Positions 1 to 64,000 of a stretch of 64,000 bases of DNA are shown here, in pieces. Origin of the DNA: Corynebacterium choanae (lineage in GTDB: Bacteria > Actinomycetota > Actinomycetes > Mycobacteriales > Mycobacteriaceae); the NCBI RefSeq assembly GCF_003813965.1, contig NZ_CP033896.1, positions 2,294,001-2,358,000 on the forward strand, read 5' to 3'. Under the pieces are notes generated by a model. It saw only the letters and a list, made by a program, of their open reading frames with translations. It had not been told where the DNA came from and did not search any database. Numbering within the stretch: position 1 is the stretch's first letter; each line of letters opens with the position of its first letter. A program made the position numbers and the translations under genes.

Positions 1-1099
1 TGGCAAGTTCGTGGGCGATATGGGTTTGGGCGCGGGTATACAGTGCCGCCGGGCGGGTGGCGTAGCGCTGCGGGGCACGTTCGTCGACAAGGTGGCGCAG
101 CCACGAGGCATCGGTGTGGCCAGGTGGAACAGCAACATTGGGAAGCTGGGGGGCGATGAGTTCGAGCGGAAAGCTGATCGAGGCCGCAAATTGGACAGTG
201 TGCTGCAGAAGTGCCGCGGTCTCGGGCATTGCCCGCAGCAGGGTGGCGCCGCCGCGGATCCATTGGCCGCCCATTGCAGGCAGATCACCCCGGTGAGTGG
301 TTAAATCTTCCCGCTCCCGGAGGGCATGTTTGGCGGCAGCGATATGGAGTTCGTCGCGGGTGGCAGCATTTGGCCGCGCGGAAACAATCATGGCTAAACC
401 GAATCGTTGCGCACATGCAGACAGCAGCCGAAAATTATCGTCATCAGTGGGGCTCATCGTGTACACATGACAGCACACAACTGATGCCGCTCCGAAGGCT
501 GCGACGAGCGTGTCGGCCGCATCAATCCAACTGGCATCCAAGAGCACATACACATCATCGCCAAGGGCTGCTGCTAGCTCCTCGAGTGGTGGATAGCAGG
601 TGCGGTCTTTCTCCCCGGCAGCCATGCGAGCACGGGCAATAACCTGTGAAAGCCGCTGATAACCGACCGGGCCGCGACATACCACTGGAAGAATGCCCAA
701 GGGGTGGGAAAGTTCCGCACCAAAAACCGTATCGATACCCACTTCGGCTGCGGCTTGGGCTACTTGCGCGGCACCATAGAAACCATCTCGGTCAAGTAAA
801 CCGATAGCGGTAAGGCCTTGTGCTTTTGCTGTCCGCACCATTGCCTCCGGGGTGGAAGCCCCGTAGAGAAAATGAAAACAGCTACTAGCCCACACTTCCG
901 CGAAGGGAACAGTTGACCCAGTTTTCGACGATGCACCACTAGCCTGTTCGTTCGAATCATCCCCATTTTCTAGGGAAGACTGCTCGCCAGAAGGCGTGCC
1001 TAAATATCGTGGGGAAAGTTTCCCTTTATAGGCTTGATCCAGTTCTTTCCAACTCAGCGACTCCCCATTAATTCCCACCGGTGTCGGCTGCCATCGCAT
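1..1099 (-). CDS. dnaE2: Error-prone DNA polymerase III alpha subunit DnaE2 (ImuC), N-terminal part
   Basis: Translesion polymerase of the SOS mutasome. The gene starts at the ATG at 1099 on the minus strand and runs off the left edge; about 366 codons are present with no stop. The N-terminus (MRWQPTPVG, then SWKELDQAYKGK) matches the DnaE2-specific leader, and the PHP domain begins near residue 57 with FAEVWASSCFHFLYGAS, followed by GLLDRDGFYGA and VFGAEL. Compared with the usual AELHxHSxxSFLDGAS and DHDG motifs, the metal-binding His residues of the PHP domain are replaced (W/S, and R in DRDG), so PHP-dependent activity is doubtful. The other ATG nearby (1094) is followed quickly by a stop, which fixes the start. 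A LexA-type site lies about 20 bp upstream. Its partners imuA' and imuB lie 5.5 kb away on the same strand. Confidence 0.9.
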   Translation of the reverse strand, partial: MRWQPTPVGINGESLSWKELDQAYKGKLSPRYLGTPSGEQSSLENGDDSNEQASGASSKTGSTVPFAEVWASSCFHFLYGASTPEAMVRTAKAQGLTAIGLLDRDGFYGAAQVAQAAAEVGIDTVFGAELSHPLGILPVVCRGPVGYQRLSQVIARARMAAGEKDRTCYPPLEELAAALGDDVYVLLDASWIDAADTLVAAFGAASVVCCHVYTMSPTDDDNFRLLSACAQRFGLAMIVSARPNAATRDELHIAAAKHALREREDLTTHRGDLPAMGGQWIRGGATLLRAMPETAALLQHTVQFAASISFPLELIAPQLPNVAVPPGHTDASWLRHLVDERAPQRYATRPAALYTRAQTHIAHELA

Positions 1100-1119
1100 G
1101 CGCAACAGCCTAGCGTTAG

Positions 1120-1135
1120 TCGAACATTTGCGCAA
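1120..1135 (-). promoter_or_regulatory. Probable LexA (SOS) box of dnaE2
   Basis: On the plus strand it reads TCGAACATTTGCGCAA. It matches the corynebacterial LexA consensus TCGAA(A/C)ANNTGTTCGA perfectly in the first half and partly in the second. On the minus strand a -10-like TATATT (1134-1139) sits at its edge, so bound LexA would cover the dnaE2 transcription start. The imuA' site shares the core CGAACATTTG. Confidence 0.6.
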
Positions 1136-1560
1136 TATAATCACCACTCCGCACACCGGTGAGTGTTCACAACCGCCACCGACCCCTGCCCAACCTTGCA
1201 AACCCGCCAGCGAAAGTAGCGCTTTCACCCATCCGCCTATCCATCAAGATTTGCTAGCTGCCATTCACCACCCCCACTCCCCCATTCAGGCAGCATGAGC
1301 CAGTACCGCAACAAAGAAAGTGAACCAAGCGGTTCAGTTTTTCCCGTAAACCCCCTTAGAAAATCGCAAACTAGACCGCTAGGTCACCCCCTGGCGACAC
1401 ACTGTGGGAAAGGACACACCATTGCTCACATGTTTCTAAAGTCACATCAATACCCGGGCGCGAACTGGCATTTTCCTACATTTTTCCCCTCGTCCAGACT
1501 TGCGGACAGGCAAAAATCGTCACCCAACCGTGCCCACATTCACCGCCAACTAGACCGAGC

Positions 1561-1589
1561 TGTACACAACTAATTGCGGGGTGCTACAT
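1561..1589 (+). promoter_or_regulatory. Putative metQ promoter
   Basis: TGTACA (1561-1566) and TACATT (1584-1589), 17 bp apart, resemble -35 and -10 elements. Transcription would begin just before the McbR-like operator at 1603-1618. The assignment is by eye and the -35 match is modest. Confidence 0.35.
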
Positions 1590-1602
1590 TCTCAGCAAGC
1601 AA

Positions 1603-1618
1603 TAGAAAGCTCTGTCTA
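1603..1618 (+). promoter_or_regulatory. McbR-like operator upstream of metQ
   Basis: TAGAA-N6-GTCTA matches 9 of 10 positions of the McbR consensus TAGAC-N6-GTCTA known from C. glutamicum. McbR is the S-adenosylhomocysteine-responsive repressor of methionine/cysteine genes, including methionine uptake. The site lies 18 bp before the metQ ATG and just downstream of a plausible -10, a good position for repression. Confidence 0.65.
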
Positions 1619-1636
1619 GAAATTGAGGTTAATCCC

Positions 1637-2548
1637 ATGAACATCCGTCGTAACACCGCCGTCGCCAGCGCCGCCCTCGTAGCCGCCGTGTCCCTGGCTG
1701 CCTGCTCCTCCGATAGCGCCGAGACCACCACTTCAAGCGCCTCCAGCGCTGCCGCTGAAGCCACCAGCAAAATCACTATCGGCACCACCGACGCGTCCAA
1801 GTCTGCCTGGCAGGTCTTCGAACAAGAAGCTAAAGATCAAGGCATTGAACTCAACGTTGTATCCTTCAACGACTACACCGTGCCCAACAAAGCCCTGTCT
1901 GAAGGCCAAATCGACGTCAACCTCTTCCAGCATCTGAAGTTCCTGTCGGAATATAATGCCAACACCGGCGACAACCTTGTACCAGTCGGCGCCACCGAAA
2001 TCGTGCCATTGGCGCTGTTTTGGAAAGACCACGACGACCTGACCGGCATCGAAGGCCAGACCATCGTCATTCCATCGGATCCATCCAACCAGGGTCGCGC
2101 AATCAACGTGCTCAAGCAGGTTGGCCTGGTCACTTTGAAAGACGACAACCTGATCACCCCTTCCCCTGCCGACATTGACGATGCACAGTCGAAGGTTACT
2201 GTTACCCCAGTTGACGCGGCACAAACCCCGGCAGCCTACGGCGAAGGCCGGCCTGCGATCATCAACAACACCTATCTTGGCCGGGCAAATATCGATCCGA
2301 AGACCGCAGTGGCACAGGATGATCCGGCAGCCCCTGAAGCTGAACCGTACATCAACGCCTTCGTCACCACCGAAGACCGCAAAGACGATCCGACCATCTT
2401 GAAGCTGGTAGAGATCTGGCACTCGGCACCAGTCCAGGAAGCCAACGAAGCAGATTCTAAGGGCACCTCGGTATCGGTGACCGGCGACAACGCCAAGCTA
2501 CAGCCAATCCTTGATCGTCTCGTTGACAACCTGAAAAACAGCAAGTAG
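1637..2548 (+). CDS. metQ: Methionine ABC transporter substrate-binding lipoprotein MetQ
   Basis: Binds methionine outside the cell and delivers it to MetI/MetN. The start at 1637 gives MNIRRNTAVASAALVAA followed by the lipobox LAAC, so it is a membrane-anchored lipoprotein of 303 residues. A start 21 codons upstream would bury the signal peptide and is rejected. The mature part has the NlpA/MetQ fold signatures (ITIGTTDASKSAWQVF, FNDYTVPNKALSEGQIDVN, LFQHLKFLSEYN). It is the first gene of metQ-metN-metI, and a 180-bp gap with two hairpins separates it from metN, which would let the binding protein be made in excess. A McbR-like operator precedes it. Confidence 0.93.
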   Translation: MNIRRNTAVASAALVAAVSLAACSSDSAETTTSSASSAAAEATSKITIGTTDASKSAWQVFEQEAKDQGIELNVVSFNDYTVPNKALSEGQIDVNLFQHLKFLSEYNANTGDNLVPVGATEIVPLALFWKDHDDLTGIEGQTIVIPSDPSNQGRAINVLKQVGLVTLKDDNLITPSPADIDDAQSKVTVTPVDAAQTPAAYGEGRPAIINNTYLGRANIDPKTAVAQDDPAAPEAEPYINAFVTTEDRKDDPTILKLVEIWHSAPVQEANEADSKGTSVSVTGDNAKLQPILDRLVDNLKNSK

Positions 2549-2560
2549 TCAAGACTGATC

Positions 2561-2600
2561 CTGCGGTGAGCCTAGTGCTTGCAATCACGGCTCACCGCAG
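2561..2600 (+). promoter_or_regulatory. Hairpin after metQ (mRNA stabiliser candidate)
   Basis: CTGCGGTGAGCC (2561-2572) pairs perfectly with GGCTCACCGCAG (2589-2600) around a 16-nt loop. No T-run follows, so it looks like a 3'-end stabilising or processing hairpin rather than a terminator. Confidence 0.55.
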
Positions 2601-2622
2601 CAATCGCTTTCCACCATGCTGC

Positions 2623-2673
2623 AACGCTCCCGCCAGCGCCGCCCACCACGGGCATACCGCGGGGAGCGTTTTA
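2623..2673 (+). terminator. Attenuator-like hairpin between metQ and metN
   Basis: AACGCTCCC (2623-2631) pairs with GGGAGCGTT (2662-2670), followed by TTT. It resembles a partial intrinsic terminator that would lower metN-metI expression relative to metQ. Confidence 0.5.
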
Positions 2674-2728
2674 GCATGAACAAGCCCCATCGTTTTTTCA
2701 ACTCATCTACACCAAGCGAGGCGGATTC

Positions 2729-3769
2729 GTGACAAACATCCAACCGCGCACCGGTACCCGCGTGGAGTTTCAAGGCGTCACCAAAGTCTTTTCCTCCGGC
2801 AATACCAGCGTCACAGCCCTAGACAATATTGATCTTGTCGTTGAACCCGGCGAAATTTTGGGCGTCATCGGCTATTCCGGTGCCGGGAAATCCACCCTTG
2901 TCCGCATGATCAACGGATTAGACACCCCAACCTCGGGGAAGCTCCTGCTCGACGGCACCAACATTGTCGGCATGCCAGAGAAACAAATCCGCAGCTTGCG
3001 CCGCAATATCGGGATGATTTTCCAACAATTCAACCTGATGCGTTCACGAACCGCGGCAGGCAATATCGCCTATCCGTTGAAACTCGCCGGCATGCCTAAA
3101 GAGCAACGTCAGCAGCGGGTCGCCGAACTTCTCGACTTTGTTGGCCTTTCCGATCGGGGCGGGAACTATCCCGAACAGCTCTCCGGTGGCCAAAAACAGC
3201 GTGTCGGCATTGCCCGGGCACTCGCCACCAACCCCACGCTGCTGCTGTGCGATGAGGCAACCTCAGCACTCGACCCGGAAACTACCCATGATGTGTTGGC
3301 GTTGCTGCGGCGAGTCAACCAAGAACTTGGCATCACCATTGTGGTCATCACCCACGAGATGGATGTGGTGCGATCGATCGCCGACAAAGTCGCGGTGATG
3401 GAAAACGGGAAAGTGGTGGAATTCGGCGACGTTTACCAGGTGTTCTCTGCCCCGAAAACACAGGTTGCTGCACGATTTGTGGCAACAACACTGCGCAACA
3501 CCCCAGATCAGATCGAAGCTGACGAGCTGCTCGCCGGTGACGGTCGCCTCTTTACCATTAATCTCACCGAACACAGTGGCTTTTTCACCGCTGCAGCCGA
3601 AGCCCGCAGCCAAGGGGTGTCGATCAATATTGTGCACGGCGGCATTACGACGCTCAAACATCAAAGCTTCGGCAAGATTACCGTTCGCCTCACCGGCGAT
3701 CCGGAGGTAATCGAAACCTTCTATCAGCGCTTGCAGCGCACCACCGAGTGTGAGGAGATTCTGCGATGA
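2729..3769 (+). CDS. metN: Methionine ABC transporter ATP-binding protein MetN
   Basis: ATPase that powers methionine import; works as a dimer with MetI. 346 residues from a GTG start. Walker [10 protein letters not shown] at about 48-56, signature LSGGQ at 151-155, Walker B LLLCDEAT near 172-179 and the switch His in THEMD near 209. The C-terminal ~80 residues form the NIL regulatory domain that binds methionine in this family and allows feedback inhibition. The stop overlaps the metI start by 4 bases (ATGA), so the two are translationally coupled. Upstream lie two intercistronic hairpins. Confidence 0.95.
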
Positions 3770-4446
3770 CCACCACGATGCTTGCTGCAGCGAACTGGGA
3801 TAATCTTCGGCCACGCTTCTTTGAAGCGATCACCACCACGCTCTATATGGTGTCAATCACCATGGTGGTCGGTGGACTGCTCGGCCTAATCATCGGCACG
3901 TTGCTCTACACCACCCGGGATCAGGGCATTTTACGCAATAAAGCGCTCTACACGGTGCTGAACTTTATTGTGAACTTTGTGCGGCCTATTCCTTTTATTA
4001 TTTTGATTGCCGCACTAGGGCCGGTCACCCGGTCGGTGGTGGGTACCACTATCGGTACGAATGCTGCTGTGTTTGTGATGTCGATTGCGGCAACCTTTGG
4101 CGTGTCCCGTATCGTTGAGCAGAACTTGGTTGCAATCGATCCTGGCGTGATCGAGGCTGCCCGGGCCATGGGCGCTTCCCCACTGAAAATCATCACATCG
4201 GTGATTATTCCGGAAGCGCTAGGCCCCTTGGTGCTCGGCTATACCTTTATATTTATTGCAGTCACCGACATGTCCGCGATGGCTGGCTATATTGGCGGCG
4301 GTGGCCTGGGGAACTTCGCTATCACCTACGGTTACCAAGCCTTCCAGTGGGAGGTCACCTTGGTGGCGACTGCTGCGATTATTGTTATCGTGCAAATCGC
4401 ACAGCTCTTCGGCAACTGGCTGTCGAAGAAGATTCTGCGCCGCTAA
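3766..4446 (+). CDS. metI: Methionine ABC transporter permease MetI
   Basis: Membrane channel of the MetQNI importer. 226 residues with about five hydrophobic segments and the EAA loop (EAARAMGASPLKIITSVIIPEA, about 130-151) that docks on MetN. The size and the C-terminal GGGLGNFAITYGYQAFQ block are typical of MetI. It is translationally coupled to metN and is the last gene of the operon; a strong intrinsic terminator follows. Confidence 0.95.
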   Translation: MTTTMLAAANWDNLRPRFFEAITTTLYMVSITMVVGGLLGLIIGTLLYTTRDQGILRNKALYTVLNFIVNFVRPIPFIILIAALGPVTRSVVGTTIGTNAAVFVMSIAATFGVSRIVEQNLVAIDPGVIEAARAMGASPLKIITSVIIPEALGPLVLGYTFIFIAVTDMSAMAGYIGGGGLGNFAITYGYQAFQWEVTLVATAAIIVIVQIAQLFGNWLSKKILRR

Positions 4447-4560
4447 TCGAGCACAGCCCCTCGGCTCCCCGCATTCCTTGGTGGCCTGGGATCGTAAATC
4501 CCTCACCACGGAGTGTCTGGGGTACGGCTCAATCCGGCCGCACATGTGGTGCAGACAGCA

Positions 4561-4591
4561 AGCCCAGCAGATTATTCTGCTGGGCTTTTTC
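4561..4591 (+). terminator. metQNI terminator
   Basis: Perfect 10-bp stem AGCCCAGCAG / CTGCTGGGCT with a 6-nt loop, followed directly by a run of five T. It lies 115 bp after metI and before the next plus-strand gene. Confidence 0.9.
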
Positions 4592-4692
4592 TATGCCTGG
4601 GTTACAACATCACAACAATTGCCCCACAATTGGCGTGTAACGCTGTTAACCATTGGCGAAAGCGTAGGAAGCCCGGATAGGGTGGGAGATCT

Positions 4693-5352
4693 ATGAGTAC
4701 CACACGTATCGCGCCTCACCGACTGCATCGTCTTGCCGCTGTGCTTCTTGCAACGAGCTGTGCGGTGAGCGCATGCGTTATTACTACTCCCCAGCCATCG
4801 CCGCTGCAAAGCACCTCGACTAGCGAGTCTATTGCACCGGAACAATCCACTACCAACGATGGTGCTCCACCAACTGGAAACGCTGACGACACTAATGCCG
4901 GATTGCCGCCGCTGGGAACCGCGAATGTGGAGGAAAAAATCCAGCGTCCCGAACCGCCAGCAGATCTCAACGTGACGAATGTTCGTATCGGCACCCATGA
5001 CACCTTCGACCGGATAGTGTTTGATTTCACCGGTGCCGGAACTCCGGGCTGGTTTGTGCGCTACACGAAGGATCCCACAGCGCAGGGCAGCGGCAAACCG
5101 GTGCATATCGCCGGCGACACGTTTTTAGAGGTGAATATTGACGGTGTTGCTTATCCGTTTGAAGTCGGCGAAGCACCGAAAATATTTGATATCACCGACC
5201 CACCGGGCACACTGATCTCAGAGATCGATGACGTCAGCATATTTGAAGGCAGGCAGCAGTTCATGATCGGCCTTTCCGGCGGCGAACATCCTTACTCGGT
5301 ACAAGTACTGAACAACCCAACCAGGCTTGTCATCGACATTTTGCAGCAGTAA
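4693..5352 (+). CDS. AMIN-like domain lipoprotein
   Basis: 219 residues. An N-terminal signal ends in the lipobox-like VSAC (cysteine near residue 28), followed by a Ser/Thr/Pro/Glu-rich stretch of about 60 residues. The C-terminal part (NVTNVRIGTHDTFDRIVFDF, GWFVRYTKDP, LNNPTRLVIDILQQ) fits the AMIN-like beta fold found in many actinobacterial lipoproteins; AMIN domains bind cell-wall components. It stands alone between two terminator-bounded units. The function is unknown; a cell-envelope role is inferred from the family. Confidence 0.75.
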   Translation: MSTTRIAPHRLHRLAAVLLATSCAVSACVITTPQPSPLQSTSTSESIAPEQSTTNDGAPPTGNADDTNAGLPPLGTANVEEKIQRPEPPADLNVTNVRIGTHDTFDRIVFDFTGAGTPGWFVRYTKDPTAQGSGKPVHIAGDTFLEVNIDGVAYPFEVGEAPKIFDITDPPGTLISEIDDVSIFEGRQQFMIGLSGGEHPYSVQVLNNPTRLVIDILQQ

Positions 5353-5874
5353 CCGACCATGCCCTGTTCGACTAGCGCGAGCAAATAAGGCGCTGCTACA
5401 CCACGCGATCATCGCGCAGGCGACTGCTGTTACCCCGGGATCCGACTGGCATCTGCATACAATTCGGTATTGTGGCAAGAACCACAGAGCTTCAGCTGCC
5501 GTGACAAATCCCGTTTTTTCCTTGTTCATTGGCACATTGGTTTTCTCAGCAAATTTTTGCGGAGCAAGCTGGCTTTTTCTTCCTAAAACAGCACAACTTC
5601 TTCACATCTGCTCAGATCAACGAATGGCGCACAGGTACCTAGCCACATGGGCTACAGGAAGAAAAAGCTTGCCAATATTACATCCAGTACGTAACAATGT
5701 GTGCGTTGGTTGCGACGTAGTAACCAAGACCGCAGGATGCTGCGGTGCGCTAGTCCACTGGCACTGCTGCAGGTACCGAGTATCGGAACTGTAGCAACTT
5801 GGCTAGCGACAACAACGCGTACAGTGTTGTTGCGTCAAAGCTCATTTCCTCAAATATATGTAAGGATGAATTCT
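5353..5874 (+). other. Intergenic region before the secreted protein gene
   Basis: 522 bp with no convincing gene. It ends with an inverted repeat CAACAAC-N9-GTTGTTG (5810-5832) just upstream of the ribosome-binding site of the next gene, which may be an operator or a leader hairpin. Nothing else was recognised. Confidence 0.45.
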
Positions 5875-6435
5875 ATGCGTATTCGCAAGTTCACCGCTGC
5901 TATTGCAACTGCTACTGTTCTGTCCGCTGGTTTCGCTACCCCTGCTTTCGCTGAGGAAAACCTTCCGGCCGTCTGCGACCCTCAGAACGATGGCGACAGC
6001 CGCAGCGATGAATGCAAGGAAGCTATCGCTGAGCAGGAAAAGGATGGTTCTAAAGAAGACAACCAAGATCCTGCTGAAAACGACGAGACCCCTGCTGAAA
6101 ACGCTAACCAGGGCAACAACGACTTCCTGGGCGGCCTGAAGGATAAGCTGTCCTCCAATAATGGCAACGACAGCAGCTCCAAGGGTCTGAGCAGCAAGAA
6201 TCAGTCTGCCACCGATGCGACTGAAGGCGACGAGAACACCGCCACCGCCGACAAGAACTCCTCCAACAACAACATCGACCTCACCTCCTCCAACGGCCGT
6301 CAGGAAGGTAGCAGCAAGTCTGTTATCGGCGTTGTCGCTGCTCTCGGTGTGCTCGGTGCTATCGTTGCTTGGCTGACCGGCGCCCTGGTTATCCCAGGCC
6401 TGCCTGCACCAGTTATCCCAGGTCTGCCTCACTAA
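5875..6435 (+). CDS. Secreted acidic Asn/Ser-rich protein with hydrophobic C-terminal tail
   Basis: 186 residues from the ATG at 5875. AAGGA lies 8 bases before it, and the ATG at 5866 would be too close to that site. A signal peptide ends at TPAFA, followed by a low-complexity region rich in Asp, Glu, Asn and Ser with a conserved-looking Cys pair (VCDPQNDGDSRSDEC). The end has a membrane-like segment (SVIGVVAALGVLGAIVAWL) and then a repeated VIPGLP motif before the stop. There is no LPXTG. It looks like an envelope-anchored spacer protein; no known family was recognised. The architecture (acidic spacer plus a GLG-rich hydrophobic tail) recalls the large protein at 32179-36498. Confidence 0.75.
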   Translation: MRIRKFTAAIATATVLSAGFATPAFAEENLPAVCDPQNDGDSRSDECKEAIAEQEKDGSKEDNQDPAENDETPAENANQGNNDFLGGLKDKLSSNNGNDSSSKGLSSKNQSATDATEGDENTATADKNSSNNNIDLTSSNGRQEGSSKSVIGVVAALGVLGAIVAWLTGALVIPGLPAPVIPGLPH

Positions 6436-6562
6436 TCAGCACATTACTGCTGACAGCAGTATTTGCTCGTCAACTACTGTGTGTTCACCCGTAGCTCACA
6501 GCCTAGTTTGACCGCATTGCATATCTGTTTGCGGGAGCTTACCTATTCGATTAGCTCCCGCC

Positions 6563-6616
6563 CCCCGGGTTGGTTGATCATTCTGCTTGAGAATTGATCG
6601 ATCAACCCGGGGTTTT
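6563..6616 (+). terminator. Terminator of the secreted protein gene
   Basis: CCCCGGGTT (6563-6571) pairs with AACCCGGGG (6604-6612), extended by GTTGATC / GATCGATC pairing and followed by TTTT. It lies between convergent genes, with the T-run on the plus strand. Confidence 0.8.
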
Positions 6617-6619
6617 GTG

Positions 6620-8314
6620 TTAGCAATATGAGGCTTCGATCTGCCACATATTGTTTTGCCACACCAACAGCCACGCAAATAATGCTGCCGGCTGTTCTTG
6701 TTCGTGCCCACTGATCTGTAGCCTCGCGAGACGTTGCGGCTGTGCAGTCCACCACAGCGTGTCCACGGGCCACGGCCCAGCCCAGCCGGTGATCGTGAAT
6801 TCCTGGTCACAGTAGCGGGCGTGCACTGGTCTGCCAGCCAGTAAAGCTTCCACAGTGACAAACACTTCCCGGCCAGCAGCATCCAGCAGCACTACCCGAT
6901 TCGTTGAAAGTGTCCGATCGACACGTGCCGCTGGCAGTGGGGCAGGAATTTTCCCCGCCCAACGCCGTGATACTTGGCTTGTGTGCTTGTCGGCGGGCGC
7001 TTCGCCCCAGGGAAGTGTTTGCAGTCGTTCCACTGGGCTGATACCGCCAGCGTGATACACCCCTTCAACAGCCTCTATGCCCAGTAGCGTTTGTACCCGG
7101 TTTACTGCCGCTGCCGCTTGGCTGCTGTTGGAAGTGTGCTGAGCAAAAAGTCCTTCCCCATGATCAGGAGCGGAAATCTCCACGGGAGAAAGCACGATAC
7201 TGGTGATCCCCCAGAGTCCACTATCGTCACCGGTTTGCTCGTCGCTCTTACCCGGCTGCGCGTCGACAACTGCCTGGGGGTGAACGCCGCGTTTGGTCAA
7301 CCATGTATCAAGCTGCCAGCGAATCCGGTCAGCAGTAGTGGTTTCAGTTAATGGTTCTCTGGTGCGCCACAGCCGTTCAATGGTGATCTCACCGGAAGGA
7401 GTACGGCACTCCATGGTGACTTGCAACCGCTGACACACCATCGCTGCTGCCGACAGCTGTGTATGGAGTCGATCCGCAAGGCTTCGGGCAAGAAAAGCAG
7501 CCTCATCAACCCGAGTGATCGGCTGTGGACAATCATAAGTGACCGTGAAGTCGGCTTGAGGCAGCGCCGGATGGACACGGCGCTGGTCGTTGCCAGCAGC
7601 GATGGTATAACAGCGCATACCAGGCTGCCCGAAACGGGTAGTAACTGCAGCGGCATCAATTGCGGTGAGATCACCACAGGTTCGAACACCCACATCGTAG
7701 AGTTGCCCCACAGTAGTTGGGTCAACTTCTAACGCAGTTTCTGCAAGCAGCTGAGTGATGGGCTGCTCGGCTAGGAATTGTTGCTCGTCGCTCGGCTGTA
7801 GCAATCGGTTTGCCCGGGCGGCAAGCAGCGCTGTAGTCATAGTCGTCGCAAGACCGCAGCGAAGATCAATTCCTGGGAGGCTTGCCGCATCGAGTAGACG
7901 TTGTGTCGCATGATCAAGACCACCCCAAAATCGTGCTGCCCGATAAATATCAACTACCACAAGCCCTGGTCGCAAAATTTCTAACGATGCCACCACATCC
8001 TCGAGGGCAGCGACAACTGTTTCAAACGCTGCATAGTCACGTGATTCATCCCAAGGACACACGACCAGATCTGGGCAAAGCGCTTGGGCGGCACGAATAT
8101 TCATCCCCCGTGCTATGCCTTGTTGTCGTGCGGACGCCCCACAGGCAGCAATAGTATGCCGCGCCCGTCCCTGCCCACTCACAGCAATCACTGCTGTGGC
8201 AGGATGCTGCTGTTGGAGATGCACGGCCTGCACCGGCCAGTCAGGAAACCATAATGCAAGTTTGCTCGATGCCCGCAGCGTGATGTTCCCATCAGGAAGA
8301 CTGCTGTTTTCCAT
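6620..8314 (-). CDS. imuB: ImuB, inactive Y-family polymerase-like mutasome adaptor
   Basis: Hub protein that links DnaE2 to the beta clamp during mutagenic repair; Y-family in fold but lacking polymerase catalytic residues. 564 residues from an ATG. The N-terminus LALWFPDWPVQAV replaces the catalytic HVDMDAF of active Y-family enzymes, and VVVDIYRAARFWGG replaces SIDEAYLD. The finger and little-finger regions follow (GLATTMTTALLAARAN, GVRTCGDLTAID). The C-terminal ~200 residues include the segment GVYHAGGISPVERLQTLPW and the Trp-rich tail. It lies downstream of imuA' (172 bp apart, same strand), forming the SOS cassette. Confidence 0.92.
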   Translation of the reverse strand: MENSSLPDGNITLRASSKLALWFPDWPVQAVHLQQQHPATAVIAVSGQGRARHTIAACGASARQQGIARGMNIRAAQALCPDLVVCPWDESRDYAAFETVVAALEDVVASLEILRPGLVVVDIYRAARFWGGLDHATQRLLDAASLPGIDLRCGLATTMTTALLAARANRLLQPSDEQQFLAEQPITQLLAETALEVDPTTVGQLYDVGVRTCGDLTAIDAAAVTTRFGQPGMRCYTIAAGNDQRRVHPALPQADFTVTYDCPQPITRVDEAAFLARSLADRLHTQLSAAAMVCQRLQVTMECRTPSGEITIERLWRTREPLTETTTADRIRWQLDTWLTKRGVHPQAVVDAQPGKSDEQTGDDSGLWGITSIVLSPVEISAPDHGEGLFAQHTSNSSQAAAAVNRVQTLLGIEAVEGVYHAGGISPVERLQTLPWGEAPADKHTSQVSRRWAGKIPAPLPAARVDRTLSTNRVVLLDAAGREVFVTVEALLAGRPVHARYCDQEFTITGWAGPWPVDTLWWTAQPQRLARLQISGHEQEQPAALFAWLLVWQNNMWQIEASYC

Positions 8315-8486
8315 CTGTTGCCTTCCGCCTGTTGCACATGGGTGTATTCCACCATGTGCTCGTTGCTGTCATCACTGAACTATCCGTCTTGTGACTGCCC
8401 GGGAATCTTCATCTCTTTTTCTGGGGCATGCCGTATTCGTGTGCGGTGCAGCGTTTCGGTGTCATTGTTCAACATAGGCAACGACG

Positions 8487-9374
8487 CTACACAGCGTTTC
8501 GGCACCGCAGGCGCCCTTCTGCTGCGCGCGTGGGGCGAGTAAAACCGGTCGCTGTCACCATAAGTTGCCTATGTTGTGCGGGGCGGCCTTGGACGGTTAC
8601 TGCTACCGCAAGTTCAATGCCACGGATGCGACCTGTGCCATAACCTAGCCCGTGAATGTGTATCGGTGTGGCACTTATCTGTACTGCCGCGTGGGACACC
8701 TGCGCCCCCACCACCAACACGGCAGCACAGCCACGGCGAAGCTTAGCCGTCAGTGGACGGATCTGTGTGGGCGGAAGCTGCCGATTGCGCACTGCTCCGC
8801 CACCAGCATCGTGATACACCACCAGATCGATGCCATCGACAAGCATTCCCACCACCCCAAGCGGGTCTGCACCAGGATGTGGGATAAGCACCAACCGTTC
8901 CACATTGATGCCATAGTCCACCAGTTGAGTGAGCAGCAGCTGTGGCCAGTTCACGACAGCCACATAGTTGCCTGCCTGTAGGGCTGCGGCGATAAGTTCT
9001 ACAACCAGCAGCGGACTGTTACCACAGGTACTTAGCCGACGACGCGGCAACCCTCCCGTCGGCAGCATTGACTGTAAAGCTTCTGGAATGGCTACAGTGC
9101 CCATCGTTGCCCCAGATGCCGTTCGAACAGATGAGCTTGTTTCTGGCGCAGCACTGTTCGATTCATAAGGCTCGCTCGCCACAGATTCAGGCACGACTGA
9201 TAGCTGGGGTCGTACCTGTTTGTTCTGCGACGCTGCCGCCGACGGAAACACCTGCGCCACATCAGTGGCACGCTGAACCGGCAGACCAGCTGCGGAAAGC
9301 CGCTGCGTAAGCGCGATCACCTGCGCCGCTTTCGATGACGGCCGATCTGTAGCGTTTGTCGAAATGCCCATCAT
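8487..9374 (-). CDS. imuA': ImuA'-like mutasome protein (RecA-fold related)
   Basis: 295 residues. Residues after about 100 (LPTGGLPRRRLSTCGNSPLLVVELIAAAL, then NYVAVVNWPQLLLTQLVDYGINVERLVLIPHPG) show the RecA-like arrangement of actinobacterial ImuA'. A Walker A motif is not evident; the P-loop position reads CGNSPLL. The N-terminal ~100 residues are low complexity. It is upstream of imuB and behind a good LexA-type site, as in mycobacterial mutasome operons. There are tandem ATG codons at the start; the first is used here. Position and length support the identity, while overall conservation is modest. Confidence 0.82.
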   Translation of the reverse strand: MMGISTNATDRPSSKAAQVIALTQRLSAAGLPVQRATDVAQVFPSAAASQNKQVRPQLSVVPESVASEPYESNSAAPETSSSVRTASGATMGTVAIPEALQSMLPTGGLPRRRLSTCGNSPLLVVELIAAALQAGNYVAVVNWPQLLLTQLVDYGINVERLVLIPHPGADPLGVVGMLVDGIDLVVYHDAGGGAVRNRQLPPTQIRPLTAKLRRGCAAVLVVGAQVSHAAVQISATPIHIHGLGYGTGRIRGIELAVAVTVQGRPAQHRQLMVTATGFTRPTRAAEGRLRCRNAV

Positions 9375-9781
9375 AAAACAAACATCCGTTCTATTGGTTG
9401 TGCTGTTCTTAGTTAAGCGTCAGCCATCCACACAGTCAATCAAATAACTCCATGAGTGCGAACATTTGTTCTATTATTGATAAATATCGCAGGCTGGGCG
9501 ACATCTCCTGCGCTATCAACACCACCACCCACCACCCCCAAATACCCCCTGCCCGCGCGTGTCACCACCACTTGCCCCGCAACTCAACGCTAATCCAGCA
9601 ATCATTCACCCTTGACACCCTTGACACCCTTGGTTCCGCATCACTGTTTTTGTCACGATCCACGCCCACCTTGCACATCGCAATGCTTTGCCAGCACCGA
9701 ATTATTCGCGGTTCTATCAATGCCATCAGCCCCGCCGACAACTTCGCCACTGCCACCCCTTTGCCTACTACACTGCCTGAT
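9375..9781. other. Intergenic region between imuA' and a membrane protein gene
   Basis: 407 bp. It contains the SOS box and a tandem 10-bp repeat (CCTTGACACC repeated at about 9609-9630) that may supply TTGACA-like -35 elements for the plus-strand gene. The open frame extending through it (from 9452) has no ribosome-binding site and an uncharacteristic composition, so it is not annotated as coding. Confidence 0.4.
9458..9473 (-). promoter_or_regulatory. LexA (SOS) box of imuA'-imuB
   Basis: GCGAACATTTGTTCTA matches 14 of 16 positions of the LexA consensus, including the full GAAC-N4-GTTC core. On the minus strand a TAATAG -10-like element lies directly upstream, so LexA would block initiation. 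A weaker copy (AAAC-N4-GTTC, 9380-9391) sits just before the imuA' start codon. Confidence 0.75.
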
Positions 9782-10204
9782 ATGTCTTATCTCACGACAA
9801 TGCGCAGTCATGTCACCCCAATTCCCACGCCGGTCATCGTTCGGCTGGTGACCTCTGCATTGTTTGCCAGCACTTGGCCAATTCTTACCAGCGACCTCAG
9901 CAACACCAGCAGAGCACTCATCACAATGGGGCTGGTAGCGGCAGGAACGCTTATGGTGTACGGGCACCCCTACCGGAAAGCAATCCGCGCCTACATTGAA
10001 CAACACAACAACAGCTACAAACCCAATCCTGCCACCCTGCTCCCCTTGTTCCCGCTCTGGCTGGCACTCATGGTAGCGCCCGCAATAACACCACTTGCCT
10101 GGGGATGGATGCTGGTTGGCTGGATACTAATATTCTGGTGGCTATGGACCGTCTTCCCCCATATTGACGGCACCCGGGCGCTGGCCTATTTAGACAAACA
10201 ATAA
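9782..10204 (+). CDS. Small integral membrane protein, unknown function
   Basis: 140 residues if started at the ATG at 9782 (MSYLTTMRSH); ATG 9800 is also possible and neither has a clear ribosome-binding site. About four hydrophobic segments are visible (around 17-35, 38-55, 83-100 and 105-125), with a Trp-rich last segment (GWMLVGWILIFWWLWTVF). No family was recognised. It stands alone between imuA' (divergent) and the TrxB-like gene. Confidence 0.6.
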   Translation: MSYLTTMRSHVTPIPTPVIVRLVTSALFASTWPILTSDLSNTSRALITMGLVAAGTLMVYGHPYRKAIRAYIEQHNNSYKPNPATLLPLFPLWLALMVAPAITPLAWGWMLVGWILIFWWLWTVFPHIDGTRALAYLDKQ

Positions 10205-10682
10205 CCTGCCACCATCACCTGCAGTCTTGTCGCAGGATCACCGCAGGTTGTGGCAAACCCCATACCCCAACTTTGCTACCCACAATGCCCGGAAGCCACC
10301 GAAACTGCAGCCAGCAGAGTACCCTAAACAACAGGACAGGCAATCCGAACTCCCCCCTGGCAAGTAACGATAGGTAGCGCCTTAGCAATACATAGAACAG
10401 ATGCTTTTCGGTGTCGACCACTGGCCGGAAACTCGACCGCCACTGCCATATCGCAACCTGCCGTGTACAACAGTTCACGATCAACAGCTTGCCCACCACA
10501 CAGTGACGGCAGCCAACCGTCGATGTGGCAACTGAAAAACAGTACGCAGCTTGGCAACACCACGTGTCTTCCACCATCACCTTGCGTGCAATCGCCACAT
10601 GGATGGTTGGGGGCAACAATCTTGCTTGTTTTAGTAATTCATCACTGCCACCTACGCCCTGGCTTATGAAAGGAAAACAGTT
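10205..10682 (+). other. Intergenic region before the TrxB-like gene
   Basis: 478 bp. A weak nested hairpin follows the membrane protein gene (AACCTGC 10203-10209 with GCAGGTT 10243-10249, inner CCTGC/GCAGG) and lacks a T-run. Nothing else was recognised; the open frames on both strands look non-coding. Confidence 0.4.
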
Positions 10683-11627
10683 ATGCAGCACTACGATGTT
10701 GTCGTCATTGGCGGCGGGCCTGCAGGAGCAATGACTGCAACAGTGCTGGGGCGTCAGCAACGGGACGTGCTGCTTGTCGATGCCGGGAAACCGCGCAATA
10801 CTCCAGCCACCGCGATGCACATGTATCTGTCGCGGGATGGCTTCCCGCCGGCACAGCTCCTTGCGCTTGCACGGGAAGAACTCACCCAATATCCCAAGGT
10901 TCGCCTGCAACCGGGTGAAGTCACCCGGGTGTGGGGTGAAGTCGGCGATTTTCATGTGGAGTTTGTCAAAGATGACGAGGAAAAAGAGGTCGCCACAGCA
11001 AAAATCATTGTGCTCGCAACGGGACAATATGATCAGCTCAGCGATCTGAAAGGTGTTGCGGAACACTGGGGTCGTGGCTTATTCCACTGTATTTACTGCT
11101 ATGGCTATGAGTGCACCGGGCGGGCGATTGGGGTGCTTTCTTCCCGTCCTGGTGATGCGATGCTGTCGCGCTATATTGCCGACCGGTTCTCGGACGATGT
11201 GGTGCTTTTCAACCAGGATTATCCGCTCGACCGACAGGTGCATGATCTTGTCACGCAAGGTGGAGTGAAGTTCATCAACAACAAGGTGGTGGAGATCTCT
11301 GGCCGTGCCCCGCACATGGTTGTCCACTTCGAGGATGGCACCACTATGGAGCGGGAAGTGATTTTCTACCGTCCCGATTCCTGTCAACATTCTGATCTGG
11401 CCGACCAGTTAGGCTGCGAACAGATGGAACAGTGGGGCACTATTGCGGTGAACTCAATGCAGCAAACCTCGGTGCAGGGGGTATATGCGGTAGGCGATGT
11501 GGCAGTCAATCGTGATCTACCGGCTGCAACCGGGTTTGTTGTTACTGGTGCATCTGATGGGCAGCGGGCAGCAATTTGGATTGAGCAAGAACTCTTCCTT
11601 ATGACACTTGCTGAGGAACTGCACTAG
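10683..11627 (+). CDS. NAD(P)/FAD-dependent oxidoreductase, thioredoxin-reductase-like
   Basis: 314 residues, preceded by an AAAGGAAAA ribosome-binding site. N-terminal FAD motif DVVVIGGGPAGAMTATVLG (residues 5-23), the central redox-centre position HCIYC within LFHCIYCYGYE (CxxC), and the C-terminal FAD motif VYAVGDVAVNRDLPAA. The overall plan is that of thioredoxin reductase, but the active-site flanks (CIYCYGYE rather than CATCDG) and the partial NADP-binding motif (GVLSSRPGDAML) place it in the wider group of TrxB-like oxidoreductases of unknown substrate. It is probably not the housekeeping TrxB, as no trxA is adjacent. Confidence 0.85.
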   Translation: MQHYDVVVIGGGPAGAMTATVLGRQQRDVLLVDAGKPRNTPATAMHMYLSRDGFPPAQLLALAREELTQYPKVRLQPGEVTRVWGEVGDFHVEFVKDDEEKEVATAKIIVLATGQYDQLSDLKGVAEHWGRGLFHCIYCYGYECTGRAIGVLSSRPGDAMLSRYIADRFSDDVVLFNQDYPLDRQVHDLVTQGGVKFINNKVVEISGRAPHMVVHFEDGTTMEREVIFYRPDSCQHSDLADQLGCEQMEQWGTIAVNSMQQTSVQGVYAVGDVAVNRDLPAATGFVVTGASDGQRAAIWIEQELFLMTLAEELH

Positions 11628-11891
11628 CGCACCGAAAGCTAACCACAGCGTTTCGCGGGCTTCCTCCTGCTTTGTGTGCGGCGGCTGGCCAGAATCCCCG
11701 GGGTTGGTTCTTCCGGCTGATGACTCGCCTTCGCCACACCCTCCCACAGATACCACCCCGAATAAGTGGCCGAACAGGTCACCCACCTGCTCGGTCGCGC
11801 GCAGCCTAGCCGGAAGGAAAACTTCCACCGGAACACGCAACCATGCAGCTTCTTCATTCGGCTTCGCTCGGCACACTCAAAGACAGCAATA

Positions 11892-11934
11892 GACAATAGC
11901 CAGGATCAGTGATGATCCTGGCTATTGTCGTTTT
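11892..11934 (+). terminator. Terminator downstream of the TrxB-like gene
   Basis: Perfect 17-bp stem: GACAATAGCCAGGATCA (11892-11908) and its complement (11913-11929) around a 4-nt loop, followed by GTTTT. It lies 265 bp after the stop; the region between holds no credible gene. Confidence 0.85.
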
Positions 11935-12072
11935 GCGATAAGCGTCAAACACGTATTTGAGTCGACTATCAGCGGTGTCCAATCCCGCACCTGGGTAACG
12001 GCCGCGTCAGTGACACGTATCGACGCGAAGCGCTGCGGCGAGCTTATTGCTCACCGCTTCAGCAGGCAGGGA

Positions 12073-13647
12073 TTATTCCCATTCGATGGTTCCTGGCGGC
12101 TTCGAGGTGACGTCGAGCACTACCCGGTTGATGCCATCAACTTCGTTGGTGATGCGGGTAGAGATTTTCTCGAGAACATCATAAGGAATCCGAGTCCAGT
12201 CAGCAGTCATCGCATCTTCACTGGTAACCGGTCGCAGCACCACCGGATGCCCGTAGGTGCGCCCATCGCCTTGTACACCGACGGATCGCACATCGGCTAG
12301 CAGCACCACCGGACACTGCCAGATCGTGTTGTCGAGTCCCGCATTGGTCAGCTCTGTGCGGGCGATAAGATCTGCTGCCCGCAGAATCTCCAGGCGCTCC
12401 GGGGTGACTTCACCAATGATGCGAATACCTAGCCCTGGCCCAGGGAATGGCTGACGGCCAACGATTTCTTCCGGTAGCCCAAGCTCCCGACCAACCGCGC
12501 GAACCTCGTCTTTAAACAGCAGCCGCAATGGTTCAACAAGGGTAAATTCCACATCGTCTGGTAGGCCGCCCACATTGTGGTGGCTCTTAATGGTGGCAGT
12601 GCCACTGCCTTCCCCAGATTCGACCACATCTGGATAGAGGGTACCTTGCACCAGGTATTCGACAGTGGAACCGGCCGGGGCGTCTTCGAGGACACCGGCT
12701 ACGGCACGTTCAAAGGAGCGGATAAATTCCGCGCCGATGGCTTTGCGTTTCGCTTCGGGTTCGGTGACTCCGGCAAGCTTGCGCATGAAATTGTCTACTT
12801 CGTCGGCGGTGACAAGTTTTGCCCCGGTGGCGGCAACAAAGTCCCGTTCGACTTGTTCCCGTTCCCCGGCACGCAACAGACCATGATCGACAAACACACA
12901 GGTGAGTCGATCGCCGATGGCACGCTGCACGAGGGCGGCTGCCACAGCTGAGTCAACACCGCCGGACAGGCCGCAGATTGCCCGCCCATGTTCGCCGATT
13001 TGCTGCCGGACTTTGTCGACGAGTTCTTCAGCAATATTTGCCGGAGTCCAGTCTTGGGGAATACCGGCGATCTCGGTGAGGAAGCGAACCAGAATTTCTT
13101 GACCGTGGGGCGAGTGCAACACCTCTGGATGGTATTGCACACCGGCCATTTGTTTGGCCGCGCATTCAAAGGCCGCCACTGGTGCACCTTCGGTGGTGGC
13201 GGTGACGGTGAATCCGTCTGGGGCGGCGGTGACTGAGTCGCCGTGGCTCATCCACACCATGTGGGTGGATTCGAGTTCACGGTGGGTGATTCCGCCGTCC
13301 GCTACCAGGTTCAGGGGGGTGCGTCCGTATTCCCGAATACCGGTTTTGCCCACAGTACCGCCGAGCGCATGGGTCATTGCTTGGAATCCGTAGCAGATAC
13401 CAAACACGGGAATCCCCAGCTGGAGGACTTCCGGGTCGAGGGATGGGGCGCCATCTTCATACACACTTGATGGGCCGCCGGAGAGAATCAGTGCAGCAGG
13501 TTGTTTCGCTGCGATCTCTGCTGGGGTGGCGGTATGCGGGATCACTTCTGAGTAGATGCGTGCTTCCCGAACTCGGCGGGCGATAAGCTGCGCGTATTGC
13601 GCACCAAAATCCACCACGAGGACGGGGCGATGTAACTGGTTTTCCAC
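12073..13647 (-). CDS. guaA: GMP synthase (glutamine-hydrolysing) GuaA
   Basis: Converts XMP to GMP using glutamine and ATP, the last step of GMP synthesis. The GTG start at 13647 gives 524 residues, the size of corynebacterial GuaA; the longer frame from 13695 adds unconserved residues. Glutaminase domain: [19 protein letters not shown], catalytic Cys in GICYGFQ, and His/Glu in QYHPEV. ATP pyrophosphatase domain: P-loop [14 protein letters not shown]. The C-terminal dimerisation domain ends in KPPGTIEWE. The guaB paralogues lie upstream on the same strand but are separated by 660 bp, so the gene is probably expressed on its own. Confidence 0.96.
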
Positions 13648-13709
13648 GCCCCAAAGTCTAGCCCAGTAGCAGCGAACTAGCCCCGTGTGGGGCAACTATG
13701 GCGAAAAAT

Positions 13710-14045
13710 CTAGTGGGATTGGGTGCGGAGGAAGGGGCAGCCGAAACGTTCAACAGCTAGCCAGCAGCGGCGGTTTTCCAGCAGGATTCGATCAGCCGCT
13801 AGCCGCTGTTGCTGTTTGGTGAGGGTAGGCCCTTTACCCGGTGGGGTGGACATGAGCATGGCGGTGAGGGAATCGTGTGATGGCCGTTGGCTGCTGGTGA
13901 GTTTGTTTGACCCTGCAATGGTGCCCACCGTTAACGCGGCAAGCGCGTAGAGTGTGTCGCTGCCTGAAGCTTTCGCTGCGTTCACGTTGTCGTCCGATCT
14001 GTTGCCGGGATGGCACTGCAATGAGTAAGCCGGATATGTTTCCAA
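13710..14045 (-). CDS. Hypothetical protein upstream of guaA
   Basis: Up to 111 residues, 62 bp upstream of guaA on the same strand. A hydrophobic segment (TLYALAALTVGTIAGS) is followed by a charged C-terminal part (LTKQQQRLAADRILLENRRCWLAVERFGCPFLR) that looks like a genuine helical segment. A GTG at 13985 would give a shorter protein beginning before the hydrophobic segment, as many small membrane proteins do. The family was not recognised. It could instead be non-coding. Confidence 0.4.
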   Translation of the reverse strand: METYPAYSLQCHPGNRSDDNVNAAKASGSDTLYALAALTVGTIAGSNKLTSSQRPSHDSLTAMLMSTPPGKGPTLTKQQQRLAADRILLENRRCWLAVERFGCPFLRTQSH

Positions 14046-14707
14046 GTGGTTGGTGAGTCACTGTGGGCGACTGCCAAGTGTCGTTGCCCTTGCAACGATG
14101 CCAGCCTGCTGATTCTTTTTTTCAGCCGCATGTGTGTCGGTGGGCGGTGGGAACATAGTGCCCATGGTTGTGTTTAGTATATGCCTTTCGGCGTTGCCTG
14201 TGCGGATACTTTTGCCGTCACCGGCGCAACCTATCGATTACTTGTGGGGCGTTGTTTGCTGTGGCGGTTCGCGGCTTTGCCTGCTGGCGTTGCTGGTTGC
14301 ACCGCTTACCTGTCAAACGACCCTGAAAACTTCACTTTGTCTGGCAGGGCTCATTCCCCCAGATGTGGTGGGAACCTGAGGCTTTGTGTGTTTCGGGGGT
14401 GGACCCATTGCGGTGATGGTGGCTCGCCGAGCTTGGCTGATGTGATCGCTCCCGTCTTAGACGGGAATGCAGTGCCCGCGCAGCAGGGATGTCTCTCCTG
14501 GCAGTAAGTGGGCAGGAAAATCCGTGTATGGGTCAGGGTTTCTGTCTGCCAGCTTTTGCCACATCCCCGATACGGCAGATATCTGGGCAGGCTTTCACCT
14601 ACAACGAAGACGCCAGGAGTTGAGCGGAGAGGCTCCGAAATCCTGGCGTCTTTGCTTCCATTCGCCGCGAAAACAGCAGCGAATGGAAGCGGTGTTGCGT
14701 GCAATAT
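14046..14707. other. Gene-free region between the guaA-side hypothetical and guaB3
   Basis: 662 bp. Hairpins seen: TCGTTGC-CCTT-GCAACGA (14081-14098), CCCGTC-TTA-GACGGG (14451-14465), and two adjacent strong ones close to the guaB3 stop, listed separately. No frame looks coding. It may be the remains of lost genes: related genomes carry many genes between guaA and guaB3. Confidence 0.4.
14609..14690 (-). terminator. Tandem hairpins after guaB3
   Basis: GACGCCAGGA / TCCTGGCGTC (14609-14618 with 14641-14650) and GCTTCCATTCGC / GCGAATGGAAGC (14654-14665 with 14679-14690). They lie 18 bp beyond the guaB3 stop and probably end its transcript; the T-runs are short on either strand. Confidence 0.6.
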
Positions 14708-15853
14708 TTACCGGACAGCGAGCGCAACCTTTTGGAATTGTTTCACATCGGTGTAGCCACATTTCCCCATGGCGCGTTTCAGGGCGCCAACAAAGTTTTG
14801 GGTCCCGTCAGCAGCAGTGGATGGCCCATGCAGCAAGGTTTCCAACGTCACTGCACCATCGTCGATGCGCTCATCCCCAAACATGGCGGCCATGTGACCT
14901 TCCACCTCGAAGCGGGGGAACCGTGGATGAGCCGAAGCATGTGTCCAAAACGCCCCCTTGGCAGCTGCTTCCTCAGCGATCGCCAACGGCCGACCAAGCA
15001 CCACAGCATCCGCCCCGCAGGCGATAGCTTTCACCACATCTGCCGAGGTGAACACTTCTTCACTGTCACAGATCACATGCACATAGCGGCCTGCGGTTTC
15101 ATCCAAATAATCCCGCCGGGCAGCAGCAACATCAGCAATCGCGGTTGCCATCCCAACCCCGATCCCCATCGAAGCTGCTTGCAGGTTTTCGCCACCACCA
15201 ACAATCACCCCAGCGGCACCAGTGCGCATCAGATGCAACGCAGTGGTGTAGTCATACACCCCACCGCAGATCACTGGCACATCCAAGGTGCCAATGAATT
15301 CCTTCAAGTTCAATGGCTGACCGTCGGTGGCAACATGCTCCGCGGAGATCACTGTGCCTTGGATAAATAAAATCTCGGCACCAGCTTTCACCACTACCGG
15401 GGCAAGCTCCCTGGCCTGCTGCGGGGTTACCCGTACCGCCACAGTCATACCGCTGTCCCGCATCTTTGCTATGCGTTCACTGATGAGTTCAACATTCAAT
15501 GGTGCAGCGTGCAACTCCCGCAGTTTACGCATAGCAGCCTGCGGATCGGTGTTTGCGACATCAGCCAGTGCGGCGAGTTCTTCTTCAGCATTGGCATGCC
15601 GCCCCCATAAACCTTCCACATTCAGTGGGGCAAGCCCACCGAGGCGTTGAAATTCGGCGGCAAACGGAATATCGACGAGCGCATCCGTGGGGTGAGCAAT
15701 GAGAGGAACATCAAAATGGTAGGCGTCAATATGCCAGGTCGTGTCCACATCCTTAGAGGATCGGGTGCGACGGGTGGGGACGATCGCAACATCAGCAAGC
15801 TCATAGTGTCGCAGCGCCTGCCGGCCCTGCCCGATTTCGACGTGTTCTCTCAT
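14708..15853 (-). CDS. guaB3: GuaB3-family IMP dehydrogenase-related protein
   Basis: Actinobacterial paralogue of IMP dehydrogenase. 381 residues from the ATG at 15853 (MREHVEIGQGRQA), matching the family N-terminus; the longer frame begins at an unlikely TTG. The TIM barrel is intact (DVAIVPTRRTRSSKDVDTTW, GGLAPLNVEGLWGRH, ICGGVYDYTTALHLM, GAAGVIVGGG). The substrate-thiolating Cys loop of true IMPDH (GxGSxCxT) is replaced by a GGGENL stretch, and CBS domains are absent. The biochemical role of this family is poorly established. It lies downstream of guaB on the same strand with a 430-bp gap. Confidence 0.9.
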   Translation of the reverse strand: MREHVEIGQGRQALRHYELADVAIVPTRRTRSSKDVDTTWHIDAYHFDVPLIAHPTDALVDIPFAAEFQRLGGLAPLNVEGLWGRHANAEEELAALADVANTDPQAAMRKLRELHAAPLNVELISERIAKMRDSGMTVAVRVTPQQARELAPVVVKAGAEILFIQGTVISAEHVATDGQPLNLKEFIGTLDVPVICGGVYDYTTALHLMRTGAAGVIVGGGENLQAASMGIGVGMATAIADVAAARRDYLDETAGRYVHVICDSEEVFTSADVVKAIACGADAVVLGRPLAIAEEAAAKGAFWTHASAHPRFPRFEVEGHMAAMFGDERIDDGAVTLETLLHGPSTAADGTQNFVGALKRAMGKCGYTDVKQFQKVALAVR

Positions 15854-16285
15854 GAGATATTCGCTCTTTTCCAACCTTCCCTACCGCCCCGTGTCGTGGC
15901 TACGAAGAGATGACAGGCAGCAGGAAATGTCAATATTGATGGTGTTCTCCGCAAACAAGCAAAGCCCATGCAGCAGATTGCAAGTTGCTGTGGTTTAGCC
16001 TAGCCGGAACCCAGGCGATTTTTCGAACGAGCTGGAAAAATACTTTTCCTCCGAAGCGTTTGCCACCAGTAGGTGGCGCCTGCGCTGCAGCAAACACACT
16101 CACCAAATCTGTGTTGAGAGCACCTCACCTTCCATCCGATAGTTGCGCAACAACCCAAATTCACCCCACCAGAGCAGCGCAATCGCCCACCAGGGAAATC
16201 AGCACAGCCCTGGCTGGGACATCGGTATCCCTGCCAGGGCTGTGATAACAAGCAGCACGATACGCTGTGCTGCTGAAGATATTGC
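15854..16285. other. guaB-guaB3 intergenic region
   Basis: 432 bp. It contains the guaB terminator hairpin near its guaB end (listed separately). No coding frame was recognised in the rest. Confidence 0.45.
16203..16244 (-). terminator. guaB terminator hairpin
   Basis: CACAGCCCTGGC (16203-16214) pairs with GCCAGGGCTGTG (16233-16244), 12 bp, about 40 bp after the guaB stop. On the minus strand only a weak T-rich stretch follows. Confidence 0.65.
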
Positions 16286-18245
<1,960 letters not shown>

Positions 18246-18626
18246 GTGGACTTCGAAGAAACTATGCCGCGCGATCCTTTTGCCGACGATCCCAACGATC
18301 CGGCATCCTTCCTTGAGGAGGAAGAGTTCGAGCCGCTCACTCCCGAAGAACGCGTCGCCGCAACGAACGATTTGATGTTGATGCGCCAGGCGCGTCGCCT
18401 ACTCGTTCCCAAAGGCTGTTTAGGGATCTGCAGTTACTGTGATTCCTGCGAAGAACCCCACTATTACGATTGGGATATCATCATCGCCAATACTGAGGCA
18501 TCCATCCGCGGGGAAGCACCGTTGGTGCATGAACCTTCCGCGGAACCGTTAGTGGAAGCGTATGCGCCGTGGGAATATTGCGTCGGCTATGTGGATGCTT
18601 GGAATGACGCAAACCGCCCGAGCTAG
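18246..18626 (+). CDS. DUF5319 family protein
   Basis: 126 residues from the GTG at 18246; the ATG at 18264 (MPRDPFADDPNDP) has an AAGAA-like site before it and is equally possible. The protein is acidic, with the family hallmarks PRDPFADDPNDPASF, a Cys cluster GCLGICSYCDSCEEPHYYDWD and the C-terminal WEYCVGYVDAW. The cysteines suggest metal binding or a redox role, but the function is unknown. The neighbourhood (divergent from guaB, near rsdA/sigD) is the same as Rv3412 in M. tuberculosis. Confidence 0.85.
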   Translation: MDFEETMPRDPFADDPNDPASFLEEEEFEPLTPEERVAATNDLMLMRQARRLLVPKGCLGICSYCDSCEEPHYYDWDIIIANTEASIRGEAPLVHEPSAEPLVEAYAPWEYCVGYVDAWNDANRPS

Positions 18627-19249
18627 CGGTTTACGGCACTGCTGCCGAACACGATAAAAAACTCCACAGCACCATCGACACGGGCTTTTCGCCGCTTTCT
18701 GGCCGCGAACAGTCCGTGTCAGTCTATGCAAGCAAGCGCCAAAAAAGCTAGGTTTTTGCAAGGTCTCGGCAACTGCAGACCCGATTCCGGTCGATGCTTG
18801 GCATCCCTCGAGCACTCTGTGCTTTCCCCACTCCCCTCCTGCGTGTGGTGGCCTGCCGGCAGACGCTGCTGCCATTTGCCACGTCATTGGGGTTTCCGTC
18901 ACTGTTGTGACCCCAACGTGCACAGTGACTGTCACAGGCTTATACTCCGCAGCGACAAACGGAACCAAATGTTCTTCCCCCTGCGCAGAGCGTGCCTTGA
19001 AACCGCAGCGAGCATATGACCAGGAACCGGCTTGTTCGCTGGCGGCACCTGGCGACACACTTATTGTGATTGCTGGGGGATATTGCCACCAGCTATGGGA
19101 CAACCCAGCTACAGCCTTGTGCTGTAGCTGGGTTGGAAGTCAAAACACCATAACCGTCGCTGAGTCGTAAGCCTCGGCCGGCCCATGTGCTTATCACTTG
19201 CGGACAGTTGATAAGCATTCCCCGCAACATTGGCGGGTTATCGATCAAA
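18627..19249. other. Convergent region between the DUF5319 gene and rsdA
   Basis: 623 bp. It contains one strong hairpin (19102-19134). The rest shows no recognisable gene; the short frames on both strands are Cys/Trp-rich and implausible. Confidence 0.45.
19102..19134. terminator. Bidirectional hairpin between convergent genes
   Basis: Perfect 14-bp stem AACCCAGCTACAGC / GCTGTAGCTGGGTT with a 5-nt loop. It lies between the DUF5319 gene (plus) and rsdA (minus). Neither side has a clear T-run. Confidence 0.6.
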
Positions 19250-20290
19250 TTATTCAGCCGCGCTTGGCGCAGGAACTGCAGTGGTTGGTTGATCCACAGG
19301 ATTTGCAGATTCGCTCACCGGTGCACCTTGCTCACCAGGTGGTGGTGCAACTGCAGATGTTGGTGTCGGAATAGGATCATTGACTGCAGTCGTTGGGGCA
19401 GGACGTTCATAGTCCGGAACCTCAACTGGGGTGGTGGAAGGTTTCGGCCGCGGGGAAACAGGCTGCGCCGGATTCACCGGCACAGCCGGAGTGACGGTCA
19501 CCGTCTTGGTGACCTGTTCCTGTTCGGCGGGAACTTCTACAGTGGTGGTCACAGTCGTTGTGACCTCATTGGTTTTCGTCACCTGGGGCTGCGGTTTCAC
19601 CGCGTCTTTCGACGCATTGACCTGTTCAGCGATTTCCCGCGCCTGCTCTAAAAGCTGCAGCGCACCCTCCACGTCACCGTTAGCATTGCGGTTCTCCGCT
19701 TCTTCCAGCGTCGCGGAAAGCTCAACGACAGCCGCATGAGAGCCAAACATTGCCTGGTGCAAACCCCACAACGGATCCCCTGGGGTGGCCTCGTGGACAA
19801 CCGTTCCACCGCCGGCAATCACCAGTGTGGCTGCCGCTGCACCAATCAGACCAGGACCTAAAACACTGCGCTTGGTTTTCGCAGCAGCCCGCTCACGGAG
19901 CGAGACCACTGGAGCCACTGGAGCATCCGGGGCCACAGTGGGCTCCGAAGCATCCGTGGTGTCTGCTGCTGGCGGTAATGCCGAAACTTGTGGCAACACC
20001 GTCGTTGCAGCAAGATCAGCGGAATCATGCCCGACAGTGTTCAACGGTGTCCGCAGCTGCGGTGCCGGCGGTTGTGGACGGTACACGTCATCCCGCAACG
20101 CCAGCAGCAATCCAGCCACTGGATCATTACCGTCAGCAGGATCCTGCCCTGCCGCAAGCGCGTCTAACAGCAGATCGTCGGCCAATACTGCTTCCATGTC
20201 CAGTTCACTGCTGGTGTCAGGACGAAGGCCTGTCGACTCACCGAATTGGCGAGGTTCGCCACGGTGGCGACCTGCTCGATGCTCACCCAT
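19250..20290 (-). CDS. rsdA: Anti-sigma-D factor RsdA-like
   Basis: 346 residues. It binds and inhibits SigD. The N-terminal cytoplasmic part contains the short sigma-binding segment (ELDMEAVLADDLLLDALAAG, about residues 29-48). One membrane segment follows (GPGLIGAAAATLVIAGGGTVV, near 145), then an external region with PGDPLWGLHQAMFG and a helical stretch, and a long Pro/Thr/Val-rich tail (TTTVTTTVEVP onward, more than 100 residues) that could cross the cell wall. Its start overlaps the sigD stop by one base (TAATG), giving coupled translation. Control is probably by regulated proteolysis, as known for M. tuberculosis RsdA. Confidence 0.85.
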   Translation of the reverse strand: MGEHRAGRHRGEPRQFGESTGLRPDTSSELDMEAVLADDLLLDALAAGQDPADGNDPVAGLLLALRDDVYRPQPPAPQLRTPLNTVGHDSADLAATTVLPQVSALPPAADTTDASEPTVAPDAPVAPVVSLRERAAAKTKRSVLGPGLIGAAAATLVIAGGGTVVHEATPGDPLWGLHQAMFGSHAAVVELSATLEEAENRNANGDVEGALQLLEQAREIAEQVNASKDAVKPQPQVTKTNEVTTTVTTTVEVPAEQEQVTKTVTVTPAVPVNPAQPVSPRPKPSTTPVEVPDYERPAPTTAVNDPIPTPTSAVAPPPGEQGAPVSESANPVDQPTTAVPAPSAAE

Positions 20291-20856
20291 TAAAGCTCCT
20301 GACTGTCCACAAGTGTTCTCAACGACGAAAGTGCCCGATGCTGGGCAACCCGGACGGCACCGGGAGTTGAACCAACAATGGCGGCGGTTTCCTCAGCGGA
20401 CAGTCCAACGAACACCCGCAGCACAATAATTTCGCGCGCCTTGTCACTGAGTGAATCGAGCAAAGCACGCACTCTGTTACTTCCATCTTCTACCAGCGCA
20501 TATGCCTCGGGGGTGGCGGTGTCTGGTGATTCTGGAAGTTCATCGGTTGGGTGGGCTTTATCCCGACCGGCAAACCGGTGGGCATCAGCGACCTTATTGG
20601 AGGCAATCCCATACACAAAAGCCATAAACGGCCGCCCCCGATCGACATAATTTCCCACCGAGGTAGCCACTGCCAAACAGATTTCCTGCGCCACATCTTC
20701 CGGCGTGGGATGGCGTCCATTGCCGATGCGGGCTCTGGCATAGCGCAACACCAGCGGATGCACAATCTGCATGATCCGCTCTAGTGCGCGCTGATCTCCG
20801 CCGGCTGCAAGAGGTACAAGCTCGGCGAGTTCCCGCTCAAAATCGCTGGCACTCAA
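20290..20856 (-). CDS. sigD: RNA polymerase ECF sigma factor SigD
   Basis: 188 residues. Region 2 (ALERIMQIVHPLVLRYARARIGNGRHPTPEDVAQEICLAVATSV, then FMAFVYGIASNKVADAHR) and region 4 (LLDSLSDKAREIIVLRVFVGLSAEETAAIVGSTPGAVRVAQHRALSSLR) are complete. In corynebacteria SigD controls cell-envelope/mycolate genes. The start codon is TTG, with a GGATTGG stretch upstream. It forms a two-gene operon with rsdA. The whiB3/whcB gene that often lies next to sigD is not present in the adjoining 517 bp. Confidence 0.92.
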   Translation of the reverse strand: MSASDFERELAELVPLAAGGDQRALERIMQIVHPLVLRYARARIGNGRHPTPEDVAQEICLAVATSVGNYVDRGRPFMAFVYGIASNKVADAHRFAGRDKAHPTDELPESPDTATPEAYALVEDGSNRVRALLDSLSDKAREIIVLRVFVGLSAEETAAIVGSTPGAVRVAQHRALSSLRTLVDSQEL

Positions 20857-21373
20857 AAGTCGACCAATCCGTCCATGTTCGATAACGCGGTGTTTGCAGG
20901 CAGCAGCACGACCTCGACTGCATCATGTCAAACACCACAATGTTGCAAGCACAGTGTGTACTTTTTGCAGGTCAGCGCAAACACTACCAGTGCCGCAAAC
21001 ACACTATCTGCTGTGACAAGCGAACTAGCACCTGCTATCCAGCATATCTGTGACAACCACCTGTCATATTACGCCACAGCTTACACAGGCCACCTTCTCG
21101 CAGCTGTGCACGCCAATCTGGCAAGACAACCTGCGCAGCATCGTGGTAACAGCATCCGCCGGGGATGTTTCGTTATGTTCACACAACACTCCTGCTGCGG
21201 GATACAAATAGGTGCGCGCACCAGAAAACACCGCACATGGTGCATCGTTTCTGGTGCGCACACCACACTGGGTATCGCTACCACAGTGCAAGTTAGCTGC
21301 AGCGAAAACAAACCTTTAGTTCTAACACTGCCCTATTCGGCAGGTTGCACACGGTTGCCGCAGGCAACGTCAC
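20857..21373. other. Gene-free region between sigD and groEL
   Basis: 517 bp. It holds the sigD promoter region and the groEL terminator hairpin (21211-21264). A WhiB-type gene would be expected here from the related gene order; no frame with the WhiB Cys pattern is present. Confidence 0.5.
21211..21264 (-). terminator. groEL terminator
   Basis: GCGCACCAGAAA and its complement TTTCTGGTGCGC form a long stem, with further GGTG/CACC pairing at the base. On the minus strand it is followed by the T-rich TATTTGTAT. It lies 110 bp after the groEL stop. Confidence 0.7.
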
Positions 21374-23449
<2,076 letters not shown>

Positions 23450-23746
23450 TTACGCGATGACCGCGAGAACGTCGCGCTGCGACAGGATGAGCAGCTCTTC
23501 GCCCTGGTACTTGATCTCGGTGCCGCCGTACTTCGAGAACACGACAACGTCGCCGACCTGTACATCCATCGGCACCCGCTGGCCATTGCTGTCGAAACGA
23601 CCCTCACCAACAGCAACCACGGTTGCTTCCTGTGGCTTTTCCTTCGCGGAATCCGGGATAACCAGCCCAGAGGCGGTAGTGGTTTCAGCTTCGTTGATCT
23701 TGACAACGATGCGATCTTCAAGCGGCTTGATGTTGATATTCGCCAC
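23450..23746 (-). CDS. groES: Co-chaperonin GroES
   Basis: Lid of the GroEL chamber. 98 residues from a GTG at 23746 with GAGGAAT ten bases upstream; the longer open frame has no sensible N-terminus. Family motifs: [39 protein letters not shown], mobile loop region, [25 protein letters not shown]. It is complete and typical in length. A 40-bp imperfect palindrome (23781-23820) lies in its leader, and a terminator-like hairpin follows it, so it may be transcribed alone. Confidence 0.96.
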
Positions 23747-23780
23747 GGTAGTGATTCCTCCAGTGGATATGTTGTAAACC

Positions 23781-23820
23781 AAGAGCACGCTCAGCCAAGT
23801 AGAAGCTGACTGGTGCTCTT
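23781..23820 (-). promoter_or_regulatory. Palindrome in the groES leader
   Basis: AAGAGCAC and GTGCTCTT enclose TCAGC-N9-GCTGA. The 9-bp centre recalls the spacing of the HrcA target CIRCE, but the arms do not match the CIRCE consensus. It could be an operator or a leader hairpin, 35-75 bp before the start codon. Confidence 0.4.
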
Positions 23821-24600
23821 TGCTGCATTCTCGGCAAAGTTGTTGTCCTTGTGCGCAATCACTGCCTGCGTACCGCCCTGACCATGGAGCCGACCACACC
23901 GTTGGCCACATTGGGCGCAACGCGCTAGAAGGTCATCGCATCCAGCCACGAATACATGCATCACCATCGGCAACCAGCTACCAACAAACACCGTCGCGGG
24001 GTGTTCCTCAGCATGCTCGTCACCCATTTTGCCTTGCCAGCCCCACCAGCCTGCACAACCAGTGGTGAACAGGTGCCAGGGTGCAGTTATGGATGGCGCC
24101 ATAACTACGAACCGGCAATGCAAGAAGTGCGACGCACAATGCGTGAACGTCATGAAGTTCAGCGATAAGTACGAAGGAAGTGCCATGCTGCACAACCTAT
24201 TAGCACTCTACCCATGCAAGTGCCAGCGTTCAACACACCTTCCATGGTGTTCTCTGCCAGTGAACATCAACGATGAGAAAACCGGGAATATCCACCCGCA
24301 ACCCGTGTCAAAACACATCCCAAACCTGCTGCGCAAGATGGTGAATCACTTCGCCGACTGTCCCCTGCAACACCCTGCAATAGACGAATCCTTACCAACC
24401 ATTGGTGGGGTTGCCCATCCCCGCTAGTACTGGCAGGGGATAGCCTGGCTCCTTTATGCTGGTCTGCACAATCACATCGAAGTTCAAGGATGCTCAGCGT
24501 TCCGAGTGAGTATCCTTTGCTGCACGAGCTCACCGTCTCACCGTGCTGATCGTCGCAGCGCTTACGGTAAGCAATATTCTCTTCAATAAGGAGTACATCG
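23821..24600. other. Gene-free region between groES and the DUF4190 gene
   Basis: 780 bp divergent region with no frame that looks coding on either strand. It must contain the groES promoter and that of the plus-strand gene. No repeats or clear operators were recognised apart from the palindrome listed separately. Confidence 0.4.
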
Positions 24601-25050
24601 ATGACCACCCCTACCCCCGGCGCCCAGCCACAAGATCCCAACAATGCTTGGGCTGCCCCTGAACCAGCACCTGCTGCCCCCTACCCGCCAGCAGCGCTAG
24701 CACCGAAGAAGAACACCATCGCGTTGGTCGCCCTCATTGTCGGCATCATTGGTATCTTCACCGCCTTCCTCCCGATCGTGGCTGTTGCCGCCATCATTCT
24801 GGGGATTATCGGGCTGGTGAAAGCCAAACATTATTCCCCTGAATGGCGCCGCAAATGGATGGCTATCACCGGTATTGTGCTCGGCGTTATTGGCGTGGCT
24901 ATTCCGCTCGTCTTTTGGCTGTGGTTCCAGCACTCGCAAGGCGACTTCATCAACGAAGTCGAAGCCTGCAATACGCTTGCCGATGAGACTGCCAAGCAGG
25001 AATGCATCCAAGAGGCAACCATGCGCTGGCAGGAAGAAAACTTCTCCTAA
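24601..25050 (+). CDS. DUF4190 domain membrane protein
   Basis: 149 residues, with AAGGAG seven bases before the ATG. The cytoplasmic start is Pro/Ala-rich (PEPAPAAPYPPAALAPKKN, about residues 20-38). Two hydrophobic hairpin segments (TIALVALIVGIIGIFTAFLPIVAVAAIILGIIG and WMAITGIVLGVIGVAIPLVFWLW) flank the DUF4190 motif GLVKAKHYSPEWRRKWMA. The C-terminal domain has two Cys (EACNTLADETAKQECIQEA) that could form a disulphide outside the cell. The function of DUF4190 proteins is unknown. It is a single-gene unit with its own terminator. Confidence 0.85.
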   Translation: MTTPTPGAQPQDPNNAWAAPEPAPAAPYPPAALAPKKNTIALVALIVGIIGIFTAFLPIVAVAAIILGIIGLVKAKHYSPEWRRKWMAITGIVLGVIGVAIPLVFWLWFQHSQGDFINEVEACNTLADETAKQECIQEATMRWQEENFS

Positions 25051-25130
25051 AACGAAGCCGGTTTCCACTTCGCACTACTGCACTACTGCGTGCCCACCAC
25101 GCTAGGGATGCAAGCATAGCTACCGTAGCG

Positions 25131-25162
25131 AAGGTGCCGGCCTTCCCGGCAGGCACCTTTCG
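25131..25162 (+). terminator. Terminator of the DUF4190 gene
   Basis: AAGGTGCC (25131-25138) pairs with GGCACCTT (25152-25159), with more pairing at the base, followed by TTTCGTT. It lies 81 bp after the stop. Confidence 0.75.
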
Positions 25163-25380
25163 TTCCGTAACTCGTGCGAACCTCCCTGCAGACTTTTCGA
25201 TTTCAGCGCAGCAGACCCGATGCGCCATCGACGCACACGTGCTCCGCAGCGCGCAGTACGATCCCACACCAAGCGGTACGATCCCGCACACCCGCCCTAC
25301 AAACAATTGTTTTCAAGACGGGAGTCGCAATAGCACTGGGTGTTCTCCCGCCTCATCCCGGAAACCTGAAATAGTCTCGT

Positions 25381-25424
25381 AAATCCACCCCGCCTCCGGC
25401 AGCCCCGGACGGCGGGGTGGATTT
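25381..25424. terminator. Strong bidirectional hairpin
   Basis: Perfect 14-bp stem AAATCCACCCCGCC / GGCGGGGTGGATTT, with a nested TCCGG / CGGA pairing in the loop. A/T at the outer ends gives a T-stretch in both directions. No gene is adjacent; it may insulate metP. Confidence 0.65.
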
Positions 25425-26156
25425 GCGTCTGCACCACAAGAAACAACCACAAAGGCCGCATCAGCAGCAAGCAACCACCAAACGCCTACCAAGTAGTTGC
25501 CCACTAGGCCTGCTCACAGTGCCCGCGCGGCACCATATGCGCACTACCACATGAATGGCAACAGACACGGCTCCACAGCACCTCCAACCTGCAGACAGCT
25601 ACAGCAGCAGCCGCCACCCCACCACCAAATCTCCCACCCATACAGTCACGGTGGCGCAACACTGGAATGAAAAGATATCCGACAAGATGAGTATTACATG
25701 GCACCGCACCCCTGCCGTGTCCACTTCCTGGGAACCCTAACCCCACCTGCAGTTTTCTCACAGGCTTCACTCAGGTAAGCTACTGCCCCGAACGTTTTCC
25801 CTAATCTGCAGCAACACAGATTTCACATCGTCTTGCCTGATGATCATCCTTTTCACACCAAGGTTGAACCACAGACAGCATGGTGCGTGAGCACACGGTG
25901 TTTTCAAGGATCAGTGCTGCAGGGCAGGAAAGTTATTTTTTACCAACCAGTTTCCTTGAATCTTCAACTATCGCCGCACATATTTGGCGGCGCAGTGGAA
26001 GGTTCAACGAGCACAACAACACATGCGGCATCTCGTCGGTATAGACAACACAACCACACCGCAACGTCTTTTGGGGCATTCTCGCAAAGGACGCGGCGCT
26101 GTGGCGTGCAATCTGTCACTGATCGTCGAGCGCTGCACGCAAGAGGAGCACATCTT

Positions 26157-27806
26157 ATGAGTACAGCCCAACAGGGCAGGCGGGAAGTTTTCGCCGGACG
26201 ATCCATGTTCGTCTTTGCCGCTATCGGCTCGGCAATTGGCCTCGGCAATATTTGGCGTTTCCCTTATGTCTCCTACGACAATGGTGGCGGCGCATTCCTA
26301 TTCCCCTATGTCATTGCCCTGCTCACCGCCGGGGTTCCCGTGCTAATCCTCGACTATGTGCTTGGCCACCGCTTCCGCGGATCCGCGCCACTGGTTTGGC
26401 GCCGAGTATCGGCGAAAACTGAAGCGATCGGCTGGGTGCAGGTCGGCATCACCTACATTATTGCCATTTATTACTGTGTGATTTTGGCCTGGGCTGCCAT
26501 GTACACCTGGTATTCCATCAAGTTGAGCTGGGGTGAAGATCCACAGGCCTTCTTCCTGGAAGAATTTCTGCACGCCGACAACGAGTCCCTCAATTCCACA
26601 ACGATTATTTGGCCAATCGCCATTGTGCTGTTAGTGGTGTGGCTGGCACTGACTGCGGTAATGACACTCGGGATCCGCAAAGGCATGGGTGGCCTGTCCT
26701 CAATTTTCGTGCCGATCCTGATTTTACTGTTCCTTATTCTGGTGGTTCGTGCATTGTTCCTGCCTGGCGCAGCCACTGGTTTGCAGGCGTTCTTCAGCCC
26801 CGACTGGTCAGCACTCACCCAACCAAGTGTGTGGATGGCCGCCTACGGGCAGATCTTTTACTCCCTTGCAATCGCCTTCGGCATCATGATGACCCAAGCA
26901 TCCTATTTGAAGCGGCGCTCGAATCTATCAGGGCTGGGCGCTGTGGTTGGCCTGTCGAACTCGGCGTTTGAGGTGTTGGCTGGTATTGGTGTGTTTGCCA
27001 CCCTCGGGTTTATGGCTGCGGCGCAAGGTGTTGGTGTCGATGAAGTGGTCTCCTCCGGTATCGGGCTTGCCTTTATCGCCTTCCCCACGATTATCAACGC
27101 GATGCCAGGTGGGCCGTTGTTTGGCATTTTGTTCTTTGGTTCGCTGTTTATTGCCGGTTTCACTTCGCTGGTCACCATTGTTGAAGTGGTTGTGTCCGCG
27201 GTGCAGGACAAATTCGCAATGGCCCGCCGTCGCGCGGCGATTCTAGTGTGCACCGCCTGCGCTATTCCGTCGCTGGCCTTTTTCCCAGTGACAACCGGTT
27301 TGGCCACGTTGGATATTGTTGACAAGTTCGTCAACGTGGTCGGCATTGTCTTTATCGCACTGACTTCGATTCTCGTCGCCGGATGGGTGCTGGGTCGTTT
27401 CCCTGAACTGCGGGCACACGTCAACGCCGTCAGTTCCCTGCCGTTAGGGGTGTGGTGGGACTTCTCGTTGAAGATTCTCACCCCCATTGTGCTGGGCACT
27501 ACCTTCATCCTGGAGACACGATCACTCATTGTTGACGGTTACGAAGGCTACTCGATGTCGAAGATCACCGTGTTTGGCTGGTCGCTCGCTATATTCCTCT
27601 ATGGCGGTGCCGCGTTGATGTCGAAGATCAGCTGGCCGGCGACCACTATTGTGGACGGGCCACCAAATGGCGACTTCGGTGTGCCACTTACCGGTCGTGG
27701 CGCCCCCTTCGGCGGTCATCTTGATAACCCCGCTGAGACTGCAAACCAGCGCCGCGCCCGGCTCGGTGTCGGCAGCGATCTCCACGGGGAGATGCCCGAA
27801 GCCTAG
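26157..27806 (+). CDS. metP: Sodium-coupled methionine/alanine importer MetP (NSS family)
   Basis: Sodium-dependent secondary transporter. In C. glutamicum MetP works with the small protein MetS to import methionine and alanine. 549 residues from the ATG at 26157, with AGAGGAG before it. About 12 membrane segments; the NSS hallmark GSAIGLGNIWRFPYVSYDNGGGAF (about residues 22-45) supplies sodium and substrate sites. TM6 reads YGQIFYSLAIAFGIMMTQASY. The hydrophilic C-terminal tail is about 50 residues. metS follows 75 bp downstream, which fixes the identity as MetP rather than a generic SNF transporter. Substrate assignment is by homology. Confidence 0.9.
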   Translation: MSTAQQGRREVFAGRSMFVFAAIGSAIGLGNIWRFPYVSYDNGGGAFLFPYVIALLTAGVPVLILDYVLGHRFRGSAPLVWRRVSAKTEAIGWVQVGITYIIAIYYCVILAWAAMYTWYSIKLSWGEDPQAFFLEEFLHADNESLNSTTIIWPIAIVLLVVWLALTAVMTLGIRKGMGGLSSIFVPILILLFLILVVRALFLPGAATGLQAFFSPDWSALTQPSVWMAAYGQIFYSLAIAFGIMMTQASYLKRRSNLSGLGAVVGLSNSAFEVLAGIGVFATLGFMAAAQGVGVDEVVSSGIGLAFIAFPTIINAMPGGPLFGILFFGSLFIAGFTSLVTIVEVVVSAVQDKFAMARRRAAILVCTACAIPSLAFFPVTTGLATLDIVDKFVNVVGIVFIALTSILVAGWVLGRFPELRAHVNAVSSLPLGVWWDFSLKILTPIVLGTTFILETRSLIVDGYEGYSMSKITVFGWSLAIFLYGGAALMSKISWPATTIVDGPPNGDFGVPLTGRGAPFGGHLDNPAETANQRRARLGVGSDLHGEMPEA

Positions 27807-27881
27807 TCATCGGCTTGGATCACACTAGACCGTATCTTTTTGCCGGGCTTTTCTCGGCTTGTTGTTGGAAGGAACCAACAT

Positions 27882-28055
27882 ATGACCACCACCACTCTCA
27901 TCATCATGGTGTTGTATCTCGCTGTTGTGTGGGGGCTGCTCGCACTAGCCACCTATCATCTCTCGCGCACCAACGACGACACCTGCGGCACCTTAGGGAC
28001 GCAAAACCTTGACGATATGCCGCAGTACACAACCCCAGCTGTAGTATCCCGCTAA
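27882..28055 (+). CDS. metS: MetS small subunit of the MetPS transporter
   Basis: 57-residue protein: MTTTTLIIMVLYLAVVWGLL at the N-terminus forms a single membrane segment, followed by a polar tail (HLSRTNDDTCGTL, DDMPQYTTPAVVSR). GGAAGGAA precedes the ATG at 27882 by 8-15 bases; the longer frame from 27840 has no such site. MetS-family small subunits are required for transport by their NSS partner in C. glutamicum. It is directly downstream of metP. Confidence 0.9.
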   Translation: MTTTTLIIMVLYLAVVWGLLALATYHLSRTNDDTCGTLGTQNLDDMPQYTTPAVVSR

Positions 28056-28521
28056 CGCTTTCCTTAGCTCCGCTGCCAAGCGGCCTCCCACGCCACAGCA
28101 AGCCGACAAGGTTCGCTGTACCAACGATAAAGCAGGAAACGCTAGCACACCGGCTGTTTACAGCACCCCATCGGCACGCAGACATGTCGCCGACGATATG
28201 TTCATGCTGTGCGGCGCCAGTACAAGCTGGCGCGCAAACCATACGCCACCGCCACTTTCGCACAGGGATACTTTTTGTACCCCAAAGCGACAGTGACGGT
28301 GGCGTTGCTATTCGATCCCTCACGGCTTCGCTTGCGCTGCGCGGATCCATATTCTCCGCAGGTTCAGGGAATTGTTATTCGCTGCCAGCGAATAACACCA
28401 CCGGGCGAGCAACGGCCGAACGCCTGAAGAAGGTAGCTGCTAGGTGATGGTTCACCAGGCACCCCGGAAACCCACAACAGATAGTGATCCGGCAGTGCAA
28501 GCAGCAGAGCACTATCGCAAA
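28056..28521. other. Convergent region between metS and gtrA
   Basis: 466 bp. It contains a near-perfect palindrome (28374-28396). No frame looks coding. Confidence 0.45.
28374..28396. repeat. Palindrome GTTATTCGCTG-C-CAGCGAATAAC
   Basis: Two perfect 11-bp arms around a single base. The very short centre suits a protein-binding site or cruciform better than a classical terminator loop. It lies between convergent metS and gtrA and has no T-run. Confidence 0.6.
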
Positions 28522-28998
28522 CTAGCTGTGCGCAGGCTTCGGCTGAGCCTTGCCAGCCTGAAACACCCACAGATTCTGTAGGAGAAAATTCGTAATCGTC
28601 GCAACAGCCTGGCTGGCCACCCACGACCAGGTGTACAAATATGGCAGCTGCGGCACACCATGGCGAACAGCAGCATCAACGAGCACCGCTAGACAGAAAC
28701 ACACCACATATGACACAGCGGCACGGGACTTTTCCTTCGCCGACCGATCACCGCTGAAAGTGAAGAAACTGTTGAGATAATAGGCCACGGTTGACCCGAC
28801 AATATAGCTTCCTCCACGGGCAACAAAGGGCGGCACTCCTAAAGCCAACATGACAAACCGGGAACCGTAGTCGCAGACTGCACCGACAACCCCAACCAGT
28901 GTGAAGTTGACAATTTTCCGAACCAGCGTCCGCGGAATTCGGCCAAAGTAATATTCCGGCACCGAATCAGGTGCAGTCGACAATGTGGAATGTGCCAT
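28522..28998 (-). CDS. GtrA family membrane protein
   Basis: 158 residues from the ATG at 28998; ATG 29013 is an alternative. Four membrane segments typical of GtrA (IVNFTLVGVVGAVCDYGSRFVMLAL, FVARGGSYIVGSTVAYYLNSFFTF, AAVSYVVCFCLAVLVDAAV, WVASQAVATITNFLLQNLWVF). GtrA-like proteins are thought to flip polyprenyl-linked sugars for cell-surface polysaccharide; corynebacteria use several in arabinogalactan or lipoglycan assembly. No glycosyltransferase is adjacent, so the pathway cannot be told from context. tsaD lies 210 bp upstream. Confidence 0.88.
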   Translation of the reverse strand: MAHSTLSTAPDSVPEYYFGRIPRTLVRKIVNFTLVGVVGAVCDYGSRFVMLALGVPPFVARGGSYIVGSTVAYYLNSFFTFSGDRSAKEKSRAAVSYVVCFCLAVLVDAAVRHGVPQLPYLYTWSWVASQAVATITNFLLQNLWVFQAGKAQPKPAHS

Positions 28999-29208
28999 GG
29001 TGTTTTCTACCATTCTGAACAAAAGAGGAAACCGGGGTGATGCCGGCGATCGTGTGTAATTGGCAAACTACTGCGGCTGTGCACACCAGTGCACCGCATA
29101 ACCGCCAGCAAGGAAGATACCAGCTTCGCCAGTGCACCGGCATGCTGTCAGCCTTGAGACCAAACCCTGCAGAAAAACTGTCTAGTACGCAGCGCTACAC
29201 AGATAACC

Positions 29209-30306
29209 CTACGAGTTTGCTGCGGTCACCAACGGAATCTCCACCTCTAGGGAGGGATCGCAACCGACCGTCAGCGGTGAAGGACCATATCCTTGGGCGA
29301 TAAGATGCGCTGCCAACGCGGCAATCATCACCCCGTTGTCGGTACACAGCCGCAGATCAGGAACCTGCAACGAAATCCCTGCACTGGTACAGCGTGCCTG
29401 AGCCAACTCCCGCAGCCGAGAATTCGCAGCCACTCCCCCACCGAGCAGCAGCACAGGGGCGCCCACATCCTGGCAGGCTCGCACCGCTTTTTTCGTCAAC
29501 ACGTCCACCACCGCTTCCTGGAATGAGGCACACACATCCTCGACCACTATGGTGGTTCCTTCGCGTTCCGCTGCTTCAACATAGCGGGCAACCGCTGTTT
29601 TCAACCCGGAGAAAGAAAAATCATATGCCTGATCGGCGCGTTTCATCAGTCCACGGGGAAAAGCGATCGCCTTCGGATTGCCGTGTTTAGCAAGACGGTC
29701 AATAACCGGCCCACCCGGATACCCAAGCTCAAGCAGCCGCGCCACTTTGTCATAGGCTTCCCCCGCAGCATCGTCCAAGGTTGCGCCGAGCTCTTTCATC
29801 GGTTTACCGATACCGTGCACTTCTAAAAGTTGGGTATGTCCACCGCTCACCAGCAGCGCTACTGCATGCGGTAAATCTGGTACACCGGCAAGTGTCGCCA
29901 CCGCAACATGTCCACCCAAATGATTCACCCCATAGAAATCGACCCCCCACGCGGCCGCATAGGCCTTAGCTGCGGAAGCACCTACCAGTAGCGCCCCAGC
30001 CAAGCCGGGGCCGACGGTAGCGGCAACAACATCTGGTCGACGAATACCAGCTTCATCTAATGCTTGCCGCATCACCGGCCCGATTGCCTCCAAGTGCGCC
30101 CGAGAAGCAATCTCGGGAACAACTCCGCCGAACCGGGCGTGCTGCTCCATCGACGATGCGACACAATCGGCCAGAATCTCCAGCTGCGGACCTTCATCAG
30201 CCATGGAAAGTCGAATAATGCCTACACCTGTTTCATCACACGAGCTTTCCACACCCATGATGATCTTCGACTCACCAACGCGACTATCGATAAGCGATGC
30301 AGGCAC
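29209..30306 (-). CDS. tsaD: tRNA threonylcarbamoyladenosine transferase TsaD
   Basis: Transfers threonylcarbamoyl to A37 of ANN-reading tRNAs, acting with TsaB and TsaE. 365 residues from a GTG with GGAG eight bases upstream. Kae1 fold motifs: [33 protein letters not shown] (metal-binding His pair), [43 protein letters not shown] and DNGVMIA. Complete and typical. The partners tsaB and tsaE lie 7-8 kb upstream on the same strand with rimI and a large surface-protein gene between; in related genomes these genes are adjacent. Confidence 0.96.
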
Positions 30307-30582
30307 AACAACTCCATAAGGCTAAGAATCAACAATGCAACAGTCCGCAGCGGCATCAACCTCGGTGTTACCAGCTAGGTTCAGAAGCAAGGTAAACAGC
30401 AGTGTGCAATATTGACAGGATAAGAAAGCAACCCTTGTAGCCTACCCGCAAAGACTACTGGTGAACAGCAAGGAGACCACCGTGCAGTTCGCGATCAAAT
30501 CCAACTACCTGGAAGCATCCAGACCGTCGCGAACTCCCGAATTCAGCAGCCGCACACCCATCCAGCCGTACTGTTTGTTCAA

Positions 30583-31047
30583 CTAGCTCACTGATGGTTG
30601 CCGAAGCATGACAAACGCATCGGCACCGGAAGGTTGATAATACTGTTTCCGCAGCCCTACCTCGACGAAACCACGACTCTCATAGAGTCGAATAGCAGTT
30701 ACATTATCTGTGCGGACTTCAAGCAGAAACGGTGCGTGGTGCCGATCCACAAACTCGACTGCCGTATCAAGGAGCAGTTTGCCGAGTCCTTGCCCTTGCT
30801 CAGAGGGATCTACACCGATGGTAAGCAGTTCAAATTCGGCATCTTCAACTGTGCCCCGCAAGGCGATAAGGCAATATCCAACTAGCACATTGTCAGTGTT
30901 GACCACCCCGAATGCGCGTGTGAAAGGGCTGGCGAGCTCAGCAGCAAAGATTGCCTCACTCCACGGCGAATCCGTTGGAAATAGCACCTGCTCGAGTTCT
31001 GCAAGCCTGGGCAGATCTGCAGGAACAAGGTCGCGTAACTGTGCCAT
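30583..31047 (-). CDS. rimI: RimI-like GNAT N-acetyltransferase
   Basis: Acetylates the N-terminal alanine of ribosomal protein S18 in E. coli; actinobacterial RimI has a broader range. 154 residues from the ATG at 31047 (MAQLRDLVPADLPRLAELEQ), which matches the family N-terminus; a GTG at 31083 would add 12 residues. Acetyl-CoA loop LTIGVDPSEQGQGLGKLLLD, and C-terminal NVTAIRLYESRGFVEVGLRKQYY. It lies 276 bp upstream of tsaD on the same strand. Confidence 0.92.
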   Translation of the reverse strand: MAQLRDLVPADLPRLAELEQVLFPTDSPWSEAIFAAELASPFTRAFGVVNTDNVLVGYCLIALRGTVEDAEFELLTIGVDPSEQGQGLGKLLLDTAVEFVDRHHAPFLLEVRTDNVTAIRLYESRGFVEVGLRKQYYQPSGADAFVMLRQPSVS

Positions 31048-31408
31048 AAAGGTCACCGTGCTGCTTTCGAAAAAGATAGCCACGACATCATTGCGTGTTG
31101 CGTGGCGGCGGGTTGGCCATCTGCGCCATTGTAGCCGGCATTGTCATCAAACAACGTGACCCGGCACTGTTGGTCTATCTCCCCACCCGTGTGGGGAATT
31201 GGGCGTTTGGTAACCAGCTTCAATCGCCTTGAAAATTACCATCAGCTAGCTTCAGCTCGCTTTGGCAAAATGTTCTTTGTTCCAACGAGAACTTGCTCTT
31301 ACCACAGGGACGGCTGCTTGCTTGCGGCTGACTATTCACGTCACCTTATTCTCATACTGCGAGGAATCTTCTGAATCAGGTTCAAGCATCACTCGCAGCC
31401 ACCAACGA

Positions 31409-31445
31409 CAAGAACCCCGTCACAACCAACATGACGGGGTTCTTG
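31409..31445. terminator. Strong hairpin upstream of rimI
   Basis: Perfect 14-bp stem with a 9-nt loop in the stretch before rimI. No T-run on either strand, so it may be a transcript boundary or processing structure. Confidence 0.5.
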
Positions 31446-32099
31446 GAGCAGGGCGACGACTGCAGCTTTGATAAAGAAAGCTTCTCTCACGAAGCTGGGA
31501 AGGATAACGCGAGAGCGGCTTGTGCTGCTGTCTTTTCACTTATCAATCGCCCGCTAGTTCGCTGCGGGCCGAATAGTTCGGAAGGGAGGCCTAACAGCAG
31601 CGAACAGATCCGGGACAGCACGATCGGGAACTTTTCGGGAAGGAATCGTAAAAGCGCCCGATTCCCGGATGTTGCTGGCACAGGCTAGAGATAACTTCGA
31701 AGAGCATCTCTGTTAATGAATATCCCGGCCAGCAAGCTATGTAGCTCTGTTTTCCTGTAACAACTTCCAAACCGGCGAAAGCCGGTGACTGCTAGAGAAT
31801 AGCCGTTGAAAAGATACAACGATCGATTGATTGCACAGTCGTGGCTGATGAGCTTCCGATCCGGTTAGCGTGGTGCAATCACCAGATCATTGCAACGCTT
31901 TACGAGGCGAATCGGAACTCCAGGAGCGTTCCAGATACCTAGAGTTCGGATCGGCATTGTGTAGCAGAAGAATGAATTCTTCCGGTCTGGACTGCTGTAC
32001 CTGGTTTCCTTCGCACCACCGTAAAAGAGGTAATGCTTGGGGAAAGAAACTCGCACAAACTTCAGACCACATGGTTATGAAGTTTTCGGGGTAGCCCTC

Positions 32100-32130
32100 G
32101 GTGGGATCCGGTTAGGAGGCGGATCCCACC
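32100..32130 (-). terminator. Hairpin after the TSP3 surface-protein gene
   Basis: GGTGGGATCCG pairs perfectly with CGGATCCCACC around 9 nt. It lies about 50 bp after the stop codon and is the likely transcript end; no T-run follows. Confidence 0.55.
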
Positions 32131-32178
32131 GCCGGTGGCGTCCTAGCGGCCGCCACCGTGTGCTACTCATCCTGTTGA

Positions 32179-35100
32179 TTAGCGCTGAGTACGGTAACCC
32201 ATGTTCCAGGCTGCACTGGCGATGAAGTCAGCCATGTTGCGTGGCCAACCCTGTGCGACCAGCTGGTCACGCAGTGGTTCATCGATGCCGCCACCGAGGA
32301 TGATCGCGCCACCGAAACCAGTCTGGTGGTTAGCAGCGAATCCGATGACTGCGGACAGTGCACCAAGAGCCAACAGGATCGGGATGATACCTGCGCCGGA
32401 GGATCCGGAGGAGATGGTGTCGATGTTCACTACACCAGAGGAGAGGCCACGGCCTGCACCATTTTGATCTTCCTCGCCTGGCTTTGGCTTGGTGTTCTCT
32501 TTTGCCTCGGTGTCATCGAGATCAGCCTTGCCGTTTTCGGCATTGGTGTAGCCGTCCGTGATGCCAGGATTCGCGAGACCATCGCCATCAGTATCGGTGG
32601 CGGTCGAAGGAACGTTTGACTCTTCACGGTTGCTCTTACCGTCTTGGTCGAAGTCCTCCTTACCGTCATTGATTCCGTTGTTGTCGGAATCCTTGTCGTA
32701 AGGATCAGATCCGATTGCCTTCTCGTCGTCGTTATTCACGCCGTCGTTGTCAGCATCAGGATCGTTCTTGTTCAGTTTGCCGTCACCGTCGAAGTCGTCG
32801 TCACCACCGGTCTTGTCTGGTCGGTGATCTTCACCGTTGCCACCAGGCTTTTTACCAGGGAATTCAGGGTCAATCAGATCGGCTTTATTGTTCTTATTCT
32901 CATCGGTGATACCGGTATCGCCGAGGCCGTCACCGTTGTTGTCAGCGACCTTGCCGCTAGGAACCTCCGACTCATAGGCATTGTTGTATCCATCACCGTC
33001 GGAATCTTCCGAGCCATCGCGGATACCATCTTTGTCAGTATCAGGCTCGAGCGGATCCAGACCGGCAGCGATTTCGTCATCATTGCTGACTCCGTCGTTA
33101 TCGGCATCCGGATCTTGTGCATTTGGAATACCGTCGTGATCGCGATCCCCTTCAGGGCTCTTCGGATCGATCTCAGAGCCACCGTTTCCGTTATTGCCGC
33201 CAGTGGAACCAGATCCCGGATAGTCAGGATCGTTGAGGTCAGCTTTACCGTTGTTGTTCTTATCGGTGATCCCGGTGTCGGCGATCCCGTCACCATCAAC
33301 GTCGGTTACCGAACCCGATGGAACTTCCGACTCTTTGGCGTTGCTAACGCCGTCGTTGTCTTCGTCCTCATCGCCATCAAGGATGCCGTTGTTGTTTGAG
33401 TCTGGGTTCAATGGATCCAGACCAGCTTTGATCTCGTCAGTGTTGCTGACGCCATCGTTATCTGCGTCAGGATCGGTTGCATCTGGCTGACCGTCACCAT
33501 CAGTATCGGTACCATCCCCGGTGTTTCCACCGGAAGTACCAGGATATTCATCATCGACGAGGTCAGCTTCTTTGTTTCCGTTCTTGTCGGTGATGCCAGT
33601 ATCGGCAAGACCGTCGCCATCAACGTCGGTTACCGAACCCGATGGAACTTCCGACTCTTTGGCGTTGCTAACGCCGTCGTTGTCTTCGTCCTCATCGCCG
33701 TCACTGATTCCGTCGTTGTCCGAATCATTGTCGAACGGATCCAGGCCAGCAGCTTTCTCGTCGTCGTTATTTACGCCGTCGTTGTCTGCATCCGGATCAT
33801 TCTTATTCAGGATGCCGTCACCGTCAAAGTCATCATCGCCACCGGTCTTGTCATCGTTGTGATCACCCTTTTGAGGATATTCATCATCGATGAGGTCAGC
33901 TTCTTTGTTTCCGTTCTTGTCGGTGATGCCAGGATCGGCAAGACCGTCGCCATCCTTATCAGTCACAGGACGTTGCGGAATGACTGACTCTTCAGCATTT
34001 GTGACTTCATCACCGTCGGCATCCTCATTGCCGTCAGGAGTACCGTTGTCGTCAGTATCCGTGTCGAACGGATCCAGACCAGCAGCTTTCTCGTCGTCGT
34101 TATTTACGCCGTCGTCGTCAGCATCCGGATCATTCTTATTCAGGATGCCGTCACCGTCAAAGTCATCATCGCCACCGGTCTTGTCATCGTTGTGATCACC
34201 CTTGTGAGGATATTCATCATCGATGAGGTCAGCTTCTTTGTTTCCGTTCTTGTCGGTGATGCCAGTATCGGCAAGACCGTCGCCATCAACGTCGGTTACC
34301 GAACCCGATGGGACTTCCGACTCTTTGGCGTTGCTAACGCCGTCGTTGTCTTCGTCCTCATCGCCGTCACTGATTCCGTCGTTGTCCGAATCATTGTCGA
34401 ACGGATCCAGGCCAGCAGCTTTCTCGTCGTCGTTATTTACGCCGTCGTTGTCTGCATCCGGATCATTCTTATTCAGGATGCCGTCACCGTCGAAGTCATC
34501 ATCGCCACCGGTCTTGTCATCATTGTGATCACCAGTTTCGACCGAACCGCCGGCTTCGGTACCGTTTTCGTTTTCGGTCGGCTCCTTAGGGCCATTGCCG
34601 TCTGGATCGGTGGTACCGGGCTTGTAGCCGTCACCACCGACGGTGCCGTCGCCACCGTCGTTTTTGGCATCTTTGTTTACGCGACCTGGAATGGTCGTGA
34701 TGATGGTGTCGCCATCTTTAAAGTTGCGAACAAAGTTGATGACGGCCTTGCCGTTTTCAACGGTGTACTCAAAGTCGACACCCGGGATCAGCGAATTGCC
34801 GTTCTGCGTGATGTTTGGAGTTGCGTTGTCAGTGAACGGAGCGTCCGGATCTTCGTTGATAGTGATGCTCGGGCGGCTCACGTTACCTTCAGTGACCTTG
34901 GAGGTGGCCTTGTAGGTAACAGGAGCACCGTCCTTTAAGTTCTTTCCAGCAACAGATTTACCGTCCGCCCCAAGAATTTCAACGTTGGTGTTGATCTTGC
35001 CGTTGAACTCTGGCACTTCGGTGCTTGCGCGCTCGATCGAACCCCAGTCAGCGCTCGAGGTACCCAGCGGAAGTGCAACTTGACGGTCACCTTCGGTGTA

Positions 35101-36498
35101 GTAGAAGGACATCTGAACTGGTGCCTTGTTCAGTGCACGAGCCATGGTGTCTGGGTCAGCACTTGCTTCATCGACAGGGATGTCAGCAATGGTTGCCGAG
35201 TTAAACGGCGCGGATGCAACTGGGTTGATGTACTGGTTAGCGTTTGCCTGTACCCAGTTTTGGTGGTTGTCCGGGTTATCTGGGGAGATCCAGACATCGC
35301 CGTTTTTATCAAACTTGCTGACAGGCACGAGCACTGGAGCCTCGAACGGGCCGTGGTTTTCAGCGTCGATGTACGCCATGGCCTGCCACACTGTGATGTT
35401 CTCTGCAGTGACGTGCTTCAGGATTTCCGGATCAATGTGCAGCTTCAAGCGGTAAGGCTTGGCCTTCTGGGTGAACCCAACACTAATCGTGTTATACGAG
35501 TAACCAGCATGTGGCTGCAATTGCATCGCACGAACCACAGTGGTGCCCGCGTCAGCAGCAGCTTGTTGCTTGGCGCCGGTCGCAACCTGATTACCTTCAG
35601 ACTGCTTCAGGTTCAGCGTAGTGTTAGCCTTCAACCAGTCGGTCCAGCTACGAGAGTCATCCGACGGAAGTTCAGCAGTGGTGAGGTCAACGACGGTACC
35701 CGAGGATGGGCTTTCGGCGAGCACTGCCTTCTTACGACGCAGGAACCAATCGTCGTAGTTGTTTTGCCAACGAGCGTAAGCGTTGAAGGAAGAGCCCTCT
35801 TCCTTGATGATCTCCTCAATCGGCTTATCCAGCTGCACGATTGTTTCGCCAACCAGGTTGTAGTTTTCAACCGGAACGTCGGTGAACACACCCCAGTTAC
35901 CGGAAAGCGCCTTGCGTTCGAAGACATCAGCACCGGTAGCCGGAATAAGCGCCGACTTCGCATCGTTGAGCACGCGCCACACGGTGCCATCGCCTTGTGC
36001 GTATGGATCCTCGTCGCCCTTCTGTGCACCGGTGACCAGGTTGATGTGCCCCTTCATACCGGGGACAACCTTTTCAGCGTAGCGGGTGTACCGGACGGTC
36101 GGCGAAGCTTGCCCCTTGTCCTGTGCCATCACGGAGATCCCGGTGATGTGCTTTGCCAATGCCGGATCGAACTTCAGGTAGATCCACTCTTGGCGGGGCG
36201 AAAGCGATGCACGGTAGAGGAGGTTCAGTTTGAATGCGGTCGGAGTCACCGTACCGGCGTATTCAACACCGGTCTGCACGATGATGCCTTCTTTACCAGC
36301 CGACCAGGTGTCGTAGCCCTTAGGGAAGGGCCATGCAGAGTTGTTCAGCGCTTCAGCACTTGCGACAGGTGCAGCAGTGAATGGGGTGTCCACCGCGTGT
36401 ACCACTGGCATTGCCAGGGCGACGGAGCACACAGCGGCAATCATCCGAGTGCGGCTGCGGCTTGAAAACAGGCCAACTTTTTTGTGGCTCTTGCTCAT
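32179..36498 (-). CDS. Large secreted surface protein with thrombospondin type 3 (calcium-binding) repeats
   Basis: 1439 residues from the ATG at 36498 (MSKSHKKVG), with GGAAGGA upstream. A signal peptide ends near VVHA. Residues ~45-620 form a large region of unknown fold (two copies of an STIxGF/ITVMAQ-like beta segment are suggested: LYLKFDPALAKHITGISVMAQ and RLKLHIDPEILKHVTAENITVWQ). Residues ~655-1333 hold six acidic TSP3-type modules dense in DxDxDG loops (for example DPDADNDGVNNDDE), the first three each 111 residues. Near 1363-1390 is a hydrophobic segment (IIPILLALGALSAVIGFAA), then a conserved-looking 45-residue end (EPLRDQLVAQGWPRN). There is no LPXTG sorting signal. It interrupts the rimI-tsaB neighbourhood. 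A role as a calcium-dependent adhesin or envelope spacer is inferred. Confidence 0.9.
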   Translation of the reverse strand: MSKSHKKVGLFSSRSRTRMIAAVCSVALAMPVVHAVDTPFTAAPVASAEALNNSAWPFPKGYDTWSAGKEGIIVQTGVEYAGTVTPTAFKLNLLYRASLSPRQEWIYLKFDPALAKHITGISVMAQDKGQASPTVRYTRYAEKVVPGMKGHINLVTGAQKGDEDPYAQGDGTVWRVLNDAKSALIPATGADVFERKALSGNWGVFTDVPVENYNLVGETIVQLDKPIEEIIKEEGSSFNAYARWQNNYDDWFLRRKKAVLAESPSSGTVVDLTTAELPSDDSRSWTDWLKANTTLNLKQSEGNQVATGAKQQAAADAGTTVVRAMQLQPHAGYSYNTISVGFTQKAKPYRLKLHIDPEILKHVTAENITVWQAMAYIDAENHGPFEAPVLVPVSKFDKNGDVWISPDNPDNHQNWVQANANQYINPVASAPFNSATIADIPVDEASADPDTMARALNKAPVQMSFYYTEGDRQVALPLGTSSADWGSIERASTEVPEFNGKINTNVEILGADGKSVAGKNLKDGAPVTYKATSKVTEGNVSRPSITINEDPDAPFTDNATPNITQNGNSLIPGVDFEYTVENGKAVINFVRNFKDGDTIITTIPGRVNKDAKNDGGDGTVGGDGYKPGTTDPDGNGPKEPTENENGTEAGGSVETGDHNDDKTGGDDDFDGDGILNKNDPDADNDGVNNDDEKAAGLDPFDNDSDNDGISDGDEDEDNDGVSNAKESEVPSGSVTDVDGDGLADTGITDKNGNKEADLIDDEYPHKGDHNDDKTGGDDDFDGDGILNKNDPDADDDGVNNDDEKAAGLDPFDTDTDDNGTPDGNEDADGDEVTNAEESVIPQRPVTDKDGDGLADPGITDKNGNKEADLIDDEYPQKGDHNDDKTGGDDDFDGDGILNKNDPDADNDGVNNDDEKAAGLDPFDNDSDNDGISDGDEDEDNDGVSNAKESEVPSGSVTDVDGDGLADTGITDKNGNKEADLVDDEYPGTSGGNTGDGTDTDGDGQPDATDPDADNDGVSNTDEIKAGLDPLNPDSNNNGILDGDEDEDNDGVSNAKESEVPSGSVTDVDGDGIADTGITDKNNNGKADLNDPDYPGSGSTGGNNGNGGSEIDPKSPEGDRDHDGIPNAQDPDADNDGVSNDDEIAAGLDPLEPDTDKDGIRDGSEDSDGDGYNNAYESEVPSGKVADNNGDGLGDTGITDENKNNKADLIDPEFPGKKPGGNGEDHRPDKTGGDDDFDGDGKLNKNDPDADNDGVNNDDEKAIGSDPYDKDSDNNGINDGKEDFDQDGKSNREESNVPSTATDTDGDGLANPGITDGYTNAENGKADLDDTEAKENTKPKPGEEDQNGAGRGLSSGVVNIDTISSGSSGAGIIPILLALGALSAVIGFAANHQTGFGGAIILGGGIDEPLRDQLVAQGWPRNMADFIASAAWNMGYRTQR
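33535..34533 (-). repeat. Three near-identical 333-bp direct repeats in the surface-protein gene
   Basis: Units 34201-34533, 33868-34200 and 33535-33867 each begin with the codons for GDHNDDKTGGDDDFDGDG (the third continues into GTSGGN). Long stretches are identical at the DNA level, suggesting recent duplication and possible copy-number variation. Three more diverged modules follow to about 32500. Such repeats are also a risk for assembly collapse. Confidence 0.85.
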
Positions 36499-37179
36499 AA
36501 CTTTCGTTCCTTCCAATGATCTGCGCACGCTTGTTCACGACGCAGGCGTTCGCCGGGGCTCCCATGCACCGACGAAAAGTACTTCCTTCAAGCGGCTCCC
36601 AAGCCCTTGATCGGAAGTGTTTTCAGCTATTGAAGTAGCAGGGCTTCCACCTCCTGCTCTTCGCAGTAACACCAACGAGGGCGTCTGAGAAATAATGTGC
36701 CTCACAGACAAATCGAGGTAAAGAATCAGTTGTTTACTAGACGAACTAATACCTCCGCCGAAGCTATGGCTCTTCCGCCAACGGGTTGCCCTAGCCCCCA
36801 CCCATCGAAAACGAAAACTTATGTCACAAGCTGGCGATATAGGCTCCCTCTAACAGCGTTAGCGAATTTTGTTTCGTATTGCTAAGTCAGGAAATTTTCT
36901 AATTAATTCCTTTACCCTATATCGGGGGAGTAAACGCCAAGGCGTGGAGAGACAAATGTAGCGTTTTCAAAGTTCCCTCACCCGGCTCTCAGCATGCCCC
37001 AAGAACCCCCATCGATGCTCCCATCCACCAGCTTTTGCCCACGTAATAAAGTATTTTTGGGTGCAATAGCTAATAGTATTGCTGCCGAAAATACCCCCTG
37101 GCAATGTTCCACTACGTGGAATTTTCACCCCTGCTGGCTAACGACATTCCCCCAAAAAGATAGTTTTAAGTATAAAATT
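36499..37179. other. AT-rich region upstream of the surface-protein gene
   Basis: 681 bp, clearly richer in A/T than its surroundings, especially 36880-37180. It contains CTAAC-AGC-GTTAG (36851-36863) and a separated inverted pair CGATATAGG / CCTATATCG (36835-36843 and 36917-36925). It is expected to hold the surface-protein promoter; no gene was found. Confidence 0.45.
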
Positions 37180-37881
37180 TTAAGTGTCCGAACGTGGCGG
37201 TAACGCGCTCGAACGGGGTTTGCGCGCCGGTTCCTTCGCGTCCGGTCGCCGCAGATACAGCGCCACCAGTGGCTCAGGCGGTTCGGCAAGGTTAGCAACT
37301 GAAGCTAAAGCTATGGGCGTGGGATAGGTTTCCACCACGGTACTCGTTGCGAATGCCTCTACTGCCGCATCGGTGAGGCCTGCCGCAGCAGCTACCAAGC
37401 CGACCTGGCCGGCATACTGCTCAATAATCGCATCGGGTCGTCCAACATTAGGTTCAGTAATTCTTTGACCATCCCGATACGTTGCGTAATACCACTCACG
37501 GCGACGTGCATCGGTGACAACTAGTAGATCCCCCAAGGATGATGTGCCAGCAACGCACTGACCTACAGCGCTAGCAGCCATTGCATCTAAAGTGCACACC
37601 GGCCAAACAGGAATATCCAACGCATCAGCATAAGCTTGTGCCGTAGCCATCCCCACCCGTAAACCGGTGAAAGGCCCAGGGCCACAGCCAGCAACGACAC
37701 CAGCAAGATCAGCAGGTGCCGCGGCAATCGCGGCGAGCGCCTCACCGATAGCAGGCACCAAACGTTCGTTGTGGTGACGGCATGCATGAACCGTGGTCTC
37801 AGCGAGAACCCGCCGAGCATCGGTATCAACAAGACCAACCACAAGAGAAGGCGTCGCAGAGTCAATGGTGAGAATCAGCAC
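37180..37881 (-). CDS. tsaB: t6A biosynthesis protein TsaB
   Basis: Scaffold partner of TsaD in t6A synthesis. 233 residues from the GTG at 37881 with AGGATTGAG just before; the longer frame adds no family residues. Kae1-like N-terminal half: LILTIDSATPSLVVGLVDTD, HHNERLVPAIGEAL, GCGPGPFTGLRVGMATAQAYADAL. The C-terminal half is variable and ends in a Lys/Arg/Pro-rich tail. tsaE is 233 bp upstream on the same strand. Confidence 0.94.
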   Translation of the reverse strand: MLILTIDSATPSLVVGLVDTDARRVLAETTVHACRHHNERLVPAIGEALAAIAAAPADLAGVVAGCGPGPFTGLRVGMATAQAYADALDIPVWPVCTLDAMAASAVGQCVAGTSSLGDLLVVTDARRREWYYATYRDGQRITEPNVGRPDAIIEQYAGQVGLVAAAAGLTDAAVEAFATSTVVETYPTPIALASVANLAEPPEPLVALYLRRPDAKEPARKPRSSALPPRSDT

Positions 37882-38113
37882 ATACTCAATCCTATGCCAC
37901 ACCCCCGCCAGGCAATAACCCAAAAAGAGACCATACTAAAACCCCTGCAAGCACGCACCCCGCAGGGACGCTGTTGAGGTGGTCTTCCAGCGCGACGCAA
38001 CTTGGATTTCACCACCGCGACCTCGCAGCGTTCCAACCCCCACACTATGTGCAGCAGCAGTCCCCGGCGTGTACTACACCACAGCAGTCAAGCATTATTT
38101 CAGCATTGGTTGA

Positions 38114-38623
38114 TTACCGATCAGCATCATGCCACCGCCAACTGATAATGCGTGCCTCGGAATCCGGATCCTCTTCGACAGCGGTATTGCGATCGATGGA
38201 AATCGTCATCCATCGAGCAGCAAGTTGCTCCATAAGCCCCTCTCCCCATTCGGCGACGACCACTGCCTGTTCCAAATCGGTATCTAAATCAAGTGCATCA
38301 AGCGAGCCCAACGGATCGACAGCAGCATCCGGATCTTCCCCAAACAATCGATAGGCATCAACATGCACCAGATCAGGGCCGTTGCTGATACTGCGGTGCA
38401 GCCGGGCGATCACAAACGTTGGTGAGGTCACCCGACCCTTGACCCTCATCCCTTCGGCCAGCCCCTGGGTAAACGTCGTTTTCCCAGCACCCAACGGACC
38501 GTCCAAAATAACCACATCACCAGCGCAAAGAGTAGCGCCAATTGCTGCCCCTAGCGACTGGGTGGCAGCAATTGTCTCGCAGCGAAGTCTCCCGGAATGT
38601 GGATAGCTAAATTGTGACGTCAT
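38114..38623 (-). CDS. tsaE: t6A biosynthesis ATPase TsaE
   Basis: ATPase that resets the TsaB-TsaD complex. 169 residues from the ATG at 38623 (MTSQFSYPHSGRLRC); the longer open frame has a Cys-rich, unconserved extension. P-loop GPLGAGKTTFTQGLAEG, then VTSPTFVIARLH, HVDAYRL and VVVAEWGEGLMEQ. Complete. It sits between alr and tsaB in the conserved alr-tsaE-tsaB-rimI-tsaD order of actinobacteria. Confidence 0.94.
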   Translation of the reverse strand: MTSQFSYPHSGRLRCETIAATQSLGAAIGATLCAGDVVILDGPLGAGKTTFTQGLAEGMRVKGRVTSPTFVIARLHRSISNGPDLVHVDAYRLFGEDPDAAVDPLGSLDALDLDTDLEQAVVVAEWGEGLMEQLAARWMTISIDRNTAVEEDPDSEARIISWRWHDADR

Positions 38624-38877
38624 AACTGTGCAGTGTATCGCTTCTGCAAAAACCCACACAGCACAGCAGGCAATGCTCATCCTGCCCCACCCGCAAGAAT
38701 AGTGACAACAGATGTTCCCGTCAGTTGCGAGCATGCTTGCCTCTGCGACTTCGCAGGGTGGCTGTCCCGGCTACGAACAGCTGCTCACCTCAGCGGCACA
38801 CTTCCTGCGACACAGTTACTCCCCCTATCGCCTAGGGCGCGAAACAGTGAGCAGTGTTGACATGTCCCACCGTCGCA

Positions 38878-40056
38878 CTAGTCCGGGAAGGTACCGGTGA
38901 GTGCGCCAGCTGTACGAGTTAACACTGCGGGGAGATTCTTCCCTGATGGACTGACATATTCCCGATGAATTCGACCATGTGGGGCACAGACAATCTCGTA
39001 GGCGATGGTGTCGGTTGCTAACGCAAGCTCTTCAGCAGTCATCTCCTGATGTGTACCTGGACCAAAGATTAACGCGTCGTCACCGCCGCGAACACCGTGC
39101 TGATTGTCGCCGAGGAAAATAATAATTTGATCCATACAAACCCGGCCAACCTGCGGATATCGCTCACCATCGATAGTGACCCACAAATGATTCTGCCAGG
39201 AGCGGGGACAACCATCGGCGTAGCCGAAGGGGATGGTGGCGATAAAACCGTCGCTGGGTGCCCGCCACGTGCCGCCGTATGAGACTGGTTGACCTTGTGC
39301 AATGGGTTTGACCACCACCACCTTGGCCAGCAGTGTCATTGCCGGCTGCAGACCGTGATCCTCACCGGCCACCGGTTCCACCCCGTAGAGTGCAATACCC
39401 GGCCGAACCATGTCAAAACCCAAATCGTGACGAGCCAACGTGGTCGGCGAATTCGCGAGATGATTCATCTGCGGGGTGAGTCCGGCCGCCCGCGCGGCAG
39501 CAACGGCCCGCCGGAACGTGGCAGCCTGCGCATTGTTATAGGGGTTTTGCTCCTCATCGCCTAGCGCTAAATGGCTCATAATCCCGGTGAACTGCACATA
39601 ACGCGACGCCTCGGCGAGGGTGCGAAACACACTCGGCCAATCTGCTTCGCACACCCCTGAGCGTCCCATCCCCGTTTCAACCTTTACCGTCACCTGGGCG
39701 GTGATCTCAGTCTCTTTCGCGGCACGCACCACTGCATGCGCATGCGCCGCGGAGATAATCGCCAAATCGATGCCTGCTTGTAAGGCGGCAGCGATATCTT
39801 GTTCTGGCCGCCACATCCACGCCAAAATTGGTTTGGTTATCCCAGATTCCCGCAGTGTTACGGCTTCTTTCAAGGTTGCCACCCCAAACTGGTCGGCACC
39901 GTGTGCAGCCATCACATGGGCGCACACCACCGCACCGTGGTTGTAGCCGTCAGCTTTCACCACCGCCATCAGTTTCCGGTCACCGATGAGTTTTTTCACC
40001 AACGCAGTGTTCGCGGCAATCGCGTCAAGGTCGATCCGTTGGGTCAACAAATGCAT
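38878..40056 (-). CDS. alr: Alanine racemase
   Basis: Interconverts L- and D-alanine for peptidoglycan, using PLP. 392 residues from the ATG at 40056 (MHLLTQRIDLDAIAANTALV), which fits the family start; the ATG at 40095 would add 13 residues. PLP lysine in MAVVKADGYNHG, then VTVKVETGMGRSG, HLANSPTTL, FDMVRPGIALYG and the second catalytic region GRVCMDQ. Complete. It is followed by tsaE 254 bp downstream. Confidence 0.95.
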   Translation of the reverse strand: MHLLTQRIDLDAIAANTALVKKLIGDRKLMAVVKADGYNHGAVVCAHVMAAHGADQFGVATLKEAVTLRESGITKPILAWMWRPEQDIAAALQAGIDLAIISAAHAHAVVRAAKETEITAQVTVKVETGMGRSGVCEADWPSVFRTLAEASRYVQFTGIMSHLALGDEEQNPYNNAQAATFRRAVAAARAAGLTPQMNHLANSPTTLARHDLGFDMVRPGIALYGVEPVAGEDHGLQPAMTLLAKVVVVKPIAQGQPVSYGGTWRAPSDGFIATIPFGYADGCPRSWQNHLWVTIDGERYPQVGRVCMDQIIIFLGDNQHGVRGGDDALIFGPGTHQEMTAEELALATDTIAYEIVCAPHGRIHREYVSPSGKNLPAVLTRTAGALTGTFPD

Positions 40057-40468
40057 GGGACCTATTGTGCCACTGCCCAGAGCAATATCGGTCATTGAAC
40101 CGAAAATAGTGCCGTAATGCGCAACTTCACCCCGCACAGCGACAAGGTCATCAGGCGTGTACATCGCCACAAGCAAAACCAGCCAATTGAAAACGCACCA
40201 AAGCTGTCGCCATTCCAAACGATGGGCACAGCCGCCGTAGCGCGTCCCCGCACACCGGCGTGCACGGTATTGCACTGACCGACAATACTCCGCAGCAAGG
40301 GTCTCCGCAGGGCGAGCATTGCCCCACAACACATGCTGCACCTGCGACAATAATGCGGCGCACCACCGTCGAATCTTGTTCTGCCACTTCCACTCAAACC
40401 ATGGCAGCAGAAGACATGCGATCAACACCATGCCGCGGCCTATTCACGCCATGCCGCGGCCTTTATGG
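40057..40468. other. alr-nnrD intergenic region
   Basis: 412 bp. The open frame extending upstream from alr (to 40431) is not family-like. Next to the nnrD stop is a tandem repeat of CCATGCCGCGGCCT (40428-40441 and 40449-40462, 21-bp period), each containing the palindrome CCGCGG. No gene was recognised. Confidence 0.45.
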
Positions 40469-41917
40469 TTACGGTGGCGTAGTGGTGCCCTTAAGTGTCG
40501 TAGTGATCGCCAAAGCCAAATCACTCGCCGGGGCAGGACCTTGCAAACTTCTCGCAGCCTCCGCATGAAGTTTCGCGGCAAGTGCCACACTCAGCGGCTC
40601 TGCGCGGTGCGCAACCGCGGCACCAATAATTCCCGACAACACATCCCCTGAGCCAGGAGTGGCAGCCCACGAGCTTTCCGCATCAATGACAAATGCTTCT
40701 GCCGAAGTCGCCACCACCGTGATGCGGCCTTTAAGAAGCACACAGCAGCCCAATTTCACCGCCAAGGCCCGTGCCGCACCAATTCGGTCATTGCCCGGCG
40801 GGCGACCCATCATCCGGGCATATTCCCCATCGTGTGGAGTCAGCACTGTCAATTGGGTGCGGGCAGCAAGCCGATGCCGTAAATGCTCATCATGCGCCAA
40901 CGCCGTTAACGCATCAGCATCCACAATCAGCGGCACATTCTGCTCAATTAACCACCGCAGATTCGCATCAGATTCCCCAATACCAGGTCCGGTTACCCAA
41001 CAATCCACCGATCCTGCATCAGTTGGGGTAGTCGTCGCCACAACCTCCGGATGGCGGGCAAGAACAGCCTTTTTCGCAGGCCCCGCATACCGCACCATCG
41101 GGGAAGTTGCGCGCACCGCCCCCGAGACACACAGCACCGCAGCCCCCGGATATTTTGCCGAACCGGCATGAATACCAGTGACACCACCGGTGTACTTGTT
41201 GCTTAACCGGCCAGGTACCGGCCAGGCGCGAAGATCGTCTTTAGTAATGACCCTTCCCCACGGCGGCACCATAGCCAACTGCGCATCAATGCCAAGTCCG
41301 TGCAGCTCCACTTTCCCGCACACGTCGCTACCCAACGCATGGGCAGGTTTTAATGCACCAAAGGTGACCGTGCGATCCGCAGCAATACCATTCGAATGCA
41401 AAATCCCAGTCATCGGCGACACCCCAGAGGGAATATCGACCGCCAACACTGGGGCGCGTTTATGAGTAACCACCAGCGATGCAGCAACAGCAGCCGCATC
41501 TTTGAGACCCCCATGGGCACCAATACCCACAATGCCATCAATAATCAGATCAGCCTGCTGCACATCAGCAATCGCAAAATCGGCAGCAAAACCAACCCCT
41601 GCGATCCGCTGAGGTTGCAGCAAATCTAACGCTGGCTGGTGCAACGACTTCCCAGTCGCCCACACCGTGACATAGGCGCCACGACGTTTCAACTCATAGG
41701 CGGCATACAAGGCATCGCCACCATTACCGCCTGTGCCACAGAGCACTAATACTCGCGCACCAGCGGCCGCCGCAGTACGTCGCTGACGCAACATGTCCAG
41801 CGCAGCATGTGCAACAGCAGCAGCTGCTTGCCGCATCAATTGTTCACCGCGCTTGGCAATCAGCGGCAGCTCCGCGGAACGGACAGCTTGTGGAGTGTAC
41901 AGCGGCATCGGAGACAT
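40469..41917 (-). CDS. nnrD: Bifunctional NAD(P)H-hydrate epimerase / dehydratase
   Basis: Repairs hydrated NADH and NADPH. 482 residues from the ATG at 41917, preceded by an AAGG site. N-terminal epimerase (YjeF_N, about 1-215): VLVLCGTGGNGGDALYAAYEL, DLIIDGIVGIGAHGGL, VLAVDIPSGVSPMTG. C-terminal ADP-dependent dehydratase (ribokinase-like): WVTGPGIGESDANLRWL, PLIVDADALTAL, TVLTPHDGEYARMMG, VLLKGRITVV and ATPGSGDVLSGIIGA. Both halves are intact. Confidence 0.94.
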   Translation of the reverse strand: MSPMPLYTPQAVRSAELPLIAKRGEQLMRQAAAAVAHAALDMLRQRRTAAAAGARVLVLCGTGGNGGDALYAAYELKRRGAYVTVWATGKSLHQPALDLLQPQRIAGVGFAADFAIADVQQADLIIDGIVGIGAHGGLKDAAAVAASLVVTHKRAPVLAVDIPSGVSPMTGILHSNGIAADRTVTFGALKPAHALGSDVCGKVELHGLGIDAQLAMVPPWGRVITKDDLRAWPVPGRLSNKYTGGVTGIHAGSAKYPGAAVLCVSGAVRATSPMVRYAGPAKKAVLARHPEVVATTTPTDAGSVDCWVTGPGIGESDANLRWLIEQNVPLIVDADALTALAHDEHLRHRLAARTQLTVLTPHDGEYARMMGRPPGNDRIGAARALAVKLGCCVLLKGRITVVATSAEAFVIDAESSWAATPGSGDVLSGIIGAAVAHRAEPLSVALAAKLHAEAARSLQGPAPASDLALAITTTLKGTTTPP

Positions 41918-42449
41918 AATCGACCTTGTCTACGCTTTCTCCCAGTAGAAACCTTTTACAACCAGCACAGCACCCGGCAGCGGCACCCCACCGCCGATCA
42001 CTCTGCCGAAGCTGCCGGCAGATCGCCGACAGCAACGCTCATCTCATGGTCAACCAACTACTACAACCATGATCCTGATGTGACCGGCGCCTAGCCTGCA
42101 GTCACATCCGCAAATCCCGCACAGTAGCAGCGCCAATGATTCCATTGTGGCCGGTTAAAGTCTGCTATGTACAGCATTCGTGAACAATTCTTCATTTTCA
42201 CCATTTCAACCGGCAGGTTTGCACCGCACCATTGCAACGTTCAGCCGCCGACCGATAGTAAAAGCGCTGCGGCCGCCACCGACATCGTCACTGTGCAAAC
42301 CAGCGAAAAGACCAGGCAGCGGCCACACAACACATGCATGCGAAAAGCATGTGCAGCATCAGACACGGAACGACTCTTATGCCATTTCCGCGAGAACTAT
42401 GCACAGGTAAGGCACGACGACACCTGCACACAGGCCGACGATAATCGAC
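41918..42449. other. nnrD-glmS intergenic region
   Basis: 532 bp with the nnrD promoter side and the glmS downstream side. One small hairpin CACATGC / GCATGTG (42331-42353) was seen. No coding frame is supported. Confidence 0.4.
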
Positions 42450-44309
42450 CTATTCGACAGTCACCGACTTCGCCAAGTTCCGCGGCTTATCAATGTCTTC
42501 ATTGCCACACTGTTGTGCAATCTCGGCAGCTAAGAACTGCAGCGGCACAGTCGCCAACAGCGGCTGCATAATCGTTGAAGCTTGCGGGATGCGGATCAAC
42601 CAGTTGGCGTAAGGCTCAACAGCGGTATCACCTTCCTCGGCGATCACAATCGTTTTCGCACCACGGGCACGAATCTCTTGAATATTCGACACAATCTTCG
42701 AATGGAGCACTTCCCGACCACGTGGCGAAGGCACCACCACAACCACCGGCAAATCATCTTCGATGAGCGCAATCGGCCCATGCTTCAACTCGCCGGCAGG
42801 GAACCCTTCCGCATGAATATAGGCCAGCTCTTTAAGCTTCAACGCACCCTCAAGTGCGACCGGGTATCCAACCCCCCGGCCAAGAAACAGCATGGTACGA
42901 ATCGCGCCAAGTTCCTTAGCGATCGCCAAACACTGCTCTTCACAGGCCAACACCTGCTGCACCTTTTCAGGAATCGCCTCCAGCTCAGTCCAAATATCGA
43001 GCACTTCATCCGGATATTTCGTGCCACGTTCCTGGGCGAGCGCAAGACCGACAATATAGTTCGCGGCCACCTGCGCTAAAAACGCCTTCGTGGAGGCAAC
43101 CCCGATCTCAGGACCGGCATGCGTATAAAGCACGGCATCCGATTCGCGTGGAATCTGCGCCCCAAAGGTATTGCACACCGCCAGTACTTTCGCACCCTGC
43201 TCCTTCGCATGGCGAACAGCTTCCAACGTGTCCGCAGTCTCCCCGGACTGGGATACAGCCACCACCAACGTGCGTTTATCCAGCACCGGATCCCGATACC
43301 GGAATTCTGAAGCGACCTCGATTTCCACCGGAATACGAACCCAATGCTCAATCGCATATTTCGCAAGAAGACCGGAGTGATAAGCCGATCCGCAGGCGAC
43401 CACAAACACCTTGTCAAAGCTGCGCATATCAGCACCGGTGAGATCCTGCTCGTCCAGCACGATCCGACCATCGACAAAATGCCCAGTCAAGGTGTCTCGA
43501 ACTGCTGCCGGCTGCTCGTTGATCTCTTTCATCATGAACGAGTCATAGCCACCTTTTTCTGCAGCAGCTAAATCCCAGTCGATAGTAAAGGCTTTCCCCT
43601 CCACCGGATTACCAGCGAAATCACACAGGCTGTAGCCCTCAGCAGTGGCGTGAACCACCGTGTCTTGTCCCAATTCAACAGCGTCGCGGGTGTATTCGAT
43701 AAACGCTGCCACATCAGAGCCAAGGAAGGTTTCACCTTGCCCAACCCCGATAATCAGCGGAGTGTTACGACGAGCCGCATAGATTTCGCCGGGATGATTC
43801 ACATGCACGAATAAAATCGTGAATGCGCCTTCTAGCTGCGCCAACACAGCCAGCACGCTGGCTTTGAAGTCGCCTGCAGTAGGGCCGTCATTGTAGGCCA
43901 GCGCCAAAAGGTGAGCTGCGACTTCCGAGTCGGTGTCACTGCGAAGGCTAATCCCCTGCTCCGTTAACGCCGCACGAAGCGCCCCGGCATTTTCAATAAT
44001 GCCGTTGTGCACAATTGAGACGGTCCCATCGAAACTATTGTGCGGATGCGCATTGGCATCGGTTGGGCGACCATGGGTTGCCCACCGCGTGTGTCCAATA
44101 CCGGTATGGCCGCTAAACGATTCCGGATTCTCGTCGAGCTTATCCAGAAGATGCTGGAGTTTACCTGCGGCTTTGGCGGTGGCATAGGTACCATCTTCGA
44201 CAATGGTCAACCCAGAGGAGTCATAGCCGCGGTATTCCATCCGACGCAGCGCTTCGGTAATAACGTCAAGAGCCTGTTGGTGGCCCACATATCCAACGAT
44301 TCCACACAT
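42450..44309 (-). CDS. glmS: Glutamine-fructose-6-phosphate aminotransferase GlmS
   Basis: Makes glucosamine-6-phosphate for UDP-GlcNAc. 619 residues from the ATG at 44309, so that Cys2 (MCGIVGYVGHQQA) becomes the N-terminal nucleophile after Met removal; the longer frame cannot be right. Glutaminase domain with RMEYRGYDSSG and HTRWATHGRPTDANAHPH; two SIS sugar-isomerase domains (ACGSAYHSGLLAKY, VAVSQSGETADTLEA); C-terminal KPRNLAKSVTVE. No glmS-ribozyme-like leader is apparent. The divergent hydrolase gene lies upstream. Confidence 0.97.
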   Translation of the reverse strand: MCGIVGYVGHQQALDVITEALRRMEYRGYDSSGLTIVEDGTYATAKAAGKLQHLLDKLDENPESFSGHTGIGHTRWATHGRPTDANAHPHNSFDGTVSIVHNGIIENAGALRAALTEQGISLRSDTDSEVAAHLLALAYNDGPTAGDFKASVLAVLAQLEGAFTILFVHVNHPGEIYAARRNTPLIIGVGQGETFLGSDVAAFIEYTRDAVELGQDTVVHATAEGYSLCDFAGNPVEGKAFTIDWDLAAAEKGGYDSFMMKEINEQPAAVRDTLTGHFVDGRIVLDEQDLTGADMRSFDKVFVVACGSAYHSGLLAKYAIEHWVRIPVEIEVASEFRYRDPVLDKRTLVVAVSQSGETADTLEAVRHAKEQGAKVLAVCNTFGAQIPRESDAVLYTHAGPEIGVASTKAFLAQVAANYIVGLALAQERGTKYPDEVLDIWTELEAIPEKVQQVLACEEQCLAIAKELGAIRTMLFLGRGVGYPVALEGALKLKELAYIHAEGFPAGELKHGPIALIEDDLPVVVVVPSPRGREVLHSKIVSNIQEIRARGAKTIVIAEEGDTAVEPYANWLIRIPQASTIMQPLLATVPLQFLAAEIAQQCGNEDIDKPRNLAKSVTVE

Positions 44310-44595
44310 AGGCACACTGTACCGTGCAAAGGCAATAACCTTTAAATACCCATGATGGAGTGATTCTTCAGGTTGCCGCAGATCACGGCCGCCTGCTGTA
44401 TATGTGCTGCTCTCACTGAACCAGCCTCGCAAATTTTGAAGTGACACCTGCACGAATGCGGAAAACTGATGTGTTACTTTCCGATATTCCGCCACAGCGA
44501 AATCATCGAAGGACTGCCAGATTTCTCTCCCCTCTTTGCTTATTTCACAGCCCGCAAGGGGCGATAGCAGCAGCCATCTACTATTGTTGCTATAC

Positions 44596-45432
44596 GTGGC
44601 TGGAAATCTGCAGAAACATCTCAATCGTTTATCCAAGCGCGGTCCGCACCGCGTACTCGTTGGCGACCTGGATTTCGTTGGAATCCCGGGAGTGCTTTAC
44701 ACCCCTGCTGAAGGTAACGGTATCCCAGCAGTAGCCTTTGGTCACGATTGGATGGCGAGTGTCAAAGACTATCACCGTACGCTGCGGCATCTTGCAAGTT
44801 GGGGGATCGCGGTTGCTGCCCCACAAACTGAACGAACAATGATGGCAAACCATCGAGGGTTCGCAGCAGACTTGGAAACCTGCCTGCAGATTTTGGCAGG
44901 TGTCAAACTCGGCGAGGGGAATGTCACAGTCGCACCAGGCAAACTTGGCTTGGCCGGTCACGGCATGGGTGCAGGATGTGCAGTCCTTGCCGCGGCCGGG
45001 AACGAAAAAGTCAAAGCGGTTGCTTCGATCTTCCCGGCGAAAACCTCCCCCAACGCCTATAGCGCCGCGAAACGGGTGGAAGCACCAGGGCTGGTCATCG
45101 GCTCTGCAAAAGACTCACTTGTTGATGCCGGTAACCCTGCCCGATATGCCGCAAACTGGGCTGGTGACTGTGTCTACCGCGAAGTCGACAATGGAAACCA
45201 GTTCGGGTTCACCGAAAACCTCACCCGGAAACTGCTCCTTGGTATCGGCCTGCCAGACTATAGTGCCCAAGAAACCATTCGCGGGCTTGTCACAGGATTC
45301 CTGCTGCACGAATTAGCGGGTGAACGGAAATATTCCGCCTTCGCCGATCCAACAGCCGAAGCGAAGCATGTGCTCATATTCGACGACGAGGAAATCGCAG
45401 AAAAAGCCGATCTGTCGAAGTCGCAACGATAA
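44596..45432 (+). CDS. Dienelactone hydrolase-like alpha/beta hydrolase
   Basis: 278 residues from a GTG at 44596 (MAGNLQKHLNRLSKRGPHRVLVGDLDF), chosen because this segment fits the family N-terminus. The fold is alpha/beta hydrolase: PAVAFGHDWMASVKDYHRTLRHLASWGIAVAAP, and the nucleophile-elbow position reads GLAGHGMGAGCAV. The usual Ser or Cys (GxSxG / GxCxG) is replaced by His (GHGMG), so catalysis is doubtful. Related proteins next to glmS in mycobacteria (Rv3438 position) are of unknown function. Confidence 0.8.
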   Translation: MAGNLQKHLNRLSKRGPHRVLVGDLDFVGIPGVLYTPAEGNGIPAVAFGHDWMASVKDYHRTLRHLASWGIAVAAPQTERTMMANHRGFAADLETCLQILAGVKLGEGNVTVAPGKLGLAGHGMGAGCAVLAAAGNEKVKAVASIFPAKTSPNAYSAAKRVEAPGLVIGSAKDSLVDAGNPARYAANWAGDCVYREVDNGNQFGFTENLTRKLLLGIGLPDYSAQETIRGLVTGFLLHELAGERKYSAFADPTAEAKHVLIFDDEEIAEKADLSKSQR

Positions 45433-45484
45433 ATGCACCGCGGTGGGGACAGGGTTGCCACACCGGTGATGGTTCTTTAACCGA

Positions 45485-45530
45485 CGCCGCCGACTACTCT
45501 TGAACACGAAATCGAGAGGTGTCGGCGGCG
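45485..45530. terminator. Hairpin between convergent genes
   Basis: CGCCGCCGAC (45485-45494) pairs with GTCGGCGGCG (45521-45530), with inner CTCTTG / CGAGAG pairing. It lies 52 bp after the hydrolase stop. Confidence 0.55.
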
Positions 45531-45685
45531 CTTGTCGTACCTAAGGCTGCCTGATTGGTGTTTGCTGTCACGGCACAATCTCGCCGATTCTTACGACGCT
45601 GCCACAATCCGGGTGTAGTGCTGCAACGCAAAGCAGGCTTACTTTCACCCTTCGAAACCGGACACAGCCCGGCTCTCCTTTGCGG

Positions 45686-46126
45686 CTATCGCTGCAGAAT
45701 GCTGCCAATCACACCGTTTCGTCGTCGCTGCTTACGACCACCGTTGCCGACCTGTTGTGAGATGTCACCATCGGCGGCAGCAGGTAATTGAGGGGATTTC
45801 GAAGCAGCTGGACGAAGGCTAGAGTTCATCGCCCTGCCTGCAGATAAATTACCGGCTTGCTCCTCAGAATCCCGATGTGGTGCGCTTAGCCACGATGGCA
45901 GGCCACTGCCGCGCTCCGGCAACCTCCGTTGTTGAGACGTTCCCGGAACAAATCCGGACTGCTGTGCTTGTTGGGATTGTTTGCCAGATTGCTGCCCTGA
46001 AAGAGTTTTCTCTGCAGCCCGTTCGGCGGCTTGCACAGCTTGGGTTACGGTGGCGTCAAACTTGGCAAGCTGGGCTTGCAACTTTCGTTCAAAGTCGGCC
46101 GAAATTGCCGCAAAATCGTTACTCAC
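45686..46126 (-). CDS. Hypothetical protein with basic C-terminus, ESX-4 accessory cluster
   Basis: 146 residues from a GTG that overlaps the preceding gene's TGA (GTGA). The N-terminal ~45 residues form an amphipathic helix (FAAISADFERKLQAQLAKFDATVTQAVQAAERAAEK), the middle is Gln/Ser-rich, and the end is strongly basic (GGRKQRRRNGVIGSILQR). No known domain. Translational coupling to the Ala/Pro-rich gene shows that the two work together; it could be a chaperone or partner of that protein. Confidence 0.7.
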   Translation of the reverse strand: MSNDFAAISADFERKLQAQLAKFDATVTQAVQAAERAAEKTLSGQQSGKQSQQAQQSGFVPGTSQQRRLPERGSGLPSWLSAPHRDSEEQAGNLSAGRAMNSSLRPAASKSPQLPAAADGDISQQVGNGGRKQRRRNGVIGSILQR

Positions 46127-48111
46127 CAGGTTCCTGCCTTTCGAATTTGCTCAGTTGGTGAAGATGTTGGTGCTGCGACACACACGGGTTGCGGTGGAGC
46201 AGCTGGTGTCTGCGGGATTCCTTTCGTGTGCACCTGCGGTGCAGCAGGTTCCGGTGGTGGCGGAGCCGGTGCAGGCGCCGGGGCTGGTGCTGGTGGGGCA
46301 GCTGCTGCTGGCTGTGTTGGTGGTGGGGCGGGTGCAGGTGCCTCCGGGGCTGCCGCAGGTGGCTGTGGCAGGAAATGTTCAATCGCGTCATGAATCTGCC
46401 GGTTCACCATGTCGATAAACCCACCTAGCTGGGTCGACAGCAAACCGATACCGACCGTGCCGATGACTTTCGTCGCAATCGAAGTAAGGTCACTGCTGCC
46501 AAATAGTGTGCTAAATATTTCTGTCGCGACTGTGCCAAGCCCACCAAGCAACCCTCCAAAGACCGATCCAGAGCTGCCGCTGCTACTTCCCGATTCGGCA
46601 GTATCCGATTTGTCACTGGATTGCTGATCAGTGCTGCTGTCGTCGTGATCCTTAGCAGCATCACTGTCGCCAGTGGGGCTATCCGGCTTCTGCGGCTTGT
46701 CATCTTCGCAGTCTTTTGTGGACTCTGCTTCAGCAGTGTGTTCGGGGCTTGCTGCATTGTCGCATTGATCCTGCCCGCTACTGCTCGTCGCAGGTGTTTC
46801 ACCATCTGTGGTGTTGACGGTCTGCTTACTGTCTCCGGATGCTTCACCGTGTTTCGCGGGGTCACAGTCGGTAGTTGTATTGTCTGAGGTTTTTGCTGAT
46901 TGTCCGGCAGTGCCCCGTTGATCAACCCCTCCAGTTCCACGGCCGCAGCTACTGCCGGATCCGCTGGTTGCCGGTGGAGTATTCCCTGCCGCCTGGGTGG
47001 CTAGCCCGCCACCTGTTGTTGCTTTGCCACCCGTGTCCGATGATGTTCCACGGTTTGCCTGGTCAGCGCAATTTGGTTCTGCTGCAGTACTGGGAGAGGT
47101 CGGTGTTGGGCATTGTCCCGGATTAGGTGCCACTCCTTGCGGTGTTGTAGTACCTGGAACCGTGCTGGATCCTGCCCCAGCAGGGGGCGGCGGTGGTGTT
47201 GCAGGCTGGCTTGCCGGTGGGTTCGACGGCGGTGCGGGTGGCGCTGCAGGTGTCCCAGCCTGAGGCGTGGTTGGTGCGACAGGCGCCCCAGCCTGAGGTG
47301 TAGTGGGCGCCGGTTGATGGTCTGCAGGTGCGTCTTTCTCCGCGCCGTCACAGTGGCAATCCTTGTCATGAGCCGGCCCCTTGTCATCAGCAGGAGGCTG
47401 CTCATCGTCAGATTGCCCCTTCCCCGGTTCACACTCCCCTGCAGCATTCGCATCGGCCGACCCTTTATCCTGTCCAGCAGCGCCGGGACGTTGGGCAGCC
47501 AGGAGCGCCTCTAGCACGCGTAGCAGCTCTTCATATACTGCTGCAAATGACTCATCCCGGGCACGCAACACTGCAACAATGCCCTGCCCAATATCATCGA
47601 CCAGCCTTACCGCATTGTCATAGATTTCCAGCGCCGCAGCTTGATCATACGGGTAAAGGACGTGCGCATTCGTCACCAAGGTTGGAACGACGACCGTCAA
47701 GGCATGTTCAAAATTTTTCAGCTGCAGCACCGTTAAATCCTCTAGCTGCCGCAGCGCATCTTCTGCTTCATCCGCGGATTGATCGGCCTGCCCTAAACCC
47801 TGCAAACGGTGTAAAAACTCGGCTGCTTTAGGAATAACGTTGCTCAACACTGACACGATTGTCAGCGGCATGTTCAACAGGTCAACTGCTTTACCGAGTT
47901 TGCCCTTCGAACTTTTCGCCTGTTTGGCGGTTTGCCGAACAGCACCCCCTACTGCCGCCGGATCAAACCCTGCAGTGTGACTAAGTAGTGTCTCCACCTG
48001 GCCAACCCCAACCTGTGGGCCGCGATAATAGCTAGCCAGTGGCGACTGCTGCAGCATAGCGATGGCCTGGGCATATTGACTACCGATTGTGCTTGCCGTT
48101 GACGTTGTCAT
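46123..48111 (-). CDS. Large Ala/Pro-rich ESX-4-linked protein (Rv3439c-like position)
   Basis: 662 residues, with GAGGGGG before the ATG. Residues 1-205 are helical and resemble an ESX/PPE-like substrate head (QYAQAIAMLQQSPLASYYRGP, DLLNMPLTIVSVLSNVIPKAAEFLHRL, QLKNFEHALTVVVPTLVTNA). Residues ~210-520 are a low-complexity Pro/Thr/Gly/Ser/Asp spacer with scattered single Cys and a DKDCHCDG cluster. Then comes a Gly-rich hydrophobic segment (VFGGLLGGLGTVATEIFSTLFG, VIGTVGIGLLSTQLGGFIDM), and the end is Ala/Pro-rich. No signal peptide. The position corresponds to Rv3439c (alanine- and proline-rich) of M. tuberculosis. Export by ESX-4 is an inference. Confidence 0.75.
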   Translation of the reverse strand: MTTSTASTIGSQYAQAIAMLQQSPLASYYRGPQVGVGQVETLLSHTAGFDPAAVGGAVRQTAKQAKSSKGKLGKAVDLLNMPLTIVSVLSNVIPKAAEFLHRLQGLGQADQSADEAEDALRQLEDLTVLQLKNFEHALTVVVPTLVTNAHVLYPYDQAAALEIYDNAVRLVDDIGQGIVAVLRARDESFAAVYEELLRVLEALLAAQRPGAAGQDKGSADANAAGECEPGKGQSDDEQPPADDKGPAHDKDCHCDGAEKDAPADHQPAPTTPQAGAPVAPTTPQAGTPAAPPAPPSNPPASQPATPPPPPAGAGSSTVPGTTTPQGVAPNPGQCPTPTSPSTAAEPNCADQANRGTSSDTGGKATTGGGLATQAAGNTPPATSGSGSSCGRGTGGVDQRGTAGQSAKTSDNTTTDCDPAKHGEASGDSKQTVNTTDGETPATSSSGQDQCDNAASPEHTAEAESTKDCEDDKPQKPDSPTGDSDAAKDHDDSSTDQQSSDKSDTAESGSSSGSSGSVFGGLLGGLGTVATEIFSTLFGSSDLTSIATKVIGTVGIGLLSTQLGGFIDMVNRQIHDAIEHFLPQPPAAAPEAPAPAPPPTQPAAAAPPAPAPAPAPAPPPPEPAAPQVHTKGIPQTPAAPPQPVCVAAPTSSPTEQIRKAGTW

Positions 48112-48223
48112 CGGTCGTATTCCCCCTCATTGATGTGTGTGTTGCCGTTGAGCGCGCCTCATCGCCGCATGGCGAAAACCAGGTGTGATGCGCAGCCTTG
48201 GTGGCAAGTATGAACGTTGTTTC

Positions 48224-48532
48224 TTACACGACGGGATCGATCCGTCGCAGATTCTCGGCAGCAGTGTTATCAGCAGCAATATGTTCATCGACTTGTGCCA
48301 TCAGCTGCTCGCCCATAGCACCAAACCCGTCGAGTGTCTCCCCAACCGCGTCGTGTAACAAGGTGATTGCTTCTTGAATACGGCGTCCATAATCAGCGAA
48401 CTGTTGGCCGCAGCAGTACGGATTGAGCGTGGCAACACTGCGATGATGGGCGGTGATCTCTTCCCGCGCCGTGCCGAGAAGATTCGCAGCAACCTTGGTA
48501 GTTGCTATCGGATCAAAAGCAAGTTCTTCCAT
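48224..48532 (-). CDS. Small helical protein, type VII secretion target-like (Rv3440c-like position)
   Basis: 102 residues, with AAGAGA before the ATG. All-helical, with a helical hairpin pattern similar to EspC/WXG100-size proteins (FDPIATTKVAANLLGTAREEITAHHRSVATLN, then FADYGRRIQEAITLLHDAVGETLDGFGAMGEQLMAQVDEHI). There is no WXG motif; the turn reads NPYCCGQQFADYG. It lies directly upstream of the Ala/Pro-rich gene on the same strand (112 bp), so the pair may be co-secreted. The assignment as an ESX target is inferred from size, shape and position. Confidence 0.7.
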   Translation of the reverse strand: MEELAFDPIATTKVAANLLGTAREEITAHHRSVATLNPYCCGQQFADYGRRIQEAITLLHDAVGETLDGFGAMGEQLMAQVDEHIAADNTAAENLRRIDPVV

Positions 48533-49137
48533 GATGTTCTCTTGTCTTTCACTGGTTTACGTGCCACCAGCCGCACAATGAGCCGAGTCTGTGCAGTGTT
48601 TGTGGCGTACAGCAGCATCGTCGACAAGCAACCCGGAGCACCCCCCAAGTCGCCTGCTGCCCGACACCGGCAACATCCCACGCGGCGGTAGCGGTTCAAT
48701 GCTTCCTTTGACTGCGAACTCGCCGCCGCCGGTTCCCACCGGTTTTTGAACCACTGCATCTGACCGCGAAAGTAGCCGCGGCAACCTGTTAACAAAGTGG
48801 TCGATGTGTGCCGCGGCCCCAAGCCCCACCCATTGGCAACAGTAGCGAACTTCACCGCAGACATCGGGTCGTATGTTGATTCTTGCAAGCGCCAACACCG
48901 GGCAATGGTTGAAAATAATGCCGATTATTGGCCTGTCAACAACGGCTTTTCAGATGCGGCAAACCATCAAAAACAAAACCCACCTGCCACCAGTGGTGTG
49001 CGTGCACTCTTGGAAAAGCACAGACCACTTGGGGAAGGTGGGTTGCTGAACATGTGGTTGTTGTCAGCGCTAAACGTCATATCCAAAACCCTGACATACC
49101 GTCACCGTAATAATCACAGACTGTTGATGCTGCCCTG
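48533..49137. other. Intergenic region with terminator
   Basis: 605 bp between the small helical protein gene and the one-TM protein gene. Apart from the terminator at 48966-49044 and the presumed promoter of the accessory set, nothing was recognised. Confidence 0.45.
48966..49044 (-). terminator. Terminator of the one-TM protein gene
   Basis: AACCCACCT (48977-48985) pairs with AGGTGGGTT (49036-49044), with inner CCAGTGGT / ACCACTTGG and TGC/GCA pairing. On the minus strand it is followed by TTTTGTTTTTGA, a good T-run. It starts about 95 bp after the stop codon. Confidence 0.85.
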
Positions 49138-49560
49138 TTATTCGCCGGTGCTAGTGGCCGGTGGGGCAACTGGTGCCACAGGAGCCACAGGTGCTGGTGA
49201 GGCTCCTTCACCAGTGGTTGCCGTAGATGGTGCAGGGTCTGCACTTACCGGAGTTGGAGTCACAGCGGACTGCGAGGTGGTGGATTGCTCAACGGGCACT
49301 GCCGAAGTGGTGGTTGTCGTGTCAACAATACTGACACCACGTTGCTCTGCGGTGAGCCGTTGAAGATAGGCGGCTTCGTCTTTCTCGAGGGCACTGGGAA
49401 TAGCTAAGGTTTGGAATCCAACGGCCACAAATCCAGTGATGGCAGCAACACCAATGATCACAGCCATGGAGTAGCCGATCATCGCTTGCATACGACGGTT
49501 TGCCCGGCGCGTACCGGCGACGTGGGTGGCGTCAGCGATCTCCGCTTGGTCGACGGTCAT
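49138..49560 (-). CDS. One-TM membrane protein with Pro/Thr-rich exterior tail
   Basis: 140 residues. A 25-residue cytoplasmic start is followed by one membrane segment (MIGYSMAVIIGVAAITGFVAVGF, about 27-49), a short helix (ALEKDEAAYLQRLTAEQRG) and a Thr/Ser/Pro/Ala-rich tail with a PVAPVAPVAPPA repeat. AGGAG directly abuts the ATG at 49560, so the true start may be slightly different. No domain recognised. It lies downstream of the VWA-like gene on the same strand and may belong to the same envelope module. Confidence 0.65.
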   Translation of the reverse strand: MTVDQAEIADATHVAGTRRANRRMQAMIGYSMAVIIGVAAITGFVAVGFQTLAIPSALEKDEAAYLQRLTAEQRGVSIVDTTTTTSAVPVEQSTTSQSAVTPTPVSADPAPSTATTGEGASPAPVAPVAPVAPPATSTGE

Positions 49561-49810
49561 CTCCTGGGTGAGCGGAGTAGATGACGGCTGCGTTTACTTG
49601 TGCGTTCCTTGCGAATGTTTTTGACCAATGTGGTGTCGCAGCTGATGAATGCTCACCGCCGCGAGAAGATACTACTGGGCGAGGGTGACAAAATTTGCAC
49701 CAGCCAAAATCGCGCGCAGCGGATCAAGCACCCGGAAGGGGGCGATCTCTGTCTCATCAATACGGGATCAATTCGGCAGCACTTTGCCCTAAGCGGAAAC
49801 GGCAAAATAG

Positions 49811-51118
49811 TTAGCGTTGACGTTGCGGCTGTTGCGCAGCGATAGACGTGACCTGAAGATGCGAATCGGGTTGGATCCGGACAGTGTTGAACACCCGTCC
49901 ATCAGCCTGATCAGCTGCAAAATCGGTAAAGGACAGTTTCCACAAACCTTCCCAGGACTGTCCTGGTTGAAGTTGCATTGTCCCATCGACCTGTTGCACC
50001 GGCTGTTGGACTGCAGACCATTGAACGTTAGCACCGCCAAGTTGGGTTTCCCCATCCCCAAGCAGATCGACTGTGCTGCCATCGGGTGCGGTGAGCACCA
50101 CATGCGCATCCGGACCTAAATCGTCACGGGCAATGACAGTAAAACGGACAGCATCGATGGAATCATCGAGCATCACATCGAACGATTCACTGGCTACCCG
50201 CTCCCCGGATGCTGCACCCGGGGTCCCGAGTGCCTGCCGGAAGGAAGCAAACAGCGAACCTGCACTGTTAGCCGGGTAGAACGCGCCAAAAGCGGGCAGC
50301 TCACCGCACCGCTCCCCTTCCCCGGAAGTGACCCCTTTAAACAAGGAGAAATCGGTCGGGGCGTTACTCTGCGACAGCCCAATACCCACGTGGTAAATAC
50401 CGGCCGACCGAATTTGATCCGCTAAACCTCCGGGGCGACAAATCGCATCTTTGGCCTCCACATCTGCACTGGCAGGGCCTTCCGCGGTGAGTGCACCGTC
50501 AGTAAAGGTGACCAGCATTTTGCATGCATCCGGCTGTTCGGATCGGGAAAAATCTTCATACGCACCTGCGAACGCATTAGCGTAGTTGGTGTACAGCTCG
50601 CTATCACGGTCAGCCTGGGCGGCGATTACCGAATTGATTTTGCTCAACGACGACTCATTCAATGCTGTCCAACCACCATAGGTGCCACCGGCACCAGGAG
50701 CCGCGTTATACAACTGACCGAAACCGGCCACCCGCACGTTGGTGGCAAAACCCTCATCTTGCTGCTTGATCAACAGCTGTTCCACAAATTGTTGGGCTGC
50801 AGGTACGCGGGCATCATCCGGGTCGGTGCCGGGCCGATCACGATGAATCTCACCGCCGGCAACTTCATGCTTGAGTGGCTCTGTCTCATCCATCAAAATG
50901 AGCACGTCAAATGAGATACCTACAATCCCGGCAAGTAACCAAGAAACGAACGAACCAATATCCCTGGCACCGTCAGTGGCGTGATAAAGCACCGCCACCA
51001 CAATCGAACCGATAAGACCATGTGCCCCACAGACTAGCGAAGGCAAAAGGGCATTGTTCGCTTTGCCCACCCGAGTTGCGCCTACTGCATTGGTATCTAC
51101 CGGATCAAAAGGCTCCAC
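49811..51118 (-). CDS. VWA-like membrane-anchored protein, possibly 5'-disrupted
   Basis: 435 residues from a weak GTG at 51118. Two hydrophobic stretches (ALLPSLVCGAHGLIGSIVVAVLYHA and FVSWLLAGIVGISFDVLILM) lead into a VWA-type domain: FDVLILMDETEPL (MIDAS start is DxT rather than DxSxS), a central FGQLYN, and CKMLVTFTDGALT. The C-terminal part (FRQALGTPGAAS, then FTVIARDDLGPDAHVVLTAPDGSTVDLL, and WEGLWKLSFTDF) is beta-rich. Upstream, two other frames carry gene-like N-terminal sequence (51097-51332), so the gene may be longer and frameshifted. It occupies the place where glmM follows rpsI in related genomes. Confidence 0.7.
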   Translation of the reverse strand: MEPFDPVDTNAVGATRVGKANNALLPSLVCGAHGLIGSIVVAVLYHATDGARDIGSFVSWLLAGIVGISFDVLILMDETEPLKHEVAGGEIHRDRPGTDPDDARVPAAQQFVEQLLIKQQDEGFATNVRVAGFGQLYNAAPGAGGTYGGWTALNESSLSKINSVIAAQADRDSELYTNYANAFAGAYEDFSRSEQPDACKMLVTFTDGALTAEGPASADVEAKDAICRPGGLADQIRSAGIYHVGIGLSQSNAPTDFSLFKGVTSGEGERCGELPAFGAFYPANSAGSLFASFRQALGTPGAASGERVASESFDVMLDDSIDAVRFTVIARDDLGPDAHVVLTAPDGSTVDLLGDGETQLGGANVQWSAVQQPVQQVDGTMQLQPGQSWEGLWKLSFTDFAADQADGRVFNTVRIQPDSHLQVTSIAAQQPQRQR

Positions 51119-51332
51119 TCGCTGGTTGCTGCTACAGCAACATTGCTTGGCACAGCCGAACCACCTGGCGCCCCGGCAGCGTGAAACTGCATTGTTGGGG
51201 CGTCATTAACGGGGGAACATAATTGAGCCGTCGGCGCATTACCGGTTGCAAAGCCCGGTTTAGACTGCCCCTGCGGCATCTCCCAATCCCCGGAGGCTCC
51301 CAGCCTCCTTGGCTGTTGTTATCCGAATTCAT
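51097..51332 (-). pseudogene. Possible frameshifted 5' part of the VWA-like gene
   Basis: An ATG at 51332 begins MNSDNNSQGGWEPPGIG, typical of Gly/Pro-rich cytoplasmic starts of corynebacterial membrane proteins, and stops at 51132. A second frame (MPQGQSKPGFATGNAPTAQL, 51279 down to 51097) continues the same style, and the VWA gene proper uses the third frame. Two frameshifts, either real or sequencing errors, would join them. The evidence is compositional only. Confidence 0.35.
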
Positions 51333-51853
51333 CTTCTTATCTAAAGTCCTACTTCTCCCAGCTCACACCAGGATGTTGACATTTGCTTTCCAGCTGCGTT
51401 GACGACTGGCCGACTCATGCAGCACGAACACTTTACTTGGCTTGCTGTAAGGCAACTCTGCGCGCCGCTGAGAGATAAATTTGGCAAAACTACCACAAAG
51501 AATATGACGAATCCGCCCGACAAACAGTGCCAGAACTACAGCAATACCCACCCCTAGCGTCTGCCCCCCCACATCGTCGGGTAGGCACTTTCTTGCACAA
51601 ATTCCGCGGCCACTGTGCAACAGTGACGCCCGCGATGGATCTTCCTCATGCCGTAGCGAGATACATGCAAGTAGATGCTGTTCGCAGCACAGACGCTTCG
51701 CAGCGCAGCAATTTGTGAAATGGCAAAACTCCCAGCCTTGCCTTGGATAAACCGTGATAGCGCAACATATTCATGTTGCAGCTTCCGATCCCCAACACAG
51801 GACTGGGAGTTTGCAGCGCAGCAATTGCAGCCATAGACGACTGCGAAAGGCGT
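51333..51853. other. Region between rpsI and the VWA-like gene
   Basis: 521 bp. It holds the rpsI terminator complex (51726-51812). The minus-strand frame 51363-51620 is not convincing. glmM, which follows rpsI in M. tuberculosis and C. glutamicum, is not here. Confidence 0.5.
51726..51812 (-). terminator. Terminator of rplM-rpsI with nested hairpin
   Basis: AAACTCCCAG (51726-51735) pairs with CTGGGAGTTT (51803-51812); inside is GCAACAT-ATTC-ATGTTGC (51762-51779). On the minus strand the outer stem is followed by TTGCCATTTC. It lies 42 bp after the rpsI stop. Confidence 0.75.
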
Positions 51854-52381
51854 TTAACGCTTGGAGTACTGCGGTGCACGACGAGCCTTGTGCAGACCCG
51901 CCTTCTTGCGTTCCACGGCACGAGCGTCACGAGTGAGGAAGCCAGCCTTCTTCAAAGCCGGACGATCGCCCTCGTTGTACGCGTTGAGCGCACGAGCGAT
52001 AGCCAGACGGAAAGCACCAGCCTGACCGGTAGGGCCACCACCTTTGAGGTTGGCGTGAATATCGAACTGGTTCTCCCGATCAACCAGCACCAGCGGTGCC
52101 TTGATCAGCTGCTGGTGCAGCTTGTTCGGGAAGTATTCTTCCAGGCTACGGCCGTTACAGATGAACTGACCAGAGCCCTGCACCATGCGGACGCGAACAA
52201 TAGCGCGCTTACGGCGACCAACAGTCTGAATCGGGTGATCCAGTTCCAGTGGTGCTGCAGGAGCTTCGGTTACGTCAGCCTCTGGGGCGACAGCGTCAGC
52301 GATCGAGGAGGTGAACTCTTCGGTTGCAGCCTGTGCGGCAGCGATGTCTTCAGGGGTTGCGAGGTTGTTCTGTTCGGTCAC
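51854..52381 (-). CDS. rpsI: 30S ribosomal protein S9
   Basis: 175 residues. The C-terminal ~125 residues are canonical S9 ([52 protein letters not shown], ending [11 protein letters not shown]). An acidic Ala/Glu-rich N-terminal extension of about 50 residues is common in actinobacterial S9. The GTG start overlaps the rplM stop by 4 bases (GTGA), so translation is coupled. Confidence 0.97.
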
Positions 52382-52821
52382 TGTGCCACCTGCTTGATCT
52401 CGAAGTTTTCGGGCTTACGGGCACCGTGCGGGTGCTCCGGACCTGCGTACACGCGCAGCTTCTTGATAGCAGCACGGGACAGGCGGTTGTGCGGCATCAT
52501 GCCTTCGATTGCTTCGAACACCACGCGCTCTGGGTGCAGTTCCATGGAACGGCGCAGAGTCATCGTGGTCAGACCACCCGGGTAACCGGAGTGACGGTAA
52601 CGGAATTCGCGATCCCGCTTGTTCGAGGAGATGTGCACCTTGTCAGCGTTGACAATGATGACGTGATCGCCACAGTCGACGTTCGGCGCGAACACAGGCT
52701 TACCCTTGCCGCGCAGCAAGTCAGCTGCGGTCACAGCGAGACGACCGAGCACCACGTCAGTGGCGTCGATGACGTACCACTTCCGGGTCACGTCCTCGCT
52801 CTTCGGATGAAAAGTAGACAA
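52378..52821 (-). CDS. rplM: 50S ribosomal protein L13
   Basis: 147 residues from a TTG start with AAGGAG six bases upstream. [95 protein letters not shown] and [17 protein letters not shown] are all family-typical. It forms a two-gene operon with rpsI and lies next to the ESX-4 genes as in mycobacteria. Confidence 0.97.
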
Positions 52822-53600
52822 AACGACTCCTTAAAGCCAGTCTTGAGGAAACTGCCAGCCATATTTCGCCACTTCGTTACCCTTCCAACATTGTTGGCTC
52901 GGGCACGCTACAACACGTCGATCAACCTTGTCCTTATATCAATTACTGAACAACATCCGTCATTCATCAATTGCAAGATTTCGCACTGCAGCAACTTGTA
53001 GCTGGAGATAGAACACGCAGGGTAGGTGAAACCTACATCGATCATCGAAACCGAAAGGTGGTTTCTCACGCACGGCGGCCGGTGGAGACCCGAGGTGCCT
53101 GCTTGCGGAGACAGGAACTACAGCTGTAGCACATGCCAAATCCGTGTGTGTTCTACACACGAGGTTAGAAGTCTATGACACTGCACCGGCCAGCGCAAAC
53201 TCCCATCAACCAACTGTTTGCTGCAAAGCAAAACATCAACAGCAGCACACGGTTCCCTAAGTGCGATAGTCGACACTCCAGAAAAACCGGGCAGCAGATA
53301 GAAGTCAGCGACAATCCACAGTTCCGACCAGCCCACACAGCGTCCCCCATACAGTGGCTTTACACAATAGGAACACCGCCAGCACAGAAAACACATCCAC
53401 TATCGCTAGTAGTTGTGTCCCCTGTACTGGCGGCGACGATAATGCCGAGTGCTTAAAACTGGCAGCGGAAGCGGCAATGCCAAGGATGATTGCTAACCTT
53501 TTGCAGCACACTTTCGCATCAGTCAAGAGCAAGGCTTTTTACAACAGCTATCCATCTTCCCGGCTGCTGTCAGCTTGCGTGGTCGAGCATCGGTGTGTGG
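52822..53600. other. Long leader region between the WXG100 pair and rplM
   Basis: 779 bp without a gene. It contains two adjacent short hairpins, GTAGGT-GAA-ACCTAC (53023-53037) and GAAACC / GGTTTC (53047-53065), of unknown role, and should hold the rplM promoter. Confidence 0.45.
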
Positions 53601-53891
53601 CTAGGCCCACGAAGCGGCAGCGCGTCGGTTCACCGCGTTCATACGCTGATTCCCCTGGCTGACTGTTTGTGCAATCGTGCCAAGCACCCTATTTAATTCA
53701 GCAGCAGCTTGATCCCACTGCTGTTGAGCCTGATTGTAAGCTGCAGCCGACTCACCTTCCCAGGTGGCAACCATCGGCTGCAGACCCTGCTTCAACGAGT
53801 CAAGAGTGCTGTTGATGCGGCCGGTAGTGCTCGTAATATCGGCCGCAGCCTGTTCGATTGCTCCGAACTGGTAACGAATCATCGAATCCAT
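53601..53891 (-). CDS. esxT: WXG100 family protein (EsxT position)
   Basis: 96 residues from the ATG at 53891 (ATG 53882 is possible). Helix-turn-helix of the ESAT-6 type: first helix with FGAIEQAAADITSTTGRINSTLDSLKQGL, the turn WEG (ATWEGESAAAY) and a second helix ending AELNRVLGTIAQTVSQ. Probable ESX-4 substrate secreted as a heterodimer with the adjacent WXG100 protein. The gene symbol is given by position relative to M. tuberculosis Rv3444c. Confidence 0.85.
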   Translation of the reverse strand: MDSMIRYQFGAIEQAAADITSTTGRINSTLDSLKQGLQPMVATWEGESAAAYNQAQQQWDQAAAELNRVLGTIAQTVSQGNQRMNAVNRRAAASWA

Positions 53892-54058
53892 CGTTCCAAA
53901 AAATCCTTTTCCATCATTGAGTGTGAATAACAGATTGAAAAACCACGACTGGGATTTCCACCATCAGGGTTCATCTAGCCGAAGGTGTCGAATTTCCCTC
54001 CACAAAAAGGAATGCCCGTGATGCTGTAGCACGCATCCCAGTCGACGGATGCCCAATG

Positions 54059-54376
54059 CTAGAGGGCGAGTCCTTCTCCCCCGACTGCGCGGAAGGCTTG
54101 TGCGTTTTCTTCTTCCGAGCTGGCGAATTGGTGCGCATTGTTGCGAATGTTGTCGCTGATGGCACCCAATGCTTGACTGAGCTTGCCGGCGGAATCTTCC
54201 CATCGCACCATCAGCGAATCGAAGGACGATTGGGCTTGCCCCGCCCATGAACCTCGGAGCGAGTCAACTACCCCACGCAGTCGATGAAGTTCGGACTGCA
54301 CATCCTGGTTCGTGTCATCAACTCGCCCCGCGGTGGCGATCATGACATCGGCTTCTGTCCTGAACTGATCAGACAT
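54059..54376 (-). CDS. esxU: WXG100 family protein (EsxU position)
   Basis: 105 residues from the ATG at 54376, with GAGGGG before it; the longer frame from 54442 is discarded. FRTEADVMIATAGRVDDTNQDVQSELHRLRGVVDSL, turn WAG (GSWAGQAQSSF), then a second helix and a tail FASSEEENAQAF that could include the export signal. It lies 167 bp upstream of the other WXG100 gene. The symbol is positional (Rv3445c). Confidence 0.85.
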   Translation of the reverse strand: MSDQFRTEADVMIATAGRVDDTNQDVQSELHRLRGVVDSLRGSWAGQAQSSFDSLMVRWEDSAGKLSQALGAISDNIRNNAHQFASSEEENAQAFRAVGGEGLAL

Positions 54377-54766
54377 CCAAATTCCCCTCGTTGTGTTCCT
54401 GTTTGCAGTGAGGTAAACACCCTGCGGTGTTGTGGCAAACATAGTGTGTGCATTGTTTTCACAGTGGATTCCTCTTCCCTCTATGCACGACCATCGATGC
54501 CCCCTACCGTTGCGGTATGTCCATAATGGCTGTGCACTTCACCGTTGTTACGTTTTCGATTTTTTCGTTCGTTGTAACTGGTGTTGAGAGTTAGTGCACC
54601 ACGTCAGCAGCTTCCCCAGATCCGCCTAGATAAGTGTTTCCGCTACAGGGAGTTAATTACCTGCTGCTATTACTTATCGAAGATGAATCCTTGTTGTGTG
54701 AAAGTTGCTTTCGCAGATATTGGACTGGCACTGGCTTTGCATCGGTTCCCCCGAATTTTTCAGCGT
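54377..54766. other. Region upstream of the WXG100 pair
   Basis: 390 bp, the widest gap inside the eccC-to-esx series, so the two WXG100 genes probably have their own promoter here. No gene or clear promoter motif could be singled out. Confidence 0.4.
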
Positions 54767-56566
54767 TCATTCTGCAGGTGGCGGCGGTGCTCCAGGGGCT
54801 GGCCGCACAGCAGCGGCAACCCGTCGACACAGTTCGAGCTGTGACGGCGCCAAGCTTTGGCGGGCGTGACATCCCACCGATAGTCGGGTTGCCCCCTCGA
54901 CCCAGGTCGCCCAAATAACAGCGGATCCATCTCCTGGCCGTTCGGTGTAGCTAATCACCGGTTTGTCTTGGGGGCGCAGAAGCGTGGCTGTGGCGCCGAG
55001 TTCAACCATGGGATCGGCTAGCAAGGCACGAGTGATAGCGATCTGAGGATCTTGATCACCATCAACCACCGGGTCAGCGGCGATAATCATGCGAACATCG
55101 GCAGCCTCGTTGCGTAACACATAGGATCCGTCGGGTTGGGGATCAGCATGAAACCCGTCAGGGATTTCAAATTCCACTTGTGCATCGCGAATGTGCCGCT
55201 CGGGTGCACCTTGCGGATCGCTGGGAGGCGACAGCATCGGCAGGGAGGGGGTCGGTTGAGTTGGTGCTGTTCTTTCGGTTGTGACGGCAGGCTGCGTCGG
55301 TCTCTTGGACGTGGACGTCTGGGGTGTGTTTGATCGTTGAGGTGTAGTGTCTGATTCCGAATGAGACGGCACCCCCAGCATGATTCCCAGCATGGCGGCG
55401 CTGCACACCACGGCAATACCAGCGAAAACCAACACTGGTGTGCTAATCCGATTAGGGTGCTGACGAAGTCGACGCCTACCCGATGCCTTTGATTGGCCGC
55501 CTGCCCGTCGAGAGTGACGCTCTGACTGATTGGTGTGTTGCGCGGGACGTAGCGGGGTGAGGCGCTGTGGTCGATGTCGGCGGCGCGACGGTGTTTGCGT
55601 ATGGAGAAACTGTTCGGTTAGTCCTGCCTGTTCATCGTGCAATGGTGCCGGTGCAAGTAACGGAGTTTCTTGCTGCGCCGAAAATTGGGTAATTGTTGCT
55701 GCACTGTCGCCCGGGTTGGGCGATGTCATTGTGGGTGCTGCAACTGCACTCGTTAACAGCGTTTCGTTTGCGAGCATCTGATGCGCAGTGGGCAGTTGTG
55801 GGTTATCGTCGCAGTTCGCAGATTGATTCCCCACTTCGCCTAACAACGCGATTGGAGAATCATCTCCAATAGCGTCCAATGATTGGTCGTCTAGAGGTGT
55901 GACATCCGGCAGTCCACCGGAGGCAGCATTCCCATTTTCTTGGTCTGCACGCTGATTGTGCTCGGTGAAGCTTTCTGTGGTGATTCGGTCATCACCTATT
56001 TCTGTGGAAAGCAGTGCGTTCATCGGCGCTTTTTCGCCGACTACCTCCGACTCCTGCAAATACCTCGGATAAGACGACGTGGTGGCGTCGTCTGTTTCGC
56101 GGTCTGTAGCAGGATCTGTTACCGAATTCGGTTCAATTGCAACACCTGTCCGCTGGTCTGTGTGCAGCAGGTGCACTACCGCATCATCCGCCGTAGGGCT
56201 GCCTGGTGAACAATATCGGGCAGCAATTCCCGCTTCCTCGAGTGCTTCGGCAAAGGCCGTGCACGCAGAAGCATCACCGGCCAATTCCACCGGATCGTCA
56301 GCACAAGGATCAAACACTATCTCTTTCAGCTGTTCCACTGCAGCGGGGATCGCCCAGCCTTGGCAGATACCAAGTGCTGAAATATCTTGTCGTACGAGTG
56401 TTTCCCGTCCTCGGAATACCGTCCGGTCGGCAGTGATCTCCACCGAGACTCGACGCTGGTGGTGTTGATCATTTGGTAACTGGATCACTGTGGCCGACTG
56501 TGATGACGGTTGGATTGCAGCGTTTTTAGTTGGAAGTACCGTGTTGTTGTTACTACCAGCCATCAT
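54767..56566 (-). CDS. Type VII secretion-associated protein, Rv3446c family
   Basis: 599 residues, with AAGGGGGC before the ATG pair. A folded N-terminal domain (VSVEITADRTVFRGRETLVRQDISALGIC) is followed by a long acidic Thr/Asp-rich region, then basic Arg-rich sequence, one membrane segment near 375-400 (TPVLVFAGIAVVCSAAMLGIMLG), a Pro/Thr spacer and an exterior C-terminal domain (VEFEIPDGFHADPQPDGSYVLRN, VIWATWVEGATRLSVGC). This plan is that of the ESX-4-linked Rv3446c family, whose role is not established. It lies 41 bp after eccC in the same operon. The middle region is longer than usual. Confidence 0.82.
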   Translation of the reverse strand: MMAGSNNNTVLPTKNAAIQPSSQSATVIQLPNDQHHQRRVSVEITADRTVFRGRETLVRQDISALGICQGWAIPAAVEQLKEIVFDPCADDPVELAGDASACTAFAEALEEAGIAARYCSPGSPTADDAVVHLLHTDQRTGVAIEPNSVTDPATDRETDDATTSSYPRYLQESEVVGEKAPMNALLSTEIGDDRITTESFTEHNQRADQENGNAASGGLPDVTPLDDQSLDAIGDDSPIALLGEVGNQSANCDDNPQLPTAHQMLANETLLTSAVAAPTMTSPNPGDSAATITQFSAQQETPLLAPAPLHDEQAGLTEQFLHTQTPSRRRHRPQRLTPLRPAQHTNQSERHSRRAGGQSKASGRRRLRQHPNRISTPVLVFAGIAVVCSAAMLGIMLGVPSHSESDTTPQRSNTPQTSTSKRPTQPAVTTERTAPTQPTPSLPMLSPPSDPQGAPERHIRDAQVEFEIPDGFHADPQPDGSYVLRNEAADVRMIIAADPVVDGDQDPQIAITRALLADPMVELGATATLLRPQDKPVISYTERPGDGSAVIWATWVEGATRLSVGCHARQSLAPSQLELCRRVAAAVRPAPGAPPPPAE

Positions 56567-56607
56567 TGCCCCCTTAGTTATTGTCTTTTTCGAAATATTG
56601 ACTGTGT

Positions 56608-59600
56608 TTATTTAGAAGCCTCACTGCGCAACGGCGAGTATTGCGTTGATGCAGCCGATTGCACATCGCCAAGTTCCCCTGTTGGCGGTGTCGATCTGTC
56701 ATCTACCAGCTGCCGGCTCGTTGTGGGATGAGGACTTCCTTCAGGATCAATGATGGTGGCATCCGCTGGCATCGCTTGCTCCGTTGCCAGATCTGCAGCT
56801 TCCTGTGTGGAATTTTGGTGCTGGCGCTGGTTTTCTTTACTCCCCATGTCATCGAGTTGTTTCTCGCCCGCGGTGAGCTCGTCGCCGACTAGCGCATTGT
56901 TCGACTCCGTTTCGGTAGCCGTGCTCCCGTGATCTGAATGGTCGGGGTGATCACCAGCTGGCACTGCATGCTCGCCACGAGGTTGTTCGTGCATTTGAGT
57001 TTGGACTGCAGGTAGCAAAATCTGACATTCACCGACAATGTCGCCGTCGATACTGACCGTCGCCCGGCCGGGGGCGAAATGTCGGGGTTTGATTCCAAAA
57101 AGGGATCCTTCTTCCCTATCGCAGTCAAGTAACACCACAACCGGGGTGCTATCTTTCACCGCACTGATCAGCGGATCCCACATTGCGCGAGCCGCCCCAC
57201 CAGTTTTTCGCGCTATGACGAGATGTAAGCCAATGTCTTTCGCATGCGGAATTAACGGCACTAGAGGGTGTAATGCGCCGTCCGGAAGCAGATCAAAGTC
57301 ATCAACTAAAACAAAGAGTTCTGGTCCTTGCCACCAGGAGCGCGCCCGCAATTGTTCCGGACTGATATCTGCCGAAGGTAGTCGGCGCTGCAATGTAATT
57401 TGCAGATCCTTGATTGCTGTCACAATCTGATCGGCACTGCTGGCATAGGCTGCGATCATGTCCTCTTGAAATGCGCCAAGATGTCGACGTCGTGGATCAA
57501 TCACCACCAGCCGGGCATGAGACCGATCCATGGTTGATAGTTGTTCTGCAACAGTTGCCAGCATTGTTGATTTCCCGGCACCGCGGGCACCGAAGCACAC
57601 CAAGTGATCTTGTCGATCCGGGTTGAAAACTACTGCGCTGAGTAATGGTCCACCGATAGCAAATGTCACCGGTTGGCTAGTGTCGACTGTGGTCGTTTCA
57701 ATGGCTGTGGGAAGCATGCGCAGCGGGCGGGTCGGAATATCGCCGCGAGCAGCCGAATTAGCTGCGATCTCTGCGATGAGTGCATCGTCAACTGTGGTGA
57801 ACTGCATAGGTTCCGCGTTATGCGTCAATCCTCTTCCCGGAATTGCCGGCAGCCGCTGTTGCGCTTTGCGATCGAGCACCGAATCGAGCGAATCGGTGAG
57901 ATGCAGTTCAAGGCGCAGGCCGATAACGTCTTTGATCGCTGGCCGCAGTAGTGCCCATCGTTGCACCGACAGCACCATATGCACTCGAGCCCCGAGACCA
58001 TCGGTGACAATTCGAATACATTGATCCGACAGATCAGTGTCGCCAAACTCTTGCATAAACCCTTGCCACCCATCAATCACCAGCAGGGTGTGTTCAGTGT
58101 CGTTGGCCGGCTGATCGATAAGTCCAATGACTTCCGCAATAATCCGCCGGATTTTTTCTTCCTCTCCCCGGCAAGCTACTGCTGCCACATGTGGCAACAT
58201 CGCTAGTTTGTCGAGCGCATGTCCTGAATAGTCGATGATGTACATCCGAAGCGTCGCGCTGGAATGGGTGGCTGCTAAACCTGCCAGGAGGGTGCGCAGC
58301 GCAGTTGATGTACCACTCCTTGGCGCGCCACACACAGCCACATGCCCGTTACTGCCGGTGAGCTGCACAACATAGGGGTCTTGACGCTGTAACCGTGGAC
58401 GATCAATAAGTCCGAGAGTTGCCGACATCTCACCGGCAGGTGGCTGCTGGATATCCCGTATAAACGGGGCGGCATCAATAACTGCAGGCAGGGGCGGCAA
58501 CCAGATTTGATGTGCCTTCAACTGTCGTAACGCGGCAGCGTCACTAGTGACCCGTACGGTGTAGTCGACCAATGTGGCATCCTGCTGGCCGGCAGTGTCA
58601 CCATATGTCGGGGAGGGAAGTTTCACTACTGCTTCGCTGAGCACATCCGCATGGGTAAACATTGTTGGGGCAGGCAGCTGATACATCGCTTCCACTGCAG
58701 CGGTGAGCTCGTTGTCAAGCTTGCCGGACACATAGGCTGCCTGAAATTGGGTCAACGCCTCAGCATCAGTGCGGAGAAGTCCCACACCTGGCTGCTGCGG
58801 AAGATGGTACGCGTCAACTACCCCTAAGACTTGTCGTGATTCTGCCGCAGAGAATGTTTTTAACCCGAGTCGATAGGACAGATGCGAGTCAAGGCCGCGC
58901 AGTCTGCCTTCCTCAAGACGTTGCGATGCAAGGAGGAGATGCATGTGGAGTGAGCGGCCGAGACGGCCGACAGCAGTGAACAGATCCGCAAAATCTGGAT
59001 GCTGTCCCAGCAGCTCAGAAAACTCGTCGAGGACAATCACCAGCGCTGGCAGCGGCGGCAATGCCGGATTGTTTTGACGCAGATGACGATAGTCGTCAAC
59101 GTTTTTACAATTCCCGGCGCGCCGCAGGAGTTCCTGGCGGCGATGCATTTCTCCTTCGATTGCTTCTTGCATGCGTTCTACTAGGACTGCTTCTTCTGCC
59201 AGGTTGGTGATCACCGCCGAAGTGTGGGGTAGCCCGTCAAGGCCTAGGAAGGTGGCGCCCCCTTTGAAGTCGACGAGTACGAAGTTCACGTCGTCGGGGC
59301 TGTGGGTGAGTGCTAGTCCTACGACAAGGCTGCGTAATAGTTCTGATTTTCCGGATCCTGTGGCTCCGATGCACAGTCCGTGTGGCCCGTAGCCGCCTTG
59401 GGCGGCTTCTTTCAGGTCGAGTACAACTGGGTGGCCGGTGGTGGTGACACCGATTGGGACGGCTAGTCGGGCTTTCGCGGCGAGGGGTGGCCACATGGCG
59501 GCCGGGGTGTGTTGTTGTGGACTGGTGATTCCGCACAGCTGCAGCATGCCGCTGCTCTGTCTACTGCCGGTGGTGATTGCGCGGCGGTAGCCGGTGAGTT

Positions 59601-60915
59601 GTCGGGCTGTTTCCCGGGCGAGGGTGAGACTGATGGTGTCGGCTTGTCCGAGGACTTCTTTCCCTGCTGCTGTTTCGACTGCTAGCTGGTAGCTGACGTT
59701 TTGGGTCGGGGATGGCGGTAGTGGGTGGTGTTGGGGCTGAAGGTGGCTGCGTTCCGGGGTTGGGTGTAGGCGGGTCAGCAAGGAGCGGAAGGGGTGCTTG
59801 AAGGTGGGTGTGGTGCGTTGACGGATGTGTTTCCGGCGGGTTACAGGTGGTAGCAGGTGTGGCTGTGTAAGGCCGCTTGTGCGACGTGATTGTTTGCGAT
59901 GTTTTGCTACTGCTGTGGTGGTTGTGTTGCTGGTGGGGGTTGGTGCCAGGTGCAGAATGAGTCCACTGTCGCGGGCTGCACGCCACAGGTTGCTCCCTGG
60001 GGTGGAGGCGACGTCGATGATGGTGTCGAATTCGCTGTAGTCGGTTGTGTTGTGCGGTCCTGCGTCGCCGATTACCAAAATGTGGTGGGCGTTGGTGTTG
60101 TTGCGGGCGGTGTGGCGGGCATGGGGTAGCCATTTCACCCAGTCGAATCCGGATCCGAGGGTGGTGATGGTGATACTGTCTGGGCCGTGGTGGAACGCCA
60201 GTTGCACGATAAGGCTGCGGGCCATGCCGGTTCGTCCGGGGCCGGTGAGCGCTATGACTGGGAAATCTGTCAGGGTGAGGCCGACTGGGCAGTCGGGTAC
60301 GGTGCTTACTGTGTCGATGACGTGGGCGGCGCTGATCGCACAGACCGGGTCTAGGTCTTCTGGGGCGCCTGGTTGGGCGAGTTGTACGGGGGTGGCCAGT
60401 GCTACTTCCCCGGTGGCGATCCGTACCCAGCCGAAGTCTTCCATTGTTTGGTCGCGTTCCCACAGCCGCGGGGTGTGCAGCATCGACCAAAGCGTTTCAG
60501 AGGCGGGAAATCGGTGGGTTAAATAGCGGCGTTGCTGCTGGCTGTGCTGTTGCGCTTGACGTCGTACTTGTTGTAGGTGTCGAAGATAGGTGCGACGGGT
60601 TTCGGTGACGTCCTCGGTTTGGTTACCGCCAAACATCGCTGCCATGCTGGCCAGCATCATCACTGGAAATAGCAGCATCATAGGGTTGAATCCGCCGCCG
60701 CGTAGCACCATCATGGCGATCATCGCACCGAAGACGACCACCATAATCAGTGGGAGGATCCACCGCATTAAGGGTTGTGGGCTGGGTTTTTCGGCGGCAG
60801 GTATCGCCTCGATTGCGATGTCACCGTGTGGGGGTTCTGGCCACGGGATTCGGTCGTCCATGGTGCGTATCGGAACAACCACTGCTTGCCGGGTGGCATG
60901 GTTCGGCGATGTCAT
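56608..60915 (-). CDS. eccC4: ESX-4 FtsK/SpoIIIE-type ATPase EccC
   Basis: Motor of the type VII secretion machine. 1435 residues from the ATG at 60915, with AAGGAG ten bases upstream. Two membrane segments near residues 50-100 (WILPLIMVVVFGAMIAMMVL, PMMLLFPVMMLASMAAMF). ATPase 1: Walker A GATGSGKS near 515 and Walker B VIVLDEFSELL near 625. ATPase 2: the P-loop reads GAPRSGTS (Lys lost) near 860 and Walker B LLVIDGW (Glu lost). ATPase 3: Walker A GARGAGKS near 1106, B LFVLVDDFDLL. A basic His/Arg/Thr/Pro-rich insertion is seen at about 320-415, and a hydrophilic C-terminal tail of about 100 residues follows the third domain. A fused EccCa-EccCb, as usual for ESX-4. Confidence 0.93.
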   Translation of the reverse strand: MTSPNHATRQAVVVPIRTMDDRIPWPEPPHGDIAIEAIPAAEKPSPQPLMRWILPLIMVVVFGAMIAMMVLRGGGFNPMMLLFPVMMLASMAAMFGGNQTEDVTETRRTYLRHLQQVRRQAQQHSQQQRRYLTHRFPASETLWSMLHTPRLWERDQTMEDFGWVRIATGEVALATPVQLAQPGAPEDLDPVCAISAAHVIDTVSTVPDCPVGLTLTDFPVIALTGPGRTGMARSLIVQLAFHHGPDSITITTLGSGFDWVKWLPHARHTARNNTNAHHILVIGDAGPHNTTDYSEFDTIIDVASTPGSNLWRAARDSGLILHLAPTPTSNTTTTAVAKHRKQSRRTSGLTQPHLLPPVTRRKHIRQRTTPTFKHPFRSLLTRLHPTPERSHLQPQHHPLPPSPTQNVSYQLAVETAAGKEVLGQADTISLTLARETARQLTGYRRAITTGSRQSSGMLQLCGITSPQQHTPAAMWPPLAAKARLAVPIGVTTTGHPVVLDLKEAAQGGYGPHGLCIGATGSGKSELLRSLVVGLALTHSPDDVNFVLVDFKGGATFLGLDGLPHTSAVITNLAEEAVLVERMQEAIEGEMHRRQELLRRAGNCKNVDDYRHLRQNNPALPPLPALVIVLDEFSELLGQHPDFADLFTAVGRLGRSLHMHLLLASQRLEEGRLRGLDSHLSYRLGLKTFSAAESRQVLGVVDAYHLPQQPGVGLLRTDAEALTQFQAAYVSGKLDNELTAAVEAMYQLPAPTMFTHADVLSEAVVKLPSPTYGDTAGQQDATLVDYTVRVTSDAAALRQLKAHQIWLPPLPAVIDAAPFIRDIQQPPAGEMSATLGLIDRPRLQRQDPYVVQLTGSNGHVAVCGAPRSGTSTALRTLLAGLAATHSSATLRMYIIDYSGHALDKLAMLPHVAAVACRGEEEKIRRIIAEVIGLIDQPANDTEHTLLVIDGWQGFMQEFGDTDLSDQCIRIVTDGLGARVHMVLSVQRWALLRPAIKDVIGLRLELHLTDSLDSVLDRKAQQRLPAIPGRGLTHNAEPMQFTTVDDALIAEIAANSAARGDIPTRPLRMLPTAIETTTVDTSQPVTFAIGGPLLSAVVFNPDRQDHLVCFGARGAGKSTMLATVAEQLSTMDRSHARLVVIDPRRRHLGAFQEDMIAAYASSADQIVTAIKDLQITLQRRLPSADISPEQLRARSWWQGPELFVLVDDFDLLPDGALHPLVPLIPHAKDIGLHLVIARKTGGAARAMWDPLISAVKDSTPVVVLLDCDREEGSLFGIKPRHFAPGRATVSIDGDIVGECQILLPAVQTQMHEQPRGEHAVPAGDHPDHSDHGSTATETESNNALVGDELTAGEKQLDDMGSKENQRQHQNSTQEAADLATEQAMPADATIIDPEGSPHPTTSRQLVDDRSTPPTGELGDVQSAASTQYSPLRSEASK

Positions 60916-61443
60916 AGCTTTGCTCCTTGTAGACCAGGGTTGGGCAGCACTTCGGAAAACCGATTGGTTGCTGCTAGCGAATCGTGCTGGGGTTTTCGGC
61001 ATCAGATGCTGCCGCAAGAGGCAGCGTTCGAGGGGTTAGTCTGGTTGGCTGCTGCAGATGGTTCCCATTGGTCGCCGCCTCGGCGGGTTTTTCCATGCTG
61101 TGTTTTTAGAATGTGCACCGCTGTGTGCTTTGGCGGGTTGTACGCCTACTGCCGGTGGCAGGTGTTTTGTTGGTAGCCGGAACCGTTGCGCTATTAGGGG
61201 AAGTCTCATTGTGTCGATGAGCGTGCACCGGTTGTGGCCGGTGCACAGTCAAACAATTCAGCAGCTGTCGCACGAACAGGTAATGCCAACATTTTTGCAG
61301 GGGTGAGGTGACTAGTTGTTGCCCCTCGTTGCGATCTGGTGAGGCATTGCTTGTGGGTGTGGTGGCAGCTGCTGATCGGGGCTTGGGAATCTTCGGGATG
61401 TTCGCCTGAGTTTCCCCAAACGATGACAGGTGGTTGAAGCACA
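60916..61443. other. eccC / eccD divergent promoter region
   Basis: 528 bp between divergent eccC and eccD. It should hold two promoters; none could be defined by eye. The minus-strand frame 61106-61450 is not coding-like. Confidence 0.4.
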
Positions 61444-62871
61444 ATGACAATGAGCGTGGACGATCAGGGTCTGCGAGTTACCGTCGAGGTGATTCCGGAG
61501 GCTGGGCAGAATCCACCTGCGGTCGATATGGTGTTGCCGCCCCAGGCTCGGCTCGTCGATATTCTTCCCGAAGTGTTAGAGCTTGCCGGATGTATCGATG
61601 AGGCTGATGCTTGGGTTGCCACCACTGCAAGTGGGTGGCGTTTGGATCCAGCGGTGCCGTTGACGCACACCCCATTGGGACAGGGTGGGCGACTAATGTT
61701 GACCCACCAGGAGCTTGCCGCACCGCCGTTGCCAGTTGATGCGGCGGAGGCGTTTACTGCACTGCCGACGAAACCTGTTCCCGCGTTGCGAACAGCGATG
61801 ACGTGTGCATTGGGGTGGGCTGCGTTGGCGGTTTGTGTCGGCTATCTGCAATGGTGGATGCCGCTGTGGGCGCGATGTGGTTTGGCCAGCCTGGTGGCGT
61901 TAACGTTGGGGGCTTGGTTAGCGCGAAGCAGCGGGGGCAGCTGTGCTGGCCGCGCCGGGGATTCCCCAGTTGTGCACCGATCAGGGATTCAGCCAGATGC
62001 GCGGCAAGAATTGGAGAGCAGGCAGTTGTGTGCGCAGCTAAGCAGCACTGCGGGAGTCATGCTGGCTGTTGCCGCCGGCTGGTGGTGGCTCATCGATACG
62101 GCACAGCCCCACTACGGGTCAGCTATCGCCGTGGGGTGTCTTATTGGGCTTGGTGCTGTGGCGGTGGCCACCATTACCGGCGCTACACCGGTGGTGTGGG
62201 CAAGTTTGCAGTGCACCCTGCTGCTGCTTGCCGCATTTATTGCGCTGTTGGCAAGATTCACCCACACTACCCAGGAGGCTGCCGCGTTGGCGGTGGTGTT
62301 TACCGTGTTAGTGGCCACGGTGTGTCCTGGCTGGTGTTTGAGCCTTGCCGGGTTGCAGGTTCCCACTGTTGGCCCCACCGCAGAGACTATGCCCCCGCCA
62401 CCGAAACGGGACGATCACACCACCGCGAAAGCCCGCACCGCGCAGGCGCTGTACACCGGGATGCTTGGCGGATGCGCCGTAGTGGGGATTCCGGCGATGT
62501 TGCTTGTTGGTGCAGCCAGCACCCACTGGGTGGTGGCTATGCTTGCTGCCGCCAGTTTTAGTGTGGGATTTCATGGGATGCGTCTGCACAGTGTGGCCGG
62601 GGCGTTGCTACTCCACGGGTGGGCGCTGGCAGGAATTGCTGGGATTGGGGTGCATGTGGCCTCAGTCAGCCATCAGCCTGGATGGTTGATCGTCGTCATG
62701 GTGGCACTGACCGGGGGATGTGTCAGTGCGCCACTATTCACCGACCGGTTAACCCACCTGTCCCCACCGGCGTTACGCCGCCTTGAACAGTTAGAGATGC
62801 TCGGACTGGTAACACTGCTGCCAATAGGATTGTTTGTGGCCGGTATTTACACCATGGTCAGGGGGCTGTGA
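61444..62871 (+). CDS. eccD4: ESX-4 integral membrane protein EccD
   Basis: 475 residues (ATG 61444; a second ATG two codons later). N-terminal ubiquitin-like YukD domain (LRVTVEVIPEAGQNPPAVDMVLPPQARLVDILPEVLELAG, about 9-90) followed by about 11 membrane segments from residue 115 to the end. EccD forms the membrane channel vestibule of ESX systems. The stop overlaps the mycP start (TGATG), so the two are translationally coupled. Confidence 0.9.
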   Translation: MTMSVDDQGLRVTVEVIPEAGQNPPAVDMVLPPQARLVDILPEVLELAGCIDEADAWVATTASGWRLDPAVPLTHTPLGQGGRLMLTHQELAAPPLPVDAAEAFTALPTKPVPALRTAMTCALGWAALAVCVGYLQWWMPLWARCGLASLVALTLGAWLARSSGGSCAGRAGDSPVVHRSGIQPDARQELESRQLCAQLSSTAGVMLAVAAGWWWLIDTAQPHYGSAIAVGCLIGLGAVAVATITGATPVVWASLQCTLLLLAAFIALLARFTHTTQEAAALAVVFTVLVATVCPGWCLSLAGLQVPTVGPTAETMPPPPKRDDHTTAKARTAQALYTGMLGGCAVVGIPAMLLVGAASTHWVVAMLAAASFSVGFHGMRLHSVAGALLLHGWALAGIAGIGVHVASVSHQPGWLIVVMVALTGGCVSAPLFTDRLTHLSPPALRRLEQLEMLGLVTLLPIGLFVAGIYTMVRGL

Positions 62872-64000
62872 TGCGTAACTTTATCCACCAATTGGTCGGT
62901 CACTTTCTATGGTCCACCAGCCGCCGGGTGTCCAAGGTGCCGTTTAGCCAATGGTGTGCTCGGTGTACGTCCAGTATTGGTAGTTTCCTGTTTATTGTGG
63001 TGCTGCTAGCACACCAACCGGTCGCCAACACAGCCCCGCAATTCCGGGTTGTCGATCACGGCATGGTGCAAACACACAGCAATGGCCTGACCCTGCCGCC
63101 CCCAGCAGACACTCGTGCAGGCAACCTGAATCGACCCTTGTTCAACCCGACCACACACCTGCACGAAACCGCTCAACCGCACCCCGGACAGGGCAAGTTT
63201 GGCACCGAACCCAACCCTGCTGCGACTGACGACGTGCGTACGTCGCCTGCCCAATGGATTGATCTGCCGCCCCTGCCGCAACTCCCGCCAATTTCGCCAC
63301 CAGCAGCCCCACCCTTGCCGGCAATCCCACCAGCCTTGTTACCGCCAGCACCGGCACCGGCACCTGTGCCGCAACCATCCCCGCCGCCGCTACCACCGCG
63401 ACCAAACTATCCCCAGCATGCTGCCCCGCGACCACAGCATCCACCGGCCGGGGCGGAAATCCCTGCCACTGATCCTGCCGATCACGACGAAACCAACCCG
63501 CCGCCAGAACACCTCGCACCAGAAATCCCACCGACAACCGCAACCGTCGGCCCTTGGCAGTTAGCGGATTGTGTCCCGGTGGTGCCGGCAACCCCTGATC
63601 AGCAGGCAAAAGCAATTGCGCGCAGTACTCGCCTGCAGGCGGTACATCAGCTTGCCACCGGCGAAGGGATTCGCATCGCCATCATTGACACAGGGGTCAC
63701 ACCCCACCCCGGATTAGCAACCCTGGAACAAGGTGAAGATTTCCTCACCGGCGACGATCCGGCACATGCCTTCATCGACTGCGACGCACACGGCACCATC
63801 GTAGCCGGCATCATCGGCGGACTCACCACCGGTGAAGACGGTCGCATACTCACCACCGGAATCGCGCCACAGGCAACAATCCGATCATTTAAACAAACCG
63901 CCAACACCCTCCCACCCGACACCCCCGGGGGAACCTTAGCCACCCTCGCCGCCGCAATACACGCCGCCCTCGACGACAAAGCTGATGTCATCAATATCTC
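62871..64000 (+). CDS. mycP4: ESX-4 mycosin serine protease MycP, N-terminal part
   Basis: Subtilisin-like protease needed for ESX assembly. The ATG at 62871 overlaps the eccD stop; the gene runs off the right edge (376 codons seen). A hydrophobic N-terminal signal segment (SSIGSFLFIVVLLAHQP, about 36-52) is followed by an unusually long Pro-rich spacer (about 95-235). The protease domain begins with WQLADCVPVVPATPDQQAKA. Catalytic Asp in IAIIDTGVTPHPGL (D273) and His in DCDAHGTIVAGIIGG (H307) are present; the Ser lies beyond the window. Confidence 0.93.
   Translation, partial: MRNFIHQLVGHFLWSTSRRVSKVPFSQWCARCTSSIGSFLFIVVLLAHQPVANTAPQFRVVDHGMVQTHSNGLTLPPPADTRAGNLNRPLFNPTTHLHETAQPHPGQGKFGTEPNPAATDDVRTSPAQWIDLPPLPQLPPISPPAAPPLPAIPPALLPPAPAPAPVPQPSPPPLPPRPNYPQHAAPRPQHPPAGAEIPATDPADHDETNPPPEHLAPEIPPTTATVGPWQLADCVPVVPATPDQQAKAIARSTRLQAVHQLATGEGIRIAIIDTGVTPHPGLATLEQGEDFLTGDDPAHAFIDCDAHGTIVAGIIGGLTTGEDGRILTTGIAPQATIRSFKQTANTLPPDTPGGTLATLAAAIHAALDDKADVINI

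Follow-up and report, generated by a model that had tools for sequence, protein, structure and literature searches.

Genomic location of the gene

The window, the whole analysed stretch of 64,000 nucleotides, carried on its minus strand an ORF for a predicted secreted protein of 1439 amino acids (32179..36498). The start codon was ATG with GGAAGGAACGAAAG directly ahead of it, the frame was intact through 1439 codons and the plus strand of 32179-36498 was interrupted by stops. On the same minus strand, the gene was flanked upstream by a tsaB-like gene (37180..37923; Pfam TsaD family match, 91.4 bits), presumably tsaB, and downstream by a rimI-like acetyltransferase gene (30583..31083; Pfam Acetyltransf_1), which we take to be rimI, followed by tsaD (29209..30306; Pfam TsaD, 294 bits). 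The rimI neighbour was present in 37 of 37 genomes, with loci given for 30. tsaB and rimI were adjacent in all 28 other genomes measured, with -6 to 279 bp between the alignment ends; the two remaining loci of the 30 were the own locus, which was too short to show tsaB, and one in which tsaB was not found. In the window the two genes lie 6.1 kb apart with the 1439-residue gene between them, and the gene is therefore an addition to a conserved cluster. A search for repeats common to both intergenic flanks, as a trace of insertion, gave none of length 12 or more and one inverted 11-mer, and the Rfam search returned no match. Promoter-like sites numbered 3 (3.4 on average in shuffles) and terminator-like sites 9 (against 6.4, sd 2.3), and neither count was used. 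Elsewhere in the window, an FtsK/SpoIIIE ATPase (56608-61017) and an EccD-like transmembrane protein (61444-62871) form a pair that suggests an ESX/type VII secretion locus; the ORFs beside them (46123-48111, 49811-51118 and 54767-56566) had no Pfam match at E ≤ 0.001.

Domain organization of the protein

All features of the protein are encoded on the minus strand. The signal peptide (residues about 1-48, 36355..36498) is hydrophobic over residues 18-38 and is likely cleaved after ASA. The head (residues 48-492, approximately 445 aa, 35023..36357) is of the Bap/Esp type by profile and structure comparison and comprises lobe 1 (about 60-262, 35713..36321), placed by the motif YLKFDPALAKHI at residue 107 and a profile segment, and lobe 2 (about 290-485, 35044..35631), placed by the motif LHIDPEILKHV at residue 353 and a weak hhalign comparison of the halves; the limits of both lobes are approximate and were set by eye. 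A neck module (about 495-620, 34639..35016) was defined by BLAST and by alignment with relatives, and is called Ig-like by inspection. The stalk of six TSP3-like acidic modules (626-1345, 32464..34623) was identified from DNA repeats and acidic loop sites. Finally, a hydrophobic helix (1366-1390, 32329..32403) preceded by a Ser/Gly-rich linker, recognised by hydropathy and as a recurrent corynebacterial C-terminal module, leads to a C-terminal tail of 49 aa (1391-1439, 32182..32328), in which a model predicted helices at 1406-1415 and 1420-1438. The Kyte-Doolittle value exceeded 1.6 (19-residue windows) in two places only, the signal peptide (18-38) and residues 1366-1390, and inspection of the 1439-aa sequence found no LPXTG. 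The signal peptide, the hydrophobic segment and the missing LPXTG of the sequence-only reading were all recovered, and the surface-type architecture is supported.

Paralogs and distribution of the head family

Five heads were found in the genome of C. choanae, namely those of the window protein and of paralogs B, C, D and E. Paralog B (659 aa) has a head and the same C-terminus as the window protein, with only two acidic loop sites. Paralogs C (2168 aa), D (1880 aa) and E (1875 aa) carry Rib/RibLong repeats, and at their C-terminal end LAVTG is followed by a hydrophobic stretch and basic residues. A further protein of this genome, F (757 aa), has TSP3-like modules and no head. A groEL-like gene is found immediately upstream of paralog B (L019:1711-6738) and an EF-G-like gene next to paralog C (L020:5743-15504), both gene names being assigned by eye; family members here again neighbour housekeeping genes. 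Among 242 genomes of the genus, heads were found in two, C. choanae (five copies) and C. spheniscorum (two), by a single-protein search and also by a profile containing members from both genomes, and were not found in the other 240. When 61 relatives and a sample of 397 genomes of the order were searched, there was no match outside the own genome. Both C. spheniscorum members (L022:1-3882 and L023:8972-11848) are partial and run off contig ends.

Relation of the head to Bap and Esp

Comparison of the seven-member head profile with 177,635 PDB sequences gave two matches and no others, Esp at E 5.8e-5 and Bap at E 0.034. This match is the sum of segments that are each weak alone, which slightly lowers confidence in the best explanation. 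Structure prediction, which the sequence-only reading had proposed as a check for residues 45-620, gave a head model of poor quality, yet its best structural matches were Esp and Bap, the same pair as in the profile search. On this agreement of profile and structure, although the model is poor, the predicted head is a tandem DEv-Ig region of the Bap/Esp type. The earlier description of an N-terminal region of about 600 residues of no recognised family holds for Pfam and NCBIfam, where the head had no family, but gives way to this assignment. The lobe-1 part of the head profile matched both lobes of Esp, and the repeated beta segments proposed for the N-terminal region are therefore consistent with two domains in tandem. 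A comparison of one half of the head with the other by hhalign was suggestive only (score 20.6, E 0.037; maximum in 40 column shuffles 19.95).

Other searches with the head were less productive. The six-member profile (without D) did not find Esp or Bap in PDB, and its only match, SH3BP5 (E 0.3), was taken as chance. The whole protein gave nothing in PDB at E ≤ 0.01, and among single heads D and G had no match and E only matches at E ≥ 1. Matches to He_PIG (one of seven heads, E 0.77) and to a ribosomal L3 model (one of seven, E 0.064) in Pfam and NCBIfam searches at E ≤ 5 were attributed to chance or to an Ig insert of one member. In the protein database, where approximately 8000 candidates were scored, region 30-620 had no match; as the search also failed to recover the window protein itself, this absence is weak evidence. 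With the same number of candidates scored, the six-member head profile matched one C. spheniscorum protein and the full-length profile matched four proteins, all listed with TSP3_bac.

Neck and acidic stalk

Paralog C also carries the Ig-like neck, and C. spheniscorum has at least three copies of it, with 39-44% identity in the alignment. The stalk is built from a 300-nt unit repeated six times in tandem at ≥60% identity (32506-32805, 32857-33156, 33217-33516, 33541-33840, 33874-34173 and 34207-34506, minus strand, by repeat search). In protein order, modules 1 (34207-34506) and 3 (33541-33840) are 99% identical in DNA, a sign of recent recombination and probably of length variation, and the other four modules are 61-84% identical to the reference. 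Residues 626-1345 contain 35 D-x-[DN]-x-[DN]-G sites and have a net charge of -177. When these residues were shuffled 1000 times, such sites numbered 3.19 on average and 10 at most. Pfam TSP3_bac (PF18884) scored 16.7 bits over five stretches, below its curated cut-off of 25 bits. The six acidic modules proposed earlier were present, and their TSP3 nature is one of likeness only. A weak stalk match to CglD of NCBIfam (14.1 bits against a cut-off of 400) was rejected. The loop sites indicate that the stalk probably binds calcium. For the rod stiffened by calcium that the sequence-only reading had predicted, the calcium-loop stalk is plausible and a rigid rod is possible; a low-confidence model of two stalk modules was mostly coil. 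Foldseek with a stalk/C-terminal model gave a best E of 3.6. TSP3_bac matches were found in 56 of the 242 genus genomes (52 above the cut-off) compared with two for the head, which makes this kind of stalk common and the head rare.

C-terminal helix and tail

At E ≤ 0.01, a profile of the Ser/Gly linker and helix matched 27 of the 242 genus genomes, the own genome among them; many of the matches were weak. The distance from the match start to the end of the ORF was no more than 153 aa in the 27 loci inspected, and no more than 60 aa in 22 of these. Such a position recalls PS2, which is held in the mycomembrane by a C-terminal helix according to the consulted part of PMC12337289; other proteins with PS2-like anchors are named, and a mycomembrane thickness of about 7 nm is given, in the consulted part of PMC12021427. 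A link with the mycomembrane, raised in the sequence-only reading, is plausible on the evidence of this PS2-like helix after a Ser/Gly linker.

In a second model with an overall pLDDT of 49.6, the helix was placed at 1372-1390 with low confidence (30-36) and the two tail helices had a block pLDDT of 70-80. The C-terminal 95 residues were found in one of 242 genomes, in two genes (the window protein and paralog B). Between these two proteins the C-terminal stretch is 69% identical compared with 41% for the first 483 residues, which suggests that the C-terminal stretch is under selection; the 49-aa tail and this identity agree with the short, conserved-looking C-terminal domain noted from the sequence. 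The only match of the C-terminal profile in PDB (E 0.25) was taken as chance.

Helix modules in sortase-type proteins

The helix module is followed by a Pro-rich spacer and then LAVTG in paralogs C, D and E and in two proteins from another genome. The own genome contains two sortases and at least 12 sortase-type LAxTG proteins, of which six lie in open frames of 3414-3956 codons; besides paralogs C, D and E, they are located on C1 at 306979, 533072, 2233485, 2520961, 2637685, 2707197, 2786512, 2799794 and 2810338. All 12 LAxTG ORFs matched in this genome have an upstream hydrophobic segment, identified in ten by a hydropathy scan (32-51 aa upstream), in E by hydropathy and in D by eye. In six of the 12 the match began no earlier than profile position 46, so these were mostly not chosen for the helix. 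The segment before LAxTG is preceded by a Ser/Gly-rich linker and followed by a Pro-rich spacer. Of the 19 LxxTG rows listed from other genomes, 8 had an upstream hydrophobic segment above the same threshold (36-105 aa upstream) and 11 did not, in a sample that is biased since earlier matches had guided the choice of most of the 50 genomes.

These observations raise the tentative idea, which we hold to be somewhat doubtful, that the Ser/Gly linker and helix may be a general mycomembrane-crossing module. In the LAVTG paralogs a single chain would then be anchored in the mycomembrane and at the same time linked covalently to the peptidoglycan, and in the window protein and paralog B a conserved helical plug would replace the sortase anchor. 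Because of the bias in the LxxTG sample, this double anchor is a lead and not a result. The consulted parts of the open-access literature on PS2 and mycomembrane anchoring, and on sortase with the mycomembrane, reported no double mycomembrane-plus-sortase anchor.

Proposed function and alternatives

Overall, the window protein is best explained, with moderate confidence, as a fibrillar adhesion or biofilm protein with a Bap/Esp-type head on a calcium stalk, fixed in the mycomembrane by a PS2-like helix. Following Sec export it would become a fibrillar surface protein whose C-terminal hydrophobic helix anchors the chain in the mycomembrane, as in PS2, and whose small helical tail lies on the inner side of that membrane. 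The Ig-like neck and six acidic TSP3-like modules, binding calcium, would keep the DEv-Ig head away from the cell. By analogy with Bap and Esp, the head may serve cell-cell or surface adhesion and biofilm build-up through ligand binding and/or calcium- and pH-dependent self-assembly, and calcium/pH switching as for Bap is possible. The adhesin-like fibrillar role suggested earlier is supported by the likeness of the head to Bap and Esp; the claim of a candidate new surface structure was too strong, and a new variant of fibrillar adhesin describes the protein better.

The hydrophobic segment might instead be an ordinary stop-transfer anchor of the cytoplasmic membrane, with a cytoplasmic tail and a stalk that merely crosses the wall. 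At 25 residues it is long enough for this role, but there is no positive cluster past the helix and the net charge of 1346-1439 is 0. The related helix in C, D and E is moreover followed by a complete LAVTG signal (51 aa on in C), which would require two successive cytoplasmic-membrane stops, and the module resembles others near the C-terminus, as described for PS2 in the material consulted. We therefore regard this alternative as unlikely.

Less probable still is a protein that acts mainly in the matrix after release: cleavage would free the head, which would then aggregate, and the anchor would serve only to display it until that point. Bap undergoes processing, and acid pH with low calcium leads its N-terminus to self-assemble (PMC7785521 and PMC11792866, consulted parts), and the computed pI of the heads is 4.5-5.5, but the conserved C-terminus argues that attachment matters. 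That the protein is a decaying paralog of the LAVTG-anchored giants which lost its sortase signal is very improbable: LAVTG is kept in C, D and E and absent here, and the family is multi-copy with recombining stalk modules, but the frame is intact and the alternative C-terminus, more conserved than the first 483 residues, looks maintained.

Comparison with known systems

The Bap/Esp head has been described for Gram-positives including staphylococci, enterococci, streptococci and lactobacilli (PMC7785521 and PMC11792866, among others, consulted parts). No Bap/Esp head in Corynebacterium was found in the consulted parts of the open-access literature on corynebacterial TSP3/surface proteins or Bap-like proteins; the word 'Corynebacterium' is absent from PMC11099085 on BAPs, and both 'Corynebacterium' and 'thrombospondin' are absent from PMC8286594 on fibrillar adhesins. 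If the proposed adhesion protein is confirmed, the Bap/Esp biofilm head would also occur in a mycolic-acid diderm, with a TSP3-like stalk and a different anchor. Under the more doubtful reading of a mycomembrane-crossing module, heads displayed outside the mycomembrane would hint at how surface proteins made of one chain get across it. The paralogs, with the same head and a related helix and with or without LAVTG, are a directly testable case for mycomembrane crossing. In addition, the five own-genome sequences and two partial C. spheniscorum sequences provide a starting profile for a head family outside Pfam and NCBIfam.

The window protein shares with region B of Bap (S. aureus) and the N-terminal region of Esp (E. 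faecalis), by profile and structure comparison, a tandem DEv-Ig head of approximately 450 aa, and with both proteins a multidomain surface plan with repeats and, less clearly, acidic calcium-type loops following the first domains. The first DxDxDG site is at residue 631 in the window protein, past the Ig neck, and at 485 in paralog B and 460 in paralog D. Unlike in Bap and Esp, the head is too diverged for detection from a single sequence, the stalk is TSP3-like and not of Ig/Rib-like repeats with only one Ig-like neck, and there is no LPXTG wall anchor in a host that possesses a mycomembrane. The acidic DxDxDG stalk is common to the TSP3-repeat surface proteins of Corynebacterium (Pfam TSP3_bac), whereas the window protein falls under the Pfam cut-off and carries a putative Bap/Esp-type head. 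The sortase-anchored fibrillar adhesins of the own genome (Rib/RibLong giants) share the head family, with members in C and E and a more diverged head in D, but the window protein and B are without LAxTG. Finally, PS2 (CspB), the S-layer protein of C. glutamicum, also a mycomembrane organism, likewise has a C-terminal hydrophobic segment of approximately 25 residues past a low-complexity linker. PS2 differs in being all-helical and lattice-forming, and its helix is terminal and ends in Phe (PMC12337289 and PMC12021427, consulted parts), whereas the window protein has an ectodomain of predicted DEv-Ig and TSP3-like parts and a 49-aa tail beyond the helix, with Arg as its last residue.
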